Below are positions 1-64,000 of a stretch of 64,000 bases of DNA, piece by piece. The notes under the pieces are model-generated. The model did no database searches. It was not told where the DNA came from and saw nothing but the letters and a program-made list of their open reading frames with translations. The translations under genes and the position numbers were made by a program. Position 1 is the stretch's first letter. The number at the start of each line of letters is the position of its first letter. The stretch comes from Raineyella sp. LH-20 (lineage in GTDB: Bacteria > Actinomycetota > Actinomycetes > Propionibacteriales > Propionibacteriaceae), in the NCBI RefSeq assembly GCF_033110965.1, contig NZ_CP137003.1:620001-684000 (forward strand), in the 5' to 3' direction.

Positions 1-300
1 GACACCGACGACGATGCCGACCACCAGGGCCACGATGATGCTGTCGGTCGCCTTGTACGCCACCACCGACAGCACACCGGCCAGCGCCAGCACCGAGCCG
101 GCGGAGAGGTCGATCATCCCGCAGATGATCAACATCATCTCGCCGAAGGCCAGGATCGTGGTCACGGTGAGCTGGCGCGGGATGTTCGTCATGTTCTCGG
201 CGGTGAGGAAGTTCGGGCTCAGGAACGAACTCCCGATGAACATCGCCAGCAGGATCAGATAGATCGAGTACTTGCTCAGGTTGAGATTACGAAGCTTCAT
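1..300 (-). CDS. Sugar ABC transporter permease, N-terminal part (RbsC/XylH type), cut by window start
   Basis: This is the first 100 codons of an inner-membrane permease of the ribose/xylose family, starting at ATG 300 with MKLRNLNLSK. A hydrophobic first helix (YSIYLILLAMFIGSSF) is followed by the family pattern LSPNFLTAENMTNI, then the GEMMLIICGMIDLSAGS segment, which is the hallmark GGIDLSVGS-like loop of this permease class. The start lies 5 bases after the ATPase stop codon, so the two are probably translationally coupled. The gene continues beyond the left edge. Together with the ATPase and xylulokinase it points to import of xylose or a related pentose/pentitol. Substrate is inferred from context only. 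Confidence 0.93.
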   Translation of the reverse strand, partial: MKLRNLNLSKYSIYLILLAMFIGSSFLSPNFLTAENMTNIPRQLTVTTILAFGEMMLIICGMIDLSAGSVLALAGVLSVVAYKATDSIIVALVVGIVVGV

Positions 301-305
301 GACGT

Positions 306-1811
306 TCACCCCTGGGTGATTTCCGGGACTTGATTCATTGCGTGGGCGAGGATGCGCTCCTGACTGAACTCCGCACGAGGGATCTCGCCGGTGAGTCGCC
401 CGGCCGACATGACATAGATGCGGTCGCACATCCCGATGAGTTCGGGCAATTCGGAGGAGACCATCAGCAGCCCCTTGCCCTGCTGGGCCAGCTGGGTCAT
501 CAGGCGATAGATCTCGAACTTGGCACCGACGTCGATGCCGCGGGTCGGCTCGTCGAGCAGCAGCACCTCGGGGTCGGTGAGCAGCCACTTGGCCAGCAGG
601 ACCTTCTGCTGGTTGCCGCCGCTCAGCGACTGGATCGGGGTCTCCACGCTGGGCGCCTTCACCGCCATGGCCTTGAAGTACTCGGCGACCAGGGCGTCCT
701 CCTCCCGGGGATGGGAGCGGCCGCCGTGGATGACCTTCTGCAGGCTGGCCAGGGTGGCGTTCTTCTTGATCGAGAGGATGGGCACGATGCCCATCAGCCG
801 GCGGTCCTCCGAGAGCAGCGCCACACCGTGCCGGATGGCCTGCTGCGGGGTGGAGATGCTCACCGGGGTGCCGTTGACCTCGACGGTGCCGCCGTCGAGC
901 GGATCGAGACCGAAGATCGACTGGATCGTCTCGCTGCGTCCGGCGCCCACCAGGCCGGCCAGCCCGACGATCTCACCGGCCCGTACGTGCAGCGAGATGT
1001 CGGTGAAGGTGTGCTCGCGGTGCAGGTCGGAGACCTTCAGCACGACGTCGCCCAGCGCCACCTCCTCCTTGGGGTACTGGTTGTCGAGCTTGCGACCGAC
1101 CATCCGGGCGATCACCTCGTCGAGGTCCAGCTCGGCGGCGGGGTCGGTGCTCACCACCTGGCCGTCGCGCAGGATGGTGATGTCGTCGGCGATCCGGAAG
1201 ACCTCGTCCATCTTGTGCGAGATGTAGATGATCGCCACACCCCGGCTGCGCAGGAGGTCGATCTTCCGGAAGAGGTTCTCCACGTCCTTGTGCGCGATCG
1301 CGGAGGTCGGCTCGTCCATGATGAGGATGTCGGCCTTGTGGTAGATCGCCCGTTCGATCTCCAGCATCTGGATGTCGGACACCGTCAGGCTGGCCAGCTT
1401 CTGGTCGATGCTGTACGGCAGCCCCTCGCGGTCGAGGATCGCGCGGGCCTCGCGGCGGATGAACTTCCAGTCCACCCGGCCGGCCTTCATCGGCAGCCGG
1501 CCGATGAAGAAGTTCTCCGCGATGGTCATCTGCGGCACGTAGTTGAGTTCCTGGGCGATCATCGCGATGCCCAGGCTGTGGGCCTGGATCGGCGACTTGA
1601 CCTTGACCGGTGCGTCATCGAGATAGATCTCGCCGGCGTCCGGCTGGTAGAGGCCGTTGATGATCTTCATCAGGGTGGACTTGCCGGCACCGTTCTCGCC
1701 GCAGAGGGCGTGGACCGTGCCGGGACGGACGGCGAAGCTGACGTTCTGCAGCGCCTTGACGCCGGGGAAGGACTTCTCAATGCCTTCGACCCGCAATCTG
1801 AAGTCACTCAT
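306..1811 (-). CDS. Sugar ABC transporter ATP-binding protein (tandem ATPase, XylG/RbsA/MglA type)
   Basis: 501 residues with two ABC ATPase halves, as usual for carbohydrate uptake family 2. The first half has Walker A GENGAGKST at residues 38-46, followed by the Q-loop region and Walker B (ILIMDEPTSA). The second half has a degenerate Walker A (GLVGAGRSE), the signature LSGGNQQK and Walker B (VLLLDEPTRGIDVG). The protein energises import through the permease encoded just downstream, and it lies downstream of the xylulokinase in one minus-strand operon. No periplasmic binding protein is visible in the window; it would have to lie to the left. Confidence 0.95.
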   Translation of the reverse strand: MSDFRLRVEGIEKSFPGVKALQNVSFAVRPGTVHALCGENGAGKSTLMKIINGLYQPDAGEIYLDDAPVKVKSPIQAHSLGIAMIAQELNYVPQMTIAENFFIGRLPMKAGRVDWKFIRREARAILDREGLPYSIDQKLASLTVSDIQMLEIERAIYHKADILIMDEPTSAIAHKDVENLFRKIDLLRSRGVAIIYISHKMDEVFRIADDITILRDGQVVSTDPAAELDLDEVIARMVGRKLDNQYPKEEVALGDVVLKVSDLHREHTFTDISLHVRAGEIVGLAGLVGAGRSETIQSIFGLDPLDGGTVEVNGTPVSISTPQQAIRHGVALLSEDRRLMGIVPILSIKKNATLASLQKVIHGGRSHPREEDALVAEYFKAMAVKAPSVETPIQSLSGGNQQKVLLAKWLLTDPEVLLLDEPTRGIDVGAKFEIYRLMTQLAQQGKGLLMVSSELPELIGMCDRIYVMSAGRLTGEIPRAEFSQERILAHAMNQVPEITQG

Positions 1812-1854
1812 GACTTCGTCCCTTTCTTCATGTTCCGGGCTCCGGTGGCCGAAA

Positions 1855-3294
1855 TCAGGAGTGGCGCATGGCCACGAGATGAGAGAGCTCCGCGAAGCGG
1901 GCCTGGATCGACGGATCGTGGTCGGCCACGAACCGGGAGGCGAGGCGGGGCGTCCACTCCGGCGGCTGCGCCGACCCGGCGAGTGCCCAGGCGGCCTGCC
2001 GGGCCGCGCCGTCGGCGACGTACTCCCCGCGCTCGGGGACGATCACCGGCAGGTCCAGCACCGTCGGGGCGATCCGCCGGACGGCCTCGCCCTGCGCGCC
2101 ACCGCCGATCAGGTGGATCTCCGAGACCGGGACACCGATCGCCCGCAGCGCCCGGATGCCCTCCCCCACTCCGCACAGCATCCCCTCGACCGCGGCCCGG
2201 GCGATGTTGGCGGGAGTCAGGTTGGACAGCCGGACCCCGTGCAGCGCGCCGGTGGCGTCCGGGAGGTTCGGGGTCCGCTCACCCTCGAGGTAGGGGATGC
2301 AGACCAGGCCCTCCGCCCCGGGCGGCGCCGAGAGCGCCAGGTCGCTGAAGTGCGCGTGGTCGACGCCGAGCAGGTCGGCGTAGACGTCGAGGACGCGGGA
2401 CGCGTTGAGGGTGCACACCAGCGGCAGGAACCGGCCGGTGACGTCGGCGAAGCCGGTCACGATGCCGGACGGGTCGTGCGTCGGCCGGTCGCTGACCAAG
2501 GACACGACGCCCGAGGTGCCCAGCGACATGGCGACCTGGCCCGGCCGCAGGTCGAGGCCGAACGCCGCCCCGGCGTTGTCCCCGCAGCCCGGCCCGAGCA
2601 CCATCTCCCGCCCGTCGATGACCACGGTCGCCATCGGCTCGTTCGGCGCCAGCACCCGAGGCACCTGCAACGTACGGTCGGAGCAGGTCGCCGCCGCGAT
2701 GATGTCGGTGCAGTAGACATTGGCCACCGGGTCGAAGTAGCCGGTGCCCGAGGCGTCGGAGCGGTCGGTGGCGAGCGAGTCGAGCCCGGCCTCGTTCATC
2801 AGCTTCCAGCTGAGCCAGTCGTGCGGCAGCGCGACGGCGGCCGTACGGGCCAGGTTCTGCGGCTCGTGGCGGGCGAGCCAGCGCAGCTTGCTCACCGTGA
2901 TGGAGGCGACCGGGACGACGCCCGTACGATCCGCCCAGACCTGGCGGCCCCGCTCCTCGTCGCCGTCACCGAACTCGCGGACCAGGTCCGCGGCCTCCGG
3001 GCCGGAGCGGGTGTCGTTCCACAGGATCGCGTTGCGGACGACATCACCCCGTTCGTCGAGGGCAACCATGCCGTGCTGCTGGCCGCCGACGGAGATCGCC
3101 TTGACGTCCTCCAGGCCGCCCGCCTGGCGAACCGCCTCCCGGAAGGCGCGCAGCCAGATCTCCGGATCGACCTCGGTCCCGGTCGCATGCCGTGCAGTTC
3201 CCGATCGTACGAGAGCGCCGGTCTCGGCGTCCCGGATCATCACCTTGCAGGACTGGGTCGACGAATCGACGCCCGCCACGAGTTTCCGCGTCAT
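1855..3294 (-). CDS. xylB: Xylulokinase (FGGY family)
   Basis: 479 residues, normal for xylulokinase, which phosphorylates D-xylulose to xylulose 5-phosphate for the pentose phosphate pathway. The N-terminus MTRKLVAGVDSSTQSCK is the FGGY ATPase phosphate-1 loop. ISVGGQQHGMVALD, SLGTSGVV and GGGAQGE (adenosine-binding region) follow in family order. ATG 3294 is chosen because it gives a canonical N-terminus and has GAGGAG about 9 bases upstream; the frame stays open further upstream but that part is unlike any kinase. A second, divergent xylulokinase begins at 63806. The divergent ROK gene is the likely repressor. Confidence 0.93.
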   Translation of the reverse strand: MTRKLVAGVDSSTQSCKVMIRDAETGALVRSGTARHATGTEVDPEIWLRAFREAVRQAGGLEDVKAISVGGQQHGMVALDERGDVVRNAILWNDTRSGPEAADLVREFGDGDEERGRQVWADRTGVVPVASITVSKLRWLARHEPQNLARTAAVALPHDWLSWKLMNEAGLDSLATDRSDASGTGYFDPVANVYCTDIIAAATCSDRTLQVPRVLAPNEPMATVVIDGREMVLGPGCGDNAGAAFGLDLRPGQVAMSLGTSGVVSLVSDRPTHDPSGIVTGFADVTGRFLPLVCTLNASRVLDVYADLLGVDHAHFSDLALSAPPGAEGLVCIPYLEGERTPNLPDATGALHGVRLSNLTPANIARAAVEGMLCGVGEGIRALRAIGVPVSEIHLIGGGAQGEAVRRIAPTVLDLPVIVPERGEYVADGAARQAAWALAGSAQPPEWTPRLASRFVADHDPSIQARFAELSHLVAMRHS

Positions 3295-3324
3295 GTGGAT
3301 GAACTCCTCGTTCCAACAGCTTTG

Positions 3325-3365
3325 TTGCTTGCAGCAATCTACGAAGCAGCGTAGGAGACTGTCAA
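3325..3365 (-). promoter_or_regulatory. xylB promoter with overlapping inverted repeat (candidate ROK operator)
   Basis: On the minus strand TTGACA (3360-3365) and TAGATT (3336-3341) are separated by 18 bases, a good sigma-70-type promoter. The perfect inverted repeat TTGCT-TGC-AGCAA (3325-3337) overlaps the -10 box. That position suits a repressor such as the divergently encoded ROK protein. The rest of the 281-base gap to 3576 holds no gene; a TAAACAACAAACAG stretch near 3505-3518 could be a second site. Confidence 0.6.
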
Positions 3366-3575
3366 GGCGGTCGGCGCGTCGGATCAACATCACCTTCGGA
3401 TCCCAGCAATAACGCGGGATAGGCCCCTTGAAGCGGTCACCGACGCCATGCAGCCGCCTCCGCCCGGACCATGGGTGCACAGCAATCTGGACCTCTGGGC
3501 ACGCACTAAACAACAAACAGGTAAGCTCGGAGCCAACACCCGTCGTCCTGACCTCAACGTTGAAAGGGTGGTCGC

Positions 3576-4853
3576 GTGAGTGACATCGACACCGCCGCGC
3601 TCTCGCCGCGCGGCTCCGGGGCACGGGCGAACAGCATGCGAGCACACAACCTGTCGCTGTTGGCGCAGGCGGTCGCCGACGCCCCCGTGCCACTGTCCCG
3701 CGCCGACCTCGCCTGCGCGACGGGGCTGAACCGTTCGACGGTGACCCGGCTGGTCGAGCAGCTCCTCGGTGACGGGATCGTCGTCGAGGGCGACCTGCGC
3801 GCCTCCACCAGCGGCCGCCCCGCGGTCCCCCTGCTCCCGGCCCCGCACACCCATGTCGCTCTGGGCGCCGAGGTCAGCGCGGAGTACCTCGAGGTCTGCG
3901 TCGTGGACCTCACCGGCCGCATCCTCGTCGAGCGGCGCCACGCCTTCACCATCGACCTGCCCAAGCGGGCCCGGATGCTGGCCGAACTCGCCGGCATCGT
4001 CAACGACCTGGCGGTCCAGGTGGACCGCGCCGGAATGTCCCTGGTGGGGGTGGCCTGCGGCGTCCCCGGGCTGATCGACGCCTCCACCGGCTACCTCCAC
4101 ACGGCACCCCATCTCGGTTGGCGCGACGTCGACCTGAGCACCGCCGTCGCGGAGGCCGGCTGTTCCCGCGAGATGCGGTTCCACAACTCGGCCGGGGTCG
4201 CGGCGCAGGCCGAAGTGCGGGCCCGGCAGCGCGCCGGCCGGTCCGTCGACCACTTCCTGTACGTCACCGGTTCCTCGGGCATCGGAGCCGCCCTGGTCCG
4301 GGACCGCCTCGTCGAGGCGGGGGCGCGAGGGTGGGCGGGCGAGCTCGGGCATGTCCTGGTGTCCGGATCCGAGGCCGCCTGCTCCTGCGGAGCCACCGGC
4401 TGCCTGGAGACCGTCGCCGCCCGGGCCGCCATCCTCACCGCCGCCGGACTCCCCACCGACGCCCCGATCGGCCAGTTGCTCGCCGCACTGCGGCGGAGCG
4501 ACCGGCAGGCCGAGGAAGCCGTGGCGCTGGCCGGACGTGCCCTGGGCGAGGCGATCGCCACCTGCCTGAACATCGTCGACTCCCCGGTGGTGGTGCTCGG
4601 CGGCCTGCTCGAACGACTGTTCAGCCGGCTCGGCCCCCGGGTCCGCCAGGGCATCGGCGAGCGGGTGCTCAGCCACGCCTGGGCGCCGGTCGACCTGGAA
4701 CCGAGCATCACCGGCGCCCACGCGGTGAGCGAGGGCGCCGCCTGGCTGACGCTCAAGGACTTCCTCGGCTCCCCCGACCGCTGGGCACCGCCGCCACGCG
4801 GGACGACCCCGTACTATTCGGTGGACCAGACCCCCGAGGTCACCATCGAGTGA
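3576..4853 (+). CDS. ROK-family transcriptional regulator (XylR-like repressor)
   Basis: 425 residues starting at GTG 3576. Residues about 25-75 form a winged helix-turn-helix (SRADLACATGLNRSTVTRLVE), followed by the ROK sugar-kinase-like domain. The zinc-binding signature CSCGATGC with a preceding GHV histidine is present, as in NagC/Mlc/XylR. The gene is transcribed away from xylB and the shared intergenic region carries an inverted repeat over the xylB -10 box, so it is probably the xylose-responsive repressor of the left ABC/xylB operon. Substrate specificity is inferred from context. Confidence 0.9.
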   Translation: MSDIDTAALSPRGSGARANSMRAHNLSLLAQAVADAPVPLSRADLACATGLNRSTVTRLVEQLLGDGIVVEGDLRASTSGRPAVPLLPAPHTHVALGAEVSAEYLEVCVVDLTGRILVERRHAFTIDLPKRARMLAELAGIVNDLAVQVDRAGMSLVGVACGVPGLIDASTGYLHTAPHLGWRDVDLSTAVAEAGCSREMRFHNSAGVAAQAEVRARQRAGRSVDHFLYVTGSSGIGAALVRDRLVEAGARGWAGELGHVLVSGSEAACSCGATGCLETVAARAAILTAAGLPTDAPIGQLLAALRRSDRQAEEAVALAGRALGEAIATCLNIVDSPVVVLGGLLERLFSRLGPRVRQGIGERVLSHAWAPVDLEPSITGAHAVSEGAAWLTLKDFLGSPDRWAPPPRGTTPYYSVDQTPEVTIE

Positions 4854-4884
4854 CCCGGGAACGAGCGGCTGGGAACGACCGGCC

Positions 4885-4899
4885 CGGGAGTGCCTCCCG
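4885..4899. terminator. Short hairpin between convergent genes
   Basis: CGGGAG-TGC-CTCCCG lies between the convergent ROK gene and the small membrane-protein gene. There is no T run, so this is only a weak bidirectional terminator candidate. Confidence 0.3.
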
Positions 4900-4900
4900 A

Positions 4901-5221
4901 CTAGGGCGCGATCACCACGATCTTGCCGGTCGTCGCCGTGCAACGGATCGTCTCACCGCGCCGACAGGTGAAGGCCAGGTCGGCGCCGGAGGTCGGGTCG
5001 TACGCCGTGACGTCGAACTGCACGTCGGGCGAGGTGACCGTGCGGACGCTGTCCCGGGTGGCGACGGCGAGCTGGCAGCTCGCTCCCCCGGCCACGCCCA
5101 GCCCCTTCTCGCAGGTCCGGGCCGCGCCCGGGAGCCGGTCTCCGTACGATCGGAGGACGACCCCGAGCAGCAGCACGACGAAGAGCAGCAGGGCGACGAC
5201 GAACGGCCAGAGCTTCCTCAC
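4901..5221 (-). CDS. Small single-pass membrane protein of unknown function, coupled to ptsI
   Basis: 106 residues from GTG 5221, which overlaps the ptsI stop codon (GTGA), so translation is probably coupled to enzyme I. The N-terminus VRKLWPFVVALLLFVVLLLGVVLRS is one strong transmembrane segment. The remaining about 75 residues look extracytoplasmic, with three cysteines (CEKG, SCQL, FTCRR plus IRCT) spaced as if able to form disulfides. I do not recognise the family. Its link to the PTS is by position only, since enzyme I is cytoplasmic and this domain would lie outside. Confidence 0.7.
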   Translation of the reverse strand: MRKLWPFVVALLLFVVLLLGVVLRSYGDRLPGAARTCEKGLGVAGGASCQLAVATRDSVRTVTSPDVQFDVTAYDPTSGADLAFTCRRGETIRCTATTGKIVVIAP

Positions 5222-6921
5222 CCCGCGAGGATAGCGGCGACCGCCTCCCGACCCAGGACAGGACTCTTGGCGGACACCGCGGCCTCCGCCGCCCGACGGC
5301 ACTGGTCCAGCGTCACCGCGGACAGTTGTGCACCGACCGCGGCCAGCGCCGGCGCGGCGGCCGACAGCGAGGTGACACCCAGACCGATCAGCACGCAGGC
5401 CAGCTGCGGATCGGCCGCAGCCTCACCGCACACCCCGACCGACTTGCCGTGGTGCTTGCCCGCCTCGGCGGTGAGCTGGACGAGCTTCAGCACGCCCGGC
5501 TGCCACGGGTCGGTCAGCCCTGCCAGGTAGGGCGACATCCGGTCGGCCGCCATCGTGTACTGGGACAGGTCGTTGGTGCCGATCGAGAAGAACTCGACGT
5601 ACTCCAGCACCTGGTCGGCGACCAGCGCGATCGCCGGCACCTCGACCATGATGCCCGGGTAGAGGCCACGCTCCCGGCACAGCCCGGCGAACCACTCGGC
5701 CTCCTGCACGGTGGAGACCATCGGCGCCATCACCCACGCCTCGACATCGGTGCCGGCCGCCGCGTCGGCGATGGCATCCAGCTGGCGGGTGAGGAGCTCC
5801 GGCTTGTCCAGGGCGATCCGCATGCCACGGACACCGAGCGAGGGGTTCTCCTCGTGCGGCATGTTGGCGAAGGCCAACGGCTTGTCCGAGCCGGCGTCGA
5901 GGGTGCGGACGACGACCTTCTTGCCCCGGAACGCTTCGAAGACCTCGGTGTAGACCTGGGTCTGCTCCTCCAGGCTCGGCTCGACCTGCGCGGTGAGGAA
6001 GGCGAGCTCGGTGCGGAACAGGCCGACGCCCTCGGCGATCCCGGGGGCCGCGGCCTTGCGGGCGGCGGCGCCGTCCTGGACGTTGGCGAGGAGTTGCACC
6101 CGGTGGCCGTCCGCGGTGCGGGCCGGCCCGCGCCAGGCGCGGATCCGCTCGGCCTTGGCCGCCGCCTCCTCGACCCGCCGCAGCGCGTCGCGCTCGTCGG
6201 GGTGGGGGACGATCTCGCCGGTGTCCCCGTCGACCAGCAGTGGCGTGCCGTCGCTGATCTCGGTCAGCCGGGCGCCGACCGCGACGATGCACGGGATGCC
6301 CAGCTGGCGGGCGATGATCGCGGTGTGGCTGGTCTTGCCGCCGAGCTGGGTGACCAGCCCGGCGATCACCTCGGGGCGCAGGCCCGCGGTGTCCGCCGGG
6401 GCCAGGTCGTCGGCCAGCAGCACCACCGGGGAGTCCGGATCGGGGACGCCGGGCTCGGGCTCGCCGCGCAGTTCGGCGATCACCCGGTCACGGACGTCCT
6501 TCAGGTCGGTGGTCCGCTCGGCCATCAGGCCGCCGATCTTCTCGAACTTGGCGACGAAGGTGTCGGTGGCCTGCACCGCGGCCCAGTCCGCCGGGGAGCC
6601 ATGGTCGATCAGCTTGTTGACGGAGCGCTGCCAGCCCCGGTCGGTGGCCAGCGCGGCGGTCGCGGCGAGCACCTCGGACGCATGCCCGGTGACCATCCCG
6701 GCCCGCCCGGACAGTCGGCTGCCGACGACGGCCGCCGCCGCCGCGAACCGGTCCTTCTCAGCCTGCCGGTCCCCCTCGGGCACCTCGACACCCTGGGTCG
6801 GCAGGGCCGGGCGCGAACGGACCCACTGGGCAGGCGCGAAACCGACGCCCCCCACGACACCGAGACCCGCCAGGAGATCGGGCTCACCCGGGATTCTGGC
6901 CGGGAACTGCGCAGCGGTCAT
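5218..6921 (-). CDS. ptsI: PTS enzyme I (phosphoenolpyruvate-protein phosphotransferase)
   Basis: 567 residues, the usual length. Enzyme I autophosphorylates with PEP and hands the phosphate to HPr. The phosphorylated histidine is in GGKTSHTAI (His199). Downstream are the PEP-binding barrel motifs (LFRTE, FSIGTNDLSQY) and the catalytic cysteine in GVCGEAA. ATG 6921 is preferred over upstream in-frame starts because GAGGAAGAGG precedes it and the N-terminus then matches the family. It is transcribed divergently from the DeoR-fruK-fruA-ptsH operon, so general and fructose PTS genes share one control region. Confidence 0.95.
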   Translation of the reverse strand: MTAAQFPARIPGEPDLLAGLGVVGGVGFAPAQWVRSRPALPTQGVEVPEGDRQAEKDRFAAAAAVVGSRLSGRAGMVTGHASEVLAATAALATDRGWQRSVNKLIDHGSPADWAAVQATDTFVAKFEKIGGLMAERTTDLKDVRDRVIAELRGEPEPGVPDPDSPVVLLADDLAPADTAGLRPEVIAGLVTQLGGKTSHTAIIARQLGIPCIVAVGARLTEISDGTPLLVDGDTGEIVPHPDERDALRRVEEAAAKAERIRAWRGPARTADGHRVQLLANVQDGAAARKAAAPGIAEGVGLFRTELAFLTAQVEPSLEEQTQVYTEVFEAFRGKKVVVRTLDAGSDKPLAFANMPHEENPSLGVRGMRIALDKPELLTRQLDAIADAAAGTDVEAWVMAPMVSTVQEAEWFAGLCRERGLYPGIMVEVPAIALVADQVLEYVEFFSIGTNDLSQYTMAADRMSPYLAGLTDPWQPGVLKLVQLTAEAGKHHGKSVGVCGEAAADPQLACVLIGLGVTSLSAAAPALAAVGAQLSAVTLDQCRRAAEAAVSAKSPVLGREAVAAILAG

Positions 6922-6965
6922 CTCTACCTCTTCCTCGAAGCGTACGGGCACAACGGTACGCGAAA

Positions 6966-7044
6966 CGTGTTGACATTCCAACACGATCGGGCATACTTGT
7001 GACCAGTCGGGCACTCAAACGGACATAAACACAGGGCCGTGTTT
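6966..7044. promoter_or_regulatory. Divergent ptsI/fru control region with two perfect inverted repeats
   Basis: Two operator-like palindromes lie in the 174-base gap between ptsI and the DeoR gene: CGTGTTG-N6-CAACACG (6966-6985) and AAACAC-N6-GTGTTT (7027-7044). TTGACA at 6970-6975 sits inside the first and could be a plus-strand -35 box with a -10 near 6992-6998. The octamer ACATAAAC (7023-7030) recurs twice in front of the mannitol-type PTS gene. These are plausible binding sites for the DeoR regulator encoded next door. Confidence 0.6.
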
Positions 7045-7095
7045 CGTTGCACGACACGATACCGGACCGCTCCGCGGTCACCCAGGAGGACAACG

Positions 7096-7875
7096 ATGTA
7101 CGCCGAGGAACGTCGTTCCGCCATCGTCGACGAGGCGCGCAACGAGGGGCGGGTGCGGGTCGTCGACCTGGCCGCCCGCTTCGAGGTGGCCCCGGAGACG
7201 ATCCGCCGCGACCTGGACCTGCTCGAGGCCGACGGGGTGGTCAAGCGCGTCCACGGCGGCGCGATCCCGGTGATCGGCTTCGACGGCCGCGAGACGACCC
7301 TCCCGGAACGCGAGATCGCCAATGCCGGAGCCAAGCGGGCGATGGCGGAGGCGGCCCTGTCGTACGTTCCGCATCAGGACGGCACCATCATCCTCGACGC
7401 CGGCTCGTCCACCGGGGCGCTCGCCGCGCTGCTGGTCGCACCGGGGATCAGCTTCAACAACCTGACCATCGTCACCGACTCGGTGCCGGCGGCGATGACC
7501 CTGTCCGCGGTGCCCCAGCACACCGTGCACATCCTCGGCGGGAGCGTCCGCGGCGTCACCCAGTCGACCGTCGGCGCCGGCGCCCTGGAGACCCTGCGCC
7601 GGCTCCGGGTCGACGTCGCCTTCGTCGGCACCAACGGGATCTCCGCCACCTTCGGCCTGACCACCCCCGACGCCGCCGAGTCGGCGGTCAAGCGCGCGAT
7701 GATCGCCGCCGCCCGCCGCACCGTCGCGCTGGCCGACCGTTCCAAGTTCGGACACGACTTCTTCATCAGCTTCGCCGCACTGTCCGACATCGATGTCCTC
7801 ATCACCGACGGGAGGCCGCCGGCCGCCCTCGCCGCAGCCCTGTCCGCCCACGAGACCGAGGTCGTGATCGCATGA
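7096..7875 (+). CDS. DeoR-family transcriptional regulator of PTS genes (FruR-like)
   Basis: 259 residues from ATG 7096, preceded by AGGAGG at a good distance. The N-terminal DeoR helix-turn-helix is clear (RVVDLAARFEVAPETIRRDLDLLEADGVVKRVHGGA), followed by the sugar-phosphate-binding DeoR C-terminal domain (LDAGSSTGALA, VAFVGTNGIS, LADRSKF). Its stop overlaps the fruK start (ATGA). The effector is likely fructose 1-phosphate or a related phosphate ester, inferred from the operon. Confidence 0.92.
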   Translation: MYAEERRSAIVDEARNEGRVRVVDLAARFEVAPETIRRDLDLLEADGVVKRVHGGAIPVIGFDGRETTLPEREIANAGAKRAMAEAALSYVPHQDGTIILDAGSSTGALAALLVAPGISFNNLTIVTDSVPAAMTLSAVPQHTVHILGGSVRGVTQSTVGAGALETLRRLRVDVAFVGTNGISATFGLTTPDAAESAVKRAMIAAARRTVALADRSKFGHDFFISFAALSDIDVLITDGRPPAALAAALSAHETEVVIA

Positions 7876-8834
7876 TCGTCACCTTCACCGCCAACCCCAG
7901 CATCGACCGTACCGCCGAACTCGACGAGCCCCTGCTGCGCGGCGGGGTGAACCGCATCCGCGCCCTCCACGACGGTCCGGGCGGCAAGGGTGTCAACGTC
8001 TCCCGCGCGCTGCACCTCGCCGGGGTGCCCTCCGTCGCGGTGCTCCCCTCCCCCAGCGCCCACCCGATCGTCGCCGCCCTGCGCGAGGCCGGCGTCGACC
8101 ACCGGCCGATCCCGGTGACCGCCCGGGTCCGCACCAACATCACCCTGTCGGAGGAGGACGGCACCACCACCAAGATCAACGAACCGGGTAGTCCGCTGGA
8201 TCCCGACGGGCTGATCGTACTCCGTGACACCCTGGTGGACCTGGCCCGCGACGCCGACTGGGTCGCCCTGTGCGGCTCGCTGCCGCCCGGCCCCGCGGCC
8301 GACTGGTACGCCGACCTGGTCGATGCGCTCCGCCCGACCGGCGCCCGGATCGCCGTCGACACCTCCGACTCCCCGCTGGAGGCGCTCGGCGCCCGACTAC
8401 CCGGATCGGCGCCCGACCTGCTCAAGCCCAACGCGTACGAGCTGGGCCAGCTCACCGGCACCGACGGCGACCAGCTGGAGCAGGCCGCCGAACACGGCGA
8501 CTTCGCCCCGACCGTACGCGCCGCCCGCGCCGTCGTCGACCGTGGCGTCAGCTACGTCCTGGCCACTCTCGGCGCCGCCGGGGCCGTCCTCGCCTCCGCC
8601 GAGGGCGCCTGGATCGCCACCCCGCCGGCGATCGTGCCGATCAGCACGGTCGGTGCCGGCGACTCCTCGCTGGCCGGCTTCCTGCTGGCCCATGTCCGCG
8701 GTGACGCCCCGGCCGACTGCCTGCGCCAAGCCGTGGCGTACGGCTCGGCGGCCACCGCCCTGCCGGGCACCACTGTCCCCCGTCCCGACCAGACCGACCC
8801 CGGCGGCGCCACCGTCATTCCCTTTTCCGGATAA
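7872..8834 (+). CDS. fruK: 1-Phosphofructokinase (PfkB family)
   Basis: 320 residues. It converts fructose 1-phosphate, the product of the fructose PTS, to fructose 1,6-bisphosphate. The FruK/LacC start MIVTFTANPSIDRT is present, with GPGGKGVNVSRAL and the C-terminal anion hole and catalytic Asp in TVGAGDSSLAGF. The start ATG overlaps the regulator stop by 4 bases and the fructose EII gene follows 11 bases downstream, so this is one operon. Confidence 0.95.
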   Translation: MIVTFTANPSIDRTAELDEPLLRGGVNRIRALHDGPGGKGVNVSRALHLAGVPSVAVLPSPSAHPIVAALREAGVDHRPIPVTARVRTNITLSEEDGTTTKINEPGSPLDPDGLIVLRDTLVDLARDADWVALCGSLPPGPAADWYADLVDALRPTGARIAVDTSDSPLEALGARLPGSAPDLLKPNAYELGQLTGTDGDQLEQAAEHGDFAPTVRAARAVVDRGVSYVLATLGAAGAVLASAEGAWIATPPAIVPISTVGAGDSSLAGFLLAHVRGDAPADCLRQAVAYGSAATALPGTTVPRPDQTDPGGATVIPFSG

Positions 8835-8845
8835 GGACGACCACC

Positions 8846-10891
8846 ATGTCTGACCTCATCACCCCCCAACTGGTGATCCTCGACGCCGCGATCGGCGCCA
8901 CCAAGGACGACGTCATCCGTTCCCTCGCCTCGATGGTCGCGGCCGCCGGCCGGGCCACCTCCGCCGAGGGCCTGGCGAACGACGCGCTCGACCGCGAGGC
9001 CAAGGCGGCCACCGGACTGCCCGGCGGCATCGCCATCCCGCACTGCCGCTCCGCCCACGTCATCACCGGATCCCTGGCCTTCGCCCGGCTGCGCCCGCCG
9101 GTGGCCTTCGGCGACAAGGACAGCGACGCCGATCTGGTCTTCCTGATCGCCGCCGCCGAAGGCGAGGGCCAGGAGCACCTGAAGCTGCTCGCCAAGCTCG
9201 CCCGCGCATTGGTCCGCAAGGACTTCGTCGCGGCGCTCCGGGCGGCCGGAACCGCCGAAGAGGTCGTCGGCCTGGTCGACGCGGTGGTCAACCCCGCCCC
9301 CAAGGCGGCGGCCGCACCGTCCGTCCCGGCTACCGCCGAGGCCTCCGCCTCCGCCGGGCCCGCCGCCGCTGCCGGCGCAGCGGCCGGCCCGCGCCGGCTG
9401 GTCGCGGTGACCGGCTGCCCCACCGGCATCGCGCACACCTACATGGCCGCCGACTCGCTCAGCCAGGCGGCCACCGAGCTGGGCTACGACCTGCAGGTCG
9501 AGACCCAGGGTTCCGCCAGCTTCACCCCGCTGCCGCCGGAGGTGATCGCGACGGCCGACGCGGTGATCTTCGCGACCGACGTCAACGTACGTGACCGGGA
9601 CCGGTTCGCCGGCAAGCCCGGCATCGAGTCCGGTGTCAAGGCCGGCATCTCCGACCCGAAGGGGCTGATCACCAAGGCGCTCGCGGCGGCCGACGACCCC
9701 AGCGGCCACCGGATCGCCGGCGGTGGGGGCGGCGGCACGGAGAGCGCCGGAGCGGGCGCCGGCCAGCTCGGCTGGGGCAAGCGGATCCAGCAGGCGCTGA
9801 TGACCGGCGTGTCGTACATGATCCCGTTCGTCGCCGCCGGCGGCCTGCTGATCGCCCTCGGCTTCCTGCTCGGCGGATACGGCATCGGCATCGGCACCAC
9901 CGCCAAGGACATCATCACCAACAACTCGCTGGTCAACCTGCCGCCCGGCGGGCTGTTGGAATACCTCGGCGTGGTGCTGTTCACCATCGGCGGGGTCGCG
10001 TTCAGCTTCCTGGTGCCGGCGTTGTCGGGCTACATCGCGTACGCCCTGGCCGGCCGCCCCGGGATCGCGCCGGGCTTCGTCGGTGGCGCCGTCTCGGTGG
10101 CCGTCGGCGCCGGCTTCATCGGAGGCCTGGTCACCGGTCTGGTGGCCGGCCTGATCGCGATGTGGATCGGCTCTTTCAAGGCGCCTCGCTGGTTGGCCGG
10201 CCTGATGCCGGTGGTGATCATCCCGCTGCTCACCACCCTGATCACCGGCACGCTGATGTACCTGCTGCTCGGCCGTCCGCTCGCCATGCTCACCACCGCC
10301 CTGCAGAACTGGCTCACCGGGATGTCCACCGGCGGCTCGATCGTGCTCGGCATCGTCCTCGGCCTGATGATGTGCTTCGATCTGGGCGGCCCGGTCAACA
10401 AGGCGGCCTACCTCTTCGCCACCGCGGGCCTGTCGTCGGGCACCGAGGCCTCACTGATGATCATGGCCGCGGTGATGGCCACCGGCATGGTCCCGCCGCT
10501 CGCCATGGCGCTGGCCACCACCGTCCGCAAGAAGCTGTTCACCGAGGTCGAGCGGGAGAACGGCCGGGCGGCCTGGCTGCTGGGGGCGTCGTTCATCTCC
10601 GAGGGTGCCATCCCGTTCGCCGCGGCCGACCCGCTGCGGGTGATCCCCTCGATGATGGTCGGCGGCGCGCTCACCGGCGCCCTGTCGATGGCCCTCCACG
10701 TCACCCTGCGGGCACCCCACGGTGGCATCTTCGTCTTCTTCGCGATCCAGCCGATCTGGGGCTTCCTGGTCGCGCTCGCTGCGGGCACCGTGCTGGGTGC
10801 CTTCCTGGTGATCGTGCTCAAGACGGCGGCCGCCCGCCCGAAGGACGTCGAGAGCGCCGACCCGACGACCCCGGCAGCCGTCGGCGCCTGA
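8846..10891 (+). CDS. fruA: Fructose-specific PTS EIIABC permease
   Basis: 681 residues in the order EIIA-EIIB-EIIC. EIIA carries the phosphorylated His66 in GIAIPHC and EIIB carries Cys191 in VTGCPTGIAHTY. Between and after them are an Ala/Pro-rich linker (about residues 150-182) and a long multi-helix EIIC from about residue 305, containing the FDLGGPVNK motif of fructose permeases. It imports and phosphorylates fructose to fructose 1-phosphate, the substrate of the adjacent FruK. A Gly-rich linker (GGGGGG, about 289-295) separates EIIB from EIIC. Confidence 0.95.
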   Translation: MSDLITPQLVILDAAIGATKDDVIRSLASMVAAAGRATSAEGLANDALDREAKAATGLPGGIAIPHCRSAHVITGSLAFARLRPPVAFGDKDSDADLVFLIAAAEGEGQEHLKLLAKLARALVRKDFVAALRAAGTAEEVVGLVDAVVNPAPKAAAAPSVPATAEASASAGPAAAAGAAAGPRRLVAVTGCPTGIAHTYMAADSLSQAATELGYDLQVETQGSASFTPLPPEVIATADAVIFATDVNVRDRDRFAGKPGIESGVKAGISDPKGLITKALAAADDPSGHRIAGGGGGGTESAGAGAGQLGWGKRIQQALMTGVSYMIPFVAAGGLLIALGFLLGGYGIGIGTTAKDIITNNSLVNLPPGGLLEYLGVVLFTIGGVAFSFLVPALSGYIAYALAGRPGIAPGFVGGAVSVAVGAGFIGGLVTGLVAGLIAMWIGSFKAPRWLAGLMPVVIIPLLTTLITGTLMYLLLGRPLAMLTTALQNWLTGMSTGGSIVLGIVLGLMMCFDLGGPVNKAAYLFATAGLSSGTEASLMIMAAVMATGMVPPLAMALATTVRKKLFTEVERENGRAAWLLGASFISEGAIPFAAADPLRVIPSMMVGGALTGALSMALHVTLRAPHGGIFVFFAIQPIWGFLVALAAGTVLGAFLVIVLKTAAARPKDVESADPTTPAAVGA

Positions 10892-10932
10892 CCCCAAGTA
10901 TCCTGTAGCGCACCGAACCGAAGGAGTGTCCC

Positions 10933-11199
10933 ATGCCGTCCACCAAGGTCATCGTCGGCTCCGCCGTGGGCCTGCACGCCCGCCCCGCCTCGATCATCGC
11001 CGAGGCCGCGTCGGCCTACGACGACGAGATCCTGATCTCGCTCGCCGACGATCCGGAGGAGGAGCCCGCAGATGCGAGCTCGTCCCTGCTGATCATGGCG
11101 CTCGGTGCCTCCAAGGGGCGCGAGGTCATCGTCGAGTCGGAGAACGAGGAGGCGATGAAGAAGATCGCCGAGCTGGTCGCCCAGGACCTCGACGTCTGA
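10933..11199 (+). CDS. ptsH: Phosphocarrier protein HPr
   Basis: 88 residues, standard for HPr. The active-site histidine is His15 in GLHARPAS. A serine-rich stretch (ADASSSLLIM) occupies the region of the regulatory serine in firmicute HPr, but no HPr kinase is visible here. GAAGGAG lies just before the ATG. It is the last gene of the fru operon and receives phosphate from the divergently encoded enzyme I, so the complete PTS chain is encoded within 6 kb. Confidence 0.95.
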   Translation: MPSTKVIVGSAVGLHARPASIIAEAASAYDDEILISLADDPEEEPADASSSLLIMALGASKGREVIVESENEEAMKKIAELVAQDLDV

Positions 11200-11222
11200 C
11201 ACCGACCTACAACACCGGGTGT

Positions 11223-11259
11223 ATGGGCCCCGGTCACCCCACGGGTGGCCGGGGCCCAT
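11223..11259 (+). terminator. Strong hairpin downstream of ptsH
   Basis: ATGGGCCCCGG and CCGGGGCCCAT pair perfectly around a 15-base loop that can itself pair (CACC/GGTG). No T tract follows, typical for GC-rich actinomycetes. It separates the fru operon from the convergent lipoprotein gene. Confidence 0.75.
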
Positions 11260-11307
11260 CCGTGTCCCGTCCCGGCAGCTGACGGTGCTCGGACCGTCGG
11301 TCGGCCC

Positions 11308-12483
11308 TCAGCAGCCGGCGACCGGCATCACCCCGGGGTCCGGCAGCGGGCGCATCCCCGCCGTGACGTCACCGGGCGCCCCCCAGGCGCCGGACAGCAC
11401 CACCGTCCCCTGCCCGTCGCGGAAGACGGCCGTCGGCCCGGCGAAGGGTTCGGTCTCCAACCGGTCGTCGGCCGGAGCGCGGGACGTCACCGACACGGCC
11501 GGTGCACCCGGCCCGAGCGAGGCGATGCCGGCGGTGGCCAGCGCGGGCACCAGCCCCGAGCCGGTGACCAGCAGCCCGGACAGCGGCCTCGCCAACGGCA
11601 GGTGTGGTCGGGTGGTCCGGGCCATGTCCGGGGCGTCGGTCGGCAGCGAGAGCGTCACCACCGATCCGCGCTGCCCCGTCCCGTCGGCGCCGACCCAGCC
11701 CTGCGTACGTGCCGGATCGATCCGTTGGCCGGCGTGGGTCCAGGTGACCGCGGGGGTGCACCCGGCATCGCCCACCGTGAGGTCGTCGGCGGTGATCGCC
11801 GTCGTCTCGTCGAGCTGCACCCCCAGATGCCAACTGACGGCGCCGGACGGAGTCGAGGCGACCAGGGTGACCAGACCCGCCCGCCAGGCGTTCGGCGCCC
11901 AGTCGGCCACCCCGCGCGGCACGTCGGAGGGCTGTTCGTCGCCGTAGAGACGCACCGGGGTGTCGCCCACCATCGCCACCCGGTAGTCGGTGTGCCCGGT
12001 GTCCGACAGTCCCCGGTCGGCGGTGCTGCGGTATCCGTGCTCGACGACGAGCTGGCCGTCGGCGACCCGCAGATCCAGCGGACCGTACGCCGCGGCGACG
12101 ATGCCAAGATCGACCGGCTGCGTCCCGTCGAAGCCGAGGAGGTGCCAGCCGGTGACCGTCGCGTCGCCGATCGAGCACTGCAGCCGGACGACGAGGTAGT
12201 CGCGGGCCGGAGCACCGAGCCGCACCCGGCGGGAATCGACCACCTCGGCGTGCGACGGCACCGTGCCGGTCCGGGTCGCCGGGCCGGACTGCACGCCCCA
12301 GACCATCGGGGTGTCCAGCGACGGCTTGTCCCAGCCGCAGCCGCCGCGGTAGACGAAGTTGCGATAGGCGATGTCGGACAGCCGCGGAGTCGCGGCCGTG
12401 GCGGCCGGTGAGGCGCTGCATCCGGCCACCAGCCCACACACCGCCAGGCCGGCCGTCGCCGCCCGCCATCCTCGCCACCGCAT
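11308..12483 (-). CDS. Secreted lipoprotein of unknown function
   Basis: 391 residues. An Arg-rich start (MRWRGWRAA), a hydrophobic stretch and the lipobox LVAGC give a clear lipoprotein signal with lipidation at Cys22. The mature part is Thr/Asp/Gly rich with a few cysteines (GGCGW, RLQCS, AGCTP and the C-terminal GC), consistent with an extracytoplasmic beta-rich protein. I do not recognise a family. Translation probably begins on a leaderless mRNA: TAGGCT (12490-12495) lies 6 bases before the ATG. Confidence 0.8.
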   Translation of the reverse strand: MRWRGWRAATAGLAVCGLVAGCSASPAATAATPRLSDIAYRNFVYRGGCGWDKPSLDTPMVWGVQSGPATRTGTVPSHAEVVDSRRVRLGAPARDYLVVRLQCSIGDATVTGWHLLGFDGTQPVDLGIVAAAYGPLDLRVADGQLVVEHGYRSTADRGLSDTGHTDYRVAMVGDTPVRLYGDEQPSDVPRGVADWAPNAWRAGLVTLVASTPSGAVSWHLGVQLDETTAITADDLTVGDAGCTPAVTWTHAGQRIDPARTQGWVGADGTGQRGSVVTLSLPTDAPDMARTTRPHLPLARPLSGLLVTGSGLVPALATAGIASLGPGAPAVSVTSRAPADDRLETEPFAGPTAVFRDGQGTVVLSGAWGAPGDVTAGMRPLPDPGVMPVAGC

Positions 12484-12525
12484 GGGGTCAGCCTAGCGAC
12501 GTCGCAGACAGGGCAGGATGGGAAC
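12484..12525. promoter_or_regulatory. Compact divergent promoter region, probably leaderless
   Basis: Only 42 bases separate two divergent ATGs. On the minus strand TAGGCT ends 6 bases before the lipoprotein ATG. On the plus strand the weaker CAGGAT (12514-12519) ends 6 bases before ATG 12526. No Shine-Dalgarno sequence is visible for the lipoprotein gene. Confidence 0.5.
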
Positions 12526-13992
12526 ATGTCCGACTACCTGCCCTCCCCGGGCCGCCTGCTCGCGCGGCTCCATCCGGTGCTGGTCCGCTGGGGCGTGCTC
12601 GCCCTCCATGCCGAACTGCTCGCCGACGGTTCGCCCCGCACCTCCCCCTGGACGCTGCTGCAGGACGGACTCGCCGCCGCGCCCGAGGAGGACTGCTGGG
12701 CCACCCTCGTCCATGCGGAGGGTGACCGCGCCCGCCACTACGTGCTGTCGGCGTACGCCCCCGGGGTCGGCGACCCCGGCACGGAGCGTCTCGACTGGCA
12801 CCTGGCGGGAGCCCCGTCGTGGGTCGGCGCCGACCCGGCACGCCGCTACTCGCTGATCGCCTGGGCCCAGGACGGCACCTGGGAGACCACCCCGCACCGG
12901 AGCGGCCGGCTCGATCCGCGCCGCCCGTGGGCCGACCCGGCGGTCGAGCCCTCGCTGGCCACCCTCGTCTCCGACGAGGCGACCGTCGACGCGCTGGCCA
13001 CCCTGCTGTGGCGGTCCGCCGACGCCTGGTCGTACGACCCGGCCCGGACCTGGGCGGCCGAACTGCTGCCGCTGGCCCGGGTCGCCTGGAACGCCATGGT
13101 CGATCCGGACATCGCCCTCGATCCCGGCCTGCTGGCCGACCACTTGGTGGCCCTGTCCGGGCATCTGCGCCGCACCCCGGTCCCCCGGGCCACCGCCGAG
13201 CGGACCGCCCGGCTGGCCTACCAGCTGTGGGGACACCTGGCGGGCGAGGCACCGTTGGGCCTGATGTCGCTCAGCATGCCGCCGGCGCCGTACGACACCA
13301 CCCGGCGCACCATGGAACGCACCGACGTGCTCCCGGTGGAGCAGGCCGCCCACGTCGCCGCCCCGGCCCGTCCGGATCCCGCCGATCCGGAGCTCGCCCA
13401 GGCGATCCGCCACACGCTGGCCTGGGCGGTGGCGGCGCTGCGCGATGCGGCCGCCGGCACACCCCGGGACCGGCGTCGCCTCGACGTCGACGAGCACGGT
13501 CCGGTGGCGTACGCGCCCGACGGCCGGATCGTCCGGATGACCACCCTCGACCCGGCCCACCTGGTGCTGTCGGTGCACCACCCCGCACCGGCCCCCGAGC
13601 CGGGCCTGCTCGGACGGCTGTTCGGCCGGCGCTCCACTCCGGAACCGGAGGCGTCCACGTCCGGGCGTCCGCTGCCACCGACGCCCGGCTGGGTGCCGGT
13701 GGAGGAGATCCGGCAGGCGGGCGGGGAGATCCTCGACCTGGACTGGTGCGTCCGCGGCCGGTGGGACTACCGGCGATGGAGCGGCGACTCGGCCGGCGGG
13801 TTCGGGATGCCCGGGGCGCTGGAGGCGCTGACCGGGCTGGAGCCGGTGGACCCCACCGAGCTCGACGCCGCCCTGGCCGGGCTGCACCCGGCGACCTCCA
13901 CCGCACTGGCGGAGGTGACCGCGATGCGGGCGGCGCTCGATCGTTTCCTCGCCGGTGCCGGACCCCTCGCACTGGGTGGACCGGAGGCGTGA
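12526..13992 (+). CDS. Hypothetical protein, 488 residues
   Basis: Soluble protein with no signal peptide or membrane segment. It is rich in Trp, Asp, Arg and Pro. A Pro-rich low-complexity stretch with LFGRRSTPEPEAS (about residues 360-390) separates an N-terminal helical part (about 1-355) from a C-terminal part of about 100 residues. I do not recognise the family. It is followed by the PhnL-like protein 6 bases downstream and then by a septum-formation-type lipoprotein, which suggests a three-gene unit with a cell-envelope role, but this is guesswork. Confidence 0.75.
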   Translation: MSDYLPSPGRLLARLHPVLVRWGVLALHAELLADGSPRTSPWTLLQDGLAAAPEEDCWATLVHAEGDRARHYVLSAYAPGVGDPGTERLDWHLAGAPSWVGADPARRYSLIAWAQDGTWETTPHRSGRLDPRRPWADPAVEPSLATLVSDEATVDALATLLWRSADAWSYDPARTWAAELLPLARVAWNAMVDPDIALDPGLLADHLVALSGHLRRTPVPRATAERTARLAYQLWGHLAGEAPLGLMSLSMPPAPYDTTRRTMERTDVLPVEQAAHVAAPARPDPADPELAQAIRHTLAWAVAALRDAAAGTPRDRRRLDVDEHGPVAYAPDGRIVRMTTLDPAHLVLSVHHPAPAPEPGLLGRLFGRRSTPEPEASTSGRPLPPTPGWVPVEEIRQAGGEILDLDWCVRGRWDYRRWSGDSAGGFGMPGALEALTGLEPVDPTELDAALAGLHPATSTALAEVTAMRAALDRFLAGAGPLALGGPEA

Positions 13993-13998
13993 TAACCG

Positions 13999-14700
13999 GT
14001 GACCGTGCTGGTAGCCTCGCCCCGTGTCCTCCAGCATCTCCCGGCCGGGACCCTGATGCCCGGCTCGGTCAGTCTGGTGGCCACCGCACTCAACGGTGAG
14101 CTGCCAGGGGCCGCGACCGTGCACGACGTCGATCTCGAACTCGTCACCGGCCGGCTCACCGTCGTCACCGCGGCCGAGGAACGCACCAGCCGCACCCTGC
14201 TGCGCCTGCTGAGCAGCGCCTGCAGCCTCACCTCGGGCCAACTCGTCTATCGTGACCGGCACGGCTCGACCGATCTCGCCCAGGCCTGCGCCCGTGACGT
14301 CGTCGCGGTCCGCCGGCGCGGGATCGTCTGCAGCGTCACCCTCCGGCCGCCACATCCGGCCCTCAGCTGCGCCCACGCCGTCGCCGAGCTGGCGCACCGT
14401 ACGGTCGACGAGGCCGCCTCCGAGCTCGCCGCACTCGGCCACGGTCACGCCGTCGACCTGAGGGTCGGCGACACCCGCGGCTCCGACCGCAGCGTGCTGC
14501 CGATCGCCGCAGCCCTGCTGCACCCGGCACCGGTCGTCCTGGTCGATCTCACCAACCACACCACCGACGAGGTCCGAGACCGCCTGGTGGCCCGCGCCCG
14601 GCGGGGCGGGGCCGTGCTCGCCGTCACCGACTCCCTGGTCGACGGCCTGCCGGCCAGCGCCCGCACTCGCCTGTTGACGGCCGAGGGCCGCCTGCTCTGA
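13999..14700 (+). CDS. Degenerate ABC ATPase-like protein related to PhnL, without Walker A
   Basis: 233 residues from GTG 13999 (GGAGG 11 bases upstream; ATG 14056 is an alternative start). The layout follows an ABC ATPase of the PhnL/lipoprotein-exporter kind: VHDVDLELVTGRLTVV, then LLRLLSS, a long insert with VYRDRHGSTDLAQ, the PhnL-like DVVAVRRRGIVCSV segment, and a Walker-B-like VVLVDLTNHTTDEV. The P-loop is missing: the position of GPSGAGKST reads AAEERTSRTL. The catalytic Glu after Walker B is replaced by Leu, and no LSGG signature is present. It is probably not an active ATPase. The PhnL relationship is from recalled motifs and should be tested by profile search. Confidence 0.65.
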   Translation: MTVLVASPRVLQHLPAGTLMPGSVSLVATALNGELPGAATVHDVDLELVTGRLTVVTAAEERTSRTLLRLLSSACSLTSGQLVYRDRHGSTDLAQACARDVVAVRRRGIVCSVTLRPPHPALSCAHAVAELAHRTVDEAASELAALGHGHAVDLRVGDTRGSDRSVLPIAAALLHPAPVVLVDLTNHTTDEVRDRLVARARRGGAVLAVTDSLVDGLPASARTRLLTAEGRLL

Positions 14701-14710
14701 GGAGCCACCG

Positions 14711-15172
14711 ATGCGCCGACCCCTGACCTTGGGCCTGCTGGCCGCGGCCGGCCTGGCCCTGCCGCTGACCGGCTGCGCCACCGGCAGCAGCAGCATGATG
14801 GCCACCCCCGTCCCGCAGACGCCCCCACCGGCGACGATGGTGCATCTGGCGGACGTACGGACCGGGATGTGCCTGGACGCCGATCGGCTGCCGAGCGACG
14901 GGAAGGTGGCCTACCTGGAGGTGCTGGGTTGCGAGACCGCCCACACCGCCGAGGTCGTCGCCGTCCTCGACGGCGCCACGCCGGCCGCCATCGGCGACCC
15001 CTGTGCGGCGGCCTTCCGGGACTACGTCGGCGGCACCCCCGACGACGGCGACGTACGTCAGCTCACCGCGTCGGCGGACGCCTGGCAGTCTCGCCCGGCA
15101 CCGGCGCCGTCGCTCTGCCTGGCCGTCTCGCCCGATCCGGTCACCGGCTCGGCCCGTGGCACCGGCCGCTGA
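14711..15172 (+). CDS. Lipoprotein with septum-formation-like domain
   Basis: 153 residues. The signal sequence ends in the lipobox LTGC (Cys22), followed by a Ser/Pro/Thr linker. From about residue 43 the pattern VHLADVRTGMCLDAD, VLGCETAHTAEVVAV and a later cysteine pair (DPCAAAF, SLCLAV) matches the actinobacterial Septum_form type domain as I remember it. GGAG precedes the ATG by 6 bases and the gene follows the PhnL-like gene by 10 bases. It is likely anchored on the outer face of the membrane; its role is unknown. Confidence 0.75.
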   Translation: MRRPLTLGLLAAAGLALPLTGCATGSSSMMATPVPQTPPPATMVHLADVRTGMCLDADRLPSDGKVAYLEVLGCETAHTAEVVAVLDGATPAAIGDPCAAAFRDYVGGTPDDGDVRQLTASADAWQSRPAPAPSLCLAVSPDPVTGSARGTGR

Positions 15173-15182
15173 ATCCGCCCGA

Positions 15183-16100
15183 TCAGGTCAGTCGGAGCAG
15201 GGAGGTGGCCGTCACCCCGGTGATCATCTCCTGCACCGGGCCGAACTGGCAGGCCTCCACCACCCCGATCGGGTCGGTGTCGCCCATCGGCGCCGGATAG
15301 TCGCTGCCCATCAGCACCTGTGCAGGCCCGGCGAACTCCACCAGCTGCCGCAGCTGGAGCGAGTCGAAGGCGGCGGTGTCGTAGTACAACCGCCGCAGCT
15401 GGTCGAGAGGTGAGTGGTGCAGCGCCGGCCTCTCACCGAGGCGCTCCCAGCCGCGCTGCAGCAGCCCGCGCACCGACGGCAGGGCACCGCCGCCGTACGC
15501 CAGGCAGAGCGGGACGTCGTACGTCTCCAGGATCCCGGCGTGCAGCATCGCCGAGACGCCGGTCGCCACGTCCAGCGCGGCCGCCAACGCACCGTCCCGT
15601 CCGGGCGCGGCCACCGGATGCACCAGGGCGAAGGTGCCGCGCTGGGCCAGCAGTTCCCACAACGGGGTGTGCACCGGATCGGTCAGATCGCGTCCCATCC
15701 CGCGGGTGGCGAGCACCACCCCGGCCATCCCGAGGTCGTCGAGGCAGTGCCGCACCTCCTCGGCGGCGTCGACCAGGCCGACCGGGACCGCCGCCAGGGC
15801 CACCAGCCGGTCCGGTGCCTGCGCGACGAACTCGGCGAGCGTCTCGTTGCTCCGCCGGGTCAGCTCCCGGACGAAGCCGGTGTCGGCGTCCTCCGGGGTG
15901 CGCAGGTGCGGGGAGACCGAGACGGCGTGCACCTCGATCCCGGCCTCGTCCATGTACGCCAACCGCGCCGGCACGTCGTACGCCTCGCGGGGGACGTCGG
16001 TATCGGCCAGGCCCTGGTCCACCAACCACCGCCACAACGGCTGCGGCAGCGCGTGGGTGTGGACGTCGACCTGGCGAAGTGCTGGATAGCCCGGGCTCAT
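15183..16100 (-). CDS. Amidohydrolase-2 family metal-dependent hydrolase/decarboxylase (ACMSD-like)
   Basis: 305 residues from ATG 16100. The metal-binding DVHTH motif sits at about residue 12, further ligands are plausible in ALVHPV and ALHHS, and the C-terminal GSDYPAP carries the catalytic Asp. This arrangement fits the amidohydrolase-2 superfamily (ACMSD, gamma-resorcylate decarboxylase and relatives). Substrate unknown. Its start region is divergent from the leader/2OG-oxygenase unit. Confidence 0.82.
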   Translation of the reverse strand: MSPGYPALRQVDVHTHALPQPLWRWLVDQGLADTDVPREAYDVPARLAYMDEAGIEVHAVSVSPHLRTPEDADTGFVRELTRRSNETLAEFVAQAPDRLVALAAVPVGLVDAAEEVRHCLDDLGMAGVVLATRGMGRDLTDPVHTPLWELLAQRGTFALVHPVAAPGRDGALAAALDVATGVSAMLHAGILETYDVPLCLAYGGGALPSVRGLLQRGWERLGERPALHHSPLDQLRRLYYDTAAFDSLQLRQLVEFAGPAQVLMGSDYPAPMGDTDPIGVVEACQFGPVQEMITGVTATSLLRLT

Positions 16101-16168
16101 GGTCCCACCGTAGAGCGGCAGCGTCGTTCCGGCAGGTGTTCCGTACGCTCGCCGCAGTATCACGAGAG

Positions 16169-16197
16169 TTGATCAGATCCAGAAGTTGCCCTAATGT
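16169..16197 (+). promoter_or_regulatory. Promoter of leader ORF and 2OG oxygenase
   Basis: TTGATC (16169-16174), 17-base spacer, TAATGT (16192-16197). A start of transcription near 16204 would give a leader of about 195 bases before the oxygenase and would include the small ORF at 16227. Confidence 0.6.
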
Positions 16198-16226
16198 TTC
16201 ATCTGCAAGCATCTGACAGGAGTCCC

Positions 16227-16319
16227 ATGCAGCACGTCGTCCCCACCCCGCGCCCCGTCGCCGCCGTCGCGGCGATGTCGTGTCGTGCGTGTCGGTGCGG
16301 ACGAATGCTCCAGCGCTGA
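16227..16319 (+). CDS. Putative cysteine-rich leader peptide (30 residues)
   Basis: ATG 16227 has AGGAG 6 bases upstream, the best ribosome-binding site in this stretch. It encodes a 30-residue peptide whose second half is MSCRACRCGRMLQR, with three cysteines within six residues. Short Cys-rich upstream ORFs are known in actinobacteria as cysteine-responsive leader peptides in front of sulfur genes. The ORF ends 80 bases before the oxygenase start. Coding status is inferred. Confidence 0.5.
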   Translation: MQHVVPTPRPVAAVAAMSCRACRCGRMLQR

Positions 16320-16399
16320 GCCCGTCGGCCCCAGCGCCCGGCGCCTCGGCGCGTCCCCGGACGATCCTCATCCCTCTGCTTGTTTCCCAGGAGTCTCCC

Positions 16400-17320
16400 G
16401 TGTCCCTGCACACGATCAGCCATCCCCTCCGTACGTCCCATCCCCTCCGTACGTCCCATCCCCTCCGTACGTCCCAGCTCCCCGTCCTCGACCTCGGCGA
16501 CCTGCCGCCCGAGGTGCTGCGCACCGTCGTCCGCGACACCGGCGCCTTCTACCTGACCGGCCACGGCATCCGGCCGGAGATCCCAGGGCAACTGCTCGAC
16601 CTGGCCCGACTGTTCTTCGCCCTGCCGACCGAGGACAAGTCCGCCGTCGACACCGCCCGCTCGGAACAGTTCCGCGGCTGGACCTCCTTCGGCCAGGGGC
16701 CGGCCCAGGGCTGGCGCGAGCAGTTCGACCTCGGCGCCGAGCTGCCGGCGATCCCGGCCGCGCGGCGCACCCGCCCCGGCGACTCCCTCGTCGGCCCCAA
16801 CCAGTGGCCGGTCCGCCTCCCCGCGCTGCGAGACCGGGCACTGTGGTTCCAGGACCGTGCCACCGAGGTCGCCCGGGCGGTGCTGCGGCAACTGGCCGTC
16901 GCCCTCGACCTGGACGCCGGCGTGTTCGACCAGGCCTTCGCCGGCGACCCGGCGACCTGGACCTCGTTGGCCCGGGAGACCGGCGAGGACGGCGCCGTCG
17001 ACCACCCGATCGCCTCGCACACCGATCCCGGCGCGCTCACGCTGCGCTGGATCGACGACTGGACCGAGGGTGACCGGATCCTCGTCGATCACCGGTGGGT
17101 GGCCGCCGACCGGGTGCCCGGGGCATTCCTGGTCACTGTCGGCGATCTGCTGGAGGATGTCACCGACGGCTACCTGCGAGCGGCCCCGCACCGGCCGGCA
17201 CCGGCCACCCGCGAGCGGGTCACCCTCACCTACACGTACGACGCCCCCTACGGGGTGGTGCCCGGAAGGCTGGACCTTCCGGGACACCTCACCGCAGGGG
17301 ACTGGCCACTGGCCGGCTGA
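16400..17320 (+). CDS. 2-Oxoglutarate/Fe(II)-dependent dioxygenase (IPNS-like fold)
   Basis: 306 residues from GTG 16400, with AGGAG 7 bases upstream. The N-terminal DIOX_N part (LPVLDLGDLP, GAFYLTGHGI) is followed by the jelly-roll core. Iron ligands are visible as H207-x-D209 in SHTDPG and H264 in APHRP, with Arg271/273 in TRERV in place for 2-oxoglutarate. The substrate is unknown. The first 25 residues are an odd repeat, HPLRTS three times, encoded by a perfect 18-bp tandem repeat. The gene ends directly against the convergent transporter pseudogene, both stops lying in TGATCA. Confidence 0.88.
   Translation: MSLHTISHPLRTSHPLRTSHPLRTSQLPVLDLGDLPPEVLRTVVRDTGAFYLTGHGIRPEIPGQLLDLARLFFALPTEDKSAVDTARSEQFRGWTSFGQGPAQGWREQFDLGAELPAIPAARRTRPGDSLVGPNQWPVRLPALRDRALWFQDRATEVARAVLRQLAVALDLDAGVFDQAFAGDPATWTSLARETGEDGAVDHPIASHTDPGALTLRWIDDWTEGDRILVDHRWVAADRVPGAFLVTVGDLLEDVTDGYLRAAPHRPAPATRERVTLTYTYDAPYGVVPGRLDLPGHLTAGDWPLAG
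16421..16474. repeat. Perfect 18-bp tandem repeat, three copies, inside the 2OG oxygenase gene
   Basis: Unit CATCCCCTCCGTACGTCC at 16421-16438, 16439-16456 and 16457-16474 with no differences, encoding HPLRTS in frame. It lies before the conserved domain, so copy-number changes would not disrupt the enzyme core. Confidence 0.95.
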
Positions 17321-18939
17321 TCAGCTGAACCGCGCCTGCAGCTGTTCCTCGATCTCCTCCAGCGACGAGGTCTTCGTCTCGGGGACGACCGTGATGTAGA
17401 AGACCAGCGCCACCACGTTGATGGCACCGAAGACGGCGTACGTCCAGGCGGCGCCCAGGTTGGCGATCATCACCGGGAAGGCGAAGGTGACGACGGCGTT
17501 CATGATCCACAGGGCGCCGACGGCGAGCCCCTGGGCGACGCCGCGGATGCGGGCCGGGAAGATCTCCGAGACCAGGATCCAGTTGACCGTGCCGGACTGC
17601 TTGATGAACACGAACACCGAGACCAGGGCGACGACGACCCACGGCAGGACGGCCGGGACGCCGGCGCCGATGGTGCCGTCGGCAGCCATGTGCGGGGCGA
17701 TGCCGAGGCCGAACACCAGCGCGAGGGCGAACAGCGACAGGGTCACACCGGTCTCCTGGTAGATGCCGACGTGGCGGCGCATCAGCTTGCCGACCAGCAG
17801 GAAGCCGACGGCCGAGCCGATGCAGGACGCGATGCCGGTGACGACGTTGAGGGTGATGGAGTTCGCCGAGGAGAAGCCGGCGGCGTGCAGGATCTTCGGC
17901 AGGTAGTACATCGCTGTGTTGATGCCGGTGAGCTGGTCTGGTCGAAGAAGCCGAGGAAGCAGCCGATCACGATGATCCTGCGGGTCCATCGGGTGTTCCA
18001 GGCCTGCCGCAGGGTCCACTTCTCCCGCTGTTCCTCCAGCCGGTGCACCTCCACCATCTGCTGGATCTCGCCGGAGACGTCGTCACGGGCGTCGTTGCGG
18101 ATCCGCTTGAGGGCACCGACCGCCTCGACGTAGTGGCCGTTGGCGGCGTACCAGCGGGAGGACTCCGGCATCATCCGCATGCCGATCCACAGGGCGATCG
18201 CCGGGATGGTGGCCAGCACCAGCATGTAGCGCCAGACCGCACCGTTGCCGCCGTCGACGACGAGTCCGGAGACGGTGCTGACGGCGTCCCACGGTGCCCA
18301 CTGACCGGCGACGACGGTGTGGGTCGGGTCGGCGGCGACCAGCACGCGGGGCCCGCCGTTGGCCGAGGAGAGGGCCGCGTTCATGGTGTAGGCCAGCAAC
18401 TGGCCGGTGACGATCATGAACTGGTCGACGGCGATCAACGGGCCACGGATCCGCTTCGGGGCGGTCTCCGACAGGTAGATCGGGACGGTGGAGGACGCAC
18501 CGCCGACGGCCCAGCCGAGCACGAAGCGGAAGGGGTAGAGCACCCACACAGTGGGGGCGAAGGTGCAGCCGAGAGTGCCGACGATGAAGATGATCGCCAG
18601 CATCAGGATGTTGTGGCGCCGTCCGTAGCGGTCGGACAGCCGCCCGCCGATCATCGCGCCGAAGGCGGCACCGATGGCGAGGATGCCACCGACCAGCCCC
18701 TCTTCGACGGAGTTCAGGTGCAGGCCGCCGGCGACGCTGGGCAGGTACATGTAGGGCAACGCGCCGGCGATCACGCCGGTGTCGTAGCCGAAGAGCAGCG
18801 ACCCGAAGGTCGCGACCGCCGCCAGCAGGGCGATCGACCGCTTCTTCCCCGAGGCGGGTGTGACACGCACCAGTTCGCGGATGTCGTCGGGCGACGGATC
18901 CGATCGCAGGGAACTGATGGGGTCTGATGTGGTCGCCAT
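17321..18939 (-). pseudogene. Sugar/inositol MFS transporter broken by a 5-bp tandem duplication (IolT-like)
   Basis: The reading frame starts at ATG 18939 with a normal sugar-porter N-terminus (GSLLFGYDTGVIAGALPY, GRLSDRYGRR, PESSRWY) and runs to FLGFFDQ. CTGGT is then present twice in a row (17933-17937 and 17938-17942), shifting the frame. Removing one copy restores DQLTGINTAMYYLPK and the remaining helices to the end at 17321, including VPETKTSSLEEIE. The restored protein would be about 538 residues and closely resembles the intact transporter at 29796-31493. Either a real slippage mutation or a sequencing error; every other part of the gene looks functional. Confidence 0.88.
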
Positions 18940-19036
18940 GAGGCAACCCTCCTTCGTTCACTCGTCGTTGAGTCGGAGCGTCCGGACAGCGCCCTTGGCG
19001 CGCTCCAATGCATCCAAAGTAGCCCGGCATGATTCA

Positions 19037-19050
19037 TTTGTCCATACATT
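19037..19050. promoter_or_regulatory. Operator-like motif TTTGT-N4-ACATT upstream of the broken transporter
   Basis: TTTGT-CCAT-ACATT, 97 bases upstream of the transporter start. It is one member of the family of TTTGT-N4-ACAAA sites in this island (20181, 25395, 39356, 40193). Confidence 0.5.
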
Positions 19051-19109
19051 TGCGGAAGAAAGTTCTGTCGTACCCGCGGCAAACGGGCGACCAGGCGTAC
19101 CGACCGGAC

Positions 19110-20168
19110 TCAGTCGCGAGTGGTGGAGCCGCGCACCACCAGCACCGGCGGCACCACGACGTCGGCGGACTCCGTCCGACCGTCGAGGCGCTCGCCGATC
19201 AGCTCCACCACCCGGCGGGCCATCTCCGCGGTGCCCTGGTCGATGCTGGTCAGCGACACCCCGGGATAACCGGCGATGGTGGTGTTGTCGAAGCCGGCCA
19301 CACCGGTGTCGACCCCCGGCTCGAGATCACGCTCGGCAAGGACGCCGAGCACCTGCAAGGCGATCATGTCGTTGTGGCAGCAGAACGCCACCCCCGACCC
19401 ACGACCGTCCAGCAGCGGGCCGACCACCTCGGTCACCGCGGCGCGATCGACCGAGAGGATGACCGGCAGTCGCCCCTGCTCCGCCATCGCGGCACGGTAT
19501 CCCTCCAGCCGGAAGCTCGAGGAATCACCCCGTACGCCGCGGTCGAAACCGACGTAGACGACCGGGTCGTAGCCGCACTCGACCAGGTGTCGGGTGAGCC
19601 GCTGGGCCCCCTCCCGGTCGTCGGTGTGCACCAGATCCACGGTGTCGGGCCCCAGGTTCCGGGTGACCAGGACGGTGGGCACCTGCCGGCCGACGTCGGC
19701 CAGCTCCTCCTCGGCGGCCATCGGCGAGACCAACACCAGCCCGTCGACGTTCATCTGCAGGAACCGGCCGATTGCGACAGCCTCCTCGTGGCGGTCGATG
19801 CCGACCGGGGCGATGAAGGGGATCAGCCCGGCGGCCTCGAAGTGTCGGCGCAGCGCCTCCACCAAGTCGGCATGGAAGGGGTTGCCGAGATCGGCCAACA
19901 CGATGCCGACGAAGCGCGTACGTCGCGCCGCCAGGGCGCGGGCGGCGACGTTGGGTCGATAGCCGAGCTGTTCCATCGCCCGGCGGACGGCGGTACGACT
20001 GCGCTCGGACACCCGGGGGTCGTCGAGCACCACCAGCGACACGGTCTGCCGGGACACTCCGGCGAGCCGGGCGACATCGGCCTGGGTCGGCCGGGAGCCG
20101 TTCACGGTGACCCCGTCGGTTTCCCCATACGGGCAGCCTACCGTCCCCCGATCGGTGACTTTTGTCAC
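19110..20168 (-). CDS. LacI-family transcriptional regulator
   Basis: 352 residues if started at GTG 20168; GTG 20105, giving VNGSRPTQADVARLAG, is an alternative. The LacI helix-turn-helix (TQADVARLAGVSRQTVSLVV with hinge YRPNVAARALAARRT) is followed by a periplasmic-binding-type effector domain (GIVLADLGNPFHADLVEAL, GFDNTTIAGYPGVSLTSIDQ). It is divergent from the isomerase/dehydrogenase pair at 20268-22263, which it probably controls. On the minus strand TATAGT at 20185-20190 could be its -10 box. The effector is unknown, probably a cyclitol or sugar acid. Confidence 0.9.
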   Translation of the reverse strand: MTKVTDRGTVGCPYGETDGVTVNGSRPTQADVARLAGVSRQTVSLVVLDDPRVSERSRTAVRRAMEQLGYRPNVAARALAARRTRFVGIVLADLGNPFHADLVEALRRHFEAAGLIPFIAPVGIDRHEEAVAIGRFLQMNVDGLVLVSPMAAEEELADVGRQVPTVLVTRNLGPDTVDLVHTDDREGAQRLTRHLVECGYDPVVYVGFDRGVRGDSSSFRLEGYRAAMAEQGRLPVILSVDRAAVTEVVGPLLDGRGSGVAFCCHNDMIALQVLGVLAERDLEPGVDTGVAGFDNTTIAGYPGVSLTSIDQGTAEMARRVVELIGERLDGRTESADVVVPPVLVVRGSTTRD

Positions 20169-20180
20169 CCGCTCCTGTCA

Positions 20181-20194
20181 TTTGACTATACAAA
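20181..20194. promoter_or_regulatory. Operator-like motif TTTGA-N4-ACAAA in divergent LacI/isomerase region
   Basis: TTTGA-CTAT-ACAAA between the LacI gene and the operon at 20268. It overlaps the putative minus-strand -10 box TATAGT. One arm differs by a base from the consensus seen at 25395 and 39356. Confidence 0.5.
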
Positions 20195-20267
20195 GTGCGC
20201 ATCGCTGAGCTAGCCTTTTGGCACGCTCCAAATCGGAGCTCTTCAACGACGAGGAGATGTGAGGACG

Positions 20268-21224
20268 ATGACCTCCACCACGACGCCCACGGTGACCTCC
20301 CGGGCTCGCAACACCAACGATCCGCGGTACTCCCGGCTGGCGATCGGGGTCTGCCCCGACCAGTGGGGGGTCTGGTTCCCCCAGGACGACCGGCAGATGG
20401 ACCCGCGCCGCGCCATGCAGGAGATGGCCGAAGCCGGCTTCGAGATCATCGAGACCGGCCCGTTCGGCTACTTCCCGACCGACCCCAAGGAACTGGCGCG
20501 CTGGACCGGCGAGTTCGGCCTCAAGGTCGTCGGCGGCACCGGCTGGGGCATCCTGCACAAGGCCGACGCCTGGGCACAGACCGAGAAGACCTTCCGGGCG
20601 ATCGCCGAGACCCACGCCGCCGTCGGCGCCGAGTACATCGTCCACCTGCCCCCGCTCTACCGCGACGACAAGACCTGGGAGTGGACCGACGACCGCGTGC
20701 TGTCCCCCGAGGCCTGGAAGCTCTACGTCGAGAACGCCAACCGTCTGGGCCAGATCCTGCTCGACGAGTACGGCCTGAAGATGGTGCTGCACCCACACGG
20801 CGACTCGCACATCGAGACGCCGGAGGAGATCGCCCGGATCTTCGAGGCGACCGACCCGACGTACGTCAACCTCTGCCTGGACTCCGGCCACATCGTCTAC
20901 GGCGGTGGCGACCCGGTCGAGTTGGTCCGCTCCTACCCCGACCGCATCACGTACGTGCACATCAAGGCCTTCGACGAGGACATCACCCGGGAGGCCCACG
21001 AGAAGGACTGGCCGTTCGGCGAGGCCGTCACCAAGGGCGCTTCGGTCTGCCCGCCCGCGGGTCTGCCCGAGATGCACGCCTTCGTCGACGCCCTGGCGGC
21101 ACTGGACAAGGACCTCTACTGCATCTGCGAGCAGGACTGCTACCCCTGCGCCCCCGACTTCCCCCAGCAGAACGCCGTCAACATGCGCAGCTACCTGGCC
21201 GACTGTGGCCTGGGCCTGAAGTGA
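20268..21224 (+). CDS. Sugar phosphate isomerase/epimerase-like TIM-barrel protein (IolE/IolH type)
   Basis: 318 residues from ATG 20268 (GAGGAG 11 bases upstream; GTG 20259 is an in-frame alternative). AP-endonuclease-2/xylose-isomerase-like barrel with metal ligands visible in VLHPHGDSH, CLDSGHIVYG and YVHIKAFD. Family members include inosose dehydratase, 3-keto-sugar epimerases and hydrolases. The last third has an unusual number of cysteines (KGASVCPP, YCICEQDCYPCAPDF). The Gfo/Idh dehydrogenase follows 31 bases downstream, so the pair likely acts on one oxidised cyclitol or sugar. Confidence 0.85.
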   Translation: MTSTTTPTVTSRARNTNDPRYSRLAIGVCPDQWGVWFPQDDRQMDPRRAMQEMAEAGFEIIETGPFGYFPTDPKELARWTGEFGLKVVGGTGWGILHKADAWAQTEKTFRAIAETHAAVGAEYIVHLPPLYRDDKTWEWTDDRVLSPEAWKLYVENANRLGQILLDEYGLKMVLHPHGDSHIETPEEIARIFEATDPTYVNLCLDSGHIVYGGGDPVELVRSYPDRITYVHIKAFDEDITREAHEKDWPFGEAVTKGASVCPPAGLPEMHAFVDALAALDKDLYCICEQDCYPCAPDFPQQNAVNMRSYLADCGLGLK

Positions 21225-21255
21225 CCCCGGGCGCGGACCGGAAGGACAACGAACA

Positions 21256-22263
21256 ATGACCGTACGTATCGGACTCATCGGCGCCGGCGGGATGGGCCGC
21301 GCCCACGTCGAGCGGATCGAGCAGGAACTGGCCGGCGGACGGATCGTCGCCGTGGCCGACATCGACCTGGCCGGGGCGAAGGCCGTCGCCGAGCCGCTGG
21401 GGGCGAAGGCCTACCCGACCGGCGCGGAGCTGATCGCCGATCCCGAGGTGGATGCTGTGCTGATCGCCACCTTCGGCGCGGTGCACGCCCCCGACGTGCT
21501 GGCGGCCGTCGAGGCGGGCAAGTACGTGCTCTGCGAGAAGCCGCTGACCACCACGCCGGAGGACGCCCTGCGGATCCTCGAGGCCGAGGAGAAGGGCGGC
21601 CGGAAGCTGGTCACCGTCGGCTTCATGCGACGCTTCGACGCCGGCTACAACGACATGCGCGACACGCTCGTCAGCGGCGACCTCGGCTACGCGACGCTGG
21701 TGCACTGCCGGCACCGCAACCCCACGGTGCCGGAGGGCTACACCACCCGCAACATGATCGACGACACCGCCATCCACGAGATCGACATCTGCCGGTTCCT
21801 GCTCGGCGAGGAGATCACCGCGGTGCGGATCGACACCCCGCGGGCCACCTCGCACCGGTTCGAGCACCTGCAGGACCCGCTGGTGCTGGTCGCCCGGACC
21901 GCGTCCGGGGTGCTGATCGACGACGAGGTGAACGTCAACATCCAGTTCGGCTACTCCATCGAGTGCGAACTGGTGATGGAGGCCGGCACCATCCGGCTGG
22001 GCGACCAGGAGCACACCGTGGTCCGGGACTCCCTGGGCAACCGCAACGCGATCTGCCGCAGCCACATCGACCGCTTCCACGACGCCTTCAACCAGGAGGT
22101 GCAGCAGTGGATCCGTGCGGTCGAGCGCGGCGAGCACACCGGGTCGACCGCATGGGACGGCTACGCCGCCACCTGCGTCGTCGAGGCGGGCCTGGAGTCG
22201 CTGGACAACGACGGCATCGAGGTCGCTGTCCGGATGATCGAGAAGCCCGACTTCTACGCCTGA
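21256..22263 (+). CDS. Gfo/Idh/MocA oxidoreductase, inositol 2-dehydrogenase-like
   Basis: 335 residues. The Rossmann motif GLIGAGGMGRAH is at the N-terminus, the CEKPLTT motif supplies the catalytic lysine (about residue 94), and FMRRFDAGY plus DDTAIHEIDICRF form the typical inositol dehydrogenase active site (Asp/His). It is the second gene of a two-gene unit with the upstream TIM-barrel protein and ends before a strong terminator. The island has a better candidate for the main IolG at 40298, so this may use a stereoisomer such as scyllo- or D-chiro-inositol. Confidence 0.88.
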   Translation: MTVRIGLIGAGGMGRAHVERIEQELAGGRIVAVADIDLAGAKAVAEPLGAKAYPTGAELIADPEVDAVLIATFGAVHAPDVLAAVEAGKYVLCEKPLTTTPEDALRILEAEEKGGRKLVTVGFMRRFDAGYNDMRDTLVSGDLGYATLVHCRHRNPTVPEGYTTRNMIDDTAIHEIDICRFLLGEEITAVRIDTPRATSHRFEHLQDPLVLVARTASGVLIDDEVNVNIQFGYSIECELVMEAGTIRLGDQEHTVVRDSLGNRNAICRSHIDRFHDAFNQEVQQWIRAVERGEHTGSTAWDGYAATCVVEAGLESLDNDGIEVAVRMIEKPDFYA

Positions 22264-22276
22264 CCCACCCCCCATC

Positions 22277-22316
22277 GACCCCCGGCGGTCTCCCCGACAC
22301 GTGGCCGCCGGGGGTC
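22277..22316 (+). terminator. Hairpin terminator after the isomerase/dehydrogenase pair
   Basis: GACCCCCGGCGG pairs perfectly with CCGCCGGGGGTC around a 16-base loop, followed by TTCC. It is 14 bases beyond the stop codon. Confidence 0.8.
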
Positions 22317-22374
22317 TTCCCCGCCCCCCACCGCAGCGACTAGGCTCGACGTCACCCTGACGAAGGAGCCGGGC

Positions 22375-23790
22375 ATGGGGGACGCGCCGCCGTACCGCGT
22401 GGCGATCGTGGGAGCGGGGCCGGCGGGCCTGTTCGCCGCCCAGCACCTGGTCACCCAGCACGACGTGCCGGTGCGCGTCGACCTCTTCGACCGGCTGCCC
22501 ACCCCGTTCGGCCTGCTCCGCTACGGCGTGGCACCCGACCACACCAGCATCCGCTCTGTCGCGCAGGCCCTCGCGCGCACCTTCGACTCCGACCGGGTGC
22601 GGTTCCTGGGCACCGTCGAGCTGGGCCGCGACGTCACCCGCCGCCAGCTCGTCGAGGCGTACGACGCGGTGGTGTACGCGGTGGGTGCCTCGGGCGACCT
22701 GCGGATGCGGGTGCCCGGCGAGGACCTGCCGGGCAGCGGCTCGGCGCGCCAGTTCGTCGCCTGGTACGGCGGTCACCCCGACGCCACGCAGCAGTCGTTG
22801 CGGGGCGTACGCTCCGTGGCCTGCGTCGGCGTCGGGAACGTGGCCGTCGACGTGGCCCGGATCCTCGCCAAGGACCCGGCCCGGCTCGCCGCCACCGACA
22901 TGCCCGAGGACGTGCTGGCCGAACTGGCCACCTCCGAGGTCACCGACCTGTGGATCATCGGCCGGCGCGGACCGCAGCACGCCAGCTACACCACCAAGGA
23001 GCTCCGCGAACTGCTGGCCACCCCCGGTCTGGCGGTGTCGATCGACGACGGCGCGCTCGACGCCGGCCACACCGACCCCGAGGGGCTGGACCGGCGGACC
23101 CGGGCGAACCTCGAGGCGCTCCGGGAGGCCGCCGCCCGGCCCGCTCCCTCACCGGTGCGCCGACGGCTGCACTTCCTCTTCTGGCACCGGCCGGTGGCCC
23201 TGCACGGCGCCGGCCGCGTCGAGGAGGTGGAACTGGAGCGCACCGCCCTGGCGCCGGACGGCGAGGTGGTGGCGACCGGCGAGACGCGTACGATCCGGGC
23301 CGATCTGGTGCTGCGGGCGATCGGCTACCGGAGCACCCCGCTGCCCGACGTGCCGTTCGACGAAGCCCGCGGAGTGATCCCGCACCGGGAGGGCCGGGTG
23401 CTCGACGCGGCCGGCCGGGTGGTGCCCGGGGAGTACGTCACCGGTTGGATCAAGCGGGGGGCGACCGGGGTGATCGGCACGAACAAGTCGGACGCCGCCG
23501 AGACGGTGGGCCACCTGCTCGAGGACCTGCCCGCGCTCACCCGCCACCCCGCCGATCCGCTGGAGGACCTGCGCCTGCACGGCGTGCACCCCACCTCGTA
23601 CGACGACTGGTTGGCGATCGACGCCGCCGAGATCGCCCTGGGTGCGGCCACCGGCCGGCCACGGGTGAAGATCGACGCCTGGGCGGACCTGATGCGGCTG
23701 TGCCGCGACGGCAGGATGACCGAGGGCGAGGCGGCCGGCGTGCCGTCGTACGACGCACCGGATTCCCCCACCACCGACGATTTGTACTAA
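22375..23790 (+). CDS. fprA: Ferredoxin/adrenodoxin-NADP+ reductase (FprA type)
   Basis: 471 residues, usual for FprA. An FAD-binding Rossmann motif VAIVGAGPAGLFAA starts at residue 9, then FDRLPTPFGLLRYGVAPDH, the NADP-binding VGVGNVAVDVARILA, and a C-terminal GWIKRGATGVIGTNK typical of adrenodoxin reductases. It moves electrons from NADPH to ferredoxins that serve P450s or biosynthetic enzymes. GAAGGAG precedes the ATG and TAGGCT at 22341-22346 is a plausible -10 box. It sits inside the cyclitol island with no obvious functional tie to it. Confidence 0.93.
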   Translation: MGDAPPYRVAIVGAGPAGLFAAQHLVTQHDVPVRVDLFDRLPTPFGLLRYGVAPDHTSIRSVAQALARTFDSDRVRFLGTVELGRDVTRRQLVEAYDAVVYAVGASGDLRMRVPGEDLPGSGSARQFVAWYGGHPDATQQSLRGVRSVACVGVGNVAVDVARILAKDPARLAATDMPEDVLAELATSEVTDLWIIGRRGPQHASYTTKELRELLATPGLAVSIDDGALDAGHTDPEGLDRRTRANLEALREAAARPAPSPVRRRLHFLFWHRPVALHGAGRVEEVELERTALAPDGEVVATGETRTIRADLVLRAIGYRSTPLPDVPFDEARGVIPHREGRVLDAAGRVVPGEYVTGWIKRGATGVIGTNKSDAAETVGHLLEDLPALTRHPADPLEDLRLHGVHPTSYDDWLAIDAAEIALGAATGRPRVKIDAWADLMRLCRDGRMTEGEAAGVPSYDAPDSPTTDDLY

Positions 23791-23887
23791 CATATTGATC
23801 GAAGGTAAACACAGAGCACGACGACCGTGCAGAGCCACCACGGTCGTTGGTTCCGGACGGTCGCCACCTTTTGACAGGAGAAATGTC

Positions 23888-24109
23888 ATGTCGACCGTCA
23901 CCACCTACGCCGCCACTGTCCGCGCCGCCGCACTCGACGACCGCCTCGCCGCGTCGGGCCTCCCCCTCACCTTCCTCGTCCTGCTGCTGGTCTGCGCCGT
24001 CCTCGTCGTGGGCGCGGTGGCGTTCTCCGTGCCGCTGGTGGCCGTGGCCGCCGGCCTGGTGGCCTGCGCGGCCACGACCATCCACGCCTTCTCCCTGCTG
24101 ACGCGCTGA
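23888..24109 (+). CDS. Small membrane protein, 73 residues
   Basis: ATG 23888 has AGGAG 7 bases upstream. After about 24 polar residues there are two adjacent hydrophobic segments (PLTFLVLLLVCAVLVVGAVAF and VPLVAVAAGLVACAATTI), predicting a two-helix membrane protein with a short tail. No family recognised. It is not close enough to fprA to be clearly co-transcribed. Confidence 0.65.
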   Translation: MSTVTTYAATVRAAALDDRLAASGLPLTFLVLLLVCAVLVVGAVAFSVPLVAVAAGLVACAATTIHAFSLLTR

Positions 24110-24161
24110 CCGGGCCGCGGGCGGGCAGCGCTGACCCGCTGGGCGCACCGCGGGCGCGACG

Positions 24162-25298
24162 TCAGAGCGACATGTCGACGACGGCCCGCCCGCGGATCTC
24201 CCCCCGCGCCAGCGCCCGGTAGCCCTCGGCCGCCTGTTCCAGCGGGTAGCGACGGCTGACCAGTCCGCGGTAGTCGATCACGCCCTCGGCGGCGAGCCGG
24301 ACCACCTCGGGCAGGTCCTGGCGGGTGCGGGCGCCGTACGAGCCGATGATCGACTGGGAGCGTCGGACGGTCCGGTTGATCTCGACACCGGCGGTCTGCA
24401 CCCCGGCACCCAGGCCGATCGGCACCATCCGGCCACCGTCCGCCAGCACGTCGAGCGCGGTGGTCCAGGTCTGCGGCCGGCCCAGCGCCTCGAAGGCGAC
24501 GTCCACCCCGCGCCCGCCGGTCACCGCGAGCACCGCGGCTCGGACGTCGGGCGTGCTGGCCGAGTTCACCGCGTCGGTGGCCCCGAGAGCCAGGGCGTCC
24601 GACAGCTTCTCGTCGGAGACGTCGATCGCGACGATCCGACGGGCACCGAAGGACTTCGCGATCGGGATGATCGTCGAACCGACACCGCCGGTCGCCACCA
24701 CCGCCACGGTCTCCCCGTGCCGCAGGTCGGCGCCGCGACGGACCGCCCCGTACGCCGTCATCGCGGCGCAGCCGATGATGGCGCCCGGCACCACGTCGTA
24801 GTCGTCGGGCACCGGCGCGACCGAGGTCGACGGGATGACGGCGTACTCGGCGAGACCGCCCATGGAGTACATCGCGATCGGATCGCCGTCGAGGGTGGCG
24901 AGCCGGGTGGTGCCGTCGTAGAGCTTGCCCTGCAGCCGGTTGAGGTCGAAGAACGGGCCGCAGAGCTCGTCGTGCCCGGAGGCGCAGGCGTCGCACTGCC
25001 CGCACGGCATCAGGAACGCGCCCGCCACCCGCTGCCCGACGGTGAGGCCGGTGTGCTCGTTGCCGGGCCCGATCTCGACGATCTCACCGGAGACCTCATG
25101 GCCGAGCACGGCCGGCTTCGGGAAGGCGATCGCCCCGCCGAGCACGTGCAGGTCGGAGTGGCACAGGCCGCACGCCGCGACCTTGATCAGCACCTCGGCG
25201 GTCTTCGGGCGGGGGGTGCGGATCTCCTCGACACGGAGCCCCTGCTCCGGATCGCGCAGAACAGCAGCTCGCATCGTGGACGGGATTTGTGCGGACAT
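24162..25298 (-). CDS. Zinc-dependent alcohol dehydrogenase (MDR family)
   Basis: 378 residues from ATG 25298 (GGAGG 11 bases upstream lies inside the longer frame, so the shorter start is preferred). Catalytic zinc ligands are in CGLCHSD and GHEVSGE, a structural zinc lobe in CGQCDACASGHDELC, and the NAD-binding motif is VVATGGVGS. It oxidises an alcohol, or reduces an aldehyde, with NAD(P). Its promoter region carries the best copy of the island's TTTGT-N4-ACAAA motif, suggesting a role in cyclitol catabolism, but the substrate cannot be read from the sequence. Confidence 0.9.
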   Translation of the reverse strand: MSAQIPSTMRAAVLRDPEQGLRVEEIRTPRPKTAEVLIKVAACGLCHSDLHVLGGAIAFPKPAVLGHEVSGEIVEIGPGNEHTGLTVGQRVAGAFLMPCGQCDACASGHDELCGPFFDLNRLQGKLYDGTTRLATLDGDPIAMYSMGGLAEYAVIPSTSVAPVPDDYDVVPGAIIGCAAMTAYGAVRRGADLRHGETVAVVATGGVGSTIIPIAKSFGARRIVAIDVSDEKLSDALALGATDAVNSASTPDVRAAVLAVTGGRGVDVAFEALGRPQTWTTALDVLADGGRMVPIGLGAGVQTAGVEINRTVRRSQSIIGSYGARTRQDLPEVVRLAAEGVIDYRGLVSRRYPLEQAAEGYRALARGEIRGRAVVDMSL

Positions 25299-25394
25299 TT
25301 CGATGGGTACCTCCGTGGTTCGGTGCCGTGTCGGACCCACGCTCCACCGCGAGCCCGACATCAGCTTACCGACATTTACCCCGCCTGTGAAGAC

Positions 25395-25408
25395 TTTGTT
25401 CTGACAAA
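25395..25408. promoter_or_regulatory. Perfect operator-like site TTTGT-TCTG-ACAAA upstream of the zinc alcohol dehydrogenase
   Basis: Perfect 5-base arms with a 4-base spacer, 97 bases upstream of the dehydrogenase start and just beyond the stop of the next gene. It has the same structure as the site in front of iolC (39356). Confidence 0.6.
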
Positions 25409-25445
25409 TATCAGATGCTTGCGGCTGGCCCGTTGCCGACGACGG

Positions 25446-26444
25446 TCACAGGGCGGCAGCGGCGTCGAGCACCGTACGGGCACTGCGCCGCAGGCCCTCC
25501 TCGCGGGAGAAGGCCCCGTCCTCATGCTCGATCGAGACGTTCATGGTGGGATCCACCTCGGCCACCGCGCGGAGGAAGTCGGTCCACCAGGCCGTGTCGT
25601 GGCCCTGACCGACCGCCACGAAGCGCCACGCCGGATCGGCCGGCCACTGCGAGCACCAGTGCGCCGAACCGGTGGGCGTACGCTGCGCCGGGTCCGCCGG
25701 CACCGTCCCGAAGCTCGCGTCCAGCACGCCGCGGGTCGCGACGCCCGGCTCGAGCCGGGTGTCCTTGGCGTGCACGTGAGCGATATGGCGACCGAGCAGC
25801 CGGATCGACGCGAGGATGTCCATCCCCTGCCACATCAGGTGCGAGGGGTCCATGTTGACGGCGATGTTGCTGCAGCCGGTGCGCTCGACGAACTCCAGGA
25901 AGCCCACCGGGGTGAAGACCAGGTTGTGCGGGTGCAGCTCCCAGGCCAGCGTGACGCCGGCATCGGCCGCACGGGCGTCCACCTCCTTCCAGAACGGGTC
26001 GGCGACGCTGCGCTGGTACTCCAGCACCTCGAGGTAGACGCCGTCCCACGGGTTGACGACCCAGGACGGGTAGCGGGCACCGGGATCGGAGCCCGGCACA
26101 CCGGACATGCAGACGATCTCCTTCACCCCGAGCAGCGGCGCCAGCTCGATCGCCCGACGCAGGTCGTACGCGTGTCGGGGACCCTGGTCGGGCAACGGGG
26201 ACAGCACGTTGCCGGAGGTGTTCAGGCCGGCCAGTCGCATCCCCCGTTCGGCGAACAGACCCAGGTAGTCGTCCCGGGCGGAGGCCGAGACGAGCAGGGT
26301 GTCGACCGGGCAGTGCGGGGACGGGATGAAGCCGCCGACGTTGACCTCGGCACCGGTCAGGCCGGCCCCTTTGATCACGTCGAGGGCGTCGGGTAGGGCA
26401 CGGTCCTGGAGGCAGGCGGTGTAGGCGGCGAGCTGGAGGGGCAT
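25446..26444 (-). CDS. Sugar phosphate isomerase/epimerase-like TIM-barrel protein
   Basis: 332 residues from ATG 26444. Metal-binding barrel residues are visible in LAWELHPHNLVF, NMDPSHLMWQGMD and HVHAKDTRLE, with a C-terminal VSIEHEDG glutamate. This four-ligand pattern fits the xylose-isomerase-like family, whose members act on keto-sugars or inososes. The start is 18 bases after the stop of the upstream Gfo/Idh gene, so the two form an operon. It is clearly different in sequence from the barrels at 20268, 28893 and 41340. Confidence 0.85.
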   Translation of the reverse strand: MPLQLAAYTACLQDRALPDALDVIKGAGLTGAEVNVGGFIPSPHCPVDTLLVSASARDDYLGLFAERGMRLAGLNTSGNVLSPLPDQGPRHAYDLRRAIELAPLLGVKEIVCMSGVPGSDPGARYPSWVVNPWDGVYLEVLEYQRSVADPFWKEVDARAADAGVTLAWELHPHNLVFTPVGFLEFVERTGCSNIAVNMDPSHLMWQGMDILASIRLLGRHIAHVHAKDTRLEPGVATRGVLDASFGTVPADPAQRTPTGSAHWCSQWPADPAWRFVAVGQGHDTAWWTDFLRAVAEVDPTMNVSIEHEDGAFSREEGLRRSARTVLDAAAAL

Positions 26445-26462
26445 GGTGGTCTCTTTCCTGGG

Positions 26463-27650
26463 TCAGAAGTCGATGGCGACAGTGCCGCCGCCGGCGGCGG
26501 CGGAACGGACGATGGCGTCCTGGATGCGGATCGCGCGGTAGCCGTGCGCGAACCCGGGGACGGGCGGCAGTCCCTCGTCGACGCCCGCGACCTGGTCGAG
26601 GAAGGCCCGGGCCTGGTAGACGAACTGGTCGATCTGGGTGACGCCGACGCCACCGAAGGCCATCGACGAGCCGTCCTTGAAGTAGGGGAAGTCCGGGCCG
26701 ACCAGCACCCGGCGGGGACCGCGCAGGCCGTCCCGCGGGGCGGTGTCGTCGAGCTGGATCTCGCCGGCCCGGTTCATGTCGAAGCGGACCGCGCCGGCGG
26801 TGCCGAGCACGTCGACGGCCAGGTTGTTCGGGCAGCCGAAGGCGACCCGGGAGACCGAGATCGAGCCGACGGCGCCACTGGCGAAGCGCAGGCTGAACAG
26901 GGCGAGGTCGTCGTTCTCCACCGGCTCGCTGGCCGCGGCGGAGGTGGTGGTCCCGCGGCCACCGGCGACGCCCTCGAGGGCCGGCGGGCGGTGCGTGATG
27001 ACGGTCGCCAGCTCGGCGCCGGAGACCGACACCAGAGGGCCGCAGAGGAACTCAGCCAGGTCGGTGATGTGCGAGCCGAGGTCACCCAGGGCACCGGAGC
27101 CCATCGGCCCCCGATAGCGCCAGGCGATCGGGACGGTGGGATCGGCGCCGTAGTCGCACCAGTAGGTGCCGTGGAACTGGGTGACGGTTCCGAGGTCGCC
27201 CGCCTCGACCATCCGGGCGATCTGGGCGAGGCCGGGCTGGCGGCGGTAGCCGAAGCCGATGCCGGTCACCACGGCGGCGTTCGCCTCGAGCTCCGCCATC
27301 GCCCGGGCGTCCGCCAGGGTGTCGGCGAGCGGCTTCTCACAGAGCACGTGTTTGCCGGCGGCGACCAGGGCCTCGGCGATCTCACGGTGCCACCGGTTGG
27401 CGACCACGATCGAGACGATGTCGACGTCGTCGGCCTCGACGATCCGGCGCCAGTCCGTCTCGGCCCGCTGGTAACCGTAGCTCCGCACGGCATCCTCGGC
27501 GAAGGGAGCGTACGCGTCGCAGACGGCGGCCAGCCGGACCGGCGGGACGACGCCGGGGGCGTAGATGGTGCCGGCCTGGCGCCAGGCGTTGGCGTGGGTG
27601 CGGCCGGCCATCCCCGCGCCGATGACGGCGACGGAGAGGGGAACAGACAT
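26463..27650 (-). CDS. Gfo/Idh/MocA oxidoreductase (glycoside/anhydrosugar-dehydrogenase-like branch)
   Basis: 395 residues from ATG 27650, with GGAGG upstream. Rossmann motif AVIGAGMAGRTHA, lysine motif CEKPLADT, and the segment WRYRGPMGSGALGDLGSHITDLAEFL. The GSGALGDLGSH signature and the length of about 395 are typical of the branch that includes levoglucosan 3-dehydrogenase and other 3-keto-glycoside-forming enzymes, rather than classic IolG (about 335). Substrate assignment is from remembered family features. First gene of a two-gene operon with its own promoter. Confidence 0.85.
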   Translation of the reverse strand: MSVPLSVAVIGAGMAGRTHANAWRQAGTIYAPGVVPPVRLAAVCDAYAPFAEDAVRSYGYQRAETDWRRIVEADDVDIVSIVVANRWHREIAEALVAAGKHVLCEKPLADTLADARAMAELEANAAVVTGIGFGYRRQPGLAQIARMVEAGDLGTVTQFHGTYWCDYGADPTVPIAWRYRGPMGSGALGDLGSHITDLAEFLCGPLVSVSGAELATVITHRPPALEGVAGGRGTTTSAAASEPVENDDLALFSLRFASGAVGSISVSRVAFGCPNNLAVDVLGTAGAVRFDMNRAGEIQLDDTAPRDGLRGPRRVLVGPDFPYFKDGSSMAFGGVGVTQIDQFVYQARAFLDQVAGVDEGLPPVPGFAHGYRAIRIQDAIVRSAAAGGGTVAIDF

Positions 27651-27708
27651 GGGTCCTCCAGGGTCTTCGTTGACGCTGCGCGCGGATCGACAGCTGTTGC
27701 CGCCCGTA

Positions 27709-27765
27709 TTGACGCGCGTTAATAGTGACGCCTCCACTATCAGCCAGAACGAAACAACCTGTCAA
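27709..27765 (-). promoter_or_regulatory. Promoter and operator candidates for the Gfo/isomerase operon
   Basis: On the minus strand TTGACA (27760-27765) and GATAGT (27736-27741) are 18 bases apart. The inverted repeat ATAGTG-N7-CACTAT (27722-27740) overlaps the -10 box, and a near-palindrome TTGACGCGCGTTAA with a central CGCG (27709-27722) adjoins it, the form usual for LacI-family operators. The LacI gene at 27888 is the obvious candidate regulator. Confidence 0.6.
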
Positions 27766-27813
27766 TACAGTGATTTGACCTGTCATTAAGGTCACACGTC
27801 GGGTGCCCACGCG

Positions 27814-27907
27814 GTGCGTACCGGCTACGCCGCGGTGCGTACGGGCTACGCCGAGGTGCGTACGGGCTACGCCGAGGTGCGTACGGGCTACGCCGAGGTG
27901 CGTACGG
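27814..27907. repeat. 21-bp tandem repeat, about 4.5 copies, overlapping the LacI stop codon
   Basis: Unit GTGCGTACGGGCTACGCCGAG at 27835, 27856 and 27877, preceded by a slightly diverged copy at 27814 and followed by a partial copy at 27898. The minus-strand LacI gene ends within the array (its stop is at 27888), so most copies lie in its 3' untranslated region. No unique spacers, so not CRISPR. Confidence 0.95.
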
Positions 27908-28874
27908 TCAGCCGCGGAGCGACGACCCGGTCCTCCCCGGGACGGGTCGGATCGGCCTGGCGGGCGACCAGCAGGTCGAGCGCCGCCCCGCCGAGCAGGG
28001 CGGGATCCTGGTCGACCGAGGTCAGGGAGAACTCGGTCCGACCGGCCAGATAGGTGTCGTCGAAGCCGGTGACGCCGACGTCGCGGCCGACCACCAGCCC
28101 GGCGGCGCGCAGGGCGGCCACGACGTCCAGCGCCATCAGGTCGTTGTGGGCGGTGATCGCCCAGGGCGCCGCGGGCCGCTCCGCGGCGAGCAGCCGGCGG
28201 ACGACCTCGCCGGCGTCGTCCTCCGCCTCCAGGCAGCGCGGGGCCAGTCCGCGCGCGGCCATCGCCCGCAGCTGTTCCCGGCGGCGGACCGAGACGGTGG
28301 GGTCGGCATCCCCGTGCCGCGGGGAGAGATGGACGATCCCGCGATAGCCGCGGCCGAGCAGATGGTCGACCAGCAGGTCCGCGGCGGCCGCCTCGTCGAC
28401 GTGGACGGCGTCGACCCGGGGCGACAGCGCCTCGCTGCCCACCGTCACGACCGGCACCTGGGCGGCGTACGCCTCGAGGGCGTCGGCCCGGGCGAAGGGT
28501 GAGACGAGCACGGCGCCGGCGGCCCGCAACTCCTGGAAGCGGCCGATCACGGCGCGCTCGCGGGCGTCGTCGTTCGAGGCGGTGGCGACCAGCGGGAGCA
28601 GCGCGTGCGCCCGAGCGGCGTCCTGGATCGCCTCGACGACGGCCTCGAAGAAGGGGTTGCGCAGGTTGGGCAGCAGCACGCCGACGATCGGTGAGCGGGC
28701 GGACGCCAACGTCGCGGCGCCGAGGTTGCGGGTGTAACCCAGTTCCTCGGCGGCCGCGACGATCCGCCGGCGGGTCTCCGGGGCCACCCGAGGGGACCCG
28801 GAGAGTGCCAGCGAGACCAGACCACGGGAGACTCCGGCCAGGCGCGCCACGTCGCTCTGGGTGGGGTCGTTCAC
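27888..28874 (-). CDS. LacI-family transcriptional regulator
   Basis: 328 residues from GTG 28874, with AGGAG 7 bases upstream. The DNA-binding helix (TQSDVARLAGVSRGLVSLALSGSPRV) and the hinge are typical. The effector domain follows (VGVLLPNLRNPFFEAVVEAIQ, GFDDTYLAGRTEFSLTSVDQ). It is embedded in the transcription unit 32751 to 27888 (dehydrogenase, transporter, isomerase, regulator). Palindromes in front of the next operon (27709-27740) are likely targets. Its C-terminal codons come from the first unit of a tandem repeat, which may have altered the original end of the protein. Confidence 0.9.
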   Translation of the reverse strand: MNDPTQSDVARLAGVSRGLVSLALSGSPRVAPETRRRIVAAAEELGYTRNLGAATLASARSPIVGVLLPNLRNPFFEAVVEAIQDAARAHALLPLVATASNDDARERAVIGRFQELRAAGAVLVSPFARADALEAYAAQVPVVTVGSEALSPRVDAVHVDEAAAADLLVDHLLGRGYRGIVHLSPRHGDADPTVSVRRREQLRAMAARGLAPRCLEAEDDAGEVVRRLLAAERPAAPWAITAHNDLMALDVVAALRAAGLVVGRDVGVTGFDDTYLAGRTEFSLTSVDQDPALLGGAALDLLVARQADPTRPGEDRVVAPRLTVRTSA

Positions 28875-28892
28875 CTCGGGTCTCCTGGGGTG

Positions 28893-29759
28893 TCAGGCGG
28901 GGAATTCCTCCCGCAGGCGGGCGAGCATCCGACGGTTGATGTCGTCGGCCCGCTCGTGCCAGCCGAAGACGCACACCGACAGTACGCCGTCGAAGCCGAT
29001 CTCCTTCAGCGTGGCGAACACCCGGTCGAAGGGGACCTCGCCCAGGCCCAGCTCGTTGTGCTGGTGGACCCTGGCGTCGACGCCCGGCGGGTTGATGATG
29101 TAGCGGTTGCCGTCGTTGGCGCGGTGGTTGAACGCGTCGGCGACGTGCACCTCCCGCAGCTTCGGTGCGCAGCTGCGGATCATCCGCTCGACGTCACCGG
29201 CCCCGTCGGACAGGTGGTAGGTGTGCGGGCAGCAGTACTCGTACCCGATCCAGTCCCGGTTGGCCCCGCGGACCACGCCGTACGCCTGGTCGTGCCGTTC
29301 CACGAAGTCGTACGGGTGGGCCTCCATGTTCAGCCGGATCCCGTAGCGCTCGAAGTCGGGCGTGAGCTCCTCGATCGAGCGGTACCACTGGTGCTCGCAC
29401 TCCCGCGGGGTGTTCGGGTTGCCGGAGAACTCCGAGGTGATCTCCCGGACGTCCAGCTGGTCGGCCAGTTCCAGCAGCCGCCGCCAGTTGCGCAGCTGGG
29501 CGGCGCGCTCCTGCTCGTCGACGCTGGACCAGTCGAAGACCGGATTGAGCGTACGGATCCGCACCCCCGTCTCCCGGGAGGCCCGGCGCAGGTCGGCGAC
29601 GAGCTCGTCGTCCGCCTTCGGGTGGCGGTGCCAGAAGTGGAACTCCTCGTTGGGGGACAGTTCCACCTGCTCGAAACCGAGCTCGGCCGCCTTGCGCAGG
29701 GTGTCCGCGGTGGACATCGTCCGGTAGTACATGTTCGGGTCGAGGGCGATGTCGACCAT
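28893..29759 (-). CDS. Sugar phosphate isomerase/epimerase-like TIM-barrel protein (IolH-like)
   Basis: 288 residues from ATG 29759. Barrel metal ligands are likely in LNMEAHPYDF, CCPHTYHLSDG, EVHVADAF and VHQHNELGLG. The start MVDIALDPNMYYRTMS resembles IolH and related sugar isomerases, as far as recall allows. It lies between the IolT-type transporter (36 bases upstream) and the LacI gene (18 bases downstream), clearly one operon. Confidence 0.85.
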   Translation of the reverse strand: MVDIALDPNMYYRTMSTADTLRKAAELGFEQVELSPNEEFHFWHRHPKADDELVADLRRASRETGVRIRTLNPVFDWSSVDEQERAAQLRNWRRLLELADQLDVREITSEFSGNPNTPRECEHQWYRSIEELTPDFERYGIRLNMEAHPYDFVERHDQAYGVVRGANRDWIGYEYCCPHTYHLSDGAGDVERMIRSCAPKLREVHVADAFNHRANDGNRYIINPPGVDARVHQHNELGLGEVPFDRVFATLKEIGFDGVLSVCVFGWHERADDINRRMLARLREEFPA

Positions 29760-29795
29760 GGGGGCCTCCTGGGAGTGGGGTTGCGGGATGGGTTG

Positions 29796-31493
29796 TCAGA
29801 CCTGGACCGGCACCGTGTCGCCGGGCCGGGTGTAGACCTCCTCGAGGTGCTCCTCGAGCTCCTCCAGCGAGCGCCCCGAGGTCTCGGGCATGACCCGCCA
29901 CAGGGCGATCGCCACGATGACGTTCACGACGCCGTAGAGGGTGTAGGTGAGGCCGCCGCCGAGGTTGCTCATCATCGCCGGGAAGGTGAAGGTGATGATC
30001 GCGTTGACCACCCACATGCAGAACACGGCGGCACCGTTGGCGATGCCACGGACCCGGGCGGGGAACATCTCGCCGAGCATCGTCCAGACGACCGGTCCGT
30101 TGGCGGACTGGACGACCAGCATGAAGAAGCCCATCGCGGCCAGCACCAGCATCGGGGCGAACAGCGGCGGCTTGGTGCCGGCGGCCATGTAGGGCTGGAT
30201 CAGCCCGGTGAACAGACCGGCGATGGCGAACATGCTGACGGCGACCAGGATGATGCAGGTGATCAGGATCTGGCGGCGGCGGAACCTGAAGACCAGCCAC
30301 AGGCCGAGCGCGGAGCCCAGCACGGACATCACGCCGTTGGCGACCTGCGCGGTGATCGCGGCCGAGGTGCCGAGACCGGCGTACTCCAGGACCTTCGGGG
30401 CGTAGTACATCACGGTGTTGACGCCGGTGGTCTGGTTGCAGACGGCCAGCAGGATGCCGACCAGGAACAGCCGCCGCATCCACGGGGTGTTCACGATGTC
30501 GCGGAAGGTGCCCTTGGGCAGCGCCGCCTCGCGGCGCTCCTTCTCCACCATCTCGTCGAGTTCGTCGACGATGTCGCCGTCACGCTGGTCACGGACCCGC
30601 TTCAGGGAGCCGATCGCCTCGTAGTAGCGGCGCTGGACCATGTACCAGCGGGAGGACTCCGGCATCACTCGCATGCCGAACCACAGGGCGATCGCGGGGA
30701 TGCTGCACAGCACCAGCATCAGCCGCCAGGCACTGCCGTTGCCGCCGGCGATGGTGAGGTGGTTGACGTACGACGCCCAGGTGGACGGGTCGAGCGGGCC
30801 GCCGAGTGCGGACTGCAGGCCGGCGACGTTGTCCCAGCTCTGCGTGCCGGGCTGCAGCAGGCCGCCCGGATCGGCGGTGATGGTCAGCGACGGGCCACCG
30901 TACGCCTGGTTGATCACCGCGTTGAAGGCGAACGCCAGCAGCTGCCCGGTGACGATCATCAGCTGGTCGATCGCGACGATGGTGCCGCGGATGCGTTTCG
31001 GGGCGGTCTCCGACAGGTAGACCGGCACGGTGGCGGACGCGCCGCCGACGGCGAAGCCGAGGATGAAGCGGAACGGGTACATCACCCAGAGGGTGGGCGC
31101 GAAGGCGGTGCCGAGCGCGCCGACCAGGAAGACCAGCGCGAGCATCAGGATGTTGTGCCGACGGCCGTAACGATCGGACAGTCGGCCGCCGAGCAGGGCG
31201 CCGACGGCGGCGCCGATCAGCAGCGTGCCGCCGATCAGGCCCTCCTCCAGGGCGCCGAGGTGCAGGCCGTGGGCGGCCGCCGGCATGTACATGTACGGCA
31301 GGGCGCCGGAGATGACGCCGGTGTCGTAGCCGAAGAGCAGCGAGCCGAGGGTGGCCACGCCGGCGATGGCGACGATCGAGCGGTGCTTGCCGGAGGCCGG
31401 CGTACGATCGGCCAGCTCGCGCAGTTCGTCGCGCGAGACGTCGAGGGTGATGGCCTCAGGGTGAGGCGCAGAGGATGAAGCGGAGGTGTGCAC
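29796..31493 (-). CDS. Sugar/inositol:proton symporter, MFS sugar-porter family (IolT-like)
   Basis: 565 residues from GTG 31493, with GGGAG 6 bases upstream; the longer open frame would run into the upstream gene. Twelve-helix sugar porter: GSLLFGYDTGVISGALPY in helix 1, GRLSDRYGRR between helices 2 and 3, PESSRWY before the central loop, NQTTGVNTVMYY in helix 7 and PETSGRSLEELE at the C-terminus. It has a longer extracytoplasmic loop (about residues 215-260) than most members. It closely resembles the frameshifted copy at 17321-18939 and is the only intact inositol-type transporter in the window. Confidence 0.92.
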   Translation of the reverse strand: MHTSASSSAPHPEAITLDVSRDELRELADRTPASGKHRSIVAIAGVATLGSLLFGYDTGVISGALPYMYMPAAAHGLHLGALEEGLIGGTLLIGAAVGALLGGRLSDRYGRRHNILMLALVFLVGALGTAFAPTLWVMYPFRFILGFAVGGASATVPVYLSETAPKRIRGTIVAIDQLMIVTGQLLAFAFNAVINQAYGGPSLTITADPGGLLQPGTQSWDNVAGLQSALGGPLDPSTWASYVNHLTIAGGNGSAWRLMLVLCSIPAIALWFGMRVMPESSRWYMVQRRYYEAIGSLKRVRDQRDGDIVDELDEMVEKERREAALPKGTFRDIVNTPWMRRLFLVGILLAVCNQTTGVNTVMYYAPKVLEYAGLGTSAAITAQVANGVMSVLGSALGLWLVFRFRRRQILITCIILVAVSMFAIAGLFTGLIQPYMAAGTKPPLFAPMLVLAAMGFFMLVVQSANGPVVWTMLGEMFPARVRGIANGAAVFCMWVVNAIITFTFPAMMSNLGGGLTYTLYGVVNVIVAIALWRVMPETSGRSLEELEEHLEEVYTRPGDTVPVQV

Positions 31494-31542
31494 GAGGGAC
31501 TCCCTTGTCGAATCGCCCGACCGAGCGGGCGGCGCACGGTGA

Positions 31543-32751
31543 TCAGATGTCGTAGGTGGTGGTGCCCGAGACGCGTGGCACGTCGTGCCACTGACCGTCC
31601 GCACCGGAGGCCACGGCGGCCTCGTCGACCTCGGCGGCGGCCCATCCGTCGGCGACCGACGGGGCGAGCTGCTCACCGGTGGCGTACGACCGCAGGAACT
31701 GGGCGGCCTCGATGGACTTCATGTCGTCGAAGCCCATGGACGTGCCGGCGCCCGGCTGGAAGCGGTGGAACTCCGGGAAGTCCGGGCCGGCCATCACCCG
31801 GGTGTAGCCCTGGAACTCCTGGTCACGGCCGAGGCAGACCTCGAGGTCGTTGAGGTGCTCAAAGTTCCAGCGCAGCGACCCCTCGGTGCCGTACACCTCG
31901 ATGATGTACTCGGCGCGCGGGCCGACGCTGACCCGGGAGGCCTCCAGGGTGCCGACGACACCGTTGTCGAGGCGGACCAGCAGGGCCACCCAGTCCTCGT
32001 TCTCGACCGGGCCCTTCTGGTCGGAGACCTCCCAGCCGGTGTGCCCGACGCCGACCTTCGTCGGGATGGGCCGCTCGGGGATGAAGGTCTGCGAGACGGC
32101 CGAGACCGAGGCGATCCGTCCGACCAGGTACTGCACCAGGTCGGCGCCGTGGCTCATCAGGTCACCGATGACGCCGGAGCCGCCACGGCCCCGTTCGTAG
32201 CGCCAGGTCAGCGGGCCTTCCGGGGAGGAGGCGTAGTCGGCGATCAGCCAGGCCCGGACGTTGGTGATCCGGCCGAGGCGACCGGCCCGGATCAGCCGGC
32301 GGGCCTGCTCGATCGCCGGGGTGTGCCGGTAGTTGAAGCCGACAGAGGTGACCAGCCCGGCCTGTTGCGCGGCCAGCGCGATCTCCCGCGACTCGGCGGC
32401 GGAGACGCCCATCGGCTTCTCGATCCAGAACGGCTTGCCGGCCTCCACGGCCGCGAGCGCCATCTCCCGGTGCAGGAAGTTCGGCGCGCAGATCGACACC
32501 ACGTCGACCTCGGGGTCGGCCAGCACCTCGCGGTAGTCCGGCGTCGCGCGCTGGAAGCCCAGCGAGCCGACGGCGGCCAGCCGGGTCTCGGCCACGGTGT
32601 CGCACGCGGACACCAGCCGCGGGCGAACGCCCAGATCGGGGAAGTACTCGGCGACGCCCCGGTAGGCGCGGGCGTGTACGCGGCCCATCCAACCGAGGCT
32701 GATCACCCCCACGCCGACCCGTGGGTTACTACTGGCGTCTACGTCCGACAC
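31543..32751 (-). CDS. Gfo/Idh/MocA oxidoreductase (levoglucosan-dehydrogenase-like branch)
   Basis: 402 residues from GTG 32751, with AAGGAGG 7 bases upstream. N-terminal GVISLGWMGRVHARAY nucleotide-binding motif (unusual Ser-Leu for Gly-Ala), lysine motif IEKPMGVS, then LTWRYERGRGGSGVIGDLMSHGADLVQYL. Length and the W-R-rich GSG motif match the glycoside/anhydrosugar 3-dehydrogenase group as I remember it, not classical inositol 2-dehydrogenase. First gene of the operon leading into IolT, the TIM-barrel protein and LacI. Confidence 0.85.
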   Translation of the reverse strand: MSDVDASSNPRVGVGVISLGWMGRVHARAYRGVAEYFPDLGVRPRLVSACDTVAETRLAAVGSLGFQRATPDYREVLADPEVDVVSICAPNFLHREMALAAVEAGKPFWIEKPMGVSAAESREIALAAQQAGLVTSVGFNYRHTPAIEQARRLIRAGRLGRITNVRAWLIADYASSPEGPLTWRYERGRGGSGVIGDLMSHGADLVQYLVGRIASVSAVSQTFIPERPIPTKVGVGHTGWEVSDQKGPVENEDWVALLVRLDNGVVGTLEASRVSVGPRAEYIIEVYGTEGSLRWNFEHLNDLEVCLGRDQEFQGYTRVMAGPDFPEFHRFQPGAGTSMGFDDMKSIEAAQFLRSYATGEQLAPSVADGWAAAEVDEAAVASGADGQWHDVPRVSGTTTYDI

Positions 32752-32820
32752 GTCGCGCCCTCCTTGGCTGCCAGGGCCACACCGCTGTGGCCTCGTTGCT
32801 TCAGAATGCCATATGTTAGG

Positions 32821-32850
32821 TCAAATGAAAAGTCTTCTTAGGACATTTGA
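32821..32850. promoter_or_regulatory. Inverted repeat upstream of the dehydrogenase-transporter operon
   Basis: TCAAATG (32821-32827) and CATTTGA (32844-32850) are separated by 16 bases, 70 bases upstream of GTG 32751. Each arm is preceded or followed by TTAGG. A possible operator in an AT-richer patch; no convincing promoter hexamers were assigned. Confidence 0.4.
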
Positions 32851-32936
32851 TTCCGGTGGGTCTCCGGCAGCAGGGCAACCGTGGCGCCATCACTGGAGGT
32901 CCGACCGAACGACGGTAACTCACCCCTCCGCACGGC

Positions 32937-32978
32937 CACAGGGGGCCTGATTTGTCCTAGCAAATCAGGCCCCCTGTG
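32937..32978 (-). terminator. Very strong terminator of the iolC-to-iolA operon
   Basis: CACAGGGGGCCTGATTTG pairs perfectly over 18 bases with CAAATCAGGCCCCCTGTG around the 6-base loop TCCTAG, 38 bases beyond the iolA stop. It is a simple stem without a U tract. It would also insulate the next operon. Confidence 0.88.
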
Positions 32979-33016
32979 CAGGAGCTCAGCCCGGCGTCCG
33001 CCGGTCGACGGTGCCC

Positions 33017-34510
<1,494 letters not shown>

Positions 34511-34599
34511 GGGGTTACTACTCCTTGTGCGTGTGCTGCGTGGGAAGTGGTGGATGGGATGGTCCGGGAGCGGTCGGGCCGGGGCCCGGCCGGCCGGGA

Positions 34600-36501
34600 T
34601 CAGTTCAGGTAGTGGCGCTGCGGCTGCTTCGCGGCGACGTACTCCTCGTACGCGCGCTGGGTGGACTCCAGCCGCGACACCTGGGAGACGGCGACGTCCC
34701 ACCAGGAGGAGGCCGGCGGGTTGGGCCCGTAGAGGTCGGTCTCGATGTGGATCATCACCGCCCGATCGCCGGCGGCCGCCTCGCGGTAGGCCGCCCGGAA
34801 CTCGTCGATGGTGTGCACCCGGAGCACCCTGATGCCCCACGACTCGGCGTTCGCGGCGATGTCGACCGGCAGCGGGGCGCCGTCCTCGGTGTGCGGGCGG
34901 CCGCCGCCGGCACGGTAGCGGGTGCCGAACCGCTGCGAGCCACGCGACTCCGACAGGGCACCGATCGAAGCGAAGCCGTGGTTCTGGAGCAGCACGAAGA
35001 TGACCTTCAGGCCCTCCTGGACGATGGTCGCCAGCTCCATCGGCAGCATCTGGTAGGTGCCGTCGCCGACGATGGCGACCACCTCGGCGTCGGGCAGCGC
35101 CAGCTTGACGCCCATCGCCGCCGGGATCTCGTAGCCCATGCAGGAGAAGGCGTACTCGACGTGGTACTGCACCGGGGTGCGGGCCTGCCACAGCGCCTGG
35201 AGGTCACCGGGCATCGAGCCGGCGGCGTTGATCACCACGTCCTCGTCGCCCATCAGCTCGTTGAGCGCGCCGAAGACCTCGGTCTGCGCCGGCAGCGGCC
35301 CGTGGCCGAGGTGGTAGCACCGCTGCGTCGCGGCGGCCCAGGCCTCCTTCTCGGCGGCGATCTCGGTGGCGTACGCCGCGTCCACCCGGTGCCCGTCGAG
35401 GGCGGCGGTCAGTGCGACCAGGGCCTCCCGGGCGTCGGCCACCACCATCTCGCCGGAGTTCTTAGCGGCGTCGAAGGCCGCCACGTTGACGTTGACGAAC
35501 CGTACGTCGGGGTCCTTGAACTGGGTGTGCGAGGCGGTGGTGAAGTCGGAGTAGCGGGTGCCGATGCCGATCACCAGGTCGGCCTTGTCGGCCAGGTGGT
35601 TGCCGGAGTCACCACCGGTCGATCCGACACCGCCCACGGCGCACGGATGGTCGAAGTTGATCGCGCCCTTGCCGGCCTGGGTGTCGGCGACCGGGATGCC
35701 GGTGGCGGTGGCGAAGGCCCGCAGCTGCTCGGCGGCCTCGGAGTAGATCACCCCGCCGCCGGCGATCACCAGCGGACGCCGGGCGGCCCGGATCAGCGCG
35801 ACCGCACGCTCCAGCGCGGCCGGCTCGGGCACCGGGCGGCGGACGTGCCAGACCCGCCGGTCGAACAGGCCGGCCGGGAAGTCGTACGCCTCGGCCTGGA
35901 CGTCCTGCGGCAGGGCGATCACGCAGGCGCCGGTGTCGGCCGGGTCGGTGAGCACCCGCATCGCGTTGAGCAGCGACGGGATGAGCTGCTCGGGACGGTT
36001 GATCCGGTCGAAGAAGCGTGACACCGGCCGGAAGCAGTCGTTGACCGAGATGTCCAGCGAGGTCGGGTCCTCGAGCTGCTGGAGCACCGGGTCGGGGAAG
36101 CGGGTGGCGAACTGGTCGGAGGGGAACAGCAGCACCGGCAGCCGGTTGGTGGTCGCCAGCGCGGCGCCGGTGACCATGTTGAGGGAGCCGGGGCCGATCG
36201 AGGCGGTGCACATCATCGCCCGCAGCCGGTTGGTCGCCTTGGCGTACGCCGCCGCCGCGTGCACCATGCCCTGCTCGTTGCGCGGCATGTAGTACGGCAT
36301 CGCGCCACCGTCCGGCGCGGGGTCGAGCTCGTTCTGCAGCAGCGCCTGGCCGATGCCGGCCACGTTGCCGTGGCCGAAGATGCCGAGCGCTCCGGTGACG
36401 AACCGCTCCTCGACCCCGTCCCGCTCGACGTACTGGTTGACCAGGAAGCGGATGATGGCCTGTCCGACGGTGAGTCGTACGGTCGGGTTGACGGTGTCCA
36501 T
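34600..36501 (-). CDS. iolD: 3D-(3,5/4)-trihydroxycyclohexane-1,2-dione acylhydrolase, ThDP-dependent
   Basis: 633 residues from ATG 36501, the usual length. It opens the ring of the diketo-inositol to 5-deoxy-glucuronate. ThDP-enzyme domains are in order: an N-terminal pyrimidine-binding domain with the activating Glu in RNEQGMVHAA, a central domain, and a C-terminal pyrophosphate domain with GDGTYQMLPMELAT and the cofactor-binding Asn in VLLQNHGFASIG. The SRGSQRFGTRYR segment is typical of IolD. The start lies 2 bases after the iolB stop, with AGGAG 5 bases upstream inside iolB. Confidence 0.96.
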   Translation of the reverse strand: MDTVNPTVRLTVGQAIIRFLVNQYVERDGVEERFVTGALGIFGHGNVAGIGQALLQNELDPAPDGGAMPYYMPRNEQGMVHAAAAYAKATNRLRAMMCTASIGPGSLNMVTGAALATTNRLPVLLFPSDQFATRFPDPVLQQLEDPTSLDISVNDCFRPVSRFFDRINRPEQLIPSLLNAMRVLTDPADTGACVIALPQDVQAEAYDFPAGLFDRRVWHVRRPVPEPAALERAVALIRAARRPLVIAGGGVIYSEAAEQLRAFATATGIPVADTQAGKGAINFDHPCAVGGVGSTGGDSGNHLADKADLVIGIGTRYSDFTTASHTQFKDPDVRFVNVNVAAFDAAKNSGEMVVADAREALVALTAALDGHRVDAAYATEIAAEKEAWAAATQRCYHLGHGPLPAQTEVFGALNELMGDEDVVINAAGSMPGDLQALWQARTPVQYHVEYAFSCMGYEIPAAMGVKLALPDAEVVAIVGDGTYQMLPMELATIVQEGLKVIFVLLQNHGFASIGALSESRGSQRFGTRYRAGGGRPHTEDGAPLPVDIAANAESWGIRVLRVHTIDEFRAAYREAAAGDRAVMIHIETDLYGPNPPASSWWDVAVSQVSRLESTQRAYEEYVAAKQPQRHYLN

Positions 36502-36503
36502 GG

Positions 36504-37397
36504 TCACTCCTGCGGGGTCAGTGGGGTCATCGGCAGACGAGGGTCGACCTCGCCGGTCTGCCATTCCTGGCGCAGCCAGGTGTAGTGCGGGTCGTCGGTC
36601 ATCAGCCAGGTCGAGTCCTCGGCCGGGCCGGCCATCACGTTGAGGTAGTAGAGGTCGTAGCCGGGGGCGGCGACCGAGGGGCCGTGGTAGCCGTACGGCA
36701 TGATCACGATGTCGCGGCTGTGCACCTCGGCACAGACGTCGATCGGCTTGCCGGGCGAGGGGTAGATCCGCTGCAGGGCCATCCCGGTGGTGCCGTTCGC
36801 GGCCGGGCGGACCTCGTAGTAGTAGATCTCCTCCAGGATCCGCTCCACCTCGGTGTGCTCGTCGTGCTTGTGCGGCGGGTAGGAGGACCAGTTGCCGCCC
36901 GGGGTGAGCACCTCGCAGGCGAGCAGGTGGGAGGTCGGCACGGCGTTGCCGAGGGCGTAGTTGTTGACCTGGCGGGAGCAGTCGCCGGTGCCGCGCAGCT
37001 GGCTGACCACCTCACCGACCGCGCAGTAGCGCACCGGCAGGTCGGCGGTGGCCTTCGCCGCCGGCAGGGCGTACCGGCCGCCCGCCGCGCTGGACACCAC
37101 GAAGGTGGTGTGCCGCGGGACGTAGAGGTAGTCGGTGACCGCGGTCCACACCTCCCGGCGACCGGCGAGGTCGTACGACTCCCCCGCCACCTCGACCCGG
37201 CAGCCACCGGCCAGCGGCAGCACCAGCAGCTCGGCGTCACCGCTGGACACCTCCTGGCGGCCGCCCGCGGGCAGCGCGAGGACCCGCAGCGAGCACCAGT
37301 CCCAGCCGGCCCGCTCCACGGTGAGGTCGGTCTCGAACGCCTCGTGGGCGGTCTCCCCGGCCCGGATGACGTAACGGTCGTTGTCGTTCACAGCCAT
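36504..37397 (-). CDS. iolB: 5-Deoxy-glucuronate isomerase
   Basis: 297 residues from ATG 37397. The ribosome-binding site is weak here: AAAGG touches the ATG, so GTG 37391 (7 bases after AAAGG) is a real alternative. IolB converts 5-deoxy-glucuronate to 2-deoxy-5-keto-gluconate. The bicupin metal site is in SSYPPHKHDEHTEVERILEEIYYYEV, with a later HGPSVAAPGYDLYYLNVMAG, both hallmarks of IolB. Part of the five-gene iol operon. Confidence 0.95.
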   Translation of the reverse strand: MAVNDNDRYVIRAGETAHEAFETDLTVERAGWDWCSLRVLALPAGGRQEVSSGDAELLVLPLAGGCRVEVAGESYDLAGRREVWTAVTDYLYVPRHTTFVVSSAAGGRYALPAAKATADLPVRYCAVGEVVSQLRGTGDCSRQVNNYALGNAVPTSHLLACEVLTPGGNWSSYPPHKHDEHTEVERILEEIYYYEVRPAANGTTGMALQRIYPSPGKPIDVCAEVHSRDIVIMPYGYHGPSVAAPGYDLYYLNVMAGPAEDSTWLMTDDPHYTWLRQEWQTGEVDPRLPMTPLTPQE

Positions 37398-37431
37398 GCC
37401 TTTCACAGGAGTGTTGTCACAGTCGCGTCGT

Positions 37432-38298
37432 TCACAGCACGGCCACGGCCCGGTCGACCGCGCCGGCGACGTCCCCGTCGGGCGGGAAGAGCAGCGAGCG
37501 GCCGATCACCAGACCGCGGACGTTGGGCAGGGACAGTGCCGTGGCCCAGCCCGAGAGGGCGGCCTCCGGGTCGTCCGGCACCTCGCCGCCGAGGATCAGG
37601 CAGGGCAGCGTGGTCGCCTCCATCACCCGCTCCATCTCGTCGACGCAGGGCAGCTTCAGCCAGGTGTAGGCCGACGTACGCCCCAGGGCCGAGGAGATCG
37701 CCATCGACCGGATCACCGCGTCGGGGCTCAGATCGTTGACGGCGCGCCCGTCACGACGGCTGCTGACGAACGGCTCGACCATCGCGGTGAGGCCCCGGTC
37801 GGCCAGCTCGTCGACGGCGTGCGCCGACGAGGTCAGCGTCGAGGCGGTGCCGGCGTCGTCGTACGCGAGGCGGAGCAGCATCTTCCCGCCGTCGAGCCCG
37901 GCGTCGGCGATGCCGCGGGCGTCGTAGCAGTTGAAGCGGTCGTCCATCTCGAACGAGGCGCCCTGCAGGCCGACCCGGTTCATCGTGCCCCAGACCAACT
38001 TGGCGTCGAGGGCGCCGAGCAGAGCCAGATCCTCGATGATGTCGGCCGAGCCGAGGAAGCCGTTGACGCCGGGGCGGCCGAGCGCCTCGAGGCAGCGGGC
38101 CAACACCTCCTCGCGGGAGGCCATCGCCATCGGGTCGGACCCGGCTCCCAGGGCGCCGCGGGCCGGGTGGTCGCAGGCGATGATCATCAGCTTCGCGTCG
38201 CCGGCCGGCAGCGTGCCGCGGGGCCGGTCGGCCAGCGCACGGCGGACCGCCTGCGGGTCGTGGAAGCGGATCTCGGTGAGCTTCTCGATCAGTGTCAT
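37432..38298 (-). CDS. Cgl0159-type (beta/alpha)8 aldolase, probable 2-deoxy-5-keto-gluconate-6-phosphate aldolase
   Basis: 288 residues. ATG 38298 overlaps the iolC stop by one base (TGATG). It resembles the class I aldolase-like family represented by corynebacterial Cgl0159, found in actinobacterial iol operons: IIACDHPARGAL near the N-terminus, MLLRLAYDDAG, AYTWLKLP with a probable Schiff-base lysine, and LILGGEVPDD. No IolJ homologue is present in the window. By position between IolC and IolB it should cleave the IolC product to malonate semialdehyde and dihydroxyacetone phosphate. This step is inferred. Confidence 0.85.
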   Translation of the reverse strand: MTLIEKLTEIRFHDPQAVRRALADRPRGTLPAGDAKLMIIACDHPARGALGAGSDPMAMASREEVLARCLEALGRPGVNGFLGSADIIEDLALLGALDAKLVWGTMNRVGLQGASFEMDDRFNCYDARGIADAGLDGGKMLLRLAYDDAGTASTLTSSAHAVDELADRGLTAMVEPFVSSRRDGRAVNDLSPDAVIRSMAISSALGRTSAYTWLKLPCVDEMERVMEATTLPCLILGGEVPDDPEAALSGWATALSLPNVRGLVIGRSLLFPPDGDVAGAVDRAVAVL

Positions 38299-39284
38299 CA
38301 CAGGGCCTCGGTCCTCGGTGCGGAGGCAGGATTGGCGGCCATCAGGTCGAGGACCTCCTGCTCGGTGGCCATCGCCGTGGAGCACTCCAGCCGGGAGGCG
38401 ACGATGGCGCCGGCGGTGGAGGCGAAGGAGACGGCCTTGGCGAGGTCCCAGCCCTCCAGCAGGGCGTGGCAGAGAGCGCCGCCGAAGGAGTCGCCGGCAC
38501 CCAGACCGTTGCAGACCTGCACCGGCGTGACCGGGACGACGACCCGCTCGTCGCGGGTCTTGGCGAGGGTGCCGAGCGGCCCCTGCTTGACGACGGCGAT
38601 CTCCACGCCGCGCTCCAGCAGCGCGTCGGCCGCCCGCTCGGGCTCGGTCTCGCCGACCGCGATCCGGCACTCCTCCTTGTTGCCCACCACGATGTCGACC
38701 CGGTCGAGCACCCGGCCGACCTCGGTGTGGGCGACCTGCTCGTTCTCCCAGAACATCGGCCGGTAGTCGAGGTCCAGGACGGTGAGCGGCGTACGGCCCC
38801 GCAGGTCCAACGCGCGGTGGTGCGCGCTGCGGGTCGGCTCGACCGACAGCCCGGTGACCGACAGCCAGAAGATCTTCGCGCCCCGGACGGCGTCCTCGGG
38901 GATGTCCGCGGGGCGGATCTGCAGGTCGGGCGCCGAGGGCTGCCGGTAGAAGTACAGCGGGAAGTCGTCCGGCGGGAAGATCTCGCAGAACGTCACCGGG
39001 GTGAGGAAGTCGTGATTGGTGATCACGTAGCGGGGATCCACCCCGAGCCGCGCCACCTCCTGGCGGACGAAGCGACCGAACGGATCGTCGCCGACCTCGG
39101 TGATCACCGCGGAGGAGTGCCCCATCCGGGCGGCGGCGACCGCGACGTTGGTCGGCGACCCGCCGACGAACTTCCCGAACGACGTCACCTCCTCCAGCCC
39201 GACACCGATCTGCAACGGGTAGATGTCCACACCACTACGGCCGATGGTGAGGACGTCAGGGACGGATGACGTTGACGGGTCCAC
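38298..39284 (-). CDS. iolC: 5-Dehydro-2-deoxygluconokinase (PfkB family)
   Basis: 328 residues from GTG 39284 with GGAGAGG 9 bases upstream; an upstream frame extension lacks kinase similarity and would cover the operator. PfkB motifs: GRSGVDIYPLQ at the start, GKFVGGSPTNVAVAAARMG, and the C-terminal NGLGAGDSFGGAL with the catalytic Asp. It phosphorylates 2-deoxy-5-keto-gluconate. First gene of the five-gene iol operon; the TTTGT-N4-ACAAA site at 39356 lies 72 bases upstream. Confidence 0.95.
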   Translation of the reverse strand: MDPSTSSVPDVLTIGRSGVDIYPLQIGVGLEEVTSFGKFVGGSPTNVAVAAARMGHSSAVITEVGDDPFGRFVRQEVARLGVDPRYVITNHDFLTPVTFCEIFPPDDFPLYFYRQPSAPDLQIRPADIPEDAVRGAKIFWLSVTGLSVEPTRSAHHRALDLRGRTPLTVLDLDYRPMFWENEQVAHTEVGRVLDRVDIVVGNKEECRIAVGETEPERAADALLERGVEIAVVKQGPLGTLAKTRDERVVVPVTPVQVCNGLGAGDSFGGALCHALLEGWDLAKAVSFASTAGAIVASRLECSTAMATEQEVLDLMAANPASAPRTEAL

Positions 39285-39355
39285 TGCTGCCTGCCTCTCC
39301 TTTGGGACTGAGCCTCGAGGAACAGTCTGCCTGACGACACGGACAAGGTCAACAC

Positions 39356-39369
39356 TTTGTCTGCACAAA
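39356..39369. promoter_or_regulatory. Perfect operator-like site TTTGT-CTGC-ACAAA between iolC and the GntR gene
   Basis: Perfect arms in the 158-base divergent region. On the minus strand it lies just upstream of TTGACC (39347-39352), a possible iolC -35 box. Position and symmetry fit control of both divergent genes by the GntR protein, as for corynebacterial IolR, whose remembered consensus KGWCHTRACA overlaps this motif. Confidence 0.65.
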
Positions 39370-39442
39370 TACCCATGCTTGTCACAGTTGGCTAGAGTGA
39401 GGGCTAGCAATACTGGGCAACGCTGTAGGGACAAGGACGACC

Positions 39443-40186
39443 ATGAGCGAGTACTACGAGCCGGCCATCGTCATCGACCGGGACTCCGACGAGCCGCTGT
39501 ACAAGCAGATCGCCGAGCCCATCGAGCAGGCGATCCTCTCCGGCGAGCTCGCCTCGGGGGCCCGGATCGAGGACGAGATCTCGATGGCCCAGCGCCTCGA
39601 CGTCTCCCGGCCGACCGCCCGCCGGGCACTGCAGGAGCTGGTGAACCGCGGCTTGCTGACCCGCCGGCGCGGCGTCGGCACGACGGTCACCCCACCACAG
39701 GTGCACCGGCCGATCGAGCTCACCTCGCTCTACGACGACCTGACCCGCGAGGGCTTCACGCCGAGCACCAAGGTGCTGTCGTACGACGTCCACGAGGCCG
39801 ACGAGGAGGAATCCGACCGCCTGGCGGTCGCCCCCGGCACCGGCGTGGTCCGGATCGCCCGACTCCGTTCAGCGGACAACCGCCCACTCGCCGTGCTGAC
39901 CAACCTGATCCCGATCGACCTGGCCCCGTCCTGGACCGACCTCAACGAGCACGGTCTCTACCGGTGCTTCAACGACCACGGCATCCATATCGCCACCGCC
40001 AAGCAGGTGATCGGCGCCCGGGCCGCCACCGCCGAGGAGGCGGAGCTGCTGACCGAGCCGGTCGGCGCCCCACTGCTCACCATGAGCCGCACCGCGTACG
40101 ACGCCACCGGCCGGGTGGTGGAGTACGGCAACCACATCTACCGCCCGTCGTTGTACTCCTTCGACCTGACCCTTGTCGCCCACTGA
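39443..40186 (+). CDS. iolR: GntR-family regulator of inositol genes (IolR-like, HutC/UTRA subfamily)
   Basis: 247 residues. The GntR winged helix (LYKQIAEPIEQAILSGELASGARIEDEISMAQRLDVSRPTARRALQELVNRG) is followed by a UTRA effector domain starting near RPIELTSLYDDLTREG. It is divergent from the iolC operon and convergent with nothing, being followed by iolG and iolE. The TTTGT-N4-ACAAA sites on both sides of the gene (39356 and 40193) are likely its targets. Naming as IolR rests on context and on the corynebacterial precedent. Confidence 0.85.
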   Translation: MSEYYEPAIVIDRDSDEPLYKQIAEPIEQAILSGELASGARIEDEISMAQRLDVSRPTARRALQELVNRGLLTRRRGVGTTVTPPQVHRPIELTSLYDDLTREGFTPSTKVLSYDVHEADEEESDRLAVAPGTGVVRIARLRSADNRPLAVLTNLIPIDLAPSWTDLNEHGLYRCFNDHGIHIATAKQVIGARAATAEEAELLTEPVGAPLLTMSRTAYDATGRVVEYGNHIYRPSLYSFDLTLVAH

Positions 40187-40192
40187 AACGTG

Positions 40193-40238
40193 TTTGTTCT
40201 GACATTTTGTTGACTTTGGCTGGACGTTCCGCTTGAAT
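40193..40238 (+). promoter_or_regulatory. iolG promoter with operator-like site
   Basis: TTTGT-TCTG-ACATT (40193-40206) ends 3 bases before TTGACT (40210-40215). A 17-base spacer leads to TTGAAT (40233-40238). A protein on this site would contact or block the -35 box. Seven of the ten arm plus spacer bases in TTTGTTCTGACA are shared exactly with the site at 25395. Confidence 0.65.
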
Positions 40239-40297
40239 CGAGTCATGGCTTCACGAGGCCGGCAGCGAGGCCGGTCCGCCGGTGACGAGGAACAGGC

Positions 40298-41293
40298 ATG
40301 ACTCAACTGCGTTTCGCACTGATCGGGGCAGGACGTATCGGTCAGGTGCACGCCCGGACCATCGCGGCCCATCCCGCGGCGACCCTCTCCCTGGTCTGTG
40401 ACCCGGTGGTCGCCGCCGCGGAGTCGGTGGCTGCGACGTACGGCGCCCGCACCTGCACGGACGCCGCGGAGGTGTTCGCGGCCGACGACGTCGACGCGGT
40501 GGTGATCGGCTCCCCCACCCCGCTGCACGTGCAGCACATCCTCGCCGCGGTGAAGGCCGGCAAGCCCGCCCTGTGCGAGAAGCCGGTGGCGATGCAACTG
40601 GCCGACGCCGAGCAACTGCAGCACCGGCTCGCCGAGCTGCCCGACGTCCCGGTGATGCTCGGCTTCAACCGGCGGTTCGACCCGTCCTTCGCCCGGGCGC
40701 ACGCCCTGGTCGGCGACGGCGCGATCGGCGCGCTGGAGCAGCTGACCATCATCTCCCGCGACCCGGCGGCCCCGCCGAAGGCCTACCTCGCCCAGTCCGG
40801 CGGCATCTTCAAGGACATGACGATCCACGACTTCGACACCGCCCGGTTCTTCCTGGGCGACGTCGCCGAGGTCACCGCGACCGGACAGCACCTCGACCCG
40901 GAGCTCGCCGACAGCGGCGACTTCGACGGTGCCGTCATCGTGCTGCGCTCCGCGAGCGGGGCGGCCGCCACCATCATCAACTCCCGACACTGTGCCACCG
41001 GCTACGACCAGCGGCTCGAGGCGTTCGGCCCCGAGGGCGCGATCCTCGCCGAGAACCAGCGCCCGACCACCCTCAAGGTGTCCACCCGGGAGGCCTCGGA
41101 CGCGCAGGCGCCCTACCTCGACTTCTTCCTCGAGCGCTACGCCGACGCCTACCGCGCCGAGCTGACCGCCTTCATCGAGGCCCTCACCCAGGGCACCCCG
41201 GTCTCCCCCACCGTCGCCGACGGTGTCGAGGCGCTGCGCATCGCCGAGGCGGCCGGCACGTCCGCCCGGACCGGCGCCACCGTACGACTCTGA
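40298..41293 (+). CDS. iolG: Inositol 2-dehydrogenase (Gfo/Idh/MocA)
   Basis: 331 residues from ATG 40298. NAD-binding GAGRIGQVHA, catalytic lysine in CEKPVAMQL, then GFNRRFDPSF and GGIFKDMTIHDFDTARFF, the classical inositol dehydrogenase signature with the active-site Asp and His. It oxidises myo-inositol to scyllo-inosose. It is followed 46 bases later by iolE, forming a two-gene operon under the promoter and operator at 40193. Of the four Gfo/Idh proteins in the window this is the best fit to the canonical IolG. Confidence 0.93.
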   Translation: MTQLRFALIGAGRIGQVHARTIAAHPAATLSLVCDPVVAAAESVAATYGARTCTDAAEVFAADDVDAVVIGSPTPLHVQHILAAVKAGKPALCEKPVAMQLADAEQLQHRLAELPDVPVMLGFNRRFDPSFARAHALVGDGAIGALEQLTIISRDPAAPPKAYLAQSGGIFKDMTIHDFDTARFFLGDVAEVTATGQHLDPELADSGDFDGAVIVLRSASGAAATIINSRHCATGYDQRLEAFGPEGAILAENQRPTTLKVSTREASDAQAPYLDFFLERYADAYRAELTAFIEALTQGTPVSPTVADGVEALRIAEAAGTSARTGATVRL

Positions 41294-41339
41294 CCCTCCA
41301 CACCCCTCACACGCAGAACGACTGCAAAGGAGCAGACCT

Positions 41340-42200
41340 ATGAAGATCGCCGGAGCCCCCATCACCTGGGGCGTCTGCGAGGTCCCCGGCTGGGGATACC
41401 AGATGACCCCGGAGCGGGTGCTGACCGAGATGAAGGCCATCGGCCTCACCGCCACCGAGTTCGGCCCGCAGGGCTGGCTGCCGGAGGCGCCCCAGGCACG
41501 CGCCAAGGCCGTCGCGGGCTACGCGCTGAAGCCGGTGGGCTCGTTCTTCCTCGCCGTGATGCACGACCCCGACCACGATCCGATCCCGGCCGTCCGCCGC
41601 GAACTGGAGGCGTTCGCCGTCGCCGGCGGGGAGTACCTCATCCTGGCCGCCGACTCCGGCCGTGACGGCTACGACGACCGTCCGGTGCTGGACGAGCAGG
41701 GCTGGCAGACGCTCTTCACCAACCTGACCCGGATCAGCGAGGTGTGCGCCGAGGCCGGCGTCACCGCCTGCATCCACCCGCACTGGGGCACGATGGTGCA
41801 GAACGTCGACGAGGTCCGCCGGGTGCTCGACCACTCCTCGGTCGGCCTGTGCCTGGACACCGGCCACCTGGCCGCCGGTGGCGCCGACGTGGCCGCGCTC
41901 GCCCGGGAGTATGCCGCCCGGGTCGCCATCGTGCACGCCAAGGACATCCACAAGGAGATGACCGACAAGCTGCTGCCCGGCGAGCTGTCCTGGTCCGACG
42001 GCGTCAAGGGCGGCATGTTCGCCCCGATCGGCGAGGGTGACATCGACTTCGCCGACATCGTGAAGACCCTCGACGCCGCCGGCTTCGACGGCTACTACGT
42101 CCTGGAGCAGGACATCATGCTGGACGGCGAGCCGCCGGCCGACGGTGGCCCGGTGGTCTCCGCCAAGGCCTCACTGGAGGCCCTGCAGGCGCTGGCCTGA
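41340..42200 (+). CDS. iolE: Inosose dehydratase
   Basis: 286 residues from ATG 41340, with AGGAG 7 bases upstream. The N-terminus MKIAGAPITWGVCEVPGWGYQM is the diagnostic IolE start. Metal-site residues are in CIHPHWGTMVQN, LCLDTGHLAAGG, VHAKDIHK and VLEQDIML. It dehydrates scyllo-inosose to the diketone used by IolD. Last gene before the strong terminator at 42227. Confidence 0.95.
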   Translation: MKIAGAPITWGVCEVPGWGYQMTPERVLTEMKAIGLTATEFGPQGWLPEAPQARAKAVAGYALKPVGSFFLAVMHDPDHDPIPAVRRELEAFAVAGGEYLILAADSGRDGYDDRPVLDEQGWQTLFTNLTRISEVCAEAGVTACIHPHWGTMVQNVDEVRRVLDHSSVGLCLDTGHLAAGGADVAALAREYAARVAIVHAKDIHKEMTDKLLPGELSWSDGVKGGMFAPIGEGDIDFADIVKTLDAAGFDGYYVLEQDIMLDGEPPADGGPVVSAKASLEALQALA

Positions 42201-42226
42201 TCCCCGGCTCGCCGGGCCCACACCCC

Positions 42227-42274
42227 ACAGCGCGACGGCGCGTACCGCACAGTCGGTACGCGCCGTCGCGCTGT
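42227..42274 (+). terminator. Long perfect hairpin after iolE
   Basis: A 20-base arm (42227-42246) pairs perfectly with 42255-42274 around the 8-base loop GCACAGTC. The arm contains GCGCGTACC. It is the longest perfect stem in the window. It lies between iolE and the convergent TauE-like gene and may terminate both. Confidence 0.88.
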
Positions 42275-42315
42275 GTCGGGCTGTCGCGCTGTGTCGGACT
42301 GTCGCACTGTGTCCG
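42265..42315. repeat. 18-bp direct repeats trailing the iolE terminator
   Basis: GTCGCGCTGTGTCGGGCT (42265-42282), GTCGCGCTGTGTCGGACT (42283-42300) and a partial third unit to 42315. The first unit contains the right arm of the terminator stem, so the hairpin arm seems to have been duplicated in tandem. Confidence 0.85.
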
Positions 42316-42328
42316 GATCCACCGTCCG

Positions 42329-43054
42329 TCAGACCAACACCAGGTAGACCGCGGAGAGCACCACGAAGCCGGTGACCAGCCGGGCGAACCACACGTCGTC
42401 CAAGCGGCCGACGACGATCCGGCCGACCCAGGCCCCGAGCCACACCACCGGGACGAACACCAGCCCGGTCAGCAGCACCGGTCGGGTCATCATGCCCAGC
42501 CCGATCATCACCGGCAGCTTGAGGGCCAGGTTGACGGTGGCGAAGAACCACGCGGTGGTGCCGAGGAAGGCCAGCTTGCCGTAGCGGGCGCCGAGCAGGT
42601 AGAGGCTCATCGCCGGTCCGCCGGCGTTGGCGACCATGGTGGTGAAGCCGGCCAGCGCGCCGTACGCCCGGGCCTCCGCCGCCCCGGGCCGGTGCCGCCG
42701 GGTGAGCAGGCCGACCACCAGCAGGACGAGCAGGATGACGCCGATCGTACGACGCAGCACCCCGTCGTCGACCCGACCGAGGAACACCCCGCCGGCGGCC
42801 ACGCCGAGCACGACAGGCAGCAACAAGCGGCCGAGCAGTCGCCAGTCGGCGTCGTGCCAGTAGGTGCGCAGCGCCCAGGCGTCACCGGCCAGCAGCATCA
42901 CCAGCAGAACGGCGGTCGACTCCTTGGCCGGCAGCGCGAGGGCGGCGAGCACGACGGCAGCGGTCGCGGCGCCGGAGAGGGCGGTCTTCGAGAAGCCGCC
43001 GATGAACGCAGCGGTGCCGAGCAGCAGCCAGCCGGCGAACGTGAGGGGGAGCAT
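42329..43054 (-). CDS. TauE/SafE-family anion exporter
   Basis: 241 residues, almost entirely hydrophobic with about 7-8 predicted helices. The duplicated motif of the family is visible: GGFSKTALSGAATAAVVLAAL in the first half and GFTTMVANAGGPAMSLYLLG in the second. Members export sulfite, sulfoacetate or related organic anions. Here it lies between the iol cluster and dodecin with no sulfur gene nearby, so the substrate is unknown. Confidence 0.88.
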   Translation of the reverse strand: MLPLTFAGWLLLGTAAFIGGFSKTALSGAATAAVVLAALALPAKESTAVLLVMLLAGDAWALRTYWHDADWRLLGRLLLPVVLGVAAGGVFLGRVDDGVLRRTIGVILLVLLVVGLLTRRHRPGAAEARAYGALAGFTTMVANAGGPAMSLYLLGARYGKLAFLGTTAWFFATVNLALKLPVMIGLGMMTRPVLLTGLVFVPVVWLGAWVGRIVVGRLDDVWFARLVTGFVVLSAVYLVLV

Positions 43055-43168
43055 GATCCATTATGTATGTACATTTCGATCAGTTGTGCGCCCATTCAGT
43101 GGCCGGACAGGGATTCGGCACACCGCTACAGTGATCTGAATCACACCCTTTTCGGGGGAGGAACCACC

Positions 43169-43381
43169 GTGAGCAGCCACACCTATCGGATCGTCGAGTT
43201 GGTCGGGACCTCTCCCGACAGCAGCGACGACGCCATCGCCCGCGCCATCGCGTCCGCCGAGACCCGGTACGGCGCGGTCGACTGGTTCGAGGTCGTCCAG
43301 CACCGCGGACACGTGGTGGACGGTCGCGTCGCCCACCACCAGGTCACCCTGAAGATCGGCGCCCGCCTGCCCGAGGACTGA
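43169..43381 (+). CDS. Dodecin family flavin-binding protein
   Basis: 70 residues from GTG 43169, with GGGGGAGG 7 bases upstream. Typical dodecin pattern: YRIVELVGTSPDSSDDAI, the flavin-stacking Trp in DWFEVVQHRGHV, then HHQVTLKIGARLPED. Dodecins form hollow dodecamers that bind riboflavin, FMN or FAD and CoA. The gene is short and probably monocistronic. Confidence 0.92.
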   Translation: MSSHTYRIVELVGTSPDSSDDAIARAIASAETRYGAVDWFEVVQHRGHVVDGRVAHHQVTLKIGARLPED

Positions 43382-43429
43382 CCTCGGGCAGGCGGGCGCG
43401 GATGACGGGTCGCCGACGGCGACGTACGG

Positions 43430-44476
43430 TCAGGGCTCGACGGTGACCTTGATCGCCTCGCCCTTGCGGACGATCTCGAAGGCGTCGAGCACCCGCTCCA
43501 ACGGGACGTGCGCGGTGATCAGGTCCTTGACCGGCACCTGGCCCGAGGCGATGTAGGCCAGCGCCCGCTTGTTGTGGTCGGGCGAGGACCCGTTGGCGCC
43601 GTGGATGTGCAGCTGGCGGTAGTGCACCAGGTTGGAGTCCAGGGTGATCGTCGGGTTGGTCTTCGGCAGGCCGCCGAAGAAGGAGATCCGGCCGTTGCGG
43701 GCGGCCATCGCGACCGCCTGCTCCTGGGTGACGTTCGCCGGGGTCGCAGTGATGACGACGTCGGCGCCTCGACCGCCGGTCATCTCCAGGACCTTGGCGA
43801 CGACGTCCTCGGTCGAAGCGTCGATGGTGGCGTCCGGGTGGACCGCGTCGGCGGACATCGTCAGCCGCTCGGCGTTGATGTCGACCAGCACGATGGTGCC
43901 GGCCTTGTGCACGCCCCGGGCGATCCTGGTGTGCATGCAGCCGATCGGGCCGGCGCCGAAGACGACCACGAAGTCGCCCTCCTCGATGCCCACCTGCTCC
44001 TGGGCGTTGATGGCGCAGGCGAACGGCTCCGCCGCCGAGGCCTCGTCGTAGCCGACGCCGTCGGGGATCCGGTTGAGGCCGTCGACCTTGAGCACCTGCT
44101 CGGGGACGATCATGTACTCGGCGAAGCCGCCGTCGTACTGGTAGCCGACCGAGGTCTGGTTCTGGCAGACCTCCATCCAGCCCTTCGTGCACTCGTAACA
44201 CTCACCGCAAGGGACGGCGGCGATGGACTGCACCCGGTCGCCGACCTGGAAGCCGCCCAGGGCGTTCGCCCCGACCTCGACGACCTCACCGGCGACCTCG
44301 TGGCCCATCGTCGTGGTCCCGGTGATGTTCGGGTGTCCGTTGTTGTAGATCTTGACGTCGGTGCCGCAGGTCGAGCAGTTCTTGACCTTGATCTTCACCT
44401 CGTTCGGACCGCAGACGGGTTCCGGCACATCCTCGACCCGGACGTCCTTGGGGGCGTAGAAGCGCAACGCCTTCAT
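43430..44476 (-). CDS. Zinc-dependent polyol or polyol-phosphate dehydrogenase (MDR family)
   Basis: 348 residues from ATG 44476. AAGGAG is 10 bases upstream and 5 bases separate the start from the EIICBA stop, so the two are coupled. Catalytic zinc site: CSTCGTD, GHEVAGE. Structural zinc lobe: CGECYECTKGWMEVC. NAD motif: VVFGAGPIGC. It is of the sorbitol/threonine/galactitol-phosphate dehydrogenase kind. Directly behind a mannitol-type PTS gene and with no MtlD in sight, it most likely oxidises the polyol phosphate that the PTS delivers. Substrate is inferred. Confidence 0.9.
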   Translation of the reverse strand: MKALRFYAPKDVRVEDVPEPVCGPNEVKIKVKNCSTCGTDVKIYNNGHPNITGTTTMGHEVAGEVVEVGANALGGFQVGDRVQSIAAVPCGECYECTKGWMEVCQNQTSVGYQYDGGFAEYMIVPEQVLKVDGLNRIPDGVGYDEASAAEPFACAINAQEQVGIEEGDFVVVFGAGPIGCMHTRIARGVHKAGTIVLVDINAERLTMSADAVHPDATIDASTEDVVAKVLEMTGGRGADVVITATPANVTQEQAVAMAARNGRISFFGGLPKTNPTITLDSNLVHYRQLHIHGANGSSPDHNKRALAYIASGQVPVKDLITAHVPLERVLDAFEIVRKGEAIKVTVEP

Positions 44477-44481
44477 CTGGT

Positions 44482-46488
44482 TCACTCTCCTTCTTCCGGA
44501 GCCAGCAGCTCCATCACTTCGTCTGGACTGGATGCCGTACGCAACTTCTCCGCACTGGCGGGGTCGGCGAGCACGCCGGCGAGGGCGCCGAGGATCCCCA
44601 CGTGCTCATCGGTGGCGGAGGCGATCGGGATGGCCACGTAGACCGTGTTGCCGTCCCAGTCGATCCCCTCGGGGAACTGGAGGAAGCCGAGCGCGGTCTT
44701 CTTGACGTACGCCCGGGCCTCGTTGGTGCCGTGCGGGATGGCGAAGCCGTTGCCCATGAAGGTCGACACCTGCGTCTCACGGGTGAACATCGCGTCGGTG
44801 TAGGCCGGATCGGTGGCGCCGACCCCGACCAGGACGTCACCGCAGAGGCGGATCACGTCGTCCTTGGTGCGGCTCGGCAGCGCGAGCTGGATCGCTTCCC
44901 GCGGCAGCACGTCGGAGGGCAGCTTCTTGCGCCGGCGGGGCCGGGTGGCGGTGGCCGCACCCGCTGCGGCGACACCGGCCGCGGTGCCTGCGACGGCCGG
45001 GGCGGTGGCCGCCGCCGGAGCGGCGGGGCCGGCCATCAGGTCGGGGCCGATCGGAGCGCCGGCCTTGATGGCCTGCTCGACGGCGGTGAAGGCCGGGTCA
45101 CCCATGTACACCTTGAAGGGCACGATGGCCGCGTTGGGCACCTGGCGGTGCGCCCGGTCGGCGAGCCCCTCCTGGGTGAGCACGACCTGGGCGTCGGCCG
45201 GGATCTCGTTCACCGGGGTGTGGATCACGTCCACACCGTACGGCTTGAGCTTCTTCTTCATCGCGCTGGCGACCATCACACTGGACCCCATGCCGGCGTC
45301 GCAGGCGATCACCACCTGGCGGACGTCGTGCCCGCTGATCGTCGGACCGGCGGCGGCAGCGGCGGCAGCCGCCGCGGCGATCTCGGCCTCGGTCTCCGGT
45401 GCCTCGACCTCCTCGACCAACACGTCGGGCTGACGCTCGGCCTTCAGCATCAGGAAGGCGACCAGGAAGGCCACCGTGGTGGCGACGGCGAAGTCGGCGA
45501 GGTTGGCGAGGTAGTTGCCGCGCGGGGTGACGGCCATCCAGGCGATGATCGAGCCGGGCGAGGCGGGAGCGACCAGGCCGGCGCCGAGCAGGGTGCCGGT
45601 GAGCACGCCGGACATGCCGCCGAGGATGGTGGCGAGGATCAGCTTCGGCTTCATCAGGACGTACGGGAAGAAGATCTCGTGGATGCCGCCGAAGAGGTGG
45701 ATGATGATGGCGCCGGGGACGGTGCCCCGGACCACCCGCGGACCGGCGATCCAGTAGGCCAGCAGGAGCCCGAAGCCCGGACCGGGGTTGGACTCGACCA
45801 TGAACAGGATCGAGCTGCCGGCCTGGCGGACCTGCTCGATGCCGAGTGGGGTGAGGATGCCGTGGTTGACGGCGTTGTTGAGGAAGAGCACCTTGGCCGG
45901 CTCGACCAGGATCGAGGCCAGCGGCAACAGGTGCCGGGCGACCAGGAAGTCCACGCCGCCGGCCATCCAGTTCACCAGTGCGGTGACCACCGGCTCGATC
46001 AGGTACCGACCGAGGATCGCCAGCGCTGCGCCGAAGATGCCGATCGAGAAGGTGTCGACCAGCATCTCGAAGCCGGACGGGACCTTGTCCCGGACGACCT
46101 TGTCGAACTGCTTCAGCAGCCAGGCCGCGACCGGACCGATGAACATGGCGCCGAGGAACATCGGCACCGAGGCACCGACGACGACGCCCATCGTGGCGAT
46201 CGCGCCGATCACGGCGCCGCGCTGGCCGTGGACCGTACGGCCACCCGTGTAGCCGATCAACAGCGGGAGGAGGTAGGTGATGATCGGGTCGACCAGCTTG
46301 GCCAGGTCGGCGTTGGGGGTCCAGCCGGTGGGGATGAAGAGGGCCGTCAGCAGGCCCCAGGCGATGAACGCGCCGATGTTCGGCATGATCATGCCGGCGA
46401 GGAAGCCGCCGAACTTCTGCACCGAGGCCCGGAACCCGTGTCCTTCGAGGTTCTTGTTGACTCGTGCGTCAGGGAGAGGGAGAGACAT
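44482..46488 (-). CDS. Mannitol-type PTS EIICBA
   Basis: 668 residues in the order EIIC-EIIB-EIIA, as in full-length MtlA. EIIC (1-345) starts with the VQKFGGFLAGMIMPNIGAFIAWG motif and has GGIHEIFFPYVLMKP with the substrate-binding Glu271. EIIB carries Cys396 in VIACDAGMGSS. EIIA carries His586 in GFAIPHG. Two Ala-rich linkers (about 366-380 and 487-515) separate the domains. The gene imports and phosphorylates mannitol or a related hexitol. It depends on the enzyme I and HPr encoded at 5.2-11.2 kb. Confidence 0.92.
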   Translation of the reverse strand: MSLPLPDARVNKNLEGHGFRASVQKFGGFLAGMIMPNIGAFIAWGLLTALFIPTGWTPNADLAKLVDPIITYLLPLLIGYTGGRTVHGQRGAVIGAIATMGVVVGASVPMFLGAMFIGPVAAWLLKQFDKVVRDKVPSGFEMLVDTFSIGIFGAALAILGRYLIEPVVTALVNWMAGGVDFLVARHLLPLASILVEPAKVLFLNNAVNHGILTPLGIEQVRQAGSSILFMVESNPGPGFGLLLAYWIAGPRVVRGTVPGAIIIHLFGGIHEIFFPYVLMKPKLILATILGGMSGVLTGTLLGAGLVAPASPGSIIAWMAVTPRGNYLANLADFAVATTVAFLVAFLMLKAERQPDVLVEEVEAPETEAEIAAAAAAAAAAGPTISGHDVRQVVIACDAGMGSSVMVASAMKKKLKPYGVDVIHTPVNEIPADAQVVLTQEGLADRAHRQVPNAAIVPFKVYMGDPAFTAVEQAIKAGAPIGPDLMAGPAAPAAATAPAVAGTAAGVAAAGAATATRPRRRKKLPSDVLPREAIQLALPSRTKDDVIRLCGDVLVGVGATDPAYTDAMFTRETQVSTFMGNGFAIPHGTNEARAYVKKTALGFLQFPEGIDWDGNTVYVAIPIASATDEHVGILGALAGVLADPASAEKLRTASSPDEVMELLAPEEGE

Positions 46489-46625
46489 CTCAACTCCGTT
46501 GGTGTGACTGCCCGTACGGACCGGACAGGATCGTCTTTGACCGTGGACTCCAGAGTCCTGCGCCCGTTTGTGTTTGTCAAGGCCATCCGATCGTCTGCGT
46601 TTCTCGCAGTACGGTCACGACTTGG

Positions 46626-46654
46626 ACATAAACCAACATTAAGGCCACATAAAC
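46626..46654. promoter_or_regulatory. Direct repeat ACATAAAC spaced by 21 bases upstream of the PTS gene
   Basis: ACATAAAC at 46626-46633 and 46647-46654, two helical turns apart. The same octamer, again preceded by GG, occurs at 7023-7030 in front of the DeoR-fru operon. Direct repeats of this kind are typical for DeoR-family operators. Confidence 0.55.
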
Positions 46655-46821
46655 GAAGACAACCACCAACCTTGCCTGCCGGCGATTGCCGCCCGAGGGA
46701 CGCGTACGCCGCACCACTGCGCCTATCCACTGCCACCAGCCCGGGCCGAGCAATCGGGCATGGGCCGGACATCTCGCAAGCCCTCACACACTCGACACCA
46801 CCCGAACTCACATAAGCCAAC

Positions 46822-46850
46822 TTGCACGCGTAGATAACTCTGACTAATCT
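46822..46850 (+). promoter_or_regulatory. metQ promoter
   Basis: TTGCAC (46822-46827), 17-base spacer, TAATCT (46845-46850). The leader to ATG 46909 is about 50 bases. Confidence 0.6.
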
Positions 46851-46908
46851 TTGGCGGTGCGCCACACCCTGGCGCTCTTTGCTGACCGCACCGACACCGA
46901 GGACGCTC

Positions 46909-47748
46909 ATGACCACCCGTTTCCACACCCTCGCCGCCGCCGTGGCGGCTCTGGCCCTGTCGACCGTCGGGCTGGCCGGGTGTGCCGCCGGCCAGGAGAC
47001 CTTGAAGATCTCGGCCGACGCCACGCCGCACGCCGAGATCCTGCAGTACGTCCAGGACTCCGGGCAGCTGAAGGACACCAAGATCCAGATCGAGACGATC
47101 TCCGGTGAGGTCGACCCGAACCAGCTGCTCGAGGCCGGCGACGTCTCCGCGAACTTCTTCCAGCACAAGCCCTACCTCGACGACTGGCAGGCCCAGCACA
47201 AGACGAACAACCTGGTCAGCGTCGCCTCGACCCACCTCGAGCCGATGTCGATCTACTCCCACAAGTACACGGCCGTCGCCGACATCCCGGCCGGCTCCAC
47301 CGTCGCGGTGCCGAAGGATCCGACGAACTACGCCCGCGCGCTGTACGTACTGCAGACCGCCGGGCTGCTGACGATGAAGCAGCCCGCCACCGAGGCCAAC
47401 ATGTCGACCATCACCGAGGCCGACATCGCCAGCAACGCCAAGCAGCTGAAGTTCGTCGAGCTGGACCGCCCACAGCTGCCGCGTACGCTCGACGACCCGC
47501 AGGTCGCCGCCTCGGTGATCAACTCCAACTACGCCATCGAGGCCGGGCTCACCCCGTCCAAGGACGGCCTGGTCACCGAGCCCGTCGCCAACAACCCGTA
47601 CGCCAACATCCTGGTGACCACCACGGCGAAGCAGAACGACCCCGGCATGAAGGAACTCGCCGCGGCGCTGGAGTCCCCCCAGACCGCGGCCTGGATCAAG
47701 CAGAAGTACGGTGACTCCATCGTCCCCGTCCATGAGAGTGCCAAGTGA
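46909..47748 (+). CDS. metQ: D-methionine ABC transporter substrate-binding lipoprotein
   Basis: 279 residues from ATG 46909. Lipoprotein signal ending in LAGC, then the NlpA/MetQ pattern ISADATPHAEILQYV, GEVDPNQLLEAGDVSANFFQHKPYLDDW, and VAVPKDPTNYARALYVLQTAGLL. It captures methionine outside the membrane for the MetNI importer encoded directly downstream. The stop codon overlaps the metN start (GTGA). Confidence 0.95.
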   Translation: MTTRFHTLAAAVAALALSTVGLAGCAAGQETLKISADATPHAEILQYVQDSGQLKDTKIQIETISGEVDPNQLLEAGDVSANFFQHKPYLDDWQAQHKTNNLVSVASTHLEPMSIYSHKYTAVADIPAGSTVAVPKDPTNYARALYVLQTAGLLTMKQPATEANMSTITEADIASNAKQLKFVELDRPQLPRTLDDPQVAASVINSNYAIEAGLTPSKDGLVTEPVANNPYANILVTTTAKQNDPGMKELAAALESPQTAAWIKQKYGDSIVPVHESAK

Positions 47749-48767
47749 TCGAGATCGACCAGCTCGCCAAGACGTACACCACGCGACAGCACGGTGACGT
47801 CGAGGCGCTGACCGGCGTCACGCTGCGGGTGCCCGACGGTGCCATCCAGGGCATCGTCGGGCCCTCGGGCGCCGGCAAGTCCACCCTGCTCCGCTGTCTG
47901 AACCTGCTGGAGCGCCCCACCGGTGGTCGGATCGTCCTGAACGGGGACGACCTGACCACCTTGTCGTCCGCGGACCTGCGGGCGGCCCGGCGCCGGATCG
48001 GGACCGTGTTCCAGCACTTCGAGCTGCTGCACTCCCGCACCGTCGCCGACAACATCAGCCTGCCGCTGGAACTGGCCGGCACCCCCGACGCGGAGCGCCG
48101 GTCCCGGGTGGCCGAGCTGATCGAGCTGGTCGGCCTGCAGGGCCGCGAGCGCTCGTATCCCTCCCAGCTGTCCGGCGGCCAGCAGCAGCGGGTCGGCATC
48201 GCCCGGGCCCTCGCCGCCCGGCCCGACGTGCTGCTGTGCGACGAGCCGACCAGCGCCCTGGACCCGGCGACCACCACCCAGATCCTCGACCTGCTCGCCC
48301 GGGTCAACCGGTCGGTCGGCGTGACGATCCTGTTGATCACCCACGAGCTGGCGGTGGTCCGGCGGATCTGCACCCACGCGGCCCTGCTGGAGCACGGCCG
48401 GATCACCGAGTCCGGCCCGGTAGTCGACCTGGTCACCGACGCCTCCTCGGCGCTGGGCCAGCTGATCTCCCCCGTCCCCGCGGGCACGATGGGCCGCCCA
48501 GGGGCCGCCCTGATCACCGCTCTCGACGACGACGCCGACCAGCCGTGGCTCAGCGAGCTGGCCCGTACGTACGACCTGGACATCTCGGTGGTCGCCGGCG
48601 GGGTGGAGCGGAGCGGCGCCCGGCGGGTCGGCCGCGTGGTGCTGCAGTTCGCCGCCGACGTCGACCGGTCGCTGGTCGAGGGCTTCCTCACCCGTCACGA
48701 CCAGGTGCGGCTGACCTGGCTCGACCAGCTCGCGGCCACCCCGCAGATCGACGAGGACCTGGCATGA
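47745..48767 (+). CDS. metN: Methionine ABC transporter ATP-binding protein
   Basis: 340 residues from GTG 47745. Walker A GPSGAGKST, Q-loop VFQHFELL, signature LSGGQQQR, Walker B VLLCDEPTSALDP, H-loop LITHE. After about residue 255 there is a C-terminal NIL-type regulatory domain (LSELARTYDLDISVVAGGVERSG), which in MetN binds methionine and inhibits transport. Overlaps metQ and metI by 4 bases each. Confidence 0.95.
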   Translation: MIEIDQLAKTYTTRQHGDVEALTGVTLRVPDGAIQGIVGPSGAGKSTLLRCLNLLERPTGGRIVLNGDDLTTLSSADLRAARRRIGTVFQHFELLHSRTVADNISLPLELAGTPDAERRSRVAELIELVGLQGRERSYPSQLSGGQQQRVGIARALAARPDVLLCDEPTSALDPATTTQILDLLARVNRSVGVTILLITHELAVVRRICTHAALLEHGRITESGPVVDLVTDASSALGQLISPVPAGTMGRPGAALITALDDDADQPWLSELARTYDLDISVVAGGVERSGARRVGRVVLQFAADVDRSLVEGFLTRHDQVRLTWLDQLAATPQIDEDLA

Positions 48768-49435
48768 CCGACAAGATCACCTGGATCAAGGCGCTGCCCG
48801 AGCTGTGGACGGCCTCCCTGGAGACCGTCTACATGGTCGGCGTGTCCTTCGTCATCGCCTTCGTCGTCGGGGTCGCCCTCGGCGTGCTGCTGCACATCAC
48901 CGACCGGCACGGGCTGCGGCCCAACGCGACGGTCAACCAGGTGCTGGGCACCATCGTCAACATCGTCCGGTCGATGCCGTTCATCGTGCTGCTGATCCTG
49001 CTGCTGGGGCTGACCCGGCTGATCGTCGGCACCGCGATCGGCCCGACCGCCGCGATCGTGCCGCTGAGCATCGCCGGCATCCCGTTCTTCGCCCGGGTGG
49101 TGGAGAACGCACTGGCCGAGGTGCCGCGTGGCCGGGTCGAGGCGGCTGCCGCGATGGGCGCCACCGACCTGCAGGTGATCCGCAAGGTGCTGCTGCCGGA
49201 GGCTGCCAGCGGCATCATCGCCGGCTCCACGCTGACCCTGGTGATGCTGGTCGGCTCGTCGGCGATGGCCGGTGTGATCGGCGGTGGCGGGCTGGGCGAC
49301 CTCGCCCTGGTGTACGGCTACCAGCGGTTCAACAACCAGGTGCTGATCGCCTGTGTCGTGGTGCTGATCATCCTGGTGCAGGGCATCCAGATGATCGGCG
49401 ACGGCTGGGTGCGGGCCCGGGCGCACAAACGCTGA
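48764..49435 (+). CDS. metI: Methionine ABC transporter permease
   Basis: 223 residues. Five-helix permease with the coupling-helix motif EAAAAMGATDLQVIRKVLLPEA and the typical start LWTASLETVYMVGVSF. ATG overlaps the metN stop (ATGA). Completes the metQNI operon. A 12-base palindrome GATCGTACGATC follows at 49469. Confidence 0.95.
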   Translation: MTDKITWIKALPELWTASLETVYMVGVSFVIAFVVGVALGVLLHITDRHGLRPNATVNQVLGTIVNIVRSMPFIVLLILLLGLTRLIVGTAIGPTAAIVPLSIAGIPFFARVVENALAEVPRGRVEAAAAMGATDLQVIRKVLLPEAASGIIAGSTLTLVMLVGSSAMAGVIGGGGLGDLALVYGYQRFNNQVLIACVVVLIILVQGIQMIGDGWVRARAHKR

Positions 49436-49486
49436 GCCCCGGACCGCGCACGGAGCGGCCCGGGTGCTGATCGTACGATCTCGTGG

Positions 49487-49792
49487 TCAGTCCTCGGTGA
49501 AGTAGACGCCCTCCCGGACCAGGCCCATGCCGAGATCCAGCGGCACCACCGGGACGACCTCGCCGGACCCGATGCTGTTCAACCAGGCGAGCGCGCGAAC
49601 CAGACGGGCGTAGTCGTCGGTCTCCACATAGAAGTAGAAGGTGTGCGGGACCGGCGCGACCGCGCCGACGTGGACGGTGACCCCGTCCGTGCTCTTGAGG
49701 GCTTCCCACCACTCGTCGAACTGCTTGGCCGTCTCCGGACGCCGAGCCGGGCAGTCGTGGCTGAGGTGGGTGTGGATGACCTGGTAGAACAT
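49487..49792 (-). CDS. Hypothetical protein, 101 residues
   Basis: ATG 49792 has GGGGGAA 4 bases upstream. It is a small soluble protein beginning MFYQVIHTHLSHDCPARRP, with WWEALKS, HTFYFYVETDDYARL and LGMGLVREGVYF; it reads like a ferredoxin-fold or dimeric alpha-beta-barrel domain (DUF3303-like at best). No function can be assigned. Monocistronic between metI (convergent) and the VWA gene. Confidence 0.7.
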   Translation of the reverse strand: MFYQVIHTHLSHDCPARRPETAKQFDEWWEALKSTDGVTVHVGAVAPVPHTFYFYVETDDYARLVRALAWLNSIGSGEVVPVVPLDLGMGLVREGVYFTED

Positions 49793-49896
49793 GGCGTTCC
49801 CCCTCTGTGGACAATGGCCGTTCCAGTCGCCAGTGTGACCCACATCACTGAGGCCAGGCGAAGTGCCGCGATCGGGAGGTCACCACGCTTCCGGCG

Positions 49897-51915
49897 CTAC
49901 AGTGCCCACCCGCCGCGGTTCCCCCCGCCGCCGAAGGCGTCCCGAGGGGAGCGCGTCCGGGAGCCGAGGTAGCTGCCGACCACGGCCGAGCCCAGCTCGT
50001 CCAGCTCGGGGGCGACCGTACGACCGTCCGCCCGACGGGCCATCGAGTCGACGAACCGGGCCAGCCCCGGGTCGTCGCCGAGCCGGAAGAAGGTGGTCTG
50101 GGCACCGAGCCGGCGGGAGGCGTCCAGCTCCTGCACGGTCCGGGCGATGGTCAGCGGGTGCGGCGGGTAGTCGAACCACACCTCGCCGTTCGGCTCCAGG
50201 TGGGAGGTGGGTTCGCCGTCGGTGACGATCAGCAGCACCGGCTGGGCGTCCGGGTGCTTGCGGAAGAAGCGATTGGCCAGCAGCAGGGCATGGTGCAGGT
50301 TGGTGCCCTTCTCCCATTGGCTGTCCAGCCCGATCAGCCGCTCGATGTCCATCACCTGGGCGATCCGGCCGAACCCGATCACCTGCAGCAGGTCGCCGCG
50401 GAAGCGGGTGCTGAGCAGCTGGTGCAGGGCCAGCGCCGTACGTTTCATCGGCACCCAGCGGCCGTCCATCGCCATCGAGAAGCTGGTGTCGACCAGCAGC
50501 GCGACCGCGGCCCGGGTGCGTTCCTCGGTCTCGGTGACCTCGATGTCGTCCAGGGTGATCCGTACGCCCTCCGTGGCGGAGCCACCGGCGGCGACCGTGC
50601 GGACGACGGCGTTGGTGATCGTCCGGGACGTCGCCCAGGGCTCGAGGTCGCCGAACTCCCAGCCGCGGGAGGCCCCGGTCGGTTCGCCCAGCAGGCCGGC
50701 CTTGCGGGCGTCGCGCTGGCCCTGTCGGCTCGCCAACCGGGTCGCGACGTCGCGGAGCAGCTGCTTGCCGAGCTGGCGCATCGCCCGGGGGCTGAGCCGC
50801 AGATCGCCCTCGGGGGCCCGCTTCAGGTAGCCGGAGTCGCGCAGCGCCCGTTCCAGCTGGGCCAGCGCCCGAGCGTCGACGGCGGCCTCGGCGCCGAGCT
50901 GACGGGCCAGTGCGTCGAGGTCGATGTCGTCCAGCTGGGAGCCCTCGCGGGACTGGGCGAGCTGGTCGGTGAGGTGGTCGAGGTCGGCGAGGTCCTGCAG
51001 CACCCCGGTGCCATCACCCAACCCGAGTCCCTCCTCGCCCTGGAACCGTTCGGAGCCGGCCCAGTCCTCCCCCGGGCGCAACGCACGCAGGTTGCCGTCC
51101 ATCCGGGCGAGCTGGTCCATCAGGTCTGGTGAGCCGAAGGCCTGCGCCGACAGCTCCATCAGCTCGGCCCGCTGCTCGGCGCTCATCGAGTTGAGCATCC
51201 GCTGGGCCGCGGCGCTGCGGGCCGCCAAGGCATCGAGCAGTTCCTCGATGTCCTTGGGCTGCTCGGGGAAGAGGTCGCCGTGCTTCGCCATGAAGTCGTC
51301 GAAATCCTCACCGGTGTCCTCGCCGCGGCGGTGCTTCTCCAACAGCTCGTTGAGGTCGCGCAGCATCTCGCCGATCCGCGCGCGGTCCTCCTCGGTGGCG
51401 TTCTCCAGCGCCTGCTTCATCCCGGCGAACCGCTGGTCGAGCAGCTCACGGCCGAGCAGGTCCTTGATCCGGTCGTACGCCTCGCGGGCCTCGCTGCTCT
51501 GCCAGTCGTACGAGGACAGCTCCTGGACCGCGGCGGAAGTGGCCGGCGGCAGGTCGTCCAGCTGCAGCTGACGGAACGCTCGGTCACCCTCGTCCATCAT
51601 CGGGTCCCGGGCGAGCTGCTTGCGCTCGGCCAGCACCGCCTTGTCGAGCAGCTCGCGGACCTGCTGCAGGGTGCCGTCGAGGGAGTGCCGGTCGAGGAGT
51701 TCCCGGCGGCGTTGCGCGACCCGGCGGGCGAGGTCGTCGAGACCGGTCCGCTGCTGGCCGCCGGTGCCCTTGGCGCCGCGGCGGAGGTATTCGCGCATCG
51801 CCCGCTCGGGTGACCAGCCGGCCATCACGTCCTCGCCGATCGACGCGAGCGCCTCGGCGAGGTCGACCGGCGGGGCGAGCGGGTCGCCACCGGCGTAGCG
51901 GGTGTAGCGGCTCAT
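49897..51915 (-). CDS. VWA-domain protein partnered with a MoxR ATPase
   Basis: 672 residues. A long helical, acidic and Arg-rich N-terminal region (1-450; QQVRELLDKAVLAERKQLA, AMRQLGKQLLRDVATRLA) leads into a C-terminal von Willebrand A domain with a complete metal site (LLVDTSFSMAMDG, GTNLHHALLLA, LIVTDGEPT). A glycine-rich tail ends the protein. It starts 23 bases after the MoxR-like ATPase gene. Such pairs act as chaperones or metal-insertion systems for a partner enzyme; the partner is not evident here. Confidence 0.88.
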   Translation of the reverse strand: MSRYTRYAGGDPLAPPVDLAEALASIGEDVMAGWSPERAMREYLRRGAKGTGGQQRTGLDDLARRVAQRRRELLDRHSLDGTLQQVRELLDKAVLAERKQLARDPMMDEGDRAFRQLQLDDLPPATSAAVQELSSYDWQSSEAREAYDRIKDLLGRELLDQRFAGMKQALENATEEDRARIGEMLRDLNELLEKHRRGEDTGEDFDDFMAKHGDLFPEQPKDIEELLDALAARSAAAQRMLNSMSAEQRAELMELSAQAFGSPDLMDQLARMDGNLRALRPGEDWAGSERFQGEEGLGLGDGTGVLQDLADLDHLTDQLAQSREGSQLDDIDLDALARQLGAEAAVDARALAQLERALRDSGYLKRAPEGDLRLSPRAMRQLGKQLLRDVATRLASRQGQRDARKAGLLGEPTGASRGWEFGDLEPWATSRTITNAVVRTVAAGGSATEGVRITLDDIEVTETEERTRAAVALLVDTSFSMAMDGRWVPMKRTALALHQLLSTRFRGDLLQVIGFGRIAQVMDIERLIGLDSQWEKGTNLHHALLLANRFFRKHPDAQPVLLIVTDGEPTSHLEPNGEVWFDYPPHPLTIARTVQELDASRRLGAQTTFFRLGDDPGLARFVDSMARRADGRTVAPELDELGSAVVGSYLGSRTRSPRDAFGGGGNRGGWAL

Positions 51916-51938
51916 CGCTGCCTCATCTCATCGCCGCC

Positions 51939-53348
51939 TCATCCGTACAGCGTTTCGCCGCCGCCGGACTCCTTGCCGATCCGGCGGGCCAGGTAGAGGC
52001 CCTCGAGGGCGAGTTCGACGCCGCCGGCGATCTCACCGGGGGTACGGGCATCGAGGCGCTGGGCGATCTCGTCGTAGAGAGTGGACTCGCCGAGCGCCGG
52101 CAGCCCGGCGAGGAACTCGTCGGCGGTCATCCGGACACCGGTGGCGACCGTACGCCCCTGTTCCACCGCGGCGACCAGCAGGCCGAGGTCGATGCCCCGC
52201 AGCCGCTCCCGGACACAGGCGGCGATGGCCGTCCGCAGCAGATGGTTGAGGATCTCGGTCTCCCGACCCTCCTCACCGGTCTCGAACTCGATCTTGCCGC
52301 GCAGCACGTCGACCACCGTGTCGAGGTCGACGCAGCGGGCGATCGCCCGGTCCTCGCCACGGACGGTGGCGCGGTGCAGGGCGGAGGCGGCGACGGTCTC
52401 CGCGCCGGCGATGGCGAACCGAGCGCTCACTCCGGAGCGCTGGTCGACCGCTGCGGACTCACGGAGCGCCCGGGTGAAGCGGGCGACGATCTCCAGCACC
52501 GGCTCGGGCACCTCGGCGACCAGCCGGGCCTCCTGCCGGATGACGGCGATCTCGTCGTCGAGGGTGGTCGGGTAGTGGGTGCGGATCTCCGCGCCGAAGC
52601 GGTCTTTGAGCGGGGTGATGATCCGGCCGCGGTTGGTGTAGTCCTCGGGGTTGGCGGAGGCGACCAGCAGCACGTCGAGCGGCAGCCGGAGCACGTAGCC
52701 GCGGATCTGGATGTCGCGCTCCTCCATCACGTTGAGCAGCGCGACCTGGATCCGCTCGGCGAGGTCGGGCAGCTCGTTGATCGCGACGATGCCGCGGTGG
52801 CTGCGGGGGACCAGGCCGAAGTGGATGGTCTCCGGGTCGCCCAGGTGGCGGCCCTCGGCGACCTTCATCGGGTCGACGTCGCCGATCAGGTCGGCCACGC
52901 TGGTGTCCGGGGTGGCGAGTTTCTCGGCGTAGCGCTCGGAGCGGTGCCGCCACTCGACGGGCAGATCGTCGCCCAGTTCGGCGGCACGACGGCGCCATTC
53001 GGGGCTGATCGGCTCGAACGGGTGCTCGCCCAGCTCGGAGCCCCGGATGACCGGGGACCACTCGTCGAGCAGACCGACGAGCGTACGGAGCAGCCGGGTC
53101 TTGCCCTGGCCACGCTCGCCCAGCAGGACGATGTCGTGGCCGGCGATGAGGGCGCGCTCCAGCTGCGGGATCACCGTGTCGCGGAAGCCGTGCAGGCCGG
53201 GCCACGGGTCCTCCCGGCGGCGGAGCTTGTCGAGAAGGTTGTCGCGGATCTCCTCACGGACGCCACGCAGGCGGTGCCCGGAGGCACGCAGCTCGCCGAG
53301 CGTACGTGGGGACGGGGCGAAGGATGAGGTGCCGGTCACATTGTCCAC
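51939..53348 (-). CDS. MoxR/magnesium-chelatase-like AAA+ ATPase
   Basis: 469 residues if started at GTG 53348; upstream in-frame ATGs exist and the Shine-Dalgarno is weak, so the start is uncertain. AAA+ motifs: Walker A LGERGQGKT, Walker B GIVAINELPDL, sensor 1 LLVASANPEDYT, and the arginine-finger region PLKDRFGAEIRTHYP. Similar to the ChlI/BchI and MoxR groups. Operonic with the VWA protein downstream. Confidence 0.88.
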   Translation of the reverse strand: MDNVTGTSSFAPSPRTLGELRASGHRLRGVREEIRDNLLDKLRRREDPWPGLHGFRDTVIPQLERALIAGHDIVLLGERGQGKTRLLRTLVGLLDEWSPVIRGSELGEHPFEPISPEWRRRAAELGDDLPVEWRHRSERYAEKLATPDTSVADLIGDVDPMKVAEGRHLGDPETIHFGLVPRSHRGIVAINELPDLAERIQVALLNVMEERDIQIRGYVLRLPLDVLLVASANPEDYTNRGRIITPLKDRFGAEIRTHYPTTLDDEIAVIRQEARLVAEVPEPVLEIVARFTRALRESAAVDQRSGVSARFAIAGAETVAASALHRATVRGEDRAIARCVDLDTVVDVLRGKIEFETGEEGRETEILNHLLRTAIAACVRERLRGIDLGLLVAAVEQGRTVATGVRMTADEFLAGLPALGESTLYDEIAQRLDARTPGEIAGGVELALEGLYLARRIGKESGGGETLYG

Positions 53349-53424
53349 GCTAACCCCGGGTTCGCGTCGACAAAAGGGGCTCGCGATCATGGCCCCGTCG
53401 GCACCGGTCCGCGGCGGCCCGGAT

Positions 53425-54192
53425 CTAGCGTGCCGGCGCCGGATAGATGCCGCCGCTTGCCTGGCGTCCACCGTCGACCGGCAGGATCACGCCGGTGATG
53501 TACGACGCCTCGTCGCCGGCCAGGAACACCACCGCCGCCGCGACATCGGCCGGGGTCCCCGCACGGCGGATCGGAGTGTGACCGATAATCGCGTCGCGCA
53601 GCGAGGCGGGCGCGCCCGCTGTGCGTGGCGTCTCGATGAACCCCGGTGCCACGGCGTTCACCCGGATGCCGTCGACAGCGTGGTCGAGCGCCATCGAGCG
53701 GGTCATGTTGTTCAGCGCCGCCTTGGTCGTGTTGTACGCCACCGCCCGGTAGTCACCCCGGAAGCTCTGCACCGAGGAGATCTGGATGATCGAGCCCTGC
53801 GTCTTCCGCAGCTCGGGGATCGCGGCACGGCTGAACAGGTACGCGCTGGTGATGTTGCTGCGCAGGAGATCAGCCCAGGCGTCCGGCTCGACAGTGGTGA
53901 CATCGCCGGAGAGGGCGTTCCCGACATTGTTGACCAGAAGGTCCAGCCCACCGAACCGCTCGACCGCCACCTGAACGGCCCGCATGGCCGTGGCCTCGTC
54001 ACCGGCGTCACCGAGCACGGCGGCGACCCGCTCGGACGGGAGCGCGTCAAGCGAACGCCGCAGAGACTCCACCCCGCGGCTGACGGCGACGACGTTCGCG
54101 CCTTCCTGGATGAGCCGGGCAGCAATGCCCTCCCCGATGCCGGAGCTCGCCCCGGTCACGATCGCGGTCTTGCCGGCAAGTGCGTACGCCAC
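53425..54192 (-). CDS. Short-chain dehydrogenase/reductase
   Basis: 255 residues from GTG 54192, with GGGAG 6 bases upstream. Classical SDR: cofactor motif TGASSGIGEG, NNVG, catalytic Ser in QISSVQSF, and YNTTKAAL where the catalytic Tyr-x-x-x-Lys is expected (Y-N-T-T-K). C-terminal GVILPVDGGRQ. Substrate unknown. 76 bases upstream of the MoxR gene; co-transcription possible. Confidence 0.9.
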   Translation of the reverse strand: MAYALAGKTAIVTGASSGIGEGIAARLIQEGANVVAVSRGVESLRRSLDALPSERVAAVLGDAGDEATAMRAVQVAVERFGGLDLLVNNVGNALSGDVTTVEPDAWADLLRSNITSAYLFSRAAIPELRKTQGSIIQISSVQSFRGDYRAVAYNTTKAALNNMTRSMALDHAVDGIRVNAVAPGFIETPRTAGAPASLRDAIIGHTPIRRAGTPADVAAAVVFLAGDEASYITGVILPVDGGRQASGGIYPAPAR

Positions 54193-54343
54193 GAGGTACT
54201 CCCTGTCGTTGTCGGTGGGCGGGGGTCGCCTCGATACTGGCACTCCGACCCAAGGGCGAGCATCGAGGCGCACCGGACTCGTCGCGCTCGGCGCGGACCA
54301 TGGGGCCGGCGCAGTTCGGGGCAGCCACGCCCACGCCGTCTCG

Positions 54344-54428
54344 TCGGCTGACAGATCTGCTGATATCGGCTGACGGATCGATTCCTTCGCTCAAGCAGAT
54401 TCCTCGAACCCACCCAGATTCCTCGAAC
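54344..54428. repeat. Two pairs of short direct repeats upstream of the DUF222/HNH gene
   Basis: TCGGCTGAC at 54344 and 54366 (22 bases apart), and CAGATTCCTCGAAC at 54396 and 54415 (19 bases apart). They lie in the 279-base gap between the divergent SDR and HNH genes and could be regulatory or remnants of a tandem duplication. Confidence 0.7.
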
Positions 54429-54471
54429 TGACGATCGATTAGTGTCAGTGGTGTGCCGTACCGTTGGCGGC

Positions 54472-56134
54472 ATGGAGGGGACATTGTTCGAGGTGCCTGA
54501 TCCGGGCGGTGATGGGCCGGATCAGGACGGTGCTGGGCCGGATCAGGGCGGTGACGCGGCCGGCAGGCCGGCTGCTGGCCGGGGTGCCGGTGGGATCGAG
54601 CTCGACACCGGCCTGCTGGACGAGGCCGAGGCCACGCTCGCGGATGTGGTGATGCCGGTCGCGTTGGCCCCGGACCGGGTGATGCCCGGTCTGGTCGGTG
54701 ACGCGTTGGAGGAGATCGACGCGTTGCGGACCCTGCGGGCCGCGGCCGAGGCCCGGGAGTTCGCATTGGTCGGGCATGCGGCGACGATCGCCCCACCGCC
54801 TGCCCAGCATCCGTTGCCGGGTGGGGAGAGACTGGTCGATCTGGGCGGGGACGGCTGTCCGCTGGTCGCGGAGTTCATCGTGGTCGAGATCGCCGCCCTG
54901 CTGCACACCACCCATGCCTCGGCCCGTGCCCTGATCGCCGACGCCCTGTCGGTGCGGTGGCGCCACCCGCGGATGTGGGCGGCGGTGATGGCGGGCCGGC
55001 TGCCGGTGTGGCAGGCCCGCCGGATCGCGCAGGCGGTCCGCTGGGCCCGGCTGGCCCGACCCCAGGCCCTGCAGATCGACCGGCATCTCGCGCCGGCTCT
55101 GGGCGCGGTGTCGTGGACCCGGCTGGAAGCCCTGGTGGAGGGCGAGATCGTCGCGGCCGACCCCGCCGCCGCAGCAGAGGCCGAGCAACGGGCACGGACC
55201 GGCCGCTACGCCCGGGTGGTCCGTGACGAGTCCGGGCAGGCCGGGGTGCGGACCCTGGTCGCCCGGCTGGCGACTCCCGACGCGGGCCCAGCTCGATGCG
55301 ACCCTGAGCCGCCTGGCCGCCGCCCTCGCCACCACCGGCGCGGACGCCGACAGTCTGGACGTACGCCGGTCCCGTGCGCTGGGGATGTTGGCCACCCCTG
55401 AGCGGGCGGTCGCGCTGCTGGCCGGTGACCGTCAGGCTGCAGACCGGTTGCGGGCGCCGGTGCGGCTGTATGTCCACGTGAACGCCGAGCGTCTCGACGA
55501 CCGGGGCGTCGCCCGGCTGGAGGGCGAGGGGGCGGTCCCCGTCCAGACCCTGAGGGCGTTGTTGGCGGACTCCACGGTGCGGGTGACCGGGGTGATCGAC
55601 CACCGCGACTCCGAGCCGATCGACGCCTACGAGATCCCCGAACGACTGCGTGAGCAGGTCATCCTCGCCCAGCCGTACGACGTGTTCCCCTGGGGGGCGC
55701 GCCGGTCCCGCCACGCCGACCTCGACCACACCATGCCCTACCATCACGCCGGCCCACCCGGTCGGGCCGCGCCGCCGGGTCAGACCCGGATCGACAACCT
55801 CGGCCCGCTGTCGCGGACCGCGCACCGCGCCAAGACCCACGCCGGCTGGCGCTGCCGCCAGACCGCCCCCGGCCACTGGCTGTGGCGCTCCCCCTACGGC
55901 CGCGACTACCTGGTCGACAACTGGGGCACCCACACCCCCGACCACCCCACCACCAGCCAACCCTCCGACCTCGAGCTCGACGCCATCGACCGGCTCACCG
56001 CCCCACCCCGGCACCGTGCCCCGAGCCCCCGGAGGAGCCGCCGGCCACGAGGGCAGCGGCACCGAGGGCAGCGGCACCGACGGCGGCCCCGGGACCGACG
56101 GCACTACCGCGGCCGGGTCGTCCGTCAGCGCTGA
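54472..56134 (+). pseudogene. DUF222/HNH endonuclease-domain gene with a single-base frameshift
   Basis: From ATG 54472 the frame encodes the DUF222 (13E12-type) region (LRTLRAAAEAREFALVGHAA, LHTTHASARALIADALSVRWRHP, GRLPVWQARRIAQAV) up to LVARLATPDA. At 55284-55286 a GGG shifts the frame; removing one G gives DAAQLDATLSRLAAAL and continues in the other frame to 56134. The second part includes the HNH nuclease signature (LDHTMPYHHAG, IDNLGPLSRTAHRAKTHAGW). The restored protein would be about 550 residues. Either a real +1 slip in a G run or a sequencing error. The stop abuts that of the convergent gene. Confidence 0.85.
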
Positions 56135-56998
56135 TCAGGCGAACACGCGGACGACCGCGGCGATGTCCTCGGCGCCCTGGCCCTGCTCCTCGGCCCGGGC
56201 GTACAGTCCCCGCACTGCGTCGAGGATCGGGAACGTCCCCGCGTCGCCGGTGGCGGCCTCGGCCAGTTCGAGGTCCTTGTGGAGGCCGCGAAGCTGGAAG
56301 TTGGCCGGCTGGAAGTCGTCGGCCAGCATCAACCCGCCCTTGGCATGCGCGTAAACCGTGTCGGACTGCCCACCGGCGATCGCCTCGAGGAACAGCCGCT
56401 CGTCCAGGCCGAGGGCCCGCAACATGGCGAAGGCCTGGCCGGTGCCGGCGGTGAGCAGGCCGATCCAGGTGTTGCAGACAAGCTTGAGCCGGGTCCCCGC
56501 ACCGACCTCGGGACCGGCGACGACGCGCTTCTGGCTGATCACTGCCAGCAGCGGCTCCACAGCGGCCAGCCGGTCGGCGTCGCCCCCGGTGAGCAACACC
56601 AGCGTGCCGGACTCGGCCGGCCCCTTCGTCCCGAGCATCATCGCCTCGACCAGCGCCAGGCCGTGGTCGGCCGCGACCGACACCACCTGGTCGGTGCCGT
56701 CGACTCCGATCGTGGACATCTGCACCCACAGGGCACCGGCGGGCGCGGCACCGGACGCCTCCCGGATCACCGAGACGACCGCCTCGGCATCGAACAGGGT
56801 CATCAGCACGATATCGGCCGACGCGACCGCTTCGGCCGGGGTCGCCGCCACCGTCGCACCGAACTCGGCGAGGGGCTCGGCCCGCTCCGCCGTACGATTC
56901 CAGACCGTCACGTCCACACCTCTGCCGAGGAGACGCTCGGCGAGCGCCCGCCCCATGATCCCGGTGCCGAGGATGACGACCTTGCCCAACCCGCTCAT
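56135..56998 (-). CDS. 3-Hydroxyisobutyrate-dehydrogenase-like NAD(P) oxidoreductase
   Basis: 287 residues. The NAD-binding motif VVILGTGIMGRALAERLLGRG is at the N-terminus, VTVWNRTAERAEPL binds the cofactor phosphate, GTKGPAESGTLVLLTGG follows, and the catalytic lysine is in GAGTRLKLVCNTW. The beta-hydroxyacid dehydrogenase family includes HIBADH, tartronate semialdehyde reductase and imine reductases, and the LKLVCN (rather than KLxNN) pattern leaves the substrate open. Confidence 0.87.
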   Translation of the reverse strand: MSGLGKVVILGTGIMGRALAERLLGRGVDVTVWNRTAERAEPLAEFGATVAATPAEAVASADIVLMTLFDAEAVVSVIREASGAAPAGALWVQMSTIGVDGTDQVVSVAADHGLALVEAMMLGTKGPAESGTLVLLTGGDADRLAAVEPLLAVISQKRVVAGPEVGAGTRLKLVCNTWIGLLTAGTGQAFAMLRALGLDERLFLEAIAGGQSDTVYAHAKGGLMLADDFQPANFQLRGLHKDLELAEAATGDAGTFPILDAVRGLYARAEEQGQGAEDIAAVVRVFA

Positions 56999-57096
56999 CT
57001 GCGCTGACCCTCCTGTGTCGGTGTGGTCGTCACACTACGCGCCCGGGATCGGCCGCCCTCCGGGAGGACCGGGCAGGCCCGAAGGACGCCCGGGGG

Positions 57097-58686
57097 TCAG
57101 GAGTGGGAGCCGGGCCGCTCGGCGTGCCGATGGCGGCGCCGGGCCGGCGGAGCACCCGCACGGTCGCCCCGAGTGGAGGGGGTCTGCTGGCCCGATCGCT
57201 TCTCCGCGTGCTGTTCGGGCGCGCGGCTCCCGGACGTACGTCCCTGGGCCGGCCCGGACGCACCCCTGCCAGCAGATCCACCCCTGCCAGCAGACCCACC
57301 CCTGCCAGCAGATCCACCAGGGCCAGCAGACCCACCACGGCCAGCAGACCCACCACGGCCAGCGGTGGACCGCGAGGAGCGGCCCGATCCCGAACGCCGC
57401 GACCGACCGGAACCGGATCCCGAGCCGGAGCGCCCCTGACCGGAGTCCCCCGACCCCTGCGACCCCCGCGCCGCACCAGCGGCGGGCTCCGGGCTCACCA
57501 GAGCACGGGCCTCGTCCGCACTCAGCGTCACCCGCTCCCCCGGCGCCAGCGACTCGAGCACTGCCGGCTCCGGCTCGGCCACCTCGGGGGTGATGCCGGC
57601 CTTGCGCATCATCTGGCGGACCTCCTGGCGCTGGTCCGGGGTCACCAGGGTGACCACCGTGCCGGAGTGCCCGGCGCGCGCCGTACGGCCCGAGCGGTGC
57701 AGATAGGCCTTGTGCTCGACCGGCGGGTCGGCGTGCACGACGAGGGCGACGTCGTCGACGTGGATGCCGCGGGCGGCGATGTCGGTCGCCACCAGGGTGC
57801 GGACGGTGCCCGACTCGAACGCCGCCAGGTTGCGGGTGCGGGCGTTCTGCGACAGATTGCCGTGCAGGTCGACGGCCGGGATGCCCCGATCCACCAGCTG
57901 CTTCGCCAGCCGCTTGGCGCCGTGCTTCGTACGGGTGAAGAGGATCGTCCGGCCCGGCGCCGAGGCCAGGTCGGCGAGCACCCGGCCGCGGGTGTCCTTG
58001 TCGACGCGCAGCACGTAGTGGTCCATCGTGGACACCGGCGACTGCGGCGAATCGGCCTCGTGGGTGACCGGATCGTGCAGGTAGCGCTTCACCAGCACGT
58101 CGATGCCGTTGTCGAGGGTCGCCGAGAAGAGCAGCCGCTGGCCGGTCGTCGGCGTACGGTCGAGAATCTTGCGGACCATCGGCAGGAAGCCCATGTCGGC
58201 CATGTGGTCGGCCTCGTCGAGGACGGTGATCTCGACATCGTCGAGGTTGGCGGCGCCCTGGCCCATCAGGTCGAGCAGCCGGCCCGGGCAAGCGACGAGC
58301 ACGTCGACCCCGCGGGCCAGCGCCTGCACCTGCGGGCCCTGGCCGACACCGCCGAAGACCGTACGACTGGTCAGCCCGACCGCCGCCTCCAGCGGCTTCA
58401 GCGACTCCTCGATCTGGGTCGCGAGTTCGCGGGTGGGCGCCAGCACCAGGGCGCGCGGGCGCTTCGGGCGGGCCTTCCGCGGGGCGGCGACGAGCCGGGC
58501 CACCATCGGCAGCAGGAAGGCGTACGTCTTGCCGGAGCCGGTGCGGCCCCGACCGAGGACGTCACGGCCGGCCAGCGAGTCCGGCAGCGTCGCCGCCTGG
58601 ATCGGGGTGGGCACGGTGATGGCGCGCTCGGCGAGGACGTCGGACAGGGACGCGGGCACACCGAGGCGCACGAAAGCTGAAGTCAA
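57097..58686 (-). CDS. DEAD-box RNA helicase with RG-rich tail
   Basis: 529 residues from TTG 58686, with AAGGA 6 bases upstream; no better ATG or GTG is available. Motifs in order: Q motif (FVRLGVPASL, PTPIQAATLP), I (GRTGSGKTYAF), Ia (APTRELATQ), II (VLDEADHMADMGF, i.e. DEAD), III (FSATL), IV (ILFTRTKHGAKRLA), V (ATDIAARGIHV), VI (HRSGRTARAG). Residues about 400-529 are Ser/Gly/Arg rich with six tandem GRGGSA-like units, a disordered RNA-binding tail as in RhlE-type helicases. Probably acts in RNA remodelling in the cold or in ribosome assembly. Confidence 0.93.
   Translation of the reverse strand: MTSAFVRLGVPASLSDVLAERAITVPTPIQAATLPDSLAGRDVLGRGRTGSGKTYAFLLPMVARLVAAPRKARPKRPRALVLAPTRELATQIEESLKPLEAAVGLTSRTVFGGVGQGPQVQALARGVDVLVACPGRLLDLMGQGAANLDDVEITVLDEADHMADMGFLPMVRKILDRTPTTGQRLLFSATLDNGIDVLVKRYLHDPVTHEADSPQSPVSTMDHYVLRVDKDTRGRVLADLASAPGRTILFTRTKHGAKRLAKQLVDRGIPAVDLHGNLSQNARTRNLAAFESGTVRTLVATDIAARGIHVDDVALVVHADPPVEHKAYLHRSGRTARAGHSGTVVTLVTPDQRQEVRQMMRKAGITPEVAEPEPAVLESLAPGERVTLSADEARALVSPEPAAGAARGSQGSGDSGQGRSGSGSGSGRSRRSGSGRSSRSTAGRGGSAGRGGSAGPGGSAGRGGSAGRGGSAGRGASGPAQGRTSGSRAPEQHAEKRSGQQTPSTRGDRAGAPPARRRHRHAERPGSHS
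57261..57368. repeat. Six 18-bp tandem units encoding the helicase RGG tail
   Basis: CACCCCTGCCAGCAGATC-like units at 57261, 57279, 57297, 57315, 57333 and 57351, with a gradual change from CCCCTGCC to CCACGGCC. They encode the Gly-Arg-Gly-Gly-Ser-Ala repeats on the minus strand. Confidence 0.92.
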
Positions 58687-58973
58687 GGAGGTTCCTTAGA
58701 AGTGTCTTGCCGGGGGATCGCATCGCCCACTGGGACAGACACGGCGCATCATCGGGAGGGATCCCGGGCGCCCGGCGGCCCGAGGCAAGACTCGGCGGGC
58801 CGACGCGACGAACCTACCCGGCAGCACGGCGAAAACCAACTCCACGGACCGTACGCCGGCCCGACGGCCCCCTCCGCACACCTCTCCGCACTCCGGCCAC
58901 CCCTCCCGGACCCTCGACTTCTCCTCAGCAAATAAACATGGTTAGAGTGTGTAAAAACAGATCGGAGGAACCC

Positions 58974-59243
58974 ATGTCCACCACCACCGGCTGCCGCTGC
59001 GGCGAGCACGACGAGACCGCCGTCCCGTCCATCAACGTCCTCGACCTCCCCCACGCCGTCCGCCACGGCGCGGTGATCGGCGCCATCACACAGCTCTCCC
59101 AGGGCGGGTCGCTGGACGTCGTCGCCCCGCACAACCCGCTGCCGATGATGGCCCAGCTCGAGGACGTCGCCCCCGGCCAGTTCGACCGCACCTACCTCAC
59201 CGAGGGCCCCGAGCAGTGGACGGTGCGCTTCACCCGTCGCTGA
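58974..59243 (+). CDS. DUF2249-domain protein
   Basis: 89 residues from ATG 58974, with GGAGG 5 bases upstream. A short Cys/His-rich start (TTTGCRCGEHDE) precedes a DUF2249-like sulfur-carrier fold: INVLDLPHAVRHGAVIGAI, LDVVAPHNPLPMMAQLE, QWTVRFTRR. Members are small redox- or nitric-oxide-associated proteins of unknown biochemistry. Upstream DNA (58929-58960) is AT-rich (AAATAAACATGG, GTGTAAAAACAG), so the promoter is probably there. The 287-base gap to the helicase gene holds no other gene. Confidence 0.8.
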   Translation: MSTTTGCRCGEHDETAVPSINVLDLPHAVRHGAVIGAITQLSQGGSLDVVAPHNPLPMMAQLEDVAPGQFDRTYLTEGPEQWTVRFTRR

Positions 59244-59270
59244 CGGGCCACGCCCGGTCGTCCGGGACAC

Positions 59271-59299
59271 CTGACGGCGCTGGTCGCGCGGCCTAGATT
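59271..59299 (+). promoter_or_regulatory. Promoter for a leaderless flavoprotein mRNA
   Basis: CTGACG (59271-59276), 17-base spacer, TAGATT (59294-59299). The ATG at 59307 is 7 bases beyond the -10 box, so transcription should begin at or next to the start codon. No Shine-Dalgarno is present. Confidence 0.65.
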
Positions 59300-59306
59300 G
59301 GGCCGC

Positions 59307-60740
59307 ATGACCAGCGCCGCGTCCGCGCCCGCCACCGAGAGCCCCGCCCAGACCTACGACGTGATCGTCCTCGGCGGTGGCCCCGCCGGGGAGAACGTCG
59401 CCGACTACGCCGTCCGCGGCAGTTCCCGCACCGCGGCCATCGTCGAGGCGGAGCTCCTCGGCGGCGAGTGCTCCTACTGGGCCTGCATGCCGAGCAAGGC
59501 CCTGCTCCGACCGCTCGACGTCGCCGAGACGGCAGCCAACCTCGCCCCGCTGTCTGTGCCGACGCTGGACCGCGACGCACTGCTCGCCCGGCGCGACGAC
59601 TGGGTCTCCCACTACGACGACGGCGGACAGGTGCGCTGGGCCGAGGGGGCCGGCCTGACCATGGTCCGCGGCCACGGCCGGCTGGTCGGCGAACGGACTG
59701 TCGAGGTGGTCGACGGGCAGGGCACCGTACGCCGCCTGATGGCGCGCACCGCGGTCGTGCTGGCCACCGGCTCGGTCCCGGTGATCCCGGGACCGTTGAC
59801 AGCGCTCCACCCGTGGACGACTCGCGACGTCACCGCGGTGATCGAGGTGCCCGAGCGGCTGGCGATCGTCGGCGGCGGGGTGTCCGCCTGCGAGGCGGCC
59901 CGCTGGATGACGGCACTCGGCTCCCAGGTCACCCTGCTGGTGCGCGGCGGACGCCTGCTCGGGAAGTTCGAGGAGTTCGCCGGCGAGGAGGTCGCCGACG
60001 GGCTGCGGTCGGCCGGCGTGAGCGTACGTCTCGCCACCTCGGTGACGGCGGCCAGCCGGCAAACGGTCGACCCGGAGGCACCGGTCGGCCGGACGCACGG
60101 CGGTCCGCTCACCCTGACCCTCGACGACGGGACGGACCTCGAGGTCGACGAGATCGTCGCGGCGACCGGGCGGCGACCGACCACCGACACCATCGGGCTC
60201 GACACGATCGGCCTCGACCCCGCCGCGCTCCGGGGTCGTACCCACGGCGGCGACCTGCCGCCCTGGCTGTTCACCGTCGGCGACATCAACGCCGAGGCGA
60301 TGCTCACCCACTGGGGCAAGCACCAGGCCCGGATGATCGGCCGACGGATCGGTGCACTGGCCGAGGGGCGCACCCCGGCCGCGGAGCCGCCGGCGCCGGT
60401 CCCCCAGGTGGCCTTCACCTCACCGCAGGTCGCCTCGGTCGGTCTCACCTCGGCGCAGGCCGCGCGGGAGGGTCGTACGGTCCGGCTGCTCGACGTCGAC
60501 TACACCTCGGCCGCCGGCGCCGGGCTGCTGCGCGACGACGCCGCCGGCCGGGTCCGTCTGGTCGTCGACGCCGCCACAGAGGTGGCGCTCGGAGCCACCT
60601 TCGTCGGGCCGGAGGTGGCCGAGCAACTGCACGCCGCCACGATCGCCGTCACCGCCGGGCTGGATCTGGCGACGCTGCGCCGGGCCGTGCCGAGCTATCC
60701 GACCGCCTCCGAGGTGTGGCTGCGCCTCCTCGAATCCTGA
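59307..60740 (+). CDS. FAD-dependent pyridine nucleotide-disulfide oxidoreductase family protein
   Basis: 477 residues. FAD motif DVIVLGGGPAGENVADYA, redox pair in GGECSYWACMPSKALL (CxxxxC, as in the family), NAD(P) motif LAIVGGGVSACEAARWM, and a second FAD motif ending LFTVGDINAEAML. The C-terminal His-Glu pair of lipoamide, glutathione and mercuric reductases is absent: the expected HP-x-x-x-E reads SYPTASE. It is therefore more likely a soluble transhydrogenase-like or quinone-reductase-like flavoprotein than a true disulfide reductase. Confidence 0.9.
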   Translation: MTSAASAPATESPAQTYDVIVLGGGPAGENVADYAVRGSSRTAAIVEAELLGGECSYWACMPSKALLRPLDVAETAANLAPLSVPTLDRDALLARRDDWVSHYDDGGQVRWAEGAGLTMVRGHGRLVGERTVEVVDGQGTVRRLMARTAVVLATGSVPVIPGPLTALHPWTTRDVTAVIEVPERLAIVGGGVSACEAARWMTALGSQVTLLVRGGRLLGKFEEFAGEEVADGLRSAGVSVRLATSVTAASRQTVDPEAPVGRTHGGPLTLTLDDGTDLEVDEIVAATGRRPTTDTIGLDTIGLDPAALRGRTHGGDLPPWLFTVGDINAEAMLTHWGKHQARMIGRRIGALAEGRTPAAEPPAPVPQVAFTSPQVASVGLTSAQAAREGRTVRLLDVDYTSAAGAGLLRDDAAGRVRLVVDAATEVALGATFVGPEVAEQLHAATIAVTAGLDLATLRRAVPSYPTASEVWLRLLES

Positions 60741-60841
60741 GGCCCGCTGGGCCGCGCCGGTCGATCTCAAGGAGATGGTGTACGCGCCCCCGTCGGCCTG
60801 AGGGGATCGGCGTGTCGAGCTGACGACAGGGGCAGCGCCAC

Positions 60842-60882
60842 CGGCGGGCGGACGGGGATTCCAGGTCCCCGGCCGCCCGCCG
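60842..60882 (+). terminator. Hairpin terminator after the flavoprotein gene
   Basis: CGGCGGGCGG pairs perfectly with CCGCCCGCCG, with an inner GGGG/CCCC pairing, followed by TTTC. About 100 bases beyond the stop codon. Confidence 0.75.
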
Positions 60883-60937
60883 TTTCATGGTTCCAGGGGG
60901 CCTCCAGGCACCCTCCCATGTCAACTCTCACACGCGC

Positions 60938-60967
60938 CACGTTAAATCTTTCCTTTCGCGTGTTAAC
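60938..60967. promoter_or_regulatory. Direct repeats, candidate operator of the right ABC/xylulokinase operon
   Basis: CACGTTAAA (60938-60946) and CGTGTTAAC (60959-60967) are spaced by exactly 21 bases in an AT-richer patch. A weak -10 candidate TACGCT follows at 60972-60977. The sites could bind a repressor encoded outside the window. Confidence 0.45.
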
Positions 60968-61139
60968 AGGCTACGCTCGGGAGCGGAAACAGTGGCCGGG
61001 CACCGATGCCCGGCCGGGGACGCACGGCAGGGTTGCCGGCGTGGAATCGAGGTCTCCCCTTTCCGGTTGACGGACCGCAATGTCGCGGCAGACACGGTCC
61101 CCTTCCGGGACCGGGGTCTCCCGGAAGGAAACGACTCTG

Positions 61140-61193
61140 ATGCGAAGTTGGCAGTCGACGGCGACACGGCCGGCCCAGGGGTGGCGTCCATGA
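61140..61193 (+). CDS. Putative 17-residue upstream ORF overlapping the ABC ATPase start
   Basis: ATG 61140 has GGAAGGAA about 9 bases upstream. The peptide MRSWQSTATRPAQGWRP ends at TGA 61191-61193, overlapping the ATPase ATG (ATGA). This arrangement would couple ATPase translation to the uORF. The ATPase also has its own weak AGGGG 8 bases upstream. Coding status is inferred. Confidence 0.4.
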   Translation: MRSWQSTATRPAQGWRP

Positions 61194-62719
61194 CCGCGGC
61201 GAGACGGAGCGACGACGCGGTGCTCGAGGTCGAGGACATCACCAAGAGCTTCGGCGGCATCCCGGTGCTCAAGGGGATCTCGATGGCCCTGGACCGCGGC
61301 ACCGTCACGGCCCTCGCCGGCGAGAACGGCGCGGGCAAGTCCACCCTGATGAAGATCATCGCGGGGCAGTACGCGCCCGACGCCGGCCGCGCCCGGGTCG
61401 CCGGACAGGATCTGCCGTTCGGCGACATCATCGCCGCCCAGAAGCTCGGCGTCGCGATCGTGCCCCAGGAGCTCACCGCGATCCCCGAGATGAAGGTCTA
61501 CGAGAACCTCGCCGTCGGGCGCGAGATCACCCGTGCCGGCTTCCTCGACCGGCGGGCCCTCAAGCGACGGGCGAGCGAGCAGCTGGCCACCTTCGGGATC
61601 GACATCGACCCCGAGCTGCCGATGCACCGGCTCCCGGTCGGCCTCCAACAGATCGTGGAGATCGTCAAGAACGTCGACCGCGGCGCCACCGTCCTGCTGC
61701 TGGACGAACCGACCTCGGCCATCGCCGACCGGGAGCGGGAGCACCTCTACGAGCTCGTCGACCGGCTCCGCACCCGCGGGGTGGCGATGATCTACACCAC
61801 CCACAAGATGGAGGAGATCCACGCGATCGCCGATCGGGTGATCGTGCTGCGCGACGGCGTCCTCACCGCGGACACCCCGGTCGCGGAGACCACCGAGCAG
61901 TCCATCGTCACCGCGATGGTCGGCCGTGAGCTGACCAGCGTGTTCCCGCCTCGGCCCGAGCCCGCCGACGACACCGTCCTCACCCTGCGGGACTGGCAGG
62001 TGACCGGGGCCTCCGCGCCGGTCGACCTGGACGTACGACGCGGCGAGATCCTCGGCCTGGCCGGCCTGATGGGCGCCGGCCGCACCGAACTGCTGGAGTC
62101 GATCTTCGGTCTGCGCCCGATCGACGGCGGCACGCTGACGATCAAGGGGCGTACGGTCGCCGCGCCGACCCCGGACCGGATGATCCGGAACGGCGTCGCC
62201 ATGGTGCCCGAGGACCGCAAGGGCAGCGGCCTGCTGCTCGAGCTGCCGATCAGCACCAACGGGGCCCTGCCCAACCTGCGCAAGATGTCGGCCGCCGGCT
62301 TCGTCCGCCCGGGGCGGATCCGCTCGCTGGTCGGCGATGCGATGGACCGCGTACGCCTCAAGAGTGCCGGGCTGCACCAGCCGGTCGGCGCGCTCTCCGG
62401 CGGCAACCAGCAGAAGGTCGTCCTCGGCCGGTGGCTGACCGACACCGTCGACCTGCTGCTCCTCGACGAACCGACCCGCGGCGTCGACGTCGGCGCCCGT
62501 TCGGAGATCTACCGCATCATCGTCGAGCTCGCCCGGCAGGGGATGGCCGTGATCATGGCCTCTTCCGATATGCCGGAGGTGATGGGTCTGGCCCATCGCA
62601 CCCTGGTGATGCAGCAGGGTGCCGTCCGCGGCGAGCTGGGCCGCGACGTCCTCGACAGCGGGGACGCCCAGGAAACCATCTTCCGTCTGGCCACCGGACT
62701 GGAGTCGAACAATGTCTGA
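61190..62719 (+). CDS. Sugar ABC transporter ATP-binding protein (tandem ATPase)
   Basis: 509 residues from ATG 61190. First half: Walker A GENGAGKST, Walker B VLLLDEPTSAIAD, H-loop YTTHKMEEIH. Second half: GLMGAGRTE, PEDRKGSGLLLEL, signature LSGGNQQK, Walker B LLLLDEPTRGVDVG. Same class as the ATPase at 306-1811 but clearly diverged from it. Its stop overlaps the permease start by 8 bases. No binding-protein gene lies upstream, so it is either distant or downstream of the window. Confidence 0.94.
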   Translation: MTAARRSDDAVLEVEDITKSFGGIPVLKGISMALDRGTVTALAGENGAGKSTLMKIIAGQYAPDAGRARVAGQDLPFGDIIAAQKLGVAIVPQELTAIPEMKVYENLAVGREITRAGFLDRRALKRRASEQLATFGIDIDPELPMHRLPVGLQQIVEIVKNVDRGATVLLLDEPTSAIADREREHLYELVDRLRTRGVAMIYTTHKMEEIHAIADRVIVLRDGVLTADTPVAETTEQSIVTAMVGRELTSVFPPRPEPADDTVLTLRDWQVTGASAPVDLDVRRGEILGLAGLMGAGRTELLESIFGLRPIDGGTLTIKGRTVAAPTPDRMIRNGVAMVPEDRKGSGLLLELPISTNGALPNLRKMSAAGFVRPGRIRSLVGDAMDRVRLKSAGLHQPVGALSGGNQQKVVLGRWLTDTVDLLLLDEPTRGVDVGARSEIYRIIVELARQGMAVIMASSDMPEVMGLAHRTLVMQQGAVRGELGRDVLDSGDAQETIFRLATGLESNNV

Positions 62720-63737
62720 ACACACCACGGAGGTCGACATGGCGGCTGTGCCCGCACCCGCAGCAGAAGGATCGCGCCGATTCCATCTGAACGCGGCGAC
62801 GATCAAGGACATCCTGATCCGCTACGCGATGGTCTGGATCATGCTGCTGATCATGGCGTTCTTCAGCTACCGCAGCGCCCGGTTCGCCACCGCCGACAAT
62901 CTGCTCACCATCCTGGTCGCCGCGGCGCCGTTCGCCCTGATCGCGCTGGGCCAGACACTGGTCATCCTGACCGGCGGCATCGACCTGTCGGTGGGCAGCG
63001 TCATCGCGGTGAGTGCGATGGCCGCGGCGTACGTCGCCAAGAACGTCACCGGCAACCCGGGGGCGGCGCTGCTGGTCGCGCTGGCGGTCGGGCTGCTCTG
63101 CGGGGCGATCAGCGGCCTGCTGGTCTCGGTGGTGCACGTGCCGCCGTTCATCGCCACCCTCGGTGTGATGACCGCCGCCTCCGGTGCCGCGTACGTGGTC
63201 GGCAAGGGGGCCCCGATCAACGGGCTGCCCCCGTCGTTCGGCGCCATCGCCAACACCAAGGTGATCGGCCTCACAGTGCCGGTGCTCACCATGATCGTCG
63301 GCATCATCGTCATCGCCGTGCTGATGAAGCGGACGGCGTACGGCATGCAGGTGTACGCCGTCGGCGGCAACGAGCAGGCCGCCCGGATCGCCGGCGTCCG
63401 GACCAAGGGCATCCTGTTCAGCGTGTACGCGATCAGCGGCACCCTGGCCGGGCTGTCCGGGCTGATGCTGGCCTCGCGGGTGATCTCCGGCCCGCCGAAC
63501 CTCGGCACCGGCTACGAGCTCGACGCGATCGCCGCCGTGGTGATCGGCGGCGCGAGCCTCTCCGGTGGCCGCGGCTCCATCTGGGGCACGGTGATCGGCC
63601 TGTTCCTGATCCAGACCCTCAACAACGGCCTGGACATCCTGATCGTGCCGGCCTACTGGCAGAAGGTGGTGAAGGGCCTGTTGATCGTGACCGCGGTCGC
63701 GATCGACGTCTGGTCCACCCGACGCCGCAGTTCCTGA
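62712..63737 (+). CDS. Sugar ABC transporter permease (RbsC/XylH type)
   Basis: 341 residues from ATG 62712. After a cytoplasmic N-terminus of about 45 residues come about eight to ten helices. Family motifs include [52 protein letters not shown] and [25 protein letters not shown]. Forms the right-hand sugar importer with the overlapping ATPase gene, and precedes a xylulokinase. Confidence 0.95.
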
Positions 63738-63754
63738 GCCGGCCCGCGGCATCG

Positions 63755-63789
63755 GCCGGTCCCGCCTCCTTCGCCTGGGCGGGACCGGC
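63755..63789 (+). terminator. Hairpin between permease and second xylulokinase gene
   Basis: GCCGGTCCCGCC pairs perfectly with GGCGGGACCGGC around an 11-base loop. It ends 16 bases before ATG 63806, so it may attenuate rather than fully stop transcription into the kinase gene. Confidence 0.6.
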
Positions 63790-63805
63790 TAGTGTCGTGC
63801 CTGCT

Positions 63806-64000
63806 ATGGAGCTCGTGGCCGGGGTCGACGTCTCGACCCAATCGTGCAAGGTCACCGTCCGCCGCGCCGTCGACGGTCGGGTGCTGCGCCACGGCCAGGC
63901 CGCCCACCCGCCGGGCACCGAGGTCCATCCCGAGGCCTGGCTCCAGGCGTTCCGTACGGCCGCTGCGCAGGCCGGCGGCCTGGACGATGTCGCGGCGATC
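63806..64000 (+). CDS. xylB: Xylulokinase, N-terminal 65 codons, cut by window end
   Basis: [20 protein letters not shown] is the FGGY phosphate loop and aligns directly with the xylulokinase at 1855-3294 ([27 protein letters not shown] versus [22 protein letters not shown] versus QAGGLEDV). The two are paralogues. The gene continues past the right edge. It has no clear Shine-Dalgarno and the hairpin at 63755 lies directly upstream, so its expression may be uncoupled from the ABC genes. Confidence 0.9.

Follow-up and report, generated by a model that had tools for sequence, protein, structure and literature searches.

A gene block adjoining the inositol cluster of Raineyella sp. LH-20, with two long-form Gfo/Idh dehydrogenases and an LgdB2-related barrel, is probably an accessory branch for cyclitols

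The window analysed here is a stretch of 64,000 nucleotides from Raineyella sp. LH-20, and the block under study comprises six genes at positions 25446-32751. As an earlier note on this DNA had read them, all six lie on the minus strand in two adjacent tandem units; coordinates, intact frames and families agreed. Unit 1 was GFO402-MFS-TIM288-LacI, with intergenic gaps of 49, 36 and 18 bases, and unit 2 was GFO395-TIM332, with a gap of 18 bases; 237 bases separated the units. Pfam and NCBIfam profiles assigned the products to Gfo/Idh, AP_endonuc_2 barrels, LacI and sugar-porter MFS, and GC at the third codon position ranged from 0.92 to 0.96 in all six genes. The GTG start of GFO402 was located seven bases 3' of AAGGAGG, and the ATG start of GFO395 four bases 3' of GGAGG. 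An iol set was found directly upstream of GFO402. The features are:

25446..26444, minus strand: TIM332, barrel related to LgdB2, LgdB3 and AtHYD, predicted metal-dependent lyase or hydratase
26463..27650, minus strand: GFO395, long-form Gfo/Idh dehydrogenase of 395 aa, with residue spacing as reported for OxiB
27888..28874, minus strand: LacI-family regulator (Pfam/NCBIfam)
28893..29759, minus strand: TIM288, IolH-type barrel (Peribacillus homologue, tree, residues)
29796..31493, minus strand: sugar-porter MFS transporter, IolT-type by family and context (TIGR00879, 314 bits; cut-off 237.8)
31543..32751, minus strand: GFO402, long-form Gfo/Idh dehydrogenase of 402 aa, predicted cyclitol dehydrogenase, in a tree clade of its own
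33017..42200: adjoining iol set, with iolA, iolD, iolB, iolJ-like and iolC on the minus strand and GntR, iolG and iolE on the plus strand

In the adjoining set, only iolD and iolG passed a family cut-off, the remaining names being our own reading. Outside the block, TIM321-GFO335, from which LacI2 diverges, encodes a second IolE-like barrel and an inositol dehydrogenase of the D-chiro/myo type; GFO335 carries GFMRRFD and FGY, compared with GF(M/N)RR(Y/F)D and YGY in the reported myo/D-chiro group (PMC9603128). A zinc alcohol dehydrogenase gene adjoins TIM332, and its product scored under the cut-off of every family listed.

For both block dehydrogenases, the best family was levoglucosan dehydrogenase (NF052479), with 306 bits for GFO402 and 276 bits for GFO395 against a cut-off of 650. 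None of the seven matches to this profile in the whole genome reached 650 bits, so that no LgdA over cut-off was present. The view that neither enzyme is IolG was borne out by TIGR04380 (IolG-type) scores of 106 and 97 bits versus a cut-off of 355. The tree proposed in the earlier note placed both outside the IolG-type clade, but it also set them apart from LgdA: LgdA (100/99), GFO402 (100/100) and GFO395 (100/100) formed separate clades, and neither block enzyme grouped with LgdA or LgdC (the labels LgdB1, LgdB2, LgdB3 and LgdC in our trees follow protein size and position at lgdA loci rather than accessions). Judged by sequence, GFO402 and GFO395 fall outside IolG and within the long subfamily to which levoglucosan and scyllo-inositol dehydrogenases belong.

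The W-R...GSG..GD..-H signature described earlier was indeed present in both enzymes. However, it also occurs, with small changes, in the scyllo-inositol/L-glucose dehydrogenase of Paracoccus laeviglucosivorans (5YA8; PMC5969746), a further member of the long subfamily with Lys/Asp/His and the loop Arg, and it is therefore a marker of the subfamily rather than of 3-keto-glycoside chemistry. The catalytic Lys/Asp/His were kept in GFO402 and GFO395 in the alignment. The pocket Tyr-x-Gln of the four LgdA and four LgdC rows compared was replaced by Leu-x-Ala in GFO402 and Tyr-x-Cys in GFO395, and Glu165 and His318, substrate residues of the Paracoccus enzyme (PMC5969746), were absent from both. 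By sequence, the nearest solved structure for both was levoglucosan dehydrogenase, ahead of scyllo-inositol dehydrogenase, and the same order was found for the fold of the predicted GFO395 model.

Several paralogous dehydrogenases (OxiB, OxiD, OxiE) are likewise reported from the iol clusters of another actinobacterium, Corynebacterium glutamicum (PMC9603128), none of them assigned as the counterpart of GFO402. GFO395 largely follows the residue spacing of one of these, the myo/scyllo-inositol dehydrogenase OxiB: Tyr135, Tyr163, Asp190, His194 and Asn275 correspond, at a constant offset of 3, to the OxiB substrate residues Tyr138, Tyr166, Asp193, His197 and Asn278, a comparison of five published residue numbers, not of sequences (PMC9603128). 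The Asn was kept in five of the eight rows of the GFO395 clade and is also found in LgdA, which leaves the second Tyr-to-Asp interval as the sole trait setting GFO395 and OxiB apart from LgdA.

TIM332 was 33-35% identical to LgdB2 over about 325 aa. In the tree it joined Bacillaceae LgdB2 rows at a 97/93 node, with TIM332 in its own clade (100/99) and the sister group itself at 85/84. The keto-glucal hydratase site of LgdB2, LgdB3 and AtHYD (Glu-x-His, Asp-Pro-Ser-His, Lys-Asp and Glu-x-Glu-Asp) was present in TIM332; unlike TIM332, the single IolI row compared had no His two residues past the Glu, and IolI fell with the IolH clade. Among fold matches, the Agrobacterium 2-hydroxy-3-keto-glucal hydratase AtHYD (8RO4) ranked second (Foldseek 1.5e-18, about 20% identity), sharing the active-site motifs except for a Cys in place of the final Asp; unlike the block, its operon is described as starting with a flavin dehydrogenase and cleaving glucosides (PMC10628242). 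The enzymes nearest to TIM332 act on 3-keto-glucose derivatives, not on inososes, and LgdB2 is reported to catalyse both hydration and elimination (PMC7676230, PMC10066097).

In an iol operon of Peribacillus, the gene for a TIM288 homologue (43% identity) was flanked by iolI on one side and a Gfo/Idh gene on the other. The place before iolI is presumably the iolH position of iol operons, and in the tree TIM288 lay inside the IolH clade (100/99), apart from LgdB1, which grouped with IolE and TIM321. On gene position and homology, TIM288 is taken to be IolH, and an assignment to LgdB1 was rejected on the tree. Of the usual metal ligands, TIM288 is missing the strand-6 Asp and the strand-8 Glu. 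By the same tree, the block contained no LgdB1-type eliminase, the LgdB1 kin TIM321 and IolE being located outside it. In contrast to IolH of Bacillus-type iol operons, TIM288 is encoded here in a distinct unit, together with GFO402 and the transporter. To our knowledge, several dehydrogenases and barrels of unassigned substrate, IolH among them, are common in inositol clusters.

Co-occurrence was determined for the best-scoring relatives of each block gene in 296 genomes of the class, our own included, 123 of which had iolD. Among the 36 best-scoring genomes for GFO402 (own genome included), 35 had iolD, at 10 kb or less in 20; in 12 of the 36, iolD was over 20 kb away from GFO402, on a different contig or absent. 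iolD accompanied TIM288 in 17 of 17 genomes, GFO395 in 8 of 8 and TIM332 in 11 of 12, G082 being the TIM332 genome without it. Moreover, TIM288 was present in 9 of the 12 TIM332 genomes versus 17 of 296 overall. GFO395 and TIM332 form a conserved pair of rare occurrence, found together with IolH; the pair was on a different contig from iolD in three of eight genomes, in two of which it formed a stand-alone cassette with its own LacI. The P values of co-occurrence were small, as calculated ignoring the shared ancestry of the genomes. Among 22 genomes of the G134 family, where Corynebacterium had been hoped for, no match came up.

An operator-like motif, ATTTGWCYWDWCAWW, matched the 3.63-Mb genome exactly at four positions, each within the inositol cluster (upstream of MFS2, LacI2/TIM321, GFO395 and GFO402). 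With up to one mismatch, 8 of 10 genomic sites lay inside the window, two of these eight outside clear promoters, and the reversed-pattern control gave 1. The sites include:

19036..19050, plus strand: motif 97 bases upstream of the second sugar-porter gene (MFS2)
20180..20194, plus strand: motif in the promoter region from which LacI2 and TIM321-GFO335 diverge
27773..27787, plus strand: motif ATTTGACCTGTCATT, 123 bases upstream of GFO395
32812..32826, minus strand: motif ATTTGACCTAACATA, 61 bases upstream of GFO402
39356..39370, minus strand: one-mismatch copy of the motif, in the iolC-GntR intergenic region

Since the motif was derived from the sites themselves, independent support comes from the one-mismatch sites and from relatives only. 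In 32 stretches from relatives (two overlapping), 13 matches, 12 of them distinct, were found versus 1 control match, and they included GntR/iolC promoters as well as that of a LacI/GFO395-TIM332 unit not linked to the iol genes. The sequence KGWCHTRACA, which we take to be the IolR motif of C. glutamicum, matched once in the window, at the GFO402 motif site; with 1.03 matches expected, this is chance level and uninformative by itself. KGWCHTRACA did not occur among the literature matches listed. A guessed longer motif was discarded (2 matches versus 1.86 expected, at chance level). The block shares a candidate operator with the iol genes, and we predict that it is induced together with the inositol regulon. 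The common motif and the co-occurrence with iolD argue against the self-contained pathway that had first been proposed.

Overall, the block probably extends the inositol regulon by an accessory branch specific for cyclitols. Its MFS protein would import an inositol-type substrate, and GFO402 and GFO395, presumed to be NAD-dependent, would turn isomers of inositol or closely related derivatives into keto-inositols by oxidation. TIM332, as a predicted metal-dependent enzyme, would remove or add a group next to the ketone, and its product would then enter via IolE/IolD; IolH (TIM288) would be part of the same branch, with local control exerted by LacI and by the IolR-like GntR protein encoded next to the block. 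What was computed comprises gene content, clades, the conservation of catalytic residues, the promoter motif in common and co-occurrence; substrate, cofactor, direction, the individual TIM332 step and induction we infer. For GFO395-TIM332, the likely sequence is cyclitol oxidation and then elimination or hydration. Pointing away from this branch are levoglucosan dehydrogenase as the nearest structure, the 3-keto-glucose substrates of the enzymes nearest to TIM332, and the genomes in which the pair or GFO402 is remote from iolD or iolD is absent.

It is very improbable that the block encodes an inositol-independent pathway for levoglucosan (lgd) or another 3-keto-sugar, the logic of which the earlier note had seen here. 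That note knew of no described system of this composition, but a levoglucosan set of two Gfo/Idh enzymes, two barrels, LacI and a transporter has been described (PMC7676230), and MFS and LacI clusters are among the reported lgdA neighbours (PMC10066097). LgdA-LgdB1-LgdB2-LgdC of Bacillus smithii and Paenarthrobacter (PMC7676230, PMC10066097) resembles the block in enzyme numbers and sizes (two Gfo/Idh of about 400 aa, barrels of about 275-290 and about 325-330 aa) and in LacI. The LgdA-type subfamily and nearest structure of the dehydrogenases, as well as the kinship of TIM332 to LgdB2 with active-site residues kept, uphold that part of the analogy. However, the dehydrogenases lie outside the LgdA and LgdC clades and differ in their pocket residues, the shorter of the barrels resembles IolH and not LgdB1, the genome has no LgdA over cut-off, and the block is embedded in an inositol cluster and probable regulon. 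The levoglucosan pathway was rejected in comparison with 30 loci (L058-L087) of the 33 returned by an LgdA search, L088-L090 (22-35% identity) having been left out and L087 having no open-frame match; their LgdA proteins were 32-39% identical to GFO402 and 33-38% to GFO395, and LgdC-type proteins less so.

Two other readings are finer versions of the cyclitol branch. GFO395 and TIM332 might be an inositol dehydrogenase and inosose isomerase acting on D-chiro-inositol, like OxiB and a Cg0212-like protein of C. glutamicum, which we regard as possible but doubtful. Cg0212 reportedly (2023) isomerises 2-keto-myo-inositol to 1-keto-D-chiro-inositol, and its gene is said to adjoin oxiB; this activity and position, together with the OxiB-like spacing of GFO395, favour such a pair. 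The Glu-x-His of TIM332, versus an IolI row without that His and grouping with IolH rather than TIM332, speaks against it, as do the Asn not fixed in the GFO395 clade and the reported inactivity of OxiB on D-chiro-inositol (PMC9603128). Alternatively, the pair may cleave a substituted cyclitol, either an inositol glycoside or an O-methyl inositol such as pinitol: GFO395 would form a ketone two carbons from the substituted carbon, TIM332 would eliminate the sugar or methanol, and the keto-cyclitol would pass to the iol route. We consider this unlikely, its odds overlapping with those of the main reading. The LgdB2 relationship of TIM332 (33-35%, 97/93 node), its Glu-x-His, not seen in the single IolI row compared, the hydration and elimination reported for LgdB2 (PMC7676230, PMC10066097), the two cassettes with their own LacI and iolD on another contig, and the neighbouring zinc alcohol dehydrogenase gene are in its favour. 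Conversely, the block has no LgdB1- or LgdC-type enzyme and neither dehydrogenase groups with LgdC, the OxiB-like spacing of GFO395 points to free inositols, and the alcohol dehydrogenase falls under every family cut-off listed. Literature searches for Cg0212 or pinitol use returned nothing usable, and those for glycosyl-inositol breakdown by a 3-keto route only unrelated-looking papers.

For the accessory cyclitol branch, the association of IolH with a rare dehydrogenase/LgdB2-like pair and one operator-like motif provides a defined gene set for testing. Tentatively, and with low probability, GFO395-TIM332 could be a redox-elimination module for cyclitols that needs neither hydrolase nor oxygenase to strip the methyl group of O-methyl inositols or the sugar of inositol glycosides, with IolH as a required partner. 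If true, inositol catabolism would have adopted the oxidise-then-eliminate scheme of levoglucosan and C-/O-glycoside degradation, and action of TIM332 on substituted cyclitols would account for how O-methyl inositols and inositol glycosides of plants could serve soil bacteria as substrates. The link would join two separate areas: inosose dehydratases have folds in common with 3-keto-sugar eliminases, and our tree places LgdB1 with IolE. The presence in an inositol cluster of a barrel type so far known from levoglucosan and plant glycoside breakdown hints at a possible route for unusual inositols into the inositol pathway.

The region at 25446–32751 was occupied by six intact genes, all on the minus strand and of the sizes given in the earlier note. 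They formed two units, GFO402-MFS-TIM288-LacI and GFO395-TIM332 (GFO402 and GFO395, long-form Gfo/Idh dehydrogenases; MFS, sugar-porter transporter; TIM288, IolH-type barrel; TIM332, LgdB2-related barrel), with 18–49 bases between genes within units and 237 bases between units. An inositol set lay directly upstream, with iolA, iolD, iolB, an iolJ-like aldolase gene and iolC on the minus strand and, facing the other way on the plus strand, a GntR regulator gene followed by iolG and iolE. Contrary to the earlier note, the block is not self-contained. Among the inositol-set names, only iolD and iolG passed their family cut-offs (iolE scored 155 bits versus a cut-off of 290), the other names being our reading of the sequences. 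Further features were observed in and around the block:

17321–18939: second sugar-porter gene, split over two reading frames (the gene may be broken or the sequence in error), with an exact operator-like site upstream
19110–22263: second LacI, second IolE-like barrel TIM321 (141 bits) and dehydrogenase GFO335, whose best family was myo/D-chiro-inositol dehydrogenase (352 bits versus a cut-off of 540)
24162–25361: zinc alcohol dehydrogenase adjoining TIM332; NDMA-dependent alcohol dehydrogenase was its top-scoring family, though under the cut-off, and a weak site resembling the operator-like motif lay at the gene start
27813–27921: 3' end of the block's LacI gene, a 21-base tandem repeat (4.5 copies, 97%), each unit duplicating the last codons and stop

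Among 296 genomes of the class, including that of Raineyella sp. LH-20, iolD was present in 123. Of the 36 genomes that matched GFO402 best (E up to 2.7e-85), 35 carried iolD, within 10 kb of GFO402 in 20 and within 20 kb in 24; at a looser limit 103 genomes matched, other subfamilies included, the iolD count covering the best 36 only. TIM288 was present in 17 genomes and GFO395 in 8, all with iolD (within 8 kb of GFO395 in 5), and TIM332 in 12, 11 of which carried iolD. TIM332 adjoined GFO395 in seven of the eight GFO395 genomes, G138 being the exception; in G222, the GFO395 of the pair was in broken frames. TIM288 occurred in 9 of the 12 TIM332 genomes (P 1.2e-10, by a hypergeometric count ignoring shared ancestry), and the remaining three, G082, G127 and G203, held the most distant TIM332 relatives (43, 38 and 35%). 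This link is not only physical, since the GFO395-TIM332 pair and TIM288 were on separate contigs in G002 and G266. On a Tsukamurella plasmid, LacI, GFO395, TIM332 and GFO402 were consecutive, in the same cluster as iolG. This inositol cluster also contained a phytanoyl-CoA-dioxygenase-family gene and an SDR gene (L123, 1049–3024), perhaps another route for O-methyl inositols. A different cluster, seen in two genomes (L119, L120), combined a TIM332/LgdB2-like barrel, an IolE/LgdB1-like barrel and long Gfo/Idh genes; iolA–D matches were not found within the 12–14 kb fetched.

The motif ATTTGWCYWDWCAWW was drawn by eye from four promoters, those of GFO402, GFO395, TIM321 and the second transporter, and the genome contained no other exact copy. 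With up to one mismatch, ten genomic sites were found, eight of them in the window, as against one for the reversed pattern; none of 100 dinucleotide shuffles of the window gave a match. Because the pattern was built from the four exact sites, independent support comes from the four further window sites, versus two elsewhere in 3.63 Mb, and from relatives, where 32 stretches gave 13 matches (one counted twice) versus one control match. In these relatives, matches preceded GntR/iolC genes in L048, L050 and L055, closely preceded a GFO402 match in L047, and in L113 fell in the promoter of a LacI|GFO395-TIM332 unit located away from iol genes. Six of the eight window sites were upstream of a gene start (that of iolC being estimated); those at 23780 and 23870 were not. 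One of the six, a one-mismatch site at 32950, spans the loop of a terminator-like perfect 18-base inverted repeat (32937–32978) between iolA and GFO402.

For both GFO402 and GFO395, levoglucosan dehydrogenase was the top family and top structure, with scyllo-inositol/L-glucose dehydrogenase third. Their earlier assignment to the LgdA-type subfamily was right. In a maximum-likelihood tree of 52 rows, the GFO402 (16), GFO395 (8), LgdA (9), LgdC (7) and IolG-type (5) sets each formed one side of a well-supported branch; neither dehydrogenase is therefore LgdA, LgdC or IolG, the last as the earlier note had held. The catalytic Lys, Asp and His were conserved in both. At the positions of the substrate binders Phe17, Tyr163 and Glu165 described for Pl-scyllo-inositol dehydrogenase (PMC5969746), the four LgdA and four LgdC rows compared had Phe, Tyr and Gln, nine GFO402 rows had Trp, Leu/Phe and Ala/Gly/Ser, and eight GFO395 rows had Met, Tyr and Cys/Ala/Thr. 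His318 of that enzyme was conserved in neither GFO402 nor GFO395.

In the barrel tree, the TIM332 clade (10 rows, 100/99) was joined at a 97/93 node to an eight-row group (85/84) made up of the LgdB2 rows from four Bacillaceae lgd loci plus four further barrels, of which one came from the Tsukamurella inositol cluster (L123, 6519–7469); LgdB3 joined next (99/96). The TIM332-family profile, which includes LgdB3 rows, matched 2ZDS (1.7e-81) and the Agrobacterium hydratase AtHYD (8RO4, 1.1e-28) far better than IolI (7.6e-8) and IolE (4.1e-7), and the predicted model of TIM332 (mean pLDDT 92) again had these as top structures (1.2e-18 and 1.5e-18; next 2.9e-12). TIM332, LgdB2, LgdB3 and AtHYD share Glu-x-His, Asp-Pro-Ser-His, Lys-Asp and Glu-x-Glu-Asp, with Thr or Ala replacing the Pro in a few relatives, Cys in the last motif of AtHYD, and Phe replacing the first His in L127, a relative outside the clade. 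The catalytic His reported for the glycoside beta-eliminase AtOGE is two residues past the strand-5 metal ligand (PMC10628242); a His so placed was absent from the single IolI row compared. IolE, TIM321 and LgdB1 rows had His-x-His instead of Glu-x-His and formed their own group (100/97), 3-keto-levoglucosan eliminase LgdB1 (L058, L066, L068, L079, L080) thus clustering with inosose dehydratase IolE. From its clade, profile, model and active-site motifs, the most probable activity of TIM332 is therefore that of a lyase or hydratase working beside a ketone. In favour of the earlier reading, TIM332 is indeed related to LgdB2. Against it, the composition is not without precedent: the lgd system is described with two Gfo/Idh proteins of 43–44 kDa, barrels of 30 and 36 kDa, LacI and a transporter (PMC7676230), and the reported neighbours of lgdA include MFS and LacI clusters (PMC10066097).

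TIM288 and six relatives formed a single clade (100/99) neighbouring IolI. A homologue (43%) was found in a Peribacillus plasmid operon ordered methylmalonate-semialdehyde dehydrogenase (iolA), iolB, iolC, iolD, iolE, MFS, Gfo/Idh, TIM288-like, iolI, fba, a position that we take to be the one occupied by iolH in the Bacillus operon. The usual strand-6 Asp and strand-8 Glu metal ligands were absent from all seven IolH-type barrels compared (28893–29759 and relatives), so the chemistry of these may differ from that of other barrels of the fold.

OxiB is described as oxidising myo-inositol and, weakly, scyllo-inositol, with Tyr138, Tyr166, Asp193, His197 and Asn278 named for docked inositols (PMC9603128). 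GFO395 has Tyr135, Tyr163, Asp190, His194 and Asn275, the same spacing offset by three when compared by published residue numbers alone, whereas the interval from second Tyr to Asp is one residue longer in LgdA and Pl-scyllo-inositol dehydrogenase. The Asn is less telling, because only five of eight GFO395 rows keep it, the remaining three having Asp or Ser, and because Asn is also present at the aligned position of LgdA. The spacing provides a functional lead for GFO395, not proof. That GFO395-TIM332 represents an OxiB-type inositol dehydrogenase with an inosose isomerase is a tentative reading, which we consider rather unlikely. Somewhat less probable still is action on a substituted cyclitol, from which TIM332 would remove the substituent. 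Both are finer versions of the main reading, so the confidences of the three overlap. By sequence, TIM332 may act as a dehydratase, a hydratase or an isomerase or in substituent removal, and more than one cyclitol may be its substrate.

In the main reading, which we consider the most likely, the transporter would import an inositol-type compound, GFO402 and GFO395 would oxidise it, and TIM332 would act beside the ketone by elimination or hydration, yielding a product that would enter the IolE/IolD route.
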